The position numbers and the translations under genes were made by a program. DNA of 27,826 nt from IMG/VR virus record IMGVR_UViG_3300009431_000433, positions 1 to 27,826 of that record; one strand, 5' to 3'. The notes beneath the pieces are model-generated. The model was not told where the DNA came from. It was given only the letters and a program-made list of their open reading frames with translations, and ran no database searches. The stretch is from a virus. Shown here piece by piece: positions 1 through 27,826 of the stretch; position 1 is the stretch's first letter, and every line of letters begins with the position of its first letter.

Positions 1-286
1 CCCCTACACTGGCCCTCACGCTGTCCCACACGCTGGCCCCCATGTCGGCCATAATTTTTTCATTTGTTACAATTGCCCAAGTAAGTCCTTGTGACAATGG
101 AGAGGCACACCACACAATCCGTGGTGCTGACAGTCCAGCAATGCGGTAGGCTTCAATTATTCCCCGTTCTGCTTCTGATCTGTTGGCTGGTTCTGTGGAC
201 AATCCTATCTTTGTCCACCGCTCTACAAACTCAGGAAATCGTGCTTTTTGTTCTTCTGTCAACGACTCTATTTTAATCAACGACAC
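1..286 (-). CDS. DUF6745-like repeat protein, C-terminus cut by window edge
   Basis: The visible 95 codons start at a GTG five bases after AGGAGGT, overlapping the end of the upstream gene. The first ~75 residues contain the run RFPEFVERWTKIGLSTEPANR, with later IIEAYRIAGL and RIVWC-SPLS, which I recognise from memory as the opening of DUF6745 proteins, a family of unknown function found in bacteria, phages and metagenomes. The sequence then enters a repeat of roughly five-residue units (ASVWDSVRASV) and runs off the left edge. Such Ser-Val-Trp/Arg repeats are typical of the family middle, so the full protein is probably several hundred residues. Function is unknown. The family call rests on recall, not a search. 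Confidence 0.72.
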   Translation of the reverse strand, partial: MSLIKIESLTEEQKARFPEFVERWTKIGLSTEPANRSEAERGIIEAYRIAGLSAPRIVWCASPLSQGLTWAIVTNEKIMADMGASVWDSVRASVG

Positions 287-590
287 TTCGCACCTCCTCG
301 TTAAACCAATCATACTCGCGTTGGATTTTAATCTCAAATACACCCCGTGGAAGTGTAATATCTGCGTGCTCCTCGTGTGTTATAGTTGCTGTAGGTGCAT
401 TCACGTTTACAAATAACAACCCTTGCGGCGCTACAAATAATTTGGCGGTAGATGGATCTTTTATGCGGTGTGCGTGTCCAGTTGCCTCGCCTTCTGCCAA
501 TACATTATCAGCCTTTTGTTCAACCCCATCTGGCAATTCAGCCATCGCGATAATTACCACATCTCCTTGCCTCCATATCTCACTTTTCAT
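273..590 (-). CDS. Conserved phage protein of unknown function (ATGHAHRI motif)
   Basis: A 105-residue soluble protein with a compact beta-rich pattern. It has a RQGDVVIIAMAELP start, VLAEGEATGHAHRI in the middle and HEEHADITLPRGVFEIKIQREYDW near the C-terminus. The same combination (QGDV..., EGE-TGHAHR, H--I-LP-G-Y---QREY) recurs in many phage genomes as an uncharacterised protein; this is recall. The two His clusters (GHAH, HEEH) could bind metal, which is inference only. The start follows AGGAGAATAGG. The gene lies between a 37-residue gene and the DUF6745-like gene, whose start it overlaps by 14 bases, so they are co-transcribed. Confidence 0.85.
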   Translation of the reverse strand: MKSEIWRQGDVVIIAMAELPDGVEQKADNVLAEGEATGHAHRIKDPSTAKLFVAPQGLLFVNVNAPTATITHEEHADITLPRGVFEIKIQREYDWFNEEVRSVVD

Positions 591-611
591 CCTATTCTCC
601 TTTCTATTAGT

Positions 612-725
612 TTAAGCTAGGGTAAATATACGCACAGCTTTTTTGATAAATGCCTTGGCTTCCTCCTCTGACATCCGCCCCGCTGCGAACATAGAATCAT
701 ACCCCCAAGCGTACTTAATGTCCAT
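612..725 (-). CDS. Small hypothetical protein, 37 aa
   Basis: The ATG lies inside the last codons of the upstream gene and is preceded by GGGGAAGGTGAAG. The product (MDIKYAWGYDSMFAAGRMSE...) ends in a basic amphipathic helix and a TAA shortly before the ribosome-binding site of the next gene. It fills the only gap between its neighbours, which is the main argument that it is real. No family is recognised. Confidence 0.6.
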   Translation of the reverse strand: MDIKYAWGYDSMFAAGRMSEEEAKAFIKKAVRIFTLA

Positions 726-1008
726 CTTCACCTTCCCCTGTTTTACATGCAAGTACCTTCTGCCACGAATTATAATCCATTTCCATTCCAATCCTATTTT
801 CAGCTATTGCTTCATTTATCTCCTTATGAATCAAATTCTTTATGCGAATGTTAAGCAAGTCCCAATTAGCTACTATGTTAGAAACACAGTCTTCTACAGC
901 ATAGGTTTTCCGACCGAGGCAGTACCTAAACGCCCACACTACCATAGACTCACTTATAGCACCCTTTTTAACAGAACTTATAGCATCCTGTAATTTAAGC
1001 GTCTGCAC
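715..1008 (-). CDS. Conserved phage helical protein, 97 aa
   Basis: The gene starts with GTG after GGGAGCAGGT. The product is mainly alpha-helical and carries VVWAFRYCLGRKTYAVEDCVSNI and a later IHKEINEAIAENRIGMEMDYNSW. The pattern 'RY-LGR-TY---D---I--NW--L----I--EI--A' occurs in many phage hypothetical proteins (recall). No catalytic motif is visible. It overlaps the 37-residue gene downstream and the 127-residue gene upstream, so translation is probably coupled along the run. Confidence 0.82.
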   Translation of the reverse strand: MQTLKLQDAISSVKKGAISESMVVWAFRYCLGRKTYAVEDCVSNIVANWDLLNIRIKNLIHKEINEAIAENRIGMEMDYNSWQKVLACKTGEGEDGH

Positions 1009-1378
1009 ACCTGCTCCCTTCTACTGCAGGTACCTTGTAAGTTTCATCAGAACAACACCATCCATACTGCCACCAAAACTCCTTGGCAGCTTTGCGACAC
1101 GACCTCTTTGTCGGATATGTCGGATGACGTAAGAGTGCGTACCGAGCGGCTTTATTACTATAAAAATGATCAGTAAGCCACCGTATAAACTCAGTTTCTT
1201 GTTCTTTTGTCCACGTTGCTTTGCAGTACCAATCAGGATCTGTCACAAATTCTTCAATGAACTTCTTCGAATGCTTCAGATTAACCATCTGAAACATTTT
1301 CTTTAGTATAACCAGAAGTTCCTTATTTAGGCTTTTCCTAGGTAACTTATTATCTGATTCTTTCTTTGTTACTGACAC
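995..1378 (-). CDS. Hypothetical protein, 127 aa
   Basis: I take the GTG at 1378 as the start because AGGAGGT sits five bases before it. An in-frame GTG at 1420 would lengthen the protein by 14 residues but would overlap the upstream gene and lacks such a site. The protein is basic and aromatic-rich, with FVTDPDWYCKATWTKEQETEF, a Tyr/Lys-rich stretch and FWWQYGWCC near the C-terminus. It looks like a small folded soluble protein. I do not recognise a family. Confidence 0.8.
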   Translation of the reverse strand: MSVTKKESDNKLPRKSLNKELLVILKKMFQMVNLKHSKKFIEEFVTDPDWYCKATWTKEQETEFIRWLTDHFYSNKAARYALLRHPTYPTKRSCRKAAKEFWWQYGWCCSDETYKVPAVEGSRCADA

Positions 1379-1407
1379 TGTTAACCTCCTTTGTTGGATA
1401 GTAGCTT

Positions 1408-1731
1408 CTACTCTTGCCACCCAGGTCCAACCGACTGTTCGTCTGAATGAATCTGAAGCATTTTCATATTATTGACGACCTTATCAAAGTTCTCCTTATC
1501 TAGGAATCGTCCTCCCATAATCTTACATAAAGATGTACAACCTTCTTCTCCTGGAAACGTTTTGCAGTAGTTATAACAATCGTACACCTCTACATCCTGC
1601 ATTGGTGGATACGCCAGCTTAGGCACTTTAACTACTTTGCTTCTAACGCACCCAGGCGTGGCCACAAAGAGGAGCACTCCAAGTAGTACCCACAAAACAT
1701 AGTATAGCCACAACGGAAGTAGCTTATTCAT
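1408..1731 (-). CDS. Lipoprotein-like or membrane-anchored protein with twin CX3C; candidate outer spanin
   Basis: The 107-residue product begins with a long hydrophobic segment (about residues 4-26) ending in ATPGC, a possible but atypical lipobox with Cys28. It continues with a short proline-containing stretch (KVPKLAYPPMQDV). A Cys pair motif follows, C-X3-C then about eight residues and a second C-X3-C. The gene overlaps the preceding 73-residue membrane gene by 8 bases. An exported coiled-coil protein followed by an overlapping small lipoprotein is the usual order of inner and outer spanins, which disrupt the outer membrane at lysis. No holin or endolysin is nearby, and the Cys-rich C-terminus is unusual for a spanin, so this role is inferred. 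It may instead be an unrelated envelope protein. Confidence 0.75.
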   Translation of the reverse strand: MNKLLPLWLYYVLWVLLGVLLFVATPGCVRSKVVKVPKLAYPPMQDVEVYDCYNYCKTFPGEEGCTSLCKIMGGRFLDKENFDKVVNNMKMLQIHSDEQSVGPGWQE

Positions 1732-1945
1732 GCGACAAATCCTCCATCTCTTTTAATCGTGTATTTAGATCATCTAACCTCAGACTCTGATTGAAAACGA
1801 TATGCCCTACCGTTCCAAAAGCTTCGGCATAGGTCTCTAAAACCGTTTCACATTCTTTAAGTCTTTTGGTAGTTTCATAGCTCTTAACTGCCTGTACACC
1901 CACAACTACTGTTAGCAGTACTAGCAGCACTCTAATTACTCTCAT
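1724..1945 (-). CDS. Signal-anchored helical protein; candidate inner spanin
   Basis: The 73-residue product has an N-terminal hydrophobic segment (RVLLVLLTVVVGVQAV, about residues 5-20). The rest is an almost continuous predicted helix with heptad-like spacing (YETTKRLKECETVLETYAEA and LDDLNTRLKEMEDL). This is the architecture of Rz-type inner spanins: one membrane anchor and a periplasmic coiled coil. The start follows TAGGAGGATTC. It sits directly after the secreted protease gene and overlaps the lipoprotein-like gene. It is shorter than most Rz proteins, so the role is a candidate only. Confidence 0.75.
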   Translation of the reverse strand: MRVIRVLLVLLTVVVGVQAVKSYETTKRLKECETVLETYAEAFGTVGHIVFNQSLRLDDLNTRLKEMEDLSHE

Positions 1946-1953
1946 GAATCCTC

Positions 1954-2784
1954 CTAATCTAAACCTGATGTATTAAACATGGCTCCATGCCCCAATGGCC
2001 AAGAGCTATCGAATCTATATGCTTTAAGGACCCCTACAACTACCCCTTGATCTGTTACTATAGGAGAGCCACTCATGCCTGGTTGAAAAAGGGCCGTAAA
2101 AACCGTAATCCTGAAGTTTAGCTCATGTACACCTACTCTAAAAATAGGCTGAATCAGAAGTTCATCTTCCGTAATAGCAACAGCAGCAGTCTTACCTTCT
2201 GTAGCTCTATACCCATGCATTTTCCATACAGCACCGTTAGGGTATGTAGGAAACGGAGAGACGGAGTACAACCATCGGTCATATTCCTGTATTATATCTT
2301 TACCTTTTTTAAACTTACGTAAAGGTAAATTCCCTCTTATCTGAAGCTTAGTTTTATGACGATTTCGTGTCCCTGGTAATCTACATATATCCGTTCCTGT
2401 AGGACAGATATCAGCTAGCTTCAAAGGAGCACTAAAGTATCTCCGACCCTGATACTCATATTCTATACGTGTAGCAGGTTTCTGCTCGGTACGGGTTCTA
2501 TATGCTAGCCCACGCTGGCAACAGTGGCCTGCTGTCCAGACGTAGGATCTACCCTGTCCGTCTTTAGCAACAAAGGCTGAACATACTGCCTGATTATCGT
2601 TATAAATGAGAGCAGTATACTTCTGTACACGGCGTACTCGCGCAGGTGGTTTAGTTGGTCGATAATCAGTCATCTGTATAGGTCCTGCCTGACTAACTGA
2701 GGGAATTAAAAGGATTAAGAATATAATACTAAACTGCTTTAACCTCACCACGATGCCTCTTAGGTATCTCGTAATCATTAGCAT
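1954..2784 (-). CDS. Secreted trypsin-like serine protease (S1/V8-like)
   Basis: The 276-residue protein has a basic N-terminus, a hydrophobic core (SIIFLILLIPSV) and a likely signal-peptidase site after SQA at about residue 33. The chymotrypsin-fold triad is complete: His87 in WTAGHC, Asp132 in GTDICRL, Ser238 in QPGMSGSPIV. Cys68 and Cys88 are placed to form the disulfide that brackets the active His in trypsins. The GxSGSP form resembles V8-type endopeptidases. The protein is predicted to act in the periplasm or outside the cell. It overlaps the MazG-like gene by 7 bases and is followed by a spanin-like pair. A phage-encoded exported trypsin-like protease is uncommon. Substrate unknown; envelope or host proteins are guesses. 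Confidence 0.9.
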   Translation of the reverse strand: MLMITRYLRGIVVRLKQFSIIFLILLIPSVSQAGPIQMTDYRPTKPPARVRRVQKYTALIYNDNQAVCSAFVAKDGQGRSYVWTAGHCCQRGLAYRTRTEQKPATRIEYEYQGRRYFSAPLKLADICPTGTDICRLPGTRNRHKTKLQIRGNLPLRKFKKGKDIIQEYDRWLYSVSPFPTYPNGAVWKMHGYRATEGKTAAVAITEDELLIQPIFRVGVHELNFRITVFTALFQPGMSGSPIVTDQGVVVGVLKAYRFDSSWPLGHGAMFNTSGLD

Positions 2785-3122
2785 ACCTTATCTCCATGAC
2801 GCCTAGTTCTTGTTTTATTATACGCTATTTTTACAGCTAAAGCATCCGCAAGAGGGATGCAAAAAGCAGCAGATAAGTCAAAAATCCTGATTAAAGTGTC
2901 AGCAAGTTCAATAGCAATCCCTTCTGGCTTCTTAGTAATTTCGTCATATTCGATTATATCACATCTGCTTCCATCCCTATATGCCTCCAATGCCTCTGAC
3001 ACCTCTGCATGAACTAAAGCTAAACATTCTGGAAAACTTCGAGAACTCTCCCACCAGCCCTTATCCTGTGCTATACCATGACAGAGATTACAGAATTTCT
3101 CAATCTGTTTCATAGGGTGCAA
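2778..3122 (-). CDS. MazG-like nucleotide pyrophosphohydrolase
   Basis: An all-alpha NTP pyrophosphohydrolase, which splits (d)NTPs to monophosphate and pyrophosphate with Mg2+. The metal-binding pattern EXXE then EXXD is present: Glu40-X2-Glu43 (HAEVSEALEAYRDG) and Glu72-X2-Asp75 (AIELADTLIRIFD), 28 residues apart. At 114 residues it is a single-domain, phage-type member. The TTG at 3122 is chosen because AGGAGG lies six bases before it; an ATG three codons later is the alternative. Phages use such enzymes to alter nucleotide pools or blunt alarmone signals; which applies here cannot be told. Confidence 0.85.
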   Translation of the reverse strand: MHPMKQIEKFCNLCHGIAQDKGWWESSRSFPECLALVHAEVSEALEAYRDGSRCDIIEYDEITKKPEGIAIELADTLIRIFDLSAAFCIPLADALAVKIAYNKTRTRRHGDKVC

Positions 3123-3501
3123 TTCCTTCCTCCTGAAGCTGTTTCCAGGACTTACCCCAATGCTTTAGGGCTTGTAGATTTCTAGTATGCTCCATATGTT
3201 CGACACAGCAGAAAAAGATAGGTAAAAACTCTGTACCTGTGTTTTCTTTGCTCTTATCCTCAGGTAAAGTGTGCCATTTAGGCCATTCTCCGCAGAATTT
3301 ACATATATGAATCATCGGCTTATTTTGCTGTACATAGGGAGTTAATTTAATGACCTCCGCCCCTTCTACCAACAAATCATATTTCCCATCATCGCGTTTC
3401 CGAATCTCGGCGCATCTGGGATTTAGGGGGTGGGACATAAACCACTTCTTCCACTGTTCTAGGTCCTCCCGCCTAGTCATGGGCTTTGAAAATACATACA
3501 T
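3100..3501 (-). CDS. Hypothetical protein with C-X2-C and CC-X2-H metal-binding-like motifs
   Basis: The chosen ATG (3501) follows AAGGAG by seven bases. An upstream in-frame ATG at 3534 has no ribosome-binding site and would overlap the previous small gene. The 133-residue product has an N-terminal aromatic/charged region (RREDLEQWKKWFMSHPLNPR), then ICKFCGEWPKWH and FFCCVEHMEHT, which may together hold a zinc ion. The C-terminus is helical. Family not recognised. It overlaps the start of the MazG-like gene by 23 bases. Confidence 0.8.
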   Translation of the reverse strand: MYVFSKPMTRREDLEQWKKWFMSHPLNPRCAEIRKRDDGKYDLLVEGAEVIKLTPYVQQNKPMIHICKFCGEWPKWHTLPEDKSKENTGTEFLPIFFCCVEHMEHTRNLQALKHWGKSWKQLQEEGIAPYETD

Positions 3502-3515
3502 ATCTATGCTCCTTT

Positions 3516-3659
3516 TCATGAAATAAATTTCCAATATTTGAATAATTCAACGTGGAATTTTATAATCCTGTGCGCGCACTGCCTATTACGAGCTACGGCG
3601 TATACAACATTTAATAGTGTTATAAGAACAGGCGGTAATGGTACCCGAATCTTTTTCAT
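3516..3659 (-). CDS. Small membrane protein, 47 aa
   Basis: The ATG overlaps the stop codon of the upstream small gene (ATGA) and follows AGAGGAATAT. The product has a hydrophobic stretch (VLITLLNVVYAVA, about residues 11-23) flanked by basic residues, then a basic/aromatic tail. One membrane span with a cytoplasmic tail is likely. It ends 15 bases before the chosen start of the next gene. Unknown function. Confidence 0.65.
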   Translation of the reverse strand: MKKIRVPLPPVLITLLNVVYAVARNRQCAHRIIKFHVELFKYWKFIS

Positions 3660-3766
3660 ATATTCCTCTTAAAGGCATCAACTAAAGTTTCTATAATTGC
3701 TGGTAACGCTAGTCCAGCTATGGTAAGTAAATAGTAAACACTCAGGATCTTTAGTATCATCATCAT
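3656..3766 (-). CDS. Small membrane peptide, 36 aa
   Basis: Starts at an ATG that overlaps the RusA stop codon (ATGA), so it is probably translated by re-initiation. The product (MMMILKILSVYYLLTIAGLA...) is one hydrophobic span followed by a short charged tail ending in FKRNI. It overlaps the next small membrane gene by ATGA as well. The exact chaining RusA - 36 aa - 47 aa is the evidence that both are genes. Unknown function. Confidence 0.62.
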   Translation of the reverse strand: MMMILKILSVYYLLTIAGLALPAIIETLVDAFKRNI

Positions 3767-4173
3767 AGTATATCTAAAACCACCCCTTCATTGCCTTTGC
3801 TCTTTCCTTGGTTAATAAATGTAACGCTCTTACCGTGTCCTCCTAAAAGGGTGTCATCAGCAACTACATCAGCTTTCTCTAGTAAGTGCCATAAAGCATC
3901 AATCATACCTGGGGCATCTCTGCGCCTTAGATCAGATGCGGTGTAAGTAATTGTAATGTCTACTGGGGTGGTTATAGTCCTGTAATCTGTAGGTATTTGT
4001 AGTGCAAGCTGCTTTAATGCATCTGTACGCCACTGAACAAATCGCTTATTCGGGTATTTCTGAACAAAGGATCTTCCGCTCTTAGCTACAATAGGCCTTA
4101 ATTGAATAGCATTCTTACCTGAAGGGATCTGTCCTTTAAGCTCTAATCTAAGTCTTTCATGCGTCGTATTCAT
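3763..4173 (-). CDS. rusA: RusA-family Holliday junction resolvase
   Basis: RusA enzymes are homodimeric, Mg2+-dependent nucleases that cut four-way DNA junctions; phages use them to resolve recombination or branched replication products before packaging. The 136-residue product has the early G-IPSGKNA segment and the acidic core RRRDAPGMIDALWHLLEKADVVADDTLL, which supplies the expected catalytic Asp residues. The length fits the family. ATG 4173 follows GGAGGT by five bases; a TTG at 4188 is less likely. It lies just after the AAA+ and RecA genes, a sensible recombination neighbourhood. Confidence 0.9.
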   Translation of the reverse strand: MNTTHERLRLELKGQIPSGKNAIQLRPIVAKSGRSFVQKYPNKRFVQWRTDALKQLALQIPTDYRTITTPVDITITYTASDLRRRDAPGMIDALWHLLEKADVVADDTLLGGHGKSVTFINQGKSKGNEGVVLDIL

Positions 4174-4216
4174 CGAGTACCTCCACAAGGATTCCTTTCA
4201 ATTAGGTTACTATAGA

Positions 4217-5179
4217 TCATAATACAAACCCCATATCATCTTTTCCTACCTCACACATATTAGACTTACGCAATGTCTGCTGTAGTAGTTTATGAACCTC
4301 TGCCGGATCCTCCTTAGCAATCTTGACTCGATAGATCAGTTCATTAATCTGGGCAAAGGATAACCCCTCGACATAGTCGCACAAATCTTCGCAGTGACGT
4401 AGCTTAAGAACAGCCTGTAGTTCTGAAAGAGTAGGATTACCTACATACACCAATTCTTCTATACGTCCAGGCCGCGCAAAAATAGCTTTATCAATAATCT
4501 CTGGTTTATTTGTAGAAGCTAAAATAAGAACACGTTCCCCAACGTTTTCTAATTGACTAAGTAAAGCACCACGAGATGTAAGATCTGACACCGATCCTAA
4601 AAGCTGCTCAAACTCATCTATATATAGGCACTTAAACTGTTCTGTCTTAGCAGGACCATGTATCTGCCACCTCTCAGTTACCCGCCGCACGGACATATGT
4701 TTATATCTGCTTATAATGTGTCGAATCAATGTTGTCTTACCTGTACCAGGAGGTCCGTAGAAAAGTAACGCTCTTCTATAAGGAATACTATGATGTTTAT
4801 AGAGTTCTTGGGATTTCATAAAGACGTCTAGACGGCTAAACATTGCCTTCTGCTCCAACGGAATCAGAATCTCGTGAGGAACTAGCCACTTTGCTCTATC
4901 CAGTTCAGCAAAGAAAATAATAAGTCGTTTAAACAGCTTTGCAGCAATTTTCTCATTCTGGCAAGAAACAAATACTCGATTCTCTACCCCGACATCACCA
5001 CAATAAGTTTTAATGAGAATAGGATCCTCCTTTACTGTAACAATAGTATCCCAAAGCCTTACTGTATCGTCCGCAAGATAAAAACCCGGTACGACCTTAC
5101 TAAGCTGATGATAGGATAAGAATATATTGTTTTTATGTAAGGAAATGTCATAGACATCATTATGTATTGACTGGGGCAT
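4217..5179 (-). CDS. AAA+ ATPase (BCS1/classical AAA-like)
   Basis: A 320-residue protein with one AAA+ module: Walker A GPPGTGKT (142-149), Walker B CLYIDEFE (184-191), sensor-1 Asn in LASTN (224), and the paired arginines in ARPGRIEE (236-239), which mark AAA proteins that work as ring oligomers. The first ~130 residues are a separate domain without a recognised motif. The C-terminus after residue 250 looks like the helical lid. It lacks protease, helicase and clamp-loader signatures. It overlaps the 70-residue gene upstream by 20 bases and is in one run with RecA, so it may remodel a recombination or replication complex. That role is inference. Confidence 0.85.
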   Translation of the reverse strand: MPQSIHNDVYDISLHKNNIFLSYHQLSKVVPGFYLADDTVRLWDTIVTVKEDPILIKTYCGDVGVENRVFVSCQNEKIAAKLFKRLIIFFAELDRAKWLVPHEILIPLEQKAMFSRLDVFMKSQELYKHHSIPYRRALLFYGPPGTGKTTLIRHIISRYKHMSVRRVTERWQIHGPAKTEQFKCLYIDEFEQLLGSVSDLTSRGALLSQLENVGERVLILASTNKPEIIDKAIFARPGRIEELVYVGNPTLSELQAVLKLRHCEDLCDYVEGLSFAQINELIYRVKIAKEDPAEVHKLLQQTLRKSNMCEVGKDDMGFVL

Positions 5180-5372
5180 TATCTTCCTCCATTATATTGT
5201 TTATTATCCTAATCATCTCATTTAACTTATCAACAATCGTAGTTATATTATCGTGAGTTAGGGCTACTTGTTCAACTTCATAATACTGGTCGTATCTATC
5301 CTTTACAACTTTTTCTTCTGTGCTTAAATCCTTACCTCTATGACTATAACGTAGTTCTTCTATATTCCTCAT
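5160..5372 (-). CDS. Small helical protein between RecA and AAA+ genes
   Basis: The 70-residue product is charged in its first half (YSHRGKDLSTEEKVVKDRYDQYY) and carries a coiled-coil-like helix (ITTIVDKLNEMIRIINNIMEE) in its second. It overlaps the RecA gene (ATGA-type, 4 bases) and the AAA+ gene (20 bases). Such overlap suggests balanced synthesis and perhaps a partner or adaptor of one of the two ATPases. No family is recognised. Confidence 0.8.
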   Translation of the reverse strand: MRNIEELRYSHRGKDLSTEEKVVKDRYDQYYEVEQVALTHDNITTIVDKLNEMIRIINNIMEEDNAPVNT

Positions 5373-6364
5373 ATGTCTTCCCCCATAACTGCCCGTTTAA
5401 TGTCGGATAGTGCATCCGCGTTCTTTTTAAGGTAGTTGACTACAGCAGGAGCTCCCTGAAACTTCTCGGCTTTGTAGTAATACCACCCTCCCCTACGCTC
5501 TATTACACCACTACTAGTTGCCGTTTCCATAATATCATTCACCTTATCTGAACCTTTACCATAATAAAGATGATACGTAGTCTCTTGCCAAGGAGCTGCT
5601 ATCTTATTCTTATGTATGCTAGCACGTACCTCCTGACCTACCCGTACCTTACCTTTCATAATCGGTTTACCTCTACCTATACGTATACGCAGATTAGCAT
5701 GATGCTTAAGCGCAAAACCACCGGGCGTAATTTCTGGATTACCATACCCCCCGAACTTAGCGCGTACCTGGTTAAGACACAGCACTGTAGTCTTTGTGTA
5801 GGCAGCAGCTAGAGATATATATTTCATGAACTTAGCTATCATTTTAGGGTGAAGTCCCATATGTTGATCTATAGCCTCACTTTCTGATTCTGCTGCCGTC
5901 ACTAGACCAGCTATCGAGTCTACGACAATAAGACCTACTGTTTCTGACTTAATCAGCTCTATAGTAGCGTCGATAACATGTTCGCCGATCCACAATTCTG
6001 GTGCTAGTAACTGAGAAGTATCTACTCCGAGAAGAGTAGCTAAATCGCTGTTTAGACTACCCTCTGTATCAAAATATGCACACATCATACCTAGTTTCTG
6101 AGCCTCTCGAACTGTTTCTAGGGCAAGAGTAGATTTACCACCGCTTTCTGGACCAAAGATCTCAATAATCTGTCCACGAGGGAAGCCACCTCCCATAATC
6201 TTATCCAGAGACAAGAGGCCTGTAGATATATACTCTCTAGGCGGACGTTTATCTAAAGTGCTCATACTACCTACACCAAACCTTTTTTCAAGTTCTTGTA
6301 AAGATTGATCTAGGCGCTTATCCACTTCTTCAGCTATCTCAGTTACTTCCGCTAAATCGGTCAT
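5369..6364 (-). CDS. recA: RecA-family recombinase
   Basis: RecA coats single-stranded DNA and performs ATP-dependent strand exchange. The 331-residue product shows Walker A GPESGGKST (71-79; classical RecA has GPESSGKT), the catalytic-Glu segment YFDTEG, Walker B LIVVDSIAGL, the loop 1 region following it, the LNQVRAKFG segment and ITPGGFALKHHANLRIRI, all in RecA order. It is close to bacterial RecA in length, though the C-terminal acidic tail is short. Start after AGGAGGATTAATTAT. Phages with their own RecA use it for recombination-driven replication or repair; its partners here may be RusA, the RecB-like nuclease and the DNA polymerase. Confidence 0.95.
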   Translation of the reverse strand: MTDLAEVTEIAEEVDKRLDQSLQELEKRFGVGSMSTLDKRPPREYISTGLLSLDKIMGGGFPRGQIIEIFGPESGGKSTLALETVREAQKLGMMCAYFDTEGSLNSDLATLLGVDTSQLLAPELWIGEHVIDATIELIKSETVGLIVVDSIAGLVTAAESESEAIDQHMGLHPKMIAKFMKYISLAAAYTKTTVLCLNQVRAKFGGYGNPEITPGGFALKHHANLRIRIGRGKPIMKGKVRVGQEVRASIHKNKIAAPWQETTYHLYYGKGSDKVNDIMETATSSGVIERRGGWYYYKAEKFQGAPAVVNYLKKNADALSDIKRAVMGEDI

Positions 6365-6567
6365 ATAATTAATCCTCCTAGCGTGCTTAATGTTTGCTGT
6401 ACGCTACTACTTACTAGCCCTATAGAGGCCCCCGCACCTTGTACACTACTAGTAAACCGTGCCATCAAGCCACTATTCCAGCCTTCCTCTAGTATCCGTA
6501 ACCTATCCTGAGCCGAATACCCGCACTCTTTGTTTACTTTAATCACAAGCGGCGTCTGCAAGTTCAT
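6361..6567 (-). CDS. Hypothetical protein, 68 aa
   Basis: ATG 6567 is chosen because AGGAGG lies six to seven bases before it; the in-frame reading could begin earlier but without a spaced site. The product has a polar N-half with a helix (SAQDRLRILEEGW) and a Ser/Gly/Ala-rich hydrophobic C-half (VQGAGASIGLVSSSVQQTLSTLGGLII) that could insert in membrane or pack in a helix bundle. It overlaps RecA by 4 bases and the upstream zinc-finger gene by 29 bases. Unknown function. Confidence 0.75.
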   Translation of the reverse strand: MNLQTPLVIKVNKECGYSAQDRLRILEEGWNSGLMARFTSSVQGAGASIGLVSSSVQQTLSTLGGLII

Positions 6568-7129
6568 TGACATCCTCCTCCTTCTTATCATCTGCTTCAA
6601 GAAGAGCATTAGTCTGTGCTAAAGCCTGCATCCAGGCCGATCCACGCGAAGTTTCAGGAATATCAACCTTCAGGGTCTTATAGAAAGGCATGATTATCTC
6701 TTTAATTGTCCACGCCATTGGAGAAAGATCTCCCGTAGCATCTGCTACTTGTTCGGACAACATGATATACTTCATAATAAAATCAACAGCCTCTCTACTC
6801 TTTGCAACCTTCTGAAGAGCCCCTCCATCATCTTTCTTTATCGTAGCTAAGAAGCTGTTCAAACCGTTCGAGGCCGTTTGCCTATTCTTAGTAGTTCCGA
6901 GAGAATGATACGCTCCAATAGGATCTCTCGGATGCTTAGCAAGAGCAGTAGTAAACGCAGCCACCTTAGCAGCATGCTTCATCTTTCTCGGAGTTACCTT
7001 CTCCTTAGCTTTTGCCTTCAACCGCTTCTTGCATACTCGGCAAACGTTCTGCTTTTTATCCTCATTACCTTTATCATAGGCAAATGCGGACAGCTCTTTA
7101 CGTTTCTTGCAGTGACTGCACTGTTTCAT
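6539..7129 (-). CDS. Zinc-finger protein of unknown function
   Basis: The 196-residue product starts with a four-Cys finger: CSHCKKRKELSAF and then CRVCKKRLKAKAK, a layout common in phage proteins with an N-terminal Zn module. A very basic linker follows (KEKVTPRKMKHAAK) and then a helical C-terminal domain of about 130 residues. No HNH or nuclease residues are seen after the finger. The basic stretch suggests nucleic-acid binding. Starts after AAGGAGTAACTA. Confidence 0.82.
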   Translation of the reverse strand: MKQCSHCKKRKELSAFAYDKGNEDKKQNVCRVCKKRLKAKAKEKVTPRKMKHAAKVAAFTTALAKHPRDPIGAYHSLGTTKNRQTASNGLNSFLATIKKDDGGALQKVAKSREAVDFIMKYIMLSEQVADATGDLSPMAWTIKEIIMPFYKTLKVDIPETSRGSAWMQALAQTNALLEADDKKEEDVNELADAACD

Positions 7130-7139
7130 TAGTTACTCC

Positions 7140-7352
7140 TTACTGAATCACCTCATTTTCTATAATATATTGAGATAAATATGCTAATATGCAGTGAGGA
7201 CAGGCTATGATCGGACACGGATCAAATGATTTAAGGCCTGTTTCCACTAATTCACAAAGATCAATCATAAGCTTACGTCCGTTCTTATCTACGACTGTAA
7301 GGACCTCATGCTGCATCTTAACTCCGCACTCTTCACAGATTACTGTTTGCAT
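7140..7352 (-). CDS. Small Cys-rich (zinc-ribbon-like) protein
   Basis: The 70-residue product (MQTVICEECGVKMQHE...) has an N-terminal CEEC pair and a later CPIIACPHC group, which could form one zinc ribbon. ATG 7352 is chosen over the TTG at 7358 because the GGGGAG site is eight bases before the ATG and only two before the TTG. It overlaps the DNA polymerase 3' end by 13 bases. Function unknown; DNA or protein binding is possible. Confidence 0.75.
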   Translation of the reverse strand: MQTVICEECGVKMQHEVLTVVDKNGRKLMIDLCELVETGLKSFDPCPIIACPHCILAYLSQYIIENEVIQ

Positions 7353-9100
7353 GCCCAAGACTCCCCTGTAGATATATCGACCCGTAAAGGAACTCGTAAA
7401 AGATCCTTATACTGGTCTACCATATAATGAGTAATAGTTTCATGTACTTTTTGTGTGTATTCTTCTTTATGACTATATAGAACTTCATCGTGTATTAACA
7501 ACTTTAGAGTTGCTATACCCTTAAGCCTTTTTGTAATCTGAAGCTGTGTAAAACAGGTTAAATCAGATGCAGCATTTTGAACCAAATGATTGAAGGGAAC
7601 ATGTTTAGCAACGTCATCCTCAAACCATAACTTTCTACCGAAGAGGCCGACAAGATACCCCTGCCTCTGAGCTTTTGCTGCAAGCGCATACTTATACTCG
7701 TTAAGTACAGGTAATTCTCTAGCAAAACCCTTGGCGTAATCTTTTGCGTCATCAAGACTGCACCCGATAGTCTGCGCCAGTTTGAAAGCCCCCATACCGT
7801 AAAGAGCATGTCCAAGACCAATGACTTTGGCGACATCTCTAACTTCTGGGTGGAGCTTCTTAACTTCATTCGGATGACATGTAAGACCAAGGACCTTAGT
7901 CGCAATGATTCCGTAATAATCTATTCCTTCTTTGAGTGCATTGATAAGCACTGGCTCATTACTATAGTGAGCAGCTAAACAAACTTCTGCTTGACTATAA
8001 TCAGTAACAGAGCATACTTCTCCCTCATCAGGTAAAAACAACTGACGGAATTCAGGACCCCAAACCTTATCGCGGCGGGGGACCTGCTGAAGGTTAGGAT
8101 CTGAACCCGAGAGACGTCCGGTCGCAGTAACATGCTGATTGAGGGAGAAGAATAATCTATCTCTTACTATGAACTTAGGCCAAGCCTCTAAAAAGGTTAA
8201 TAGTTTTGTCTTTTGCCTATGATCCAGAAAATGCTTAATTATAGGACAGTCTATACTGTATGGCTCTAAAGCTTCATTTGATGTAGAAGGTTTAGTATAC
8301 CAAGCTCCGGTTTCTTCATTTCGTACGGTTTTTACAGGCCTAAGACCCAGACTATGAAAGAACTTGAGCATTTGATCAGGGCTATTCAGATTTAAGCCTT
8401 TAAATAATGGACGCTTTGCATCCTTGGTCACGGATCTCTTCCATTGTCCCAGATATTTCATAAAGACTTCTATCTCTATAGGTTCGATCTCCTCTTGAAA
8501 ATCTTCTCTGAAGCTCCTATCAGAATTATTAATGTAGTCTATGAGACTTGCTGTAAGCATGCGAAGACGCTCTGTATTAATCCGTATCCCGTTATATTCG
8601 ATTTCTGTAAGTAGGTTACAGAAAGGCATAGCATACTTCCTGTAGTAGTGCCACAGATCATGCTGCTTTAAATCTACAGTGAACTTGTTTATCAGTGCTT
8701 CTGTATTACGTACGTCTTGAATACAGTGCTCCTTAATCCTCGGTAAGGAATGCTGTTTACCTTTACCCCACTTCAACTTCCAGGGATCAACCCCTAGAAC
8801 CTTGATTGAGAGGGTCTGAAGATCCTTCTTCTCATAAGGTAGTAGACTGGCCATGATTAGAGAATCGTCGTCGTTTCGTCCTCCACGTATCCCTGCTCTT
8901 TTAAACATTTTAAGGTCGTATTTCCCTCCATGATACCGCTGGCACCAATTCTTAGGTAGGCTCTTCCCATCCACTTCAGTAAGGAAAACAGTTTTGTTAT
9001 GACCATTCGCATTATGTACTCCCATGCCGATTATATCAGCCTTAAACCAGTACTTGCTGGTAGTCTCTAAATCAATTGTCACTGGTAAGTTATTACTCAA
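7340..9100 (-). CDS. polA: DNA polymerase, family A, with 3'-5' exonuclease domain
   Basis: The replicative-type phage polymerase of 586 residues. The N-terminal proofreading domain has IDLETT (ExoI, Asp10/Glu12), GGKYDL (ExoII) and CIQDVRNTEAL (ExoIII). The polymerase domain has TGRLSGSDPNLQQVPRR, motif A DYSQAEVCLAAHYS, motif B RDVAKVIGLGHALYGMG and motif C LLIHDEVLYS. There is no 5'-3' exonuclease domain. Motif B has Leu where E. coli Pol I has Phe762 and one extra residue before Tyr-Gly. TTG 9100 is chosen because AAGGAG lies seven bases before it and the ATG at 9136 lies inside an upstream 41-residue gene. No primase or helicase gene is visible in this window. Confidence 0.95.
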   Translation of the reverse strand: MSNNLPVTIDLETTSKYWFKADIIGMGVHNANGHNKTVFLTEVDGKSLPKNWCQRYHGGKYDLKMFKRAGIRGGRNDDDSLIMASLLPYEKKDLQTLSIKVLGVDPWKLKWGKGKQHSLPRIKEHCIQDVRNTEALINKFTVDLKQHDLWHYYRKYAMPFCNLLTEIEYNGIRINTERLRMLTASLIDYINNSDRSFREDFQEEIEPIEIEVFMKYLGQWKRSVTKDAKRPLFKGLNLNSPDQMLKFFHSLGLRPVKTVRNEETGAWYTKPSTSNEALEPYSIDCPIIKHFLDHRQKTKLLTFLEAWPKFIVRDRLFFSLNQHVTATGRLSGSDPNLQQVPRRDKVWGPEFRQLFLPDEGEVCSVTDYSQAEVCLAAHYSNEPVLINALKEGIDYYGIIATKVLGLTCHPNEVKKLHPEVRDVAKVIGLGHALYGMGAFKLAQTIGCSLDDAKDYAKGFARELPVLNEYKYALAAKAQRQGYLVGLFGRKLWFEDDVAKHVPFNHLVQNAASDLTCFTQLQITKRLKGIATLKLLIHDEVLYSHKEEYTQKVHETITHYMVDQYKDLLRVPLRVDISTGESWACKQ

Positions 9101-9116
9101 TTTTCTGCTCCTTCCC

Positions 9117-9242
9117 TCACTGCTCCTCTTCTTCATATCTAAGATCTAGATCATCTCTTACATAGTCTATACAGACAGGACACACAAGACAAAAAGGCGT
9201 TTCTCCTGCAAACTCCGTTCCACAGTATATGCAAACATTCAT
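9117..9242 (-). CDS. Small zinc-ribbon-like protein, 41 aa
   Basis: ATG follows AGGAGGAAGCAG. The product begins MNVCIYCGTEF and continues FCLVCPVC, giving a CX2C...CX2CX2C ribbon, with a very acidic C-terminus ending EEEEQ. Its TGA is followed by the polymerase ribosome-binding site, which also explains why the polymerase most likely uses a TTG start. Role unknown. Confidence 0.72.
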   Translation of the reverse strand: MNVCIYCGTEFAGETPFCLVCPVCIDYVRDDLDLRYEEEEQ

Positions 9243-9252
9243 CTGCTTCCTC

Positions 9253-9441
9253 CTATTTAACGTTATCATAACCATCTTTTGCCCATCCACGACCCTTTAA
9301 ACGAAATGATGTAGGTCCTATACAAAGCTTCATCCTTGTACAACACTTCAAGCAATACTGAGGCTCCTTCCGCTTATTAACCTTTTTAGTATATGTCGCC
9401 TGAGCCTCACATTTAGGGCACTTATACAGATATCTCGGCAT
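9253..9441 (-). CDS. FmdB-type zinc ribbon protein
   Basis: The 62-residue product has the signature MPRYLYKCPKC, a second pair CLKCC, and the ending FRLKGRGWAKDGYDN that is typical of FmdB/CxxC_CXXC_SSSS family proteins in bacteria and phages. Those bind one zinc; their biochemical role is not settled, although 'regulatory protein FmdB' is the usual name. Start and upstream stop overlap as TAATG, so translation is coupled. A second, longer member occurs beside the portal gene. Confidence 0.88.
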   Translation of the reverse strand: MPRYLYKCPKCEAQATYTKKVNKRKEPQYCLKCCTRMKLCIGPTSFRLKGRGWAKDGYDNVK

Positions 9442-9671
9442 TAGTCTACCTTAACCTTTTTACATGACTTGTTCGTAGGACTCTTGACCGTCTCACTGGC
9501 CTGCTTTTTTCCTCCAGCAGCCCTAATCTTTGCTCGTTCAACGGTCTCAAACAGCTCTTCCAGCTCATCAGTGTTTAGTACAGTTGACCAAGTTCCGATA
9601 CATATCCTATTAACCACTAGCACCACCTCTCTGGGCTTATACGGCTCACTCTCTTTACGCGTAATCGGCAT
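9441..9671 (-). CDS. Hypothetical protein, 76 aa
   Basis: ATG 9671 follows AAGGAGCAATAGA; the longer reading to 9689 would overlap the upstream gene and lacks a site. The N-terminal half has a beta-rich stretch (REVVLVVNRICIGTWSTVL), then an acidic helix (DELEELFETVERAKIRA) and a lysine-rich tail (NKSCKKVKVD). It could be a small nucleic-acid or protein-binding factor. No family is recognised. Confidence 0.78.
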   Translation of the reverse strand: MPITRKESEPYKPREVVLVVNRICIGTWSTVLNTDELEELFETVERAKIRAAGGKKQASETVKSPTNKSCKKVKVD

Positions 9672-9672
9672 T

Positions 9673-10149
9673 CTATTGCTCCTTTCCACAATCTACACAA
9701 AATGCGATGTTTTTATGATCGTTCCTACAGTATACCTCTTTCGTACCTCCCCCACAGGCCGTACAGCAATCACAGGAATGACTTGGGGGGTAGGGCTTAC
9801 CTGGAGGGTGATCGTTCAACACAGGGCAATTCTGTGCGTCTGAGAGGGTATCCTGATAGAGTGCATACCCTAGGATCATATAATTAATTAGATCTAAGAA
9901 TCGTCCCTTAACAGGTTCTCCAGATTCCTGTCTCCCCGTCTTAACCAGTGTGCAGATAGAATCCCAATGTTTACCAGCGTACACAGCCCAAACATGCATA
10001 GAAGACAGGCCAAGATTATCGGCGTTACGCTTAAAATTAATGAGCCTATCGCTATCCCCTCCAGTATAGTCGTGACCTTTCCCACGCAGTACCTCCTTAC
10101 ATTCTTTAATCAGTTCTGTCAAAACTGATTGAAACTCTTTATCTTTCAT
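9673..10149 (-). CDS. DUF1599 (nucleotide modification associated domain 1)-like protein with C-terminal Cys-rich tail
   Basis: The N-terminal ~105 residues are helical with KGHDYTGGDSDRLINFKRNADNLGL, VWAVYAGKHWDSICTLVKTGR and GRFLDLINYMILG, a pattern (K--DY, NF-R, KH--S-, D--NY) that resembles DUF1599/MazG-like phage proteins. The C-terminal 40 residues add CDCCTACGG and CRNDHKNIAFCVDC, a likely zinc ribbon fused to it. If the family call is right, it relates to nucleotide modification or pool control; catalytic activity is not certain. ATG follows AGGAGGTTCA and overlaps the upstream metallophosphoesterase. Confidence 0.75.
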   Translation of the reverse strand: MKDKEFQSVLTELIKECKEVLRGKGHDYTGGDSDRLINFKRNADNLGLSSMHVWAVYAGKHWDSICTLVKTGRQESGEPVKGRFLDLINYMILGYALYQDTLSDAQNCPVLNDHPPGKPYPPSHSCDCCTACGGGTKEVYCRNDHKNIAFCVDCGKEQ

Positions 10150-10643
10150 TGAACCTCCTGCATCTTACGCTTAAGTGTATTCCAACTAAGCGGCTTAAAG
10201 TCATTAAGGTCTACGCCGACATTATACAACTTATCGTAGTGCATATCACTTCTTTGATGTGTATGTCCATGTAGGCAAAAGCTGTGATAGTGCGATACGA
10301 TAGGATAATGACACAATAGGACGTGTAATTTATCCTTATTGTATACAAGCACATCATGTACTTCGGCAAAACCACTACGTAAGGCAGCTTGTACGCTAAT
10401 ATCGTGATTTCCTCTGATTAAGATCTTCGTACCATGTAATTCCTTGACCCAGTTGGCTATACATCTAGCCTGAGCTAACCCAAAGTCTCCGAGTACGTAA
10501 ACGACATCCTTCGGGCGTACACAGCTATTCCAATTGGCTATTAGTGCATGATTCATTAAAGCTATGCCTGTAAACGGCCTATGGCAGTATTTGATGATAT
10601 TTGTATGTCCTAGATGTAGGTCCGCTGTAAACCAGTCAGTCAT
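10146..10643 (-). CDS. Calcineurin-like metallophosphoesterase (1 of 2)
   Basis: The 165-residue product holds the full set of di-metal motifs: DLHLGH (Asp8, His10), GDFG (Asp53), GNHD (78-81), CHYP (His112) and HGHTH (125-129). It is the short, single-domain type common in phages and bacteria. Activity may be phosphodiesterase or protein/nucleotide phosphatase; the substrate cannot be read from sequence. It overlaps the DUF1599-like gene by 4 bases and follows a small membrane gene. Confidence 0.9.
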   Translation of the reverse strand: MTDWFTADLHLGHTNIIKYCHRPFTGIALMNHALIANWNSCVRPKDVVYVLGDFGLAQARCIANWVKELHGTKILIRGNHDISVQAALRSGFAEVHDVLVYNKDKLHVLLCHYPIVSHYHSFCLHGHTHQRSDMHYDKLYNVGVDLNDFKPLSWNTLKRKMQEVQ

Positions 10644-10646
10644 AGG

Positions 10647-10787
10647 TCAGTTCACCTTTCGTTGGTTACCCTTTAATATCCTATCAACTAGCTTATCCGC
10701 CCACTTATCCATAGGTCCACGTAAATACACGAGAAATATCACTACTGTAAGGAGAAATAGACCCAGTTTAGTCAGTTCTAGTATCAT
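10647..10787 (-). CDS. Small membrane protein, 46 aa
   Basis: ATG lies three bases after AGGAGG, inside the 3' end of the upstream 55-residue gene. The product has one hydrophobic span (GLFLLTVVIFLVYL, about 9-22), then an amphipathic basic tail (DKWADKLVDRILKG). Three bases separate its stop from the next start. One-span topology is clear, function is unknown. Confidence 0.68.
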   Translation of the reverse strand: MILELTKLGLFLLTVVIFLVYLRGPMDKWADKLVDRILKGNQRKVN

Positions 10788-10935
10788 CGGCCTCCTCTAG
10801 CTGCTTTAGCTGCTCCTGGAGCTTGCGAAGCGTATAAATAAGGTCATGCACGTGAGATGCTTTCGCATTTCCTATCCTAGGGGTTCGATCTTCTATATGC
10901 TCTATATCTTCGTCCGTAAGTAAGAATCGATTCAT
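10768..10935 (-). CDS. Small coiled-coil-like protein, 55 aa
   Basis: Its ATG overlaps the upstream stop (ATGA) and is preceded by AGGAGGATAA. The product has an acidic start (LLTDEDIEHIEDRTPR) and a long helix with heptad spacing (LIYTLRKLQEQLKQLEEAD). It overlaps the following membrane gene by 20 bases. Likely a dimerising partner; no family recognised. Confidence 0.7.
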   Translation of the reverse strand: MNRFLLTDEDIEHIEDRTPRIGNAKASHVHDLIYTLRKLQEQLKQLEEADDTRTD

Positions 10936-11162
10936 TTATCCTCCTCATATCTATCCGCAGGCAGCTTTTTCAGAATAAGCTGTAGTAGTTTCTTCCAACC
11001 TTGGGATCGCTTGTGCTTAACAGTGAACGTTTTACCCATTCCTTTAACTTTGTAGTAGCACAGATCACCATCGTCGCCTTCTTGAAGGTCTGTGAAACCT
11101 ATATTATGGGCAGTAATATATTCAAGCGTTATAGCGTTGACATGAATATGAAAACCGATCAT
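10932..11162 (-). CDS. Hypothetical protein, 76 aa
   Basis: A small soluble alpha/beta-looking protein: an N-terminal FHIHVNAITLEYITAH, an acidic turn (LQEGDDGDLCYYKV) and a basic C-half (KTFTVKHKRSQGWKKLLQLILKK). The start overlaps the stop of the 30-residue gene upstream (ATGA) and the stop overlaps the 55-residue gene start, so it is the middle of a coupled chain. Function unknown. Confidence 0.78.
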   Translation of the reverse strand: MIGFHIHVNAITLEYITAHNIGFTDLQEGDDGDLCYYKVKGMGKTFTVKHKRSQGWKKLLQLILKKLPADRYEEDK

Positions 11163-11251
11163 AGGACCCCCTTATCAAGACATTTACACAATATCCAGCC
11201 GATAATGGCACCACCGACGCATAAACCCCCAATGAGTATAATACACCCCAC
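11159..11251 (-). CDS. Very small glycine-rich membrane peptide, 30 aa
   Basis: A GTG start eight bases after AAGGAG. It overlaps the stop of the upstream gene by one base and its own stop overlaps the next ATG (ATGA). The product is one hydrophobic span with glycines at small intervals (ILIGGLCVGGAIIGWIL) and three Cys, which favours tight helix packing in the membrane. Glycine-zipper peptides of this size can form oligomers. Real gene status rests on the ribosome-binding site and coupling. Confidence 0.5.
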   Translation of the reverse strand: MGCIILIGGLCVGGAIIGWILCKCLDKGVL

Positions 11252-11724
11252 TATTTAAACTCCTTTCGAATATACTTGACGCACTCGTCGATATTATCAA
11301 GATATTCATAAACACACCCCTTCTGAAAGTTAGGAATCCTTTCATAGGCTATGTATCTTATACAGAGTACAGGTATCTTAAGAAATCGGGCTAATACCAT
11401 CTCCCCTAAAGTTCCTCCAGAATCGTTTACAGAGTCATCGTACAATACTATCATGAGGCTGCTATCAGCAATAGCTTCAAGGTCCTTATCTACAATCTCA
11501 CTCCAAAATGCATCAAGGACATCACGATTATGTACATATTTTGCTGGTTCTAGATCCTCAGCTCTCACTTCATGCTTATCATAGATAGGAGACTCATTTA
11601 AGCAGGGATTAAAGACATTATAACCTAGTCTTTCTAAATGAGGGGTTATAAGACGTCTCCAGGTTGTTCCTCTATCCTTACGTTTATCTATACCTCCTGC
11701 TAGATATACCTGCTTTTTTGTCAT
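11251..11724 (-). CDS. Nucleoside 2-deoxyribosyltransferase-like protein
   Basis: The 157-residue product starts with a Rossmann-like strand VYLAGGID (6-13), then WRRLITPHLERLGYNVFNP. It carries DADLEAIADSS-type helix sequence before MIVLYDD and the key GGTLGEMVLARFLKIPVL, with Glu108 in the position of the family nucleophile. NDT enzymes exchange bases on deoxyribonucleosides, or remove them. This suggests a role in nucleotide salvage or modified-nucleotide metabolism. Related folds (LOG-like, TIR-like, DUF1937-like) are alternatives. Starts after AAGGAGAGGTAGT. Confidence 0.75.
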   Translation of the reverse strand: MTKKQVYLAGGIDKRKDRGTTWRRLITPHLERLGYNVFNPCLNESPIYDKHEVRAEDLEPAKYVHNRDVLDAFWSEIVDKDLEAIADSSLMIVLYDDSVNDSGGTLGEMVLARFLKIPVLCIRYIAYERIPNFQKGCVYEYLDNIDECVKYIRKEFK

Positions 11725-12089
11725 ACTACCTCTCCTTTGATTTTTTTATACATTGTCCGGTAATACAGGACCTGTCCTCTACACCACTTATTCCATTTGT
11801 GTGCATTTGCGTGGATATGGTTGTGATGACAATTATGAGTAGCGCGGCTATCACAATAAAGGTCACATAAAGGAATAGTAGTATGGTCACTGTATTTTCT
11901 CGTATGTATGCCGTCCCCTGCATGATGCGCTGCCACAGTTCCATACTCTCGTCCCTCCTTAAACTTATCATGCCAAGTGCTTGTTCGACTAAGAACCCAT
12001 TTCCACGGACCGGGAGGCTGCCAGGTACATAGAGCACACGGCTGCTGTTTAATCCATATTATGTACTCTTCGTCTTTAATCTTGGTCAA
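11721..12089 (-). CDS. HNH-type zinc nuclease-like protein
   Basis: TTG 12089 is chosen because AGGAG lies seven bases upstream; the longer reading to 12158 would run through the whole 46-residue upstream gene. The 122-residue product has PCALC near residue 17, VAAHHAGDGIHTRKYSDHTTIPLCDLYC and later HNCHHNHIH. These Cys/His positions match the treble-clef HNH fold of phage Holliday-junction/recombination-type nucleases (DUF968/NinG-like), which cut or bind DNA. I cannot place it in one subfamily. Overlaps the next gene by ATGA. Confidence 0.78.
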   Translation of the reverse strand: MTKIKDEEYIIWIKQQPCALCTWQPPGPWKWVLSRTSTWHDKFKEGREYGTVAAHHAGDGIHTRKYSDHTTIPLCDLYCDSRATHNCHHNHIHANAHKWNKWCRGQVLYYRTMYKKIKGEVV

Positions 12090-12216
12090 AATTAAGCTCC
12101 TCAGTACAAGGAAAAACGAAATCTGTTGACTCACATTCTCTACAAAGCCCTGCTTCATAGTTATCGTCTATACATAAAGGTCTTCCGCACTCCTTACAAC
12201 GAATCACTGGACTCAT
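12076..12216 (-). CDS. Small zinc-ribbon-like protein, 46 aa
   Basis: The ATG overlaps the preceding stop codon (ATGA) and follows AAGGAGATAGTAAGATT. The product has CKECGRPLC in its first 15 residues and CRECES near residue 25, then an acidic C-terminus (CTEELNFDQD). The CX2C...CX2C pattern fits one zinc ribbon. The stop overlaps the TTG start of the HNH gene by 14 bases. Function unknown. Confidence 0.7.
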   Translation of the reverse strand: MSPVIRCKECGRPLCIDDNYEAGLCRECESTDFVFPCTEELNFDQD

Positions 12217-12476
12217 AATCTTACTATCTCCTTAATGCAGCCACGTGGAATAACAGTAGCCTCGCTTTTATCTGCACCTCCAGACACTTGCTTACTGGCG
12301 TAGATACGTACTATTCTGTCGTTACTGGTATGCACCCATCCAACAGAGAGAACTGTCACAACATCTAAGCTCTTCATGCCCATCTCTGATTCCCATACAC
12401 AAGATGAGAGGATATCCTCCCAAATAATCTGAACTAACTCCCCAGACTTAAGGTGTCCTTTCCTCTTTCGCGTCAT
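12213..12476 (-). CDS. Hypothetical phage protein, 87 aa
   Basis: A small beta-rich soluble protein: a basic start (RKRKGHLKSGEL), the core VQIIWEDILSSCVWESEMGM, VVTVLSVGWVHTSNDRIVRIYASK and a C-terminal IPRGCIKEIVRL. The order 'W-D--SS--W' then 'S-GW' occurs in other phage proteins annotated as hypothetical (recall). The start overlaps the upstream metallophosphoesterase stop by 4 bases. Confidence 0.8.
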   Translation of the reverse strand: MTRKRKGHLKSGELVQIIWEDILSSCVWESEMGMKSLDVVTVLSVGWVHTSNDRIVRIYASKQVSGGADKSEATVIPRGCIKEIVRL

Positions 12477-13174
12477 GATCGCTCCATAGGCACAAAGATT
12501 GCGTTACTGTTGTTATATATAATACCACATCCCAGAATACCCTTCTTCTTCACATATTTAGCGTATCGTTGAGCTAAAGCCGTGTTATCGCAAAGACAGC
12601 CTGTGTTTAGTCCAAAAATCAGACTATTATGATTAGCTGAATATTTAACTCCGGCTTCGGCGTGCATATGCCCCTGTACAAAACTACATCGTTTATAGAT
12701 TGCACTATTCAGAGCTCCATTAACTCCACCACTATTAATTCCATGCTCTACTAAAATATCCCACTTCTTAATCACATAATACAGTTTGTGAATCTCCCAA
12801 CCCCGAGAGAGGCCATAAAGAGCATTTAACTCTTTTAATAGCTTCTCGGAGAGGCTAAGAGTCTGCATCTGACGCTGGGGAATCAAATCATGATTCCCGA
12901 GGACCAAAACTCCTTTTGGAAATGCTTTGGAAAAGTTTGCAGAAAAAGCCAGAGCTTTTGCATACTCTTCGTCAGGTGCAGCTGCATCACATTCATGAAT
13001 ATGACGACTCATGGCGTGAAAGTCGAATAGATCCCCATCGTGAATAATTGTAGGATCGCACTTGAACTGTGCGTGCATATCCTGCAAAAATTCGATAGTA
13101 TGCTTATGGTGATAAGGTGCATGAAAATCACCACAGACTAGTATAGGCTTATTCTTTTTACCAAACAGGGTCAT
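12473..13174 (-). CDS. Calcineurin-like metallophosphoesterase (2 of 2)
   Basis: A 233-residue protein with DFH (Asp16, His18), GDLFD (47-51), GNHD (93-96) and GHMH (168-171), the full di-metal set. It is longer than the other metallophosphoesterase and shows no close similarity by eye, so they were probably acquired separately. The HEC/DAAAPDEEY insertion before GNHD is seen in other phage members (recall). It may act on phosphodiester or phosphoprotein substrates; unknown. Placed next to a zinc-ribbon protein and a RecB-like nuclease. Confidence 0.9.
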   Translation of the reverse strand: MTLFGKKNKPILVCGDFHAPYHHKHTIEFLQDMHAQFKCDPTIIHDGDLFDFHAMSRHIHECDAAAPDEEYAKALAFSANFSKAFPKGVLVLGNHDLIPQRQMQTLSLSEKLLKELNALYGLSRGWEIHKLYYVIKKWDILVEHGINSGGVNGALNSAIYKRCSFVQGHMHAEAGVKYSANHNSLIFGLNTGCLCDNTALAQRYAKYVKKKGILGCGIIYNNSNAIFVPMERS

Positions 13175-13552
13175 TTATTCCTCATTAGTATCTGGGACCT
13201 GTATAACATCAGTTGGTGCATTGTCCCTTTTTACAAACTTAACAAACTTTTCGTTCCACTTTAGATAAAAACCGCCTCCATTTTCAGGTTTTCTCTGGTG
13301 TATTAAAATTGAAGCACCGCAGATAGCACACCGAAGCTCGTGAAAAGTCCCTCCCTTCTTACCCGTCTCAGTATTCGGGGCCACCTTCCGAACACTAAAC
13401 TTAATACTTGTACTTCCGCACTCGTCACAAGTATTGCGAGCAGCAATTTCCTGTAACAATCCTACACTGTCCAGAGTCTCGCCAAAACTTCTACCCTCCG
13501 CTTCCATCGTCACTGTTGTTGCTCCCATAGGGAACGTTACTGTTGCTGTCAT
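13175..13552 (-). CDS. Conserved phage zinc-ribbon protein
   Basis: The 125-residue product opens with a beta segment and MEAEGRSFGETLDSVGLLQEI, followed by CDECGST and ELRCAICGAS, a complete four-Cys zinc ribbon. The C-terminus is FYLKWNEKFVKF. The arrangement resembles a phage protein often found with recombination or single-strand-binding genes (recall), but no function is proven. It starts after AAGAGGAATAC and abuts the metallophosphoesterase gene without a gap. Confidence 0.82.
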   Translation of the reverse strand: MTATVTFPMGATTVTMEAEGRSFGETLDSVGLLQEIAARNTCDECGSTSIKFSVRKVAPNTETGKKGGTFHELRCAICGASILIHQRKPENGGGFYLKWNEKFVKFVKRDNAPTDVIQVPDTNEE

Positions 13553-13584
13553 GTATTCCTCTTTTCTCCCCCGAATCAGTTTTT

Positions 13585-13601
13585 GTGTACAACTAGTACA
13601 C
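13585..13601. promoter_or_regulatory. Inverted repeat GTGTAC-N5-GTACAC, operator-like
   Basis: In the 62-base gap between the nuclease gene and the zinc-ribbon gene, GTGTAC and GTACAC form six-base arms around a five-base spacer. It sits about 33 bases upstream of the start codon at 13552. No clear -35/-10 pair accompanies it, so it may be an operator, an RNA hairpin or chance. Confidence 0.35.
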
Positions 13602-13614
13602 CGCTTATAGACTG

Positions 13615-14460
13615 TTATTCTACTGGTTGCTTTTCCTGATCATCCTCTAAATCGAAAACCTTTTCTATAGGCCATTTATACACAGTGCTATAGTCTACTG
13701 GATCATGTATACCATATCTAAGGAGCGTTGTATGATTATATCGCTTCCAGACAGTAAACAGATGCTTAAAACTGTCAAAACAGCCTTCTATGCTCTTACG
13801 ACTCTGAATTATGCGCCCTTCTGGATTAAATACCCCTGTCTTTAGATCAGTATGGAGCACTCTAAGTCTCTGGATATGTAACTTGTGGAGTTTTGCTGCC
13901 ATTGCAGCATATGTGGCCATCTGCCAAGAGGCTTTTACATCATACTTCCAGCTCCCTCCCGACTTATAATCCCACAATTCCCTACAGCCATTGCATACAA
14001 CAATCTTATCTACAGTACCAGCTATGCCTAACTCCGGATCAATCATCGACTGTTCAAGCATAAGAGTTTCAAGCTGTTGATCATTCTCCCACTCTATATA
14101 CTGTCTTAACATATCTTGATGTACATCTGCTGATCCTTTCTTACCTTGTTTAATACCCAAATCGTAATTCTCTAATACCTCGTGCATTTCTGTACCTTTC
14201 TTAGCTGCTGCATCAGCTACCCACTTATACGCATCAGGATGACGCTGCTGCGCACATATACGTCCTACCCACTCAATAAACTTTTTATTCTTAATCATGC
14301 CAAGCACAGTCGTAACTGACACACATGGATGCTCTAAATCATCCCGCCAGTACCAGCGCCAGTCTCTCTTAGTATCGGTCCAGCGCTTTACTGTTCGACC
14401 CTCAGAATCCTTAAAGATTAGGATATCTTTTGCCCATGTAGTGTCTTTTATTGCTGCCAT
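13615..14460 (-). CDS. PD-(D/E)XK nuclease, RecB/Cas4-like exonuclease
   Basis: The 281-residue product has the full nuclease core of the RecB family: a His in KKGTEMHEVLE (motif I), Asp in GIAGTVDKI (motif II), Asp and Lys in LWDYKSG (motif III) and QMATY (QxxxY motif). Such phage enzymes process double-strand ends for recombination, and may serve a RecA/RusA pathway or DNA degradation here. ATG 14460 is chosen because it follows the upstream stop and a weak GGATGT; an ATG three codons earlier is an alternative. An N-terminal region of about 80 residues precedes the core. Confidence 0.9.
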   Translation of the reverse strand: MAAIKDTTWAKDILIFKDSEGRTVKRWTDTKRDWRWYWRDDLEHPCVSVTTVLGMIKNKKFIEWVGRICAQQRHPDAYKWVADAAAKKGTEMHEVLENYDLGIKQGKKGSADVHQDMLRQYIEWENDQQLETLMLEQSMIDPELGIAGTVDKIVVCNGCRELWDYKSGGSWKYDVKASWQMATYAAMAAKLHKLHIQRLRVLHTDLKTGVFNPEGRIIQSRKSIEGCFDSFKHLFTVWKRYNHTTLLRYGIHDPVDYSTVYKWPIEKVFDLEDDQEKQPVE

Positions 14461-14461
14461 T

Positions 14462-14665
14462 TTACACATCCATTGTTAGTGTTTTTGTATACACCATAGC
14501 CTTTTTATACTTCTCGAATCTACAAAGAGCCTGCTTTTCTGCCTTTTGCATATTCTTACCCATACCGAAGACAAACGGAAGAAGATCTCCAGTCTTCCAT
14601 ATCTCACATACATAAAGATCAGTAGCACTTACGAATTTCATCTTTACTGTAAGGGTTTGCTGCAT
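14462..14665 (-). CDS. Hypothetical protein, 67 aa
   Basis: ATG 14665 follows AAGGAGAATTA; an upstream in-frame start at 14683 lacks a site. The product is a small beta-alpha protein: MQQTLTVKMKFVSATDLYVCEIWKT, FVFGMGKNMQKAEKQALCRFEKYKK, similar in outline to small phage dsRBD-like or Arc-type helices but not identifiable. It is the first gene after the structured leader and promoter at 14719-14906, so it may be the gene that leader controls. Confidence 0.78.
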   Translation of the reverse strand: MQQTLTVKMKFVSATDLYVCEIWKTGDLLPFVFGMGKNMQKAEKQALCRFEKYKKAMVYTKTLTMDV

Positions 14666-14718
14666 TAATTCTCCTTCTTCCAAGTGCCCTATCGTCGTCT
14701 TATCTATTGTAAATACAC

Positions 14719-14833
14719 GGGGACTATTTTCTTTATTATCCTACATATAAGCACTAGCTATGTCACCCGTGCAACTGATTTACCCGTCAATCGCCATCTA
14801 GTATGTAGGCCGGGAGGGAGAGAAACAGTCCCC
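14719..14833 (-). other. Nested inverted repeat: candidate structured 5' leader, small RNA or foldback element
   Basis: Read on the minus strand, this segment folds into nested stems. P1 pairs 14827-14833 with 14719-14725 (GGGGACT/AGTCCCC) plus 14821-14825 with 14728-14732 (TTTCT/AGAAA). P2 pairs 14802-14809 with 14740-14747 (CCTACATA/TATGTAGG). A short CTAG stem follows, and P4 is a hairpin of 14787-14794 with 14771-14778 around an eight-base loop containing CGGGT. Two pairs in P4 are G-U only on the minus strand, which favours a minus-strand RNA. A CCCGG run in the P1-P2 junction could pair with the CGGG loop. It lies about 37 bases after the start of transcription predicted from the promoter at 14877-14906. 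The alternative is a MITE-like foldback DNA element. Confidence 0.55.
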
Positions 14834-14876
14834 ACAAAAAGCTCCCTTATTTCCCTTTTTCGGTATCATTAGTGCG

Positions 14877-14906
14877 ATTATATCACGTTTGTTTCTTCAG
14901 TGTCAA
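14877..14906 (-). promoter_or_regulatory. Perfect-consensus sigma70 promoter
   Basis: On the minus strand, TTGACA (14906-14901), an 18-base spacer and TATAAT (14882-14877). Both boxes match consensus at all six bases. The promoter overlaps the last codons of the 78-residue gene, so it starts a new transcript inside the leftward gene array at about 14870. The transcript begins with the structured segment at 14719-14833 and reaches the gene at 14665 after a leader of about 205 bases. Confidence 0.85.
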
Positions 14907-15114
14907 GCTTTAAAACTAATTTATGTCGTAACCGTTCAACATCAATACCTAATTCCCTGCACATAAACTCACATCCCGTACCCACTTCAAACAGAAAACG
15001 CTGGGCATCTCGTTTGACCGATCTATTCGGAGACGTAAGAAAGTCCTTACATGCTTGTTCTACTACAGCGTAGATTAGCTTGCAGTAGGCGTCATATGTA
15101 ACAGTAGTTTTCAT
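14878..15114 (-). CDS. Conserved phage hypothetical protein, 78 aa
   Basis: A helical protein with the pattern FLTSPNRSVKRDAQRFLFEVGTGCEFMCRELGIDVERLRHKL. The 'S----DA-RF------F--LC--LGID-E-LR--L' layout occurs in many phage small proteins of unknown role (recall). The start overlaps the upstream stop as ATGA. Its 3' end contains the promoter at 14877-14906, a coding sequence that also carries a control signal. Confidence 0.82.
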   Translation of the reverse strand: MKTTVTYDAYCKLIYAVVEQACKDFLTSPNRSVKRDAQRFLFEVGTGCEFMCRELGIDVERLRHKLVLKLDTEETNVI

Positions 15115-15371
15115 GATCTAGTAGTTAAAGCTATTTGCATACCTAGTATCGCTACATGACTAGCAGTTGTTGATATCTCATCCGCAAGCTTAATAACCTC
15201 TAAAGTAGCGTCATGTCGTTGATTTGCCTCATCAAATACAAAATCACCTAGTAGCCTATTCAGATCGCACTTATCCTGAAACTGTCGAATAGCGTCTTTG
15301 TACCTCTGTACTAGATCGTTGTTAATCGAATCTCTTCTATTATCTACAGCTGTTCCTCTGCGATGCTTCAT
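15111..15371 (-). CDS. Hypothetical helical protein, 86 aa
   Basis: Basic, Arg-rich start (KHRRGTAVDNRRDSI), followed by long helices (LVQRYKDAIRQFQDKCDLNRLL, ATLEVIKLADEISTTASHVAI). It begins after GGGGGTATT and overlaps the following gene by 4 bases. No motif is recognised. A DNA- or RNA-binding helical protein is possible from the N-terminal charge. Confidence 0.78.
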   Translation of the reverse strand: MKHRRGTAVDNRRDSINNDLVQRYKDAIRQFQDKCDLNRLLGDFVFDEANQRHDATLEVIKLADEISTTASHVAILGMQIALTTRS

Positions 15372-15386
15372 AATACCCCCTGAAAT

Positions 15387-15608
15387 TTAGTCTAGTAGAG
15401 ACGCAGCCTGCTGACATACCTCAAGAGTCAAGTCGTGTTCACAGTCCTGGCATACAATATACGTTTGCTCAAGCATCTCTATACGCTTAAGGTTATCCAC
15501 GGCGCATTCAGTACAGTACACAACGCCGCACAGTTCACAGTCTTGCCACGGAATATGTTCGTCATCCACTACTACGTCGCAGCTCTCACATTTATAGAAC
15601 TTTGGCAT
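15387..15608 (-). CDS. Small protein with RING/double zinc-ribbon-like Cys pattern
   Basis: The 73-residue product has four Cys pairs: CESC, CELC, CTEC and CQDC, in a VYCTECAVDN and YIVCQDCE context. Eight regularly spaced Cys suggest two zinc ions, possibly a cross-brace (RING/TFIIB-like) or two ribbons. Such small domains usually bind other proteins or nucleic acid. Starts after AAGGAGTCAAC and overlaps the upstream gene by 17 bases. True RING activity is not implied. Confidence 0.82.
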   Translation of the reverse strand: MPKFYKCESCDVVVDDEHIPWQDCELCGVVYCTECAVDNLKRIEMLEQTYIVCQDCEHDLTLEVCQQAASLLD

Positions 15609-15798
15609 GTTGACTCCTTTGCTTTATAAGCTGTCTACGCCTTCTCTGTAGTCGCGTTTTATGCTTTAGCAGTAGTGTTTGCATAGCATTAGTAATTTCT
15701 TCTACGAGCATTTCCTCAATAAACTCTAACTGTGCTTCGATATCAAAGCCCTCCATTATAGCTCTACAATCTTCATACTTCGGTTTTAATTTAGTCAT
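15592..15798 (-). CDS. Small coiled-coil basic protein, 68 aa
   Basis: An acidic helical centre (FDIEAQLEFIEEMLVEEITNAMQ) is followed by a strongly basic C-terminal helix (KHKTRLQRRRRQLIKQRSQHAK). It looks like a dimerising protein with a nucleic-acid-binding tail. Starts after GAGGTTCTT. It overlaps the Cys-rich gene downstream by 17 bases, which argues for coupled expression. Function unknown. Confidence 0.78.
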   Translation of the reverse strand: MTKLKPKYEDCRAIMEGFDIEAQLEFIEEMLVEEITNAMQTLLLKHKTRLQRRRRQLIKQRSQHAKVL

Positions 15799-15805
15799 AA
15801 GAACC

Positions 15806-16114
15806 TCACACTATAATATTAGTTTCTCCGATTGAAACTTTTTCATCATCAAACCATACCTTTATACCCGATTCAAGGCTATATTTATCTGTCACATAGT
15901 CCACGTAATTAGTAAGCCCTAGCTTATGTACCCAATGTTGTGCATATTCTTTTCCACCTCCCGAAGCAACTACGATACTGCATCCTAATCGTTTAAACTG
16001 TAGAAGTATATCAATTATATCATACCTCGGGGTGTCATCAAAGCGAATTAAAGTACCGTCTACATCAAAGCCTACTCTGACTAATCTATTCTGTTCTTCT
16101 TTATAAGTGCTCAT
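15806..16114 (-). CDS. HAD-superfamily phosphatase-like protein
   Basis: The 102-residue product has the HAD motif I VGFDVDGTLIRF (Asp17 nucleophile, Asp19 acid/base), a motif II-like SIVVASGGG and a motif IV-like KVWFDDE. Length and lack of a cap domain match small capless HADs in phages, which dephosphorylate nucleotides or polynucleotide ends. Motif III lysine is probably in the DKYSLESGIK segment. It begins after AGGGAG and lies at the promoter-proximal end of the leftward array. Confidence 0.85.
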   Translation of the reverse strand: MSTYKEEQNRLVRVGFDVDGTLIRFDDTPRYDIIDILLQFKRLGCSIVVASGGGKEYAQHWVHKLGLTNYVDYVTDKYSLESGIKVWFDDEKVSIGETNIIV

Positions 16115-16126
16115 AGTATACTCTCC

Positions 16127-16276
16127 CTAAGAGACCATTTCATCTATATTGCAGCTTTCTGAAATAAGATCCTCTGGAGTGATGGCGCACCCTAGCGAGA
16201 ATAGCCCTGAGAGGCCCAGAATTAGCCCACATTGAACGATCGTATAGATTCTATACCCCAGTCGGCGAGGATTCAT
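16127..16276 (-). CDS. Small lipoprotein-like protein, 49 aa
   Basis: ATG overlaps the upstream stop (ATGA) and follows AGGGGAGCGTTAT. The product has a hydrophobic segment of about 15 residues (CGLILGLSGLFSLGC), ending at a Cys with a Ser-Leu-Gly before it, close to a lipobox. The tail (AITPEDLISESC...) is acidic and would be outside the cytoplasm. Possible small lipoprotein; could also be a plain signal anchor. It precedes the HAD gene by 12 bases. Confidence 0.62.
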   Translation of the reverse strand: MNPRRLGYRIYTIVQCGLILGLSGLFSLGCAITPEDLISESCNIDEMVS

Positions 16277-16506
16277 ATAACGCTCCCCTCAAGTAAATAT
16301 ACGTCTCCTCCAGGGAGACTATAGCAAGCTAGCTTCGAGCAGTTAAGGTTAGTACTCCAGGTGGTTAAAATGTATAGACCAGTAACTGTAAGCGCACCAA
16401 TAGCTAAGGTACCATCTGACCGCAGAACAGCCTTATAGTCACCTGAGTTAGAGAGTACTATACTGAATACTGAGTTATAGAACTTGCTTTTAGATGAACG
16501 TGACAT
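16273..16506 (-). CDS. Membrane protein, 77 aa
   Basis: ATG 16506 follows GGAGGATAAT; a longer reading to 16545 overlaps the upstream gene without a site. The product has a basic start (SRSSKSKFYN), a hydrophobic patch, and a clear membrane-like span (LAIGALTVTGLYILTTW), then a Cys-containing C-terminus (CSKLACYSL) ending LLEGSVI. One or two spans are possible. Overlaps the small lipoprotein-like gene by 4 bases. Unknown function. Confidence 0.78.
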   Translation of the reverse strand: MSRSSKSKFYNSVFSIVLSNSGDYKAVLRSDGTLAIGALTVTGLYILTTWSTNLNCSKLACYSLPGGDVYLLEGSVI

Positions 16507-16507
16507 A

Positions 16508-16735
16508 TTATCCTCCGTAATCTTTGTGGTTGCCCTCGGCTTCATTTAATTCATAGCCTGCTATATAGTCAGTATAATTTTGTGTTGTAAACCGTATATC
16601 GCCTATCGCTATACGTTCTGAGGTATAACTACCTCCGACGTAATAATGAGGATCTATCCCTCTGCGGTAGTAACTATCAGCCGCTCCTCGATCCCAAGCA
16701 CTTCCGTGTCTTTTATCTATCAATTCGTGTACCAT
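16508..16735 (-). CDS. Conserved small phage protein (DRG-ADSYYRRG-PHYY motif)
   Basis: The 75-residue product contains HGSAWDRGAADSYYRRGIDPHYY and a later YIAGYELNEAEGNHKDYG. The signature 'DRG-ADSYY-R---PHYY ... AGY------KDY' is found in many phage and some bacterial small proteins (recall) and is unassigned in function. Starts four bases after AAGGAG. It is one of the first genes of the leftward array. Confidence 0.85.
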   Translation of the reverse strand: MVHELIDKRHGSAWDRGAADSYYRRGIDPHYYVGGSYTSERIAIGDIRFTTQNYTDYIAGYELNEAEGNHKDYGG

Positions 16736-16801
16736 AGAGCTCCTTCATCTCATTGCCCTTGATGCAGACATTCAGCAAAGGTAGTTGTTGCCTATCATTA
16801 C

Positions 16802-16927
16802 CTAATGCCCGTTAAATATGCTTTCAAGTATTGTTATCCATAATATCAAGGTACGTCTGACCCGCATCACCTTATCATAAAGCTGTGTACCCTTCTGCTC
16901 AAACCAATCATATAATATACGAAACAT
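16802..16927 (-). CDS. Small protein, 41 aa, built of segments repeated elsewhere in the window
   Basis: ATG follows AAAGGAG by four bases. The product has an N-terminal YDWFEQK, a basic centre (YDKVMRVRRT) and a hydrophobic C-half (LILWITILESIF). Three pieces of its DNA recur nearby: 20 bases (16895-16914) also at 17132-17151 within the next gene, 19 bases (16840-16858) also at 17553-17571, and 14 bases (16822-16835) also at 17444-17457. It may be a chimeric duplicate of the control region rather than an old gene. Confidence 0.6.
   Translation of the reverse strand: MFRILYDWFEQKGTQLYDKVMRVRRTLILWITILESIFNGH
16822..16858. repeat. Short repeats shared with the intergenic control region
   Basis: Two identical blocks: 16840-16858 (ATAATATCAAGGTACGTCT) equals 17553-17571, and 16822-16835 (TTTCAAGTATTGTT) equals 17444-17457. 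They lie close together here and are about 96 bases apart in the control region, in swapped neighbourhood with a promoter. Confidence 0.8.
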
Positions 16928-16942
16928 AATACTCCTTTGTTT

Positions 16943-17242
16943 TTAGAAAGACTGGATTATAAACCTCGATTCGTCGATGGGAATCATTATCGTGTCTTCG
17001 TTAAGCTGCTCCATAGTCGCATACTTCTTATTACGGGCCAGGTTAAAGGCTTCTAATGATTCGTATTCCTTAAACTCATAACATATAGCGTCAACGTTTA
17101 TCTCTAGTTCACTCTCGATATCCTTTTCAAACTGCTCAAACCAATCATATAGCGCGTTCAATCCTTCGTAGCTAAAATGAGCTGGTGGCCCGTGGGCGCG
17201 GAAGGCTTCCCTAAACATGCTTCGTGTTAAGATCTGTTTCAT
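16943..17242 (-). CDS. Conserved phage protein of unknown function, 99 aa
   Basis: The first gene after the leftward promoter at 17394-17422. The product carries HFSYEGLNALYDWFEQFEKDIESELEINVDAICYEFKEYES, close to a widespread phage/plasmid hypothetical family ('F-YEGL-ALYDW-E ... D-ICYEF-EYES', recall), whose function is unassigned. ATG follows GGAGGATT. The transcript leader is about 140 bases and contains the GGGTCGCGACCC palindrome. As an immediate-early gene it could take part in take-over of the host, which is inference. Confidence 0.85.
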   Translation of the reverse strand: MKQILTRSMFREAFRAHGPPAHFSYEGLNALYDWFEQFEKDIESELEINVDAICYEFKEYESLEAFNLARNKKYATMEQLNEDTIMIPIDESRFIIQSF

Positions 17243-17338
17243 AATCCTCCCTATCCTTCTTCTCTTTGGTTATGATCTAAAGCTTCCAAGGTGTACTCAC
17301 TTACCTCTACTTAATCGCCTTGGCATCCGATGAGTACT

Positions 17339-17350
17339 GGGTCGCGACCC
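17339..17350. promoter_or_regulatory. Perfect 12-bp palindrome GGGTCGCGACCC
   Basis: Lies in the leader about 37 bases downstream of the predicted start of the leftward transcript. Flanks extend the symmetry with one extra base (ACT... / ...CAGT). It could be an operator or, in RNA, a tight hairpin. One such palindrome is expected rarely by chance in a region this size. Confidence 0.5.
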
Positions 17351-17393
17351 CAGTCCCTTGCTTGATCTATTTAATTGTCAACCAACTACCTAC

Positions 17394-17422
17394 ATCCTAT
17401 CGCAAAACCTACTTCGTGTCAA
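17394..17422 (-). promoter_or_regulatory. Leftward sigma70-like promoter
   Basis: On the minus strand, TTGACA (17422-17417), 17-base spacer and TAGGAT (17399-17394); the -35 is perfect and the -10 matches four of six. It is the best candidate for the start of the whole leftward array. A second TTGACA at 17381-17376 has no good -10 box. Confidence 0.65.
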
Positions 17423-17470
17423 CCTTATTTTCTTTTATTATGTTTTCAAGTATTGTTCTATTCATAGTTA

Positions 17471-17482
17471 GATGCATGCATC
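17471..17482. promoter_or_regulatory. Perfect 12-bp palindrome GATGCATGCATC
   Basis: About 49 bases upstream of the leftward -35 box. With the palindrome at 17339-17350 it brackets the promoter. The sequences differ, so if both are operators they bind different proteins. Activator or repressor site is possible. Confidence 0.4.
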
Positions 17483-17712
17483 ATGCCAAGGTGTTACATT
17501 AAGGATATCAACCACTTACATCAACTGTATAGGTACAATTATACCCATATAAATAATATCAAGGTACGTCTAAGCTAGTGATGTCATTGGATAAGTACAT
17601 AAACACCCACATATAATACAGTGTCAATACGATGACATTTAGCAAGGAATAATGCAGTGAGTTACAGTGAATATAGAATTATATCTCTTATATTCAGCCT
17701 TCTTATGTTTAT

Positions 17713-17742
17713 ATGCAGCTTTGTGTTATGCAGCTTTGTGTT
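17713..17742. repeat. Two-copy tandem repeat of 15 bp
   Basis: ATGCAGCTTTGTGTT is present twice without a gap. Imperfect copies of a second element (TATTCAGCCTTCTTATGTTTA at 17691 and TACTCAGCCTTATGTTTA at 17747) flank it. Could be iteron-like, or simple slippage. Confidence 0.7.
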
Positions 17743-17838
17743 TCTATACTCAGCCTTATGTTTAACAATTCCAACGCCTCTGTCTCTCTAGTTTCAGTCC
17801 CACCATACATCAACAGCACCATATAGCGACCATGCCCC

Positions 17839-17857
17839 GGGGGGTGGGGAGCCCCCC
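17839..17857. other. Strong G/C hairpin without T-run
   Basis: Six G (17839-17844), a seven-base loop and six C (17852-17857). It has no T-run on either strand, so it is not a standard terminator. It may block read-through between divergent transcripts or bind a protein. Confidence 0.5.
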
Positions 17858-17946
17858 AAGCCTTCCTTATTATATAGGTAGACCTTTTAAAAATATACAC
17901 CAGAAAATGCACGGTCCCATGAACCTAGAAACATCAATGATCCTGC

Positions 17947-17964
17947 GTACTTAGGAATAAGTAC
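17947..17964. promoter_or_regulatory. Inverted repeat GTACTTA-GGAA-TAAGTAC, operator candidate
   Basis: Perfect seven-base arms with a four-base spacer, ending 11 bases before the -35 box of the rightward promoter. The size and place suit a dimeric regulator controlling the switch to head-gene expression. No regulator gene could be matched to it in this window. Confidence 0.55.
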
Positions 17965-17975
17965 TATCTTAGCTC

Positions 17976-18004
17976 TTGACAGCACCTAGGAAGTATGGTA
18001 TAGT
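17976..18004 (+). promoter_or_regulatory. Rightward (late) sigma70-like promoter
   Basis: TTGACA (17976-17981), a 17-base spacer and TATAGT (17999-18004; five of six). Transcription would begin around 18010-18012, and the terminase ATG is at 18014. The transcript would therefore have almost no leader. Confidence 0.8.
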
Positions 18005-18013
18005 ATAGAGAGA

Positions 18014-19456
18014 ATGAATGAGTCTGTTAATATCTCGACCCTTCCCCCTCATAAGCTGTTTCGTGCATGGTGTTATGCTTATCTGGGCCGCTATTTCAAA
18101 GTGAAGTTAGGGCCGTTGCACGACAAGTGGTTTAAGCTGACTGAGCGCAAACGAGTAGGCATTTCAGCTCCTAGAGGGTTCGCAAAAAGTCACTTTTGGA
18201 CCTTCTACTACCCCCTCTTTGTTGCACTTACTCAACCAGGTAAGAATATAGTTATCGTGTCCGCATCTGCCACTTTAGCAGAATCATTCCTCATGAAGAT
18301 CAAGAAAGAACTGGAGTTTAACAGCCTTCTACGAGGCGATTTTGGTGATCAGGTGTCTCAGACTTGGAGAAATAATCTCCTGCACTTCAATAACGGTTCG
18401 ACTATTGAAGCGATTGGTGCTCAGGGACGGATTCGCGGCAAACGCCCCGATCTAATCGTTATTGATGATCTTGAGAATGACATAAACGTTATGTCCGAGG
18501 AACTACGCCGCAAGTTAGTTCAGTGGTTTACAAAAGCCGTTATTAACACTCTCACTGTTGATGGACAGTTAATCATTGTTGGAACAAAACTTCACCCTCT
18601 CTCTTTTCTGGCCAGGCTGGTGGCTAAGGACGAATCCGTCATTCATAACTATTCGAAATGGCACATTGAGCAATTCAATGCGTTAGATGATTTCGGGGAA
18701 TCAGTCTGGCCTCAACTATACACTACTTCATGGCTTAAAGACAAGGAAGCAGAAATCGGTATCGAAGCCTTTCAACAGGAGTATATGAATAATCCTATTC
18801 CTGATGAATACCGTCAGTTTAAGCCGGAGTATTTTAAATATTTCACCGAATTACCCGATGACTTAGTGTACACGACTACCGTAGATCCTGCGGCGAAGAT
18901 TGAAGAACGTCATGACTACACCGCCATTGTAACAGTAGGAATGAATAAAAAGGGCGAGATGTACATCGTAGAAGTAACTAGAGCTAAACTCCTACCTAAC
19001 GAAATTATTGATGAAATCCTACATCACTATAAACGTTGGAATTCTCACACCATAGGGTTTGAGGAAGTAGCTTTCCAAACAATCTTAAGACGCTATTTCG
19101 ATATGGAATGCGCTAAAAAGCGTCTCTTCCCTTACGTACAAGAACTAAAGCTCGATGTTTCTAAACATGGTCGTCGAAAGCGGTATCGGATAGAAGCATT
19201 ACAGCCCTATTTCAAGGCTGGTATGATACACATGAGGGAGGATATGAAAGACCTTCAGGCCGAACTTCTAGGTTTTCCTAGCGGTCAGCACGATGACGTC
19301 ATTGATGCCCTCGCTTCACAACTTGAGCTTGTCCGTCCAGGATCCCCTAAATCCTCGGAAGTACTACTTCCAGGGACTTTTGGACATCACTGGGCCGGGA
19401 TAAAAGCAGCTAAGATAAAAGGTAAATATAATAAACGCCGTTGGCATAAAGGTTAA
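18014..19456 (+). CDS. terL: Terminase large subunit
   Basis: The DNA-packaging motor: ATPase plus nuclease that cuts genome concatemers. In this 480-residue protein the ATPase has a Walker A-like APRGFAKS (52-59), Walker B LIVIDDLE (147-154) and a coupling motif VGTKLHP (189-195). The C-terminal RNase H-like nuclease shows Asp291 (TTVDPAAK), Glu350 (IGFEEV) and Asp427/428/431 (HDDVIDALAS). It is the first gene after the rightward promoter. The predicted transcript starts 2-4 bases before this ATG and there is no spaced ribosome-binding site, so translation may be leaderless. No small-terminase gene lies beside it. Next start is 3 bases after its stop. Confidence 0.96.
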   Translation: MNESVNISTLPPHKLFRAWCYAYLGRYFKVKLGPLHDKWFKLTERKRVGISAPRGFAKSHFWTFYYPLFVALTQPGKNIVIVSASATLAESFLMKIKKELEFNSLLRGDFGDQVSQTWRNNLLHFNNGSTIEAIGAQGRIRGKRPDLIVIDDLENDINVMSEELRRKLVQWFTKAVINTLTVDGQLIIVGTKLHPLSFLARLVAKDESVIHNYSKWHIEQFNALDDFGESVWPQLYTTSWLKDKEAEIGIEAFQQEYMNNPIPDEYRQFKPEYFKYFTELPDDLVYTTTVDPAAKIEERHDYTAIVTVGMNKKGEMYIVEVTRAKLLPNEIIDEILHHYKRWNSHTIGFEEVAFQTILRRYFDMECAKKRLFPYVQELKLDVSKHGRRKRYRIEALQPYFKAGMIHMREDMKDLQAELLGFPSGQHDDVIDALASQLELVRPGSPKSSEVLLPGTFGHHWAGIKAAKIKGKYNKRRWHKG

Positions 19457-19458
19457 TT

Positions 19459-21435
19459 ATGGCCACTAGAGAACTTCGCAAGAAAATAGCATCAGGAATT
19501 AAAGCAGGCTTTTCGTGGCTAGATGAACCTGTTGCCGCTCCAGGCTCTAGTACCCACAGACAGCGCGCAGACCGACTTACTGCATACCTTAAGGGTGATT
19601 ATTATAAAAGCGGATACGATACTAAATATATCGTCAATACGATGTACAATCTAGTCAACTTAATCCTTCCCCATTTAATTTATCATCAGCCCCATATAAA
19701 AATAAAACCAAAAAGACAGAACTTCTCTAAAAAAGCTAGAGACGGAAACGAATACGAGTCTATAAACGGTGCGCTAGCAGCAGAAATTAACGAGGTTAAA
19801 CTAAACAACATCCTCAAGAACATGAGGTTTAAGCACGAAATACGTGACTGCGCTTTTGATTGCTTAAGGTGGGGATTTGGTGTACTTAAAGTAGGTTACA
19901 GCCCCTCTACAGACCATGAGGACGATAATGAGTATTTAGACGAAAAAGATGTCTTTTGCCAACGAGTAAACCCTAAATACTTCGGAAAAGATCCTCTTGC
20001 ATCTGGTACCCACAACGCACGCTACCTAATTCATAAACTGTCCAAGACTTTAGATGAAGTAAAGGCTAACCCTAACTATAAAGGTACACGAGACCTTAAA
20101 GGCATTGGCCTCTCAGTAGATGACCCTAAAAAGAAGAAGCAAGAAGACTCCAAAGATGACACCGAGATGGTAACTCTCTATGAGTATCACGACATCTTAG
20201 AGAACAAGATACACACCTACGTTGAGGCCGGAGAGGCTCGTCACACCCAGAAACGCGTGTTATGGAGCCGTGATAACCCCCATAACATAAAAGGCTCTCA
20301 CTTTGTCATCTTGAAGTTCACAGGAGATCCAGACGACTTTATAGGCATTCCAATGCTCGCGATGATTGAAGATGAAGCCTTAGCCATGAACGAGGTTCTT
20401 TCTCTTATGATGAACCATCTACACCGCTTCCCAGGCCAAATAATCGCTGAAGAAGGCGCAATAGATGACACTCAGGTTACTGCAATAGAGAACGGCGAAC
20501 AAGGTTCCATCTTATTCACTAATAACGGAGCTTTAAGAGAAAATCGTGTCGAGAAAGTCTCACCTCTAAGCATGGGCCCCGAATACTTTAACACCAATAA
20601 TGTTCTCCAAGCCACTATAGATAAAATCTTAGGTATCCCCGACTTTCAGAGACAAGCTGGATCAGGCAAGAGAAAAACTGCCACGGAGTCGACCTTTGAA
20701 TCTAACGATTCCAATGTACGTAAACGTTTCTTCTTAGACTTTGTATATGATTTTGTAATAGAGACTGCCTCTAAGATACATGGATTAATGCTACAGTACC
20801 ACAAACCAAAAGATGAGATCGAGCTCTTAGGAGATTTTGAGGAGTGGATAGAATACACTAAGGAAGATATTCAAGGTGAGTATAGCTATGATTTTGACGT
20901 AGACACCATGCTTGCTTTTTCACAAGCTCAAGCACAAGGCCTGCTTAATTTTCTCCAAGTCGTAGGTGCTAATTCCTTCCTTCATCCCATAGTTAAGAAG
21001 TGGGATCCAGAGAAGGTAGCAAAGCAGATAGCAAAAGCCCTACAAGTTAACGTCGAAGCTTTAGAAGCAAACAACAAACTCGTCCGTACCGAATTTGATC
21101 CTTATGAAGAAAATGATCGCCTTCGCAAAGAGAGTACTATATACGATCCCAATCCGCATGAGCAGCATCAAAGACACATGGAAGTACACATGCAGCTAGT
21201 GCAAGAGCTTCAGCTTTCTGAAGATCCATCTGATAGAGATAAACTAGCTTTGTTAGCTAATCATCTTAAGGTTCACGAGATGATGGAAAGTATCGCCTCT
21301 CAATGGCCCGGAATCCTCCGAACCCAACCAGGAGGAGATCAGCAACTACCTCAAGCAGGCGGTCCCGCAGGTGAAACTACACCCTCTGAAATGGAAGCTC
21401 AACAGAATCTAACGACTGGACAGGAATTACCGTAA
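19459..21435 (+). CDS. Portal protein
   Basis: Forms the dodecameric ring at one capsid vertex through which DNA enters and leaves. The 658-residue length and the order of segments fit portal proteins: an N-terminal region with the MYNLVNLILPHLIYHQPHI helix, a central EALAMNEVLSLMMNHLHRFPG, and the GSGKRKTATESTFE stretch that is typical of portals before the clip/stem helices. The C-terminus is rich in Gln, Glu and Pro (QPGGDQQLPQAGG). It is directly downstream of terminase with AAAGGTTAATT as its ribosome-binding site. Confidence 0.92.
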   Translation: MATRELRKKIASGIKAGFSWLDEPVAAPGSSTHRQRADRLTAYLKGDYYKSGYDTKYIVNTMYNLVNLILPHLIYHQPHIKIKPKRQNFSKKARDGNEYESINGALAAEINEVKLNNILKNMRFKHEIRDCAFDCLRWGFGVLKVGYSPSTDHEDDNEYLDEKDVFCQRVNPKYFGKDPLASGTHNARYLIHKLSKTLDEVKANPNYKGTRDLKGIGLSVDDPKKKKQEDSKDDTEMVTLYEYHDILENKIHTYVEAGEARHTQKRVLWSRDNPHNIKGSHFVILKFTGDPDDFIGIPMLAMIEDEALAMNEVLSLMMNHLHRFPGQIIAEEGAIDDTQVTAIENGEQGSILFTNNGALRENRVEKVSPLSMGPEYFNTNNVLQATIDKILGIPDFQRQAGSGKRKTATESTFESNDSNVRKRFFLDFVYDFVIETASKIHGLMLQYHKPKDEIELLGDFEEWIEYTKEDIQGEYSYDFDVDTMLAFSQAQAQGLLNFLQVVGANSFLHPIVKKWDPEKVAKQIAKALQVNVEALEANNKLVRTEFDPYEENDRLRKESTIYDPNPHEQHQRHMEVHMQLVQELQLSEDPSDRDKLALLANHLKVHEMMESIASQWPGILRTQPGGDQQLPQAGGPAGETTPSEMEAQQNLTTGQELP

Positions 21436-21800
21436 TGCCCTTGTATGACTTTAAATGCAACATTTGTGGAGACATTAAAGAAGAGTTCCACTCCATTAAG
21501 GATAGGCATCGTTCGCACCCTTGTATATGCGGAGGAGAATATAGACTGACTATACTCAAATCAGCAGCTGTTCACGGATGTGACTCCTTTAATCCCCACT
21601 GGGATGTTCAAACAGGAGAATATTACGAAACTAAAGAGCACAAAGCATCGTGCCTTAAAAAGCTTGGCTGGACTCAATCAGACGGTCCATCCTCCCCCCG
21701 TAAATCTACCCCAGGGACAATCATAGGCAATAAGGCCGTGGACCCCTTTAAAGAGATTGCTAAAGGAAGGAAAAGCAAATGCCAGAAAACAGAGACGTAG
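21435..21800 (+). CDS. FmdB-type zinc ribbon protein, portal-linked
   Basis: The 121-residue product has MPLYDFKCNICGDIKEEFHSIKDR and HPCICGGEYRLTI, an FmdB-like zinc ribbon (two CX2C-like pairs), then a low-complexity basic tail with LGWTQSDGPSSPRKSTPGTIIG. FmdB-like genes are commonly next to portal or head genes in phages (recall), with no proven role. Starts in a TAATG overlap with the portal stop, so it is translationally coupled, and overlaps the scaffold gene start by 22 bases. Confidence 0.85.
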   Translation: MPLYDFKCNICGDIKEEFHSIKDRHRSHPCICGGEYRLTILKSAAVHGCDSFNPHWDVQTGEYYETKEHKASCLKKLGWTQSDGPSSPRKSTPGTIIGNKAVDPFKEIAKGRKSKCQKTET

Positions 21801-22705
21801 AACTCGAAACCCCAGGTGAACAATCCCCGGAACTCACCGAAGGTAATGAACAGGCTACAGATCAGGAAGAACATCAGGACTCATCCACAGACTCTTCCAG
21901 CAGTGTAACGGATGACGGTAACGTATGGAGCACCGATGGACTTGAGGAGCCTATGATAGCTCGCATAAAATCAGGTCAAAGTCTTTATACAAAAACCTCA
22001 CAAGAAAAAGCTGTGTTACAATCCAAGTATGATGAGCTTGCTCAAGGCATGCAACAGCTTCGACAAGAGGTTAACAGGACGCTAGACAACCCCACCGTCT
22101 ACGATTATTATCGTGCTCAGCGAGGCCTAGCTCCTATTAATCAGGTAAAGCCTGTAGATGCTCCAGATGAGCATGAATCTGCTCCTGCACTAGACCTAGA
22201 GGGCGCAGAAAGTGCCTCTGAGGTCTCAAGACGTGTTATGGAGTATGAGGCGAAGAGAGACGCCTATCGCGACCGTATGTGGGAAGCTCGTACCAAAGAG
22301 ATGGTAGATAAAGCTATTGCTTCAACTGAAGAACGTTTTGCTCCTGTGGCTAAATCAGTGTCCGATGACCGGTGGTATACCGCATTAGATAACATGAAAA
22401 GCAAGTACAGCGAGCATTTTGCTTCAGTTGAATCACAAGTGCTTCAACACATCTCCCATGGTGCTTATGGGCCCTTATACCGTCCCGGCGTCTCAGAGGA
22501 GGCTCTTTTAGAGAAAGTGTGGAGAGCTGAATGTCCCGACCAGGTACAGTTGTTTAACCAACTAGCCTGGAAGCAGAACAATGCAACAAAACGTGCTGCT
22601 GCGACGGAACGTACAACTCCTGCCAAAGTATCTACAAAGTCTCCATCAGGCAACTCAGTCGAAGATATAATCGCCCGAGTGAATGCAAACCTTGGTACGA
22701 AATAA
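21779..22705 (+). CDS. Capsid scaffolding protein
   Basis: The 308-residue product has an acidic, Ser/Glu/Asp-rich N-terminus (GEQSPELTEGNEQATDQEEH and more), a helical coiled-coil centre (EKAVLQSKYDELAQGMQQLRQEVNRTL) and a C-terminus with a basic tail (NVNANLGTK-like). Acidic N-terminus plus long helices, between portal and major capsid, is the classic scaffold position and composition. No protease motif is visible. Role inferred from place and composition. Confidence 0.85.
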   Translation: MPENRDVELETPGEQSPELTEGNEQATDQEEHQDSSTDSSSSVTDDGNVWSTDGLEEPMIARIKSGQSLYTKTSQEKAVLQSKYDELAQGMQQLRQEVNRTLDNPTVYDYYRAQRGLAPINQVKPVDAPDEHESAPALDLEGAESASEVSRRVMEYEAKRDAYRDRMWEARTKEMVDKAIASTEERFAPVAKSVSDDRWYTALDNMKSKYSEHFASVESQVLQHISHGAYGPLYRPGVSEEALLEKVWRAECPDQVQLFNQLAWKQNNATKRAAATERTTPAKVSTKSPSGNSVEDIIARVNANLGTK

Positions 22706-22727
22706 CAGTTTTTAGGAGGTATAGCTT

Positions 22728-23699
22728 ATGTTATGCGCCGGATTTAGTACAGTTGCTGTTGATACCTCTGCAACTAGAAATACCGAAAGATTGTCTGCGT
22801 TCTTGTCTGAACTTTATTCTGCAGACCCCTCAGACAACTATTTCGACAGGTATCCAACAATCGACCGCCTACAAAAATCCCGCAAGGTAGGAGCCTTTGG
22901 TCGTCAGATCAGAGTTCCTATCGTTTACGATAAGTCTCCCAACATGGCCCGCGCAGGTAACTATGACCTGGTTAACACTTCAGGTTCTTCGTTAGTTCGC
23001 GACGTCGTATATGCGATGAAGAATATCTTTTCATCGATCAACATATCTTGGGAAGAGCTTCGTGAAATTGCTGGAAATGATCACATGGCAATTGATCGCC
23101 TTAAAATCAAAAGAGCGGTTGAATTGAAATCTCTTGCAAAATTCCTCAATGAGGATCTCTTTGCATCGAGTGTAGTTGGTACAGCTATTCAGTCACTAGC
23201 TACCGTAGTAGATTCCTCAGGCAGTGCAGGCGACCTTAGCCAAAGTACGCTTTCCGCTTGGGCAGCTCATGAAGTAGCCCACAGTGCAGCATACGAGGCA
23301 GGTGCCTACGCTGAAATGCTCGGTATTGTCAATGATATCGAGGAAAAGGGAGGTCGAACCTCCTGGATCGTCACAACCAAAGACATCTATGAAAGCTGTG
23401 AAAACTCTTTCGACGTCGACGTCCGCTATGCAGGCGCAGACGGAACGGTGAATCGTGGTTGGACGGGCCTGAAGTTTAAACAGAAAGATTTGTTTTTTGA
23501 TTCTGACTGTACTTCTCAGGCAATGTACTTCATCGACTCTGACCATCTACAGCTTTGTGTAGACAGTGACGGTGATGCAAGGTTCGCCGATTTCGACGAA
23601 CCTCACGACCAGTGGGCGCAGTCAGCCAAATTTGTTTGGCGCGGACAGGTCATTTGTGACAAGCGCAACGCTCACGGCAAAATAACTGGCATCAGCTAA
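22728..23699 (+). CDS. Major capsid protein (HK97-type fold inferred)
   Basis: Located straight after the scaffold gene, with a strong AGGAGGTATAGCTT site, as expected for the most abundant protein. The 323-residue product has an N-arm, FDRYPTIDRLQKSRKVGAFGRQIRVPIVYDKSPN, NIFSSINISWEELREIAGNDHMAIDRL (E-loop to spine-like helix), a P-domain region with EEKGGRTSWIVT and a C-terminal KRNAHGKITGI. Domain calls are inference from order. No cleaved pro-region is evident. Confidence 0.9.
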   Translation: MLCAGFSTVAVDTSATRNTERLSAFLSELYSADPSDNYFDRYPTIDRLQKSRKVGAFGRQIRVPIVYDKSPNMARAGNYDLVNTSGSSLVRDVVYAMKNIFSSINISWEELREIAGNDHMAIDRLKIKRAVELKSLAKFLNEDLFASSVVGTAIQSLATVVDSSGSAGDLSQSTLSAWAAHEVAHSAAYEAGAYAEMLGIVNDIEEKGGRTSWIVTTKDIYESCENSFDVDVRYAGADGTVNRGWTGLKFKQKDLFFDSDCTSQAMYFIDSDHLQLCVDSDGDARFADFDEPHDQWAQSAKFVWRGQVICDKRNAHGKITGIS

Positions 23700-23713
23700 G
23701 TTAGGAGAATATC

Positions 23714-24160
23714 ATGGGAAACAAAAGCATACATGAAGCTCCTTTAAGTGCAGACGGCTCTTCTGAGGTTGTCCGCATGCGAGCAGCTTCTGCCAGAACT
23801 AAAGGCGACGTAGTCTATATGGACATGGGAATTACCGGTCTGATAGACATGTCTGTCGGTGATGACAACACTGTGCACTTTGCAGCTGTCGCCGCACACG
23901 ACATTGCCTCTGGTGAACACGGCCTGTACTATGTACAAGGCTATTGCGACGCTAAGATCGACAGTTCCGGAACTACCGCAGTTATAGGTGATGGCATCGA
24001 TGTACTTAATGGTGTTGTTGCTCCAACTGACGCAGATTTTGGCTCTGGTGGCGTTGCAGGGGAAGCTCAGCAAACGCTTGGCGTGGTTCTTGAGACATCC
24101 TCAGCTAATGAAATTGTTCTTATCTGTTTACACGGTAAGGCTTTCACAGCACAGACGTAA
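23714..24160 (+). CDS. Capsid decoration/stabilisation protein (DUF2190-like)
   Basis: The 148-residue product contains GDVVYMDMGITGLIDMSVG, VHFAAVAAHDIASGEHGLYYVQGYCDAKI and GDGIDVLNGV, close to the small beta-barrel decoration proteins (DUF2190) that trimerise on the capsid. It comes immediately after the major capsid protein, as usual. Starts after TAGGAGAATATC. Strong candidate but not proven from sequence alone. Confidence 0.8.
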   Translation: MGNKSIHEAPLSADGSSEVVRMRAASARTKGDVVYMDMGITGLIDMSVGDDNTVHFAAVAAHDIASGEHGLYYVQGYCDAKIDSSGTTAVIGDGIDVLNGVVAPTDADFGSGGVAGEAQQTLGVVLETSSANEIVLICLHGKAFTAQT

Positions 24161-24175
24161 GAAATCTCTCTATAG

Positions 24176-24200
24176 GAGGGCTCCTGTTCTGGGGGCCCTC
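24176..24200 (+). terminator. Hairpin between decoration and fibre-like genes; weak terminator or attenuator
   Basis: GAGGGCTCC (24176-24184) and GGGGCCCTC (24192-24200) pair over nine bases (one G-U) with a seven-base loop. The T-run after it is poor (TATTAG), so termination is probably partial. It would allow high capsid and lower downstream expression. Confidence 0.45.
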
Positions 24201-24232
24201 TATTAGAGGCTACTCTATATTAGGAGATTGAA

Positions 24233-25306
24233 ATGGGTATTAAACAGCATATTATTGATCAGGAGAGTATCCCCGATCAGACTAACGTAAAGAAGTTTAG
24301 GAACGCTTATTTACAGCTTCCTCAAACTGCAAACGCCTCCCTTCCTGCCGCAGCCACCGGTAATGAAGGTGCAGTCGTGTACGACTCAACAAACAACGCT
24401 CTTTATTTTTCTAATGGTTCAGCTTGGGCAGCTGTAAATGCTTCAGGCGTTACCTTGGACACAGCCTTTGATGGTGGAGCCGCAATTGACTCCTGTGTTG
24501 CAGGTGATAAATTAACCATTACAGGTGGCGGTGGAACGTTATCTATTTGGGATGATCTTACAGACATCCATCTCTCTTCAGATGCTGATCTTGTTCTTAC
24601 AGCTACAGAGATGAAACTTGTGTCCGCAGATGTAATCTGTGGTACAGGTGCAGCTACTGCTGACATCATGTCAAGTGGTAACTATGATCTTGTTCTCAAG
24701 ACGGGTAATGCAACCACAGGTAGTATTGTCATTACAGACGGCGCAAACGGAGCAATCTCAATTGTTCCTAATGGTTCTGGTGAATTAGTTGTAGGTAGCG
24801 GTGCAGCCGCCGCAGCTATCACCTCCTCAGGTGCGTATGATCTCGTTCTAGACACTAACGCAGGTACCAATAGTGGCAGTATCACTATTACAGATGGTGC
24901 AAACGGTGACATTGACATCACTCCTAACGGAACAGGTGTTGTTGACATTACAAATGCCATTCTTGTAAGCCCAGTGACTACTACTGCAGCTGGTACCGCA
25001 GCTCTCGCTCCAACAGACGAGACATGTATTCACCACATTTCTACAGATGGTGTAGATCCGTGTGCAGTCACTCTTCCTGACGCTTCTACTATGGTCGGAC
25101 AGCAGCTCGTATTTTTCTTCGACACAGATGGAGGCCAGGATGTTGTTGTAACCACAGCAGCTGGTGACGCTTATTACGCTTCAGGTGATATTGGCGATAA
25201 CACAGCTACAATGGCAGATGCAGGTGATCTCCTTGTAATCATTGGCATTGCTGGTAACAAATGGATCGTTCTAGAGAACAATGGTGTAACCTTCTCATCT
25301 GTATAA
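24233..25306 (+). CDS. Repeat-containing structural/fibre-like protein, 357 aa
   Basis: Gly/Ala/Thr/Asp-rich, beta-rich protein. After a 25-residue polar start it has two clear repeats of about 44 residues: SSGNYDLVLKTGN...TGSIVITDGANGAISIVPNGSGE and SSGAYDLVLDTNAG...SGSITITDGANGDIDITPNGTGV, plus degenerate copies earlier. The C-terminal ~90 residues (HHISTDGVDPCAVTLPDAST...) form a separate domain. This is the style of phage fibre/head-fibre proteins. Exact place in the virion unknown. Starts after TTAGGAGATTGAA. Confidence 0.75.
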   Translation: MGIKQHIIDQESIPDQTNVKKFRNAYLQLPQTANASLPAAATGNEGAVVYDSTNNALYFSNGSAWAAVNASGVTLDTAFDGGAAIDSCVAGDKLTITGGGGTLSIWDDLTDIHLSSDADLVLTATEMKLVSADVICGTGAATADIMSSGNYDLVLKTGNATTGSIVITDGANGAISIVPNGSGELVVGSGAAAAAITSSGAYDLVLDTNAGTNSGSITITDGANGDIDITPNGTGVVDITNAILVSPVTTTAAGTAALAPTDETCIHHISTDGVDPCAVTLPDASTMVGQQLVFFFDTDGGQDVVVTTAAGDAYYASGDIGDNTATMADAGDLLVIIGIAGNKWIVLENNGVTFSSV

Positions 25307-25320
25307 GATAAGGAGTCTTT

Positions 25321-25491
25321 ATGGATCTTAAAGCTTTATTGCAGGAAAAGGTAGAAGCTCATAACGAACTAAACCAAGCTATTATAGGTTCAGGGAAAGA
25401 ACTTGACCGCCTGCTTGGAGAGATCCGCTTACTCCAAAAGCTGGTGCAGGAGAAGGAAGATAAGAAGAAACCCGTGAAAACGGATAAGTAG
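25321..25491 (+). CDS. Small coiled-coil protein, 56 aa
   Basis: The ATG follows AAGGAGTCTTT. The product is a single predicted helix with heptad spacing and many charges (LLQEKVEAHNELNQAII, KELDRLLGEIRLLQKLVQEKE), then a Lys-rich tail (DKKKPVKTDK). A probable terminator follows its stop codon. Small coiled-coil proteins between head genes can be chaperones or head-completion factors; this is inference. Confidence 0.75.
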   Translation: MDLKALLQEKVEAHNELNQAIIGSGKELDRLLGEIRLLQKLVQEKEDKKKPVKTDK

Positions 25492-25497
25492 ATGGTT

Positions 25498-25518
25498 AGG
25501 GGCTTAAAACGCCCCTTT
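25498..25518 (+). terminator. Probable rho-independent terminator
   Basis: AGGGGC-(TTAAAAC)-GCCCCT forms six base pairs with a seven-base loop, followed by a short T stretch (TT, then CCCTG). It begins 7 bases after the stop of the coiled-coil gene. The T-run is short, so efficiency is moderate; the next gene has its own ribosome-binding site 20 bases later. Confidence 0.7.
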
Positions 25519-25550
25519 CCCTGTATTTAACCGCGTAAAGGAGAAATGTT

Positions 25551-25892
25551 ATGCCAAGATCATGCGTTGCGTATTTCGACAGTGACGGAGATAATTCCGC
25601 TCAGAGTATACTGGGATCCAAAGGACTATTACACAAACTCCACGTATATAACTCTAATGGTGCAGCTGCCTTTGTTCAGCTCTTTGATGAATCAGGCGCC
25701 ATTACAGTCGGAACTACAACCCCTGCCTACGTAGTCTACGTACCGGCAGGCGGAGGAGTAATAGAAGACTTCCTACATCCTTTAGTATTTACAAACTCTA
25801 TTAAATACGCCTGTACTACTACTCCTACCGGAAATGGTGACCCTACTGCAGGCCTCACGGTATCAGCAGCCTACGTAAGCATAAGCTCTTAA
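25551..25892 (+). CDS. Structural beta-sandwich-like protein, 113 aa
   Basis: Its segments are AYFDSDGDNSAQSILGSKGLLHKLHVYN, GAAAFVQLFDESGAITVGTTTPAYVVYVPAGGG and IEDFLHPLVFTNSIKYACTTTPTGNG. The pattern 'L--V-VYN---A--YVQL-D--G--TVGTT-P---V-VPAG------F---L-FTN-I-YA-T' recurs in marine and other phage structural proteins (recall). It looks like a virion surface or minor head protein. Starts after AAAGGAGAAATGTT. Confidence 0.78.
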   Translation: MPRSCVAYFDSDGDNSAQSILGSKGLLHKLHVYNSNGAAAFVQLFDESGAITVGTTTPAYVVYVPAGGGVIEDFLHPLVFTNSIKYACTTTPTGNGDPTAGLTVSAAYVSISS

Positions 25893-25901
25893 GGAGAAAT
25901 T

Positions 25902-26486
25902 ATGTCAGGTTTCTTCCAGACATTCCAGAACCTAATAGCAGCTGTAACTCCTTCCCTTGACCTCAAGGACACCGATTGTACCGATTCTGACATCAACGCC
26001 CAAGTATACTGTAACGCCACAGATACAGGCACCGGCACAGAAGATGTGGATGTTTGGCTAAAACAACAGATCGCAGGTGCTCTTACCACCTTCCTCTACG
26101 CAGACGCAGACGGCGATATTCAAGTAGGCTCAGCCTCCCAAGGACTATGCATAGTAGGTAAATCAGCAGGCGACATCTCCTTTACCCAAACAGCCATAAC
26201 CTCCTCCTCAGGCACAGCCACAATAAACTGGGGCTTAGGAAATAAGGCATCCCATTCCCTATCAGAAAATGTAACATACACCTTCACAGCTCCAGCAGGT
26301 GCAGCTAACTTAACTCTTAAGGTGGTACAGGACTCCTCAGACCGTACAATAACATGGCCAGGAGCAGTTAAATGGTCCGGCGGCACGGCCCCCACTCTAA
26401 CATCAGGCTCGGGTAAAATAGATATAATAACCTTCTACTACGACGGTACAGATTACTATAGTACCTTCAGTCAGGACTTCTCATGA
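25902..26486 (+). CDS. Fibre/head-fibre-like structural protein with duplicated N-terminal module
   Basis: 194 residues. The N-terminal module (LDLKDTDCTDSDINAQVYCN..., VDVWLKQQIAGALTTFLYADADG) is nearly repeated in the gene at 27600. The C-terminal ~100 residues (SENVTYTFTAPAGAANLTLK, SSDRTITWPGAVKWSGGTAP, IDIITFYYDGTDYYSTFSQDF) form a beta-rich domain found at the end of many phage fibre-like proteins (recall). Starts after AAGGAGAAATT. Overlaps the next gene by ATGA. Confidence 0.8.
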   Translation: MSGFFQTFQNLIAAVTPSLDLKDTDCTDSDINAQVYCNATDTGTGTEDVDVWLKQQIAGALTTFLYADADGDIQVGSASQGLCIVGKSAGDISFTQTAITSSSGTATINWGLGNKASHSLSENVTYTFTAPAGAANLTLKVVQDSSDRTITWPGAVKWSGGTAPTLTSGSGKIDIITFYYDGTDYYSTFSQDFS

Positions 26487-26848
26487 GCCTAGTAAACCTA
26501 AGAGATAACCCAGACCTAGAAGAACTCGAAGAGGAACCGTTTCAGCTCCCAGAAGGTTACCGCCTCTTGGACCCACTAGACCCAGATTTACCTCCAGATG
26601 ATAAAGCTCAATGTCCTAGAATAATAGGCCCCTTACCCCGTTCCCTTCCCAAACTAGATGATAGATACATGTATGCAGCAACCCAAGAACTATACAGACC
26701 AATAAAAGAAGCCCTACCCAAAGAAACCTTCTGCGACTTCCACACCTGGCAACCCATCGCAAAGCATGATACCAGAATAGGAACAGTAGTGATAGAAGAA
26801 TGCTCAATCTGCGGCGAAGTCCGCAGCACAGCAAAAAGGCGTAAATAG
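26483..26848 (+). CDS. Hypothetical protein with C-terminal zinc-binding-like motif, 121 aa
   Basis: An acidic, proline-rich N-terminal half (EELEEEPFQLPEGYRLLDPLDPDLPPDD) and a C-terminal half with FCDFHTW and EECSICGEVRSTAKRRK, where Cys/His positions could bind one zinc. The tail is basic. It lies between two fibre-like genes and overlaps both by 1-4 bases. Could be an assembly factor; function unknown. Confidence 0.75.
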   Translation: MSLVNLRDNPDLEELEEEPFQLPEGYRLLDPLDPDLPPDDKAQCPRIIGPLPRSLPKLDDRYMYAATQELYRPIKEALPKETFCDFHTWQPIAKHDTRIGTVVIEECSICGEVRSTAKRRK

Positions 26849-27528
26849 TGGCATCACCAACCATTGAAGCAATTACAACCAATTCAGGAGGTTCTAATAC
26901 CTCCGCCGTTGTTGACTGGACCGCTGGTGTACAAGCCAATGACCTACTTATTGCCATAATCACTACAGATGATGATGACACAAAACCAGTGGACTGGACA
27001 GGCACCAGCTTTACTGAAATCTTTAGCGAGGAATTCAATACCTATGGCCCTTCCTGCTACATCGGATACAAACAAGCAACCGGGGGAGAAACCTCAATCA
27101 CTGTTACATTAAATGGATCAGAAGAATGGGCTACCATAGGATATCGAATATCCGGCGCAGAGAATCCAGCAACCCAACCACCTGAAACTGCTCCAGTAAA
27201 CACCGATAGAAGCGCTATCGTTTCCTATAATGCTTTAACCCCGACCGGAGGTTCTAACGACTACCTATTCATCGCTGTTCATGGCGTTGACGCTGCTCGT
27301 AGTACAACAGGTTGGCCGTCCGGGTACTCTAATACGACGGAAGTCGTTAAAATCTTCGCCATAACCGCATGCTCAAGCTCTGTAGCTAAAACCACAGCTT
27401 CAGAAACCCCTGGAAATGCAACTACTGCTCAATCGGATCAATGGATTTCTACAGTAATCGCTGTTCATCCCAGCAGTGCTGAAGGAGCAGCTGAAGAAGA
27501 CGCTGTATTCTTTGGAACAGATTTCTAA
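26848..27528 (+). CDS. Beta-sandwich structural protein, 226 aa
   Basis: GTG start, overlapping the previous stop (TAGTG). Threonine/Serine/Asn-rich beta strands (SGGSNTSAVVDWTAGVQANDLLIA, SCYIGYKQATGGETSITVTL, WISTVIAVHPSS). The layout (a hydrophobic strand followed by 'DLL-A-I-TDDD' and a later 'GSNDYLFIAVHG') resembles lectin or Ig-like surface proteins of phages. No hydrolase motif is evident. A surface or adhesion role is inference. Confidence 0.75.
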   Translation: MASPTIEAITTNSGGSNTSAVVDWTAGVQANDLLIAIITTDDDDTKPVDWTGTSFTEIFSEEFNTYGPSCYIGYKQATGGETSITVTLNGSEEWATIGYRISGAENPATQPPETAPVNTDRSAIVSYNALTPTGGSNDYLFIAVHGVDAARSTTGWPSGYSNTTEVVKIFAITACSSSVAKTTASETPGNATTAQSDQWISTVIAVHPSSAEGAAEEDAVFFGTDF

Positions 27529-27599
27529 TCATCGCGTGTACGGAGCAGCAGTAGACATAAAGCTATACTACCACGAATACCCAGATTAAGGAGCACTAG

Positions 27600-27826
27600 A
27601 TGTCAGGATATTTTGTATCACGTACGCTTGTAATAGGCGATTTAGACCTACAAGACGCTACTCCAGCTATTACCCTAAAAGACACAGACTGTACTGATAG
27701 TGACATTAATGCTCAATTAGCATGTAACGCTACTACAACTACCTCAGGTGCCGAGGATATTGATGTAACCCTAAAACAACAGGTTAACGGCACCTTAACA
27801 ACCTTCCTCACAGCCGATGCTGATGG
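27600..27826 (+). CDS. Second fibre-like protein with the duplicated module; cut at right edge
   Basis: ATG after AAGGAGCACTAG. The visible 75 codons give MSGYFVSRTLVIGDL..., then PAITLKDTDCTDSDINAQLACN and IDVTLKQQVNGTLTTFLTADADG, a close paralogue of the 25902 gene module. The rest lies outside the window. The paralogue's C-terminal domain suggests this one also continues into a different surface domain. Confidence 0.85.
   Translation, partial: MSGYFVSRTLVIGDLDLQDATPAITLKDTDCTDSDINAQLACNATTTTSGAEDIDVTLKQQVNGTLTTFLTADAD

Follow-up and report, generated by a model that had tools for sequence, protein, structure and literature searches.

A perfect sigma70-type promoter and a predicted 205-nt leader ahead of the replication and recombination genes of a phage with almost no apparent close relatives

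The described systems closest to the locus presented here are the ordinary internal sigma70 promoters of phage early and middle arrays, the put RNA of HK022 and the 6S RNA. The put RNA is about 70 nt long and forms two stem-loops, and putL is located just after the PL promoter (PMC9378689). In 6S RNA, approximately 200 nt long, the two ends pair as the closing stem of a rod with a central bubble (PMC8876501). Our locus shares with the ordinary internal promoters the consensus hexamers, the TG of an extended -10, and a placement at a module border, inside the end of the preceding gene and ahead of one that has a Shine-Dalgarno sequence; here, however, the consensus is perfect and the leader is unusually long (205 nt). 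The promoter is therefore a known kind of element. Like putL, the leader lies a short way downstream of an early promoter, is foldable and stands ahead of a long early array, whereas its fold is one long nested-stem rod starting 37 nt past the predicted transcript start and not the pair of stem-loops, about 70 nt in all, that marks a put antiterminator. The closing stem, the asymmetric internal loop and the apical stem recall 6S RNA, but the loop is small (9/7 nt), neither a terminator-like site near the stem end nor defined ends were seen, no Rfam match was obtained, and the structure is placed within a leader.

The window, meaning the whole stretch of DNA analysed, is one IMG/VR virus record of 27,826 nt (IMGVR_UViG_3300009431_000433). 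A leftward array at 273-17242 has genes for a DNA polymerase, a UvsX-like recombinase, a PD-(D/E)XK nuclease and a metallophosphoesterase among its members, and the terminase, portal and head genes lie in a rightward array from 18014. Within the leftward array, the block at 14878-17242 is made of small genes, most of them without relatives, and leftward from 14665 runs the replication and recombination block, to which the nuclease, metallophosphoesterase, polymerase and recombinase genes named above belong. A tRNA search of the window found none. The features at the border of the two blocks are as follows.

14878-15114, minus strand: 78-aa gene, function unassigned, with the promoter in its last codons
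14877-14906, minus strand: sigma70-type promoter TTGACA-N18-TATAAT with TG before the -10, the only 12/12 match in the window
14666-14870, minus strand: predicted leader of 205 nt linking the promoter to the gene at 14665, presumably transcribed
14462-14665, minus strand: 67-aa gene, function unassigned, first gene past the leader, with its ATG after GAAGGAG
13615-14469, minus strand: PD-(D/E)XK exonuclease-like gene of 284 aa, second gene past the leader

The first-pass annotation had reported a perfect TTGACA-N18-TATAAT on the minus strand in the last codons of the 78-residue gene, and exactly this match is found at 14906-14877, where the TAA stop of the ORF falls within the -10 hexamer. When sigma70 promoters are defined by their hexamers and a spacing of 16-18 nt, the element agrees at 12 of 12 positions with a spacer of 18, the assumed consensus being an E. 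coli-type one that may not be that of the host. In the 27.8-kb window a single 12/12 match was obtained with spacers of 15-19, against 0.05 expected, and a second scan with spacers of 16-18 again gave one, where shuffles averaged 0.017. The promoter match is clearly beyond chance. The runner-up lies at 17976-18004 on the plus strand (11/12, TTGACA-17-TATAGT, also with TG before the -10) and comes shortly ahead of the terminase gene, the first of the rightward array, thus the strongest promoter matches are located at module borders. The predicted start of this second promoter is 18011, which is 3 nt ahead of the terminase ATG (18014), and the terminase transcript would possibly be a leaderless late one.

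The promoter opens a gap of 212 nt (14666-14877), and the gene at 14665 follows. This gap had been described as the only sizeable one in the leftward array, with no ORF to explain it. It is indeed the largest clearly ORF-free gap of that array, but the gap at 16736-16942 reaches 207 nt and has a possible 41-aa ORF inside. Transcription would start at about 14870, as judged from the position of the -10. The gene at 14665 has an ATG with a good Shine-Dalgarno sequence (GAAGGAG) and a positive codon score, and a long leader on such a gene is given directly by the anatomy of promoter, gap and gene.

Part of the leader can be folded into nested stems, predicted as follows.

14719-14833, minus strand: nested-stem segment, with weak statistical support
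14833-14819 with 14719-14732, minus strand: predicted closing stem of 11 bp, a bulged C and 3 bp
14809-14802 with 14740-14747, minus strand: predicted second stem of 8 bp
14794-14787 with 14771-14778, minus strand: predicted inner hairpin of 8 bp

The stem pairs GGGGACT/AGTCCCC, CCTACATA/TATGTAGG and GCGATTGA/TCAGTTGC are present and nest within one another. Pairing is predicted with a probability of 0.94-0.98 in the closing stem (first seven pairs), 0.77-0.98 in the second stem and 0.75-0.89 in the inner hairpin. An earlier description gave four nested stems of 7+5, 8, 4 and 8 bp; both 8-bp stems and the nesting stand, while the closing stem is redrawn as above and the 4-bp CTAG stem is unlikely, its predicted pair probability being just 0.11. 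The two G-U pairs in the inner hairpin, on the minus strand only, were seen again. The internal loop is asymmetric, with 9 nt (CCCTCCCGG) on one side and 7 nt (ATAATAA) on the other, and the fold is rod-like. Relative to its own shuffles, the plus strand folds nearly as well as the minus strand.

A conserved structured RNA may be expected to fold clearly more stably than its shuffled versions, and the leader does not: the folding energy gives z -0.12 over 189 nt and +0.66 over the whole 212-nt gap, and z -2.06 is obtained only when the sequence is trimmed to the 121-nt stem stretch. In a sliding-window fold scan run at coarse steps along the window, the element is absent from the 30 lowest z-scores. 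The lowest-scoring, most unusual fold is located elsewhere, at 12864-12988 inside the metallophosphoesterase gene, with z -5.4 on the plus strand and -4.0 on the minus strand (25 shuffles each). We also used a nested-stem score that counts helices of at least 7 bp with G-U allowed. The element scores 30, a value attained by 2 of 600 shuffled versions of the gap but also by 11 of 261 equal stretches of this genome on the minus strand, a set in which some overlap the element itself. Since this score was chosen after the fold had been seen, it lends weak support at most. The fold exceeds chance only weakly, and a function of the leader fold as an RNA is unproven.

None of the relatives found covers the element. 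Rfam gave no match in the whole window at the gathering threshold, only snoRNA matches with E 3-5 and scores far below gathering at permissive thresholds, and no 6S match for the element even at E 10; the first-pass annotation had not matched it to a known RNA class either. A blastn search of the element found nothing in plasmids and chance matches only in phages, and the exact 33-base core of the element was absent from the scanned GTDB genomes. Pattern scans of IMG/VR returned one contig for GTGGGGACTGTTTNTCT, without similar stems around it, and three contigs for GATTGACGGGTAAATC, in surroundings unlike the element. GGGGACT does not occur again in the window, and the inverted repeat, for which a search elsewhere in the genome had been suggested, has no second place in the record. 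Protein searches detected no relatives of the flanking 67-aa and 78-aa genes, and the route through the UvsX-like protein led to none. Relatives of the PD-(D/E)XK nuclease gene are limited to distant ones (27-29%) in four phage records, and we found none in IMG/VR or the GTDB genomes. Relatives of the DNA polymerase and terminase reach only 24-32%, except in an 8.5-kb IMG/VR contig (L002) that is 99.7% identical over 15643-24191, starts at 15643 and thus misses the element. For the major head protein, one distant match (22%) was found in 50,697 phage records, with the terminase at about 30%. Judged by these comparisons, the phage has almost no close relatives.

It is probable that the locus is a strong promoter for a sigma factor of the host, with a leader of 205 nt, and that it raises transcription of the replication and recombination genes lying beyond. 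What we observe directly is the match to the promoter consensus, the order of the genes, the gap and a leader that is able to fold, and we infer the use of the promoter, its start and its role. A housekeeping-sigma promoter set between the small-gene block and the replication and recombination block would drive transcription from about 14870 through the leader, into the gene at 14665 and on from there, and it may boost the latter block without depending on promoters upstream. The sole 12/12 match in 27.8 kb, the module-border position of the two strongest matches, the ATG, good Shine-Dalgarno sequence and positive coding score at 14665 and the nature of the genes downstream all argue for this explanation, with the reservation on the host consensus given above. 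The stem structure would be a modest modulator at most, for instance in 5'-end protection or spacing of the ribosome site, and might have no function. The foldable leader may be incidental, and a folding energy equal to that of shuffles is consistent with such a plain leader; against it, the leader is unusually long for so compact an array, and the rarity of the score among shuffles, together with a fold as well defined as the closing-stem pairs indicate, may hint at selection.

A structured leader, a polymerase-binding RNA and an antisense RNA had all been suggested for this segment. The sequence features behind these suggestions hold, but positive evidence is lacking: the energy is ordinary, there is no Rfam match, no homologue in the collections searched and no terminator-like site at the stem end. 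We consider it unlikely that the leader is a cis-acting structure (riboswitch-like, translational or a put-like antiterminator) controlling the gene at 14665 or read-through into the block. Its position directly past a strong promoter and ahead of a long array would suit such a role, the nested fold is well defined, with a score that 2 of 600 shuffles reach, and a pyrimidine tract, CTCTCCCTCCC (about 14822-14812, mostly internal loop), could pair with the ribosome site GAAGGAGA. The same score, however, occurs in 11 of 261 stretches of the genome, no terminator-like site is available to be switched, and the architecture is unlike put RNA. A bolder proposal, in which the nested-rod leader is a new phage RNA element acting on RNA polymerase by antitermination or as a decoy and controls the replication block of an undescribed small phage lineage, is decidedly improbable. 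A discrete phage small RNA, such as a 6S-like polymerase-binding or an antisense RNA, is very improbable even with a strong dedicated promoter and a rod-like fold whose 9/7-nt loop loosely resembles the 6S central bubble. A free small RNA is disfavoured by the lack of a terminator-like site near the stem end (about 14715) and by a closing stem that begins 37 nt past the predicted start; moreover, 6S is unmatched in Rfam at E 10 and the gene downstream has a good ribosome site.

The inverted ends GGGGACT/AGTCCCC, and the nearly equal folding of both strands, are what a MITE-like foldback element of approximately 115-120 bp inserted in the gap would show. Such an element had been proposed, with multiple copies and target duplications as its expected signs, and we regard it as highly improbable because the sequence is single copy among the record, plasmids, phages and GTDB genomes searched and has no clear target duplication, the flanks sharing GT at most. 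That the gap holds a short unannotated gene is extremely improbable. The candidate ORFs are as follows.

ATG at 14869, minus strand: candidate ORF of 23 aa, one base past the predicted start
GTG at 14835, minus strand: candidate ORF of 25 aa, with AGGGAG ahead of the GTG
14684-14872, plus strand: candidate ORF of 62 aa in the gap

The start of the first next to the predicted transcript start and the AGGGAG of the second speak for a gene; yet neither the 62-aa nor the 23-aa ORF has a positive codon score, that of the 25-aa frame is not positive either (scored 3 bases off the listed coordinates, in the same frame), and the 23-aa peptide has no match.

Should the leader prove functional, a lineage without close relatives would have yielded a new phage regulatory RNA. 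As it stands, the locus offers little more than a clear match to a strong promoter where two early gene blocks meet, of use in annotating the genome and in selecting a leader to test.

The two arrays are separated by a gap of 771 nt (17243-18013), in which a G/C-rich inverted stretch, CCCCGGGGGGTGGGGAGCCCCCC, is found near 17835-17857 and TATGCAGCTTTGTGTT-like motifs are repeated near 17715-17745. This gap is a candidate control region or origin.
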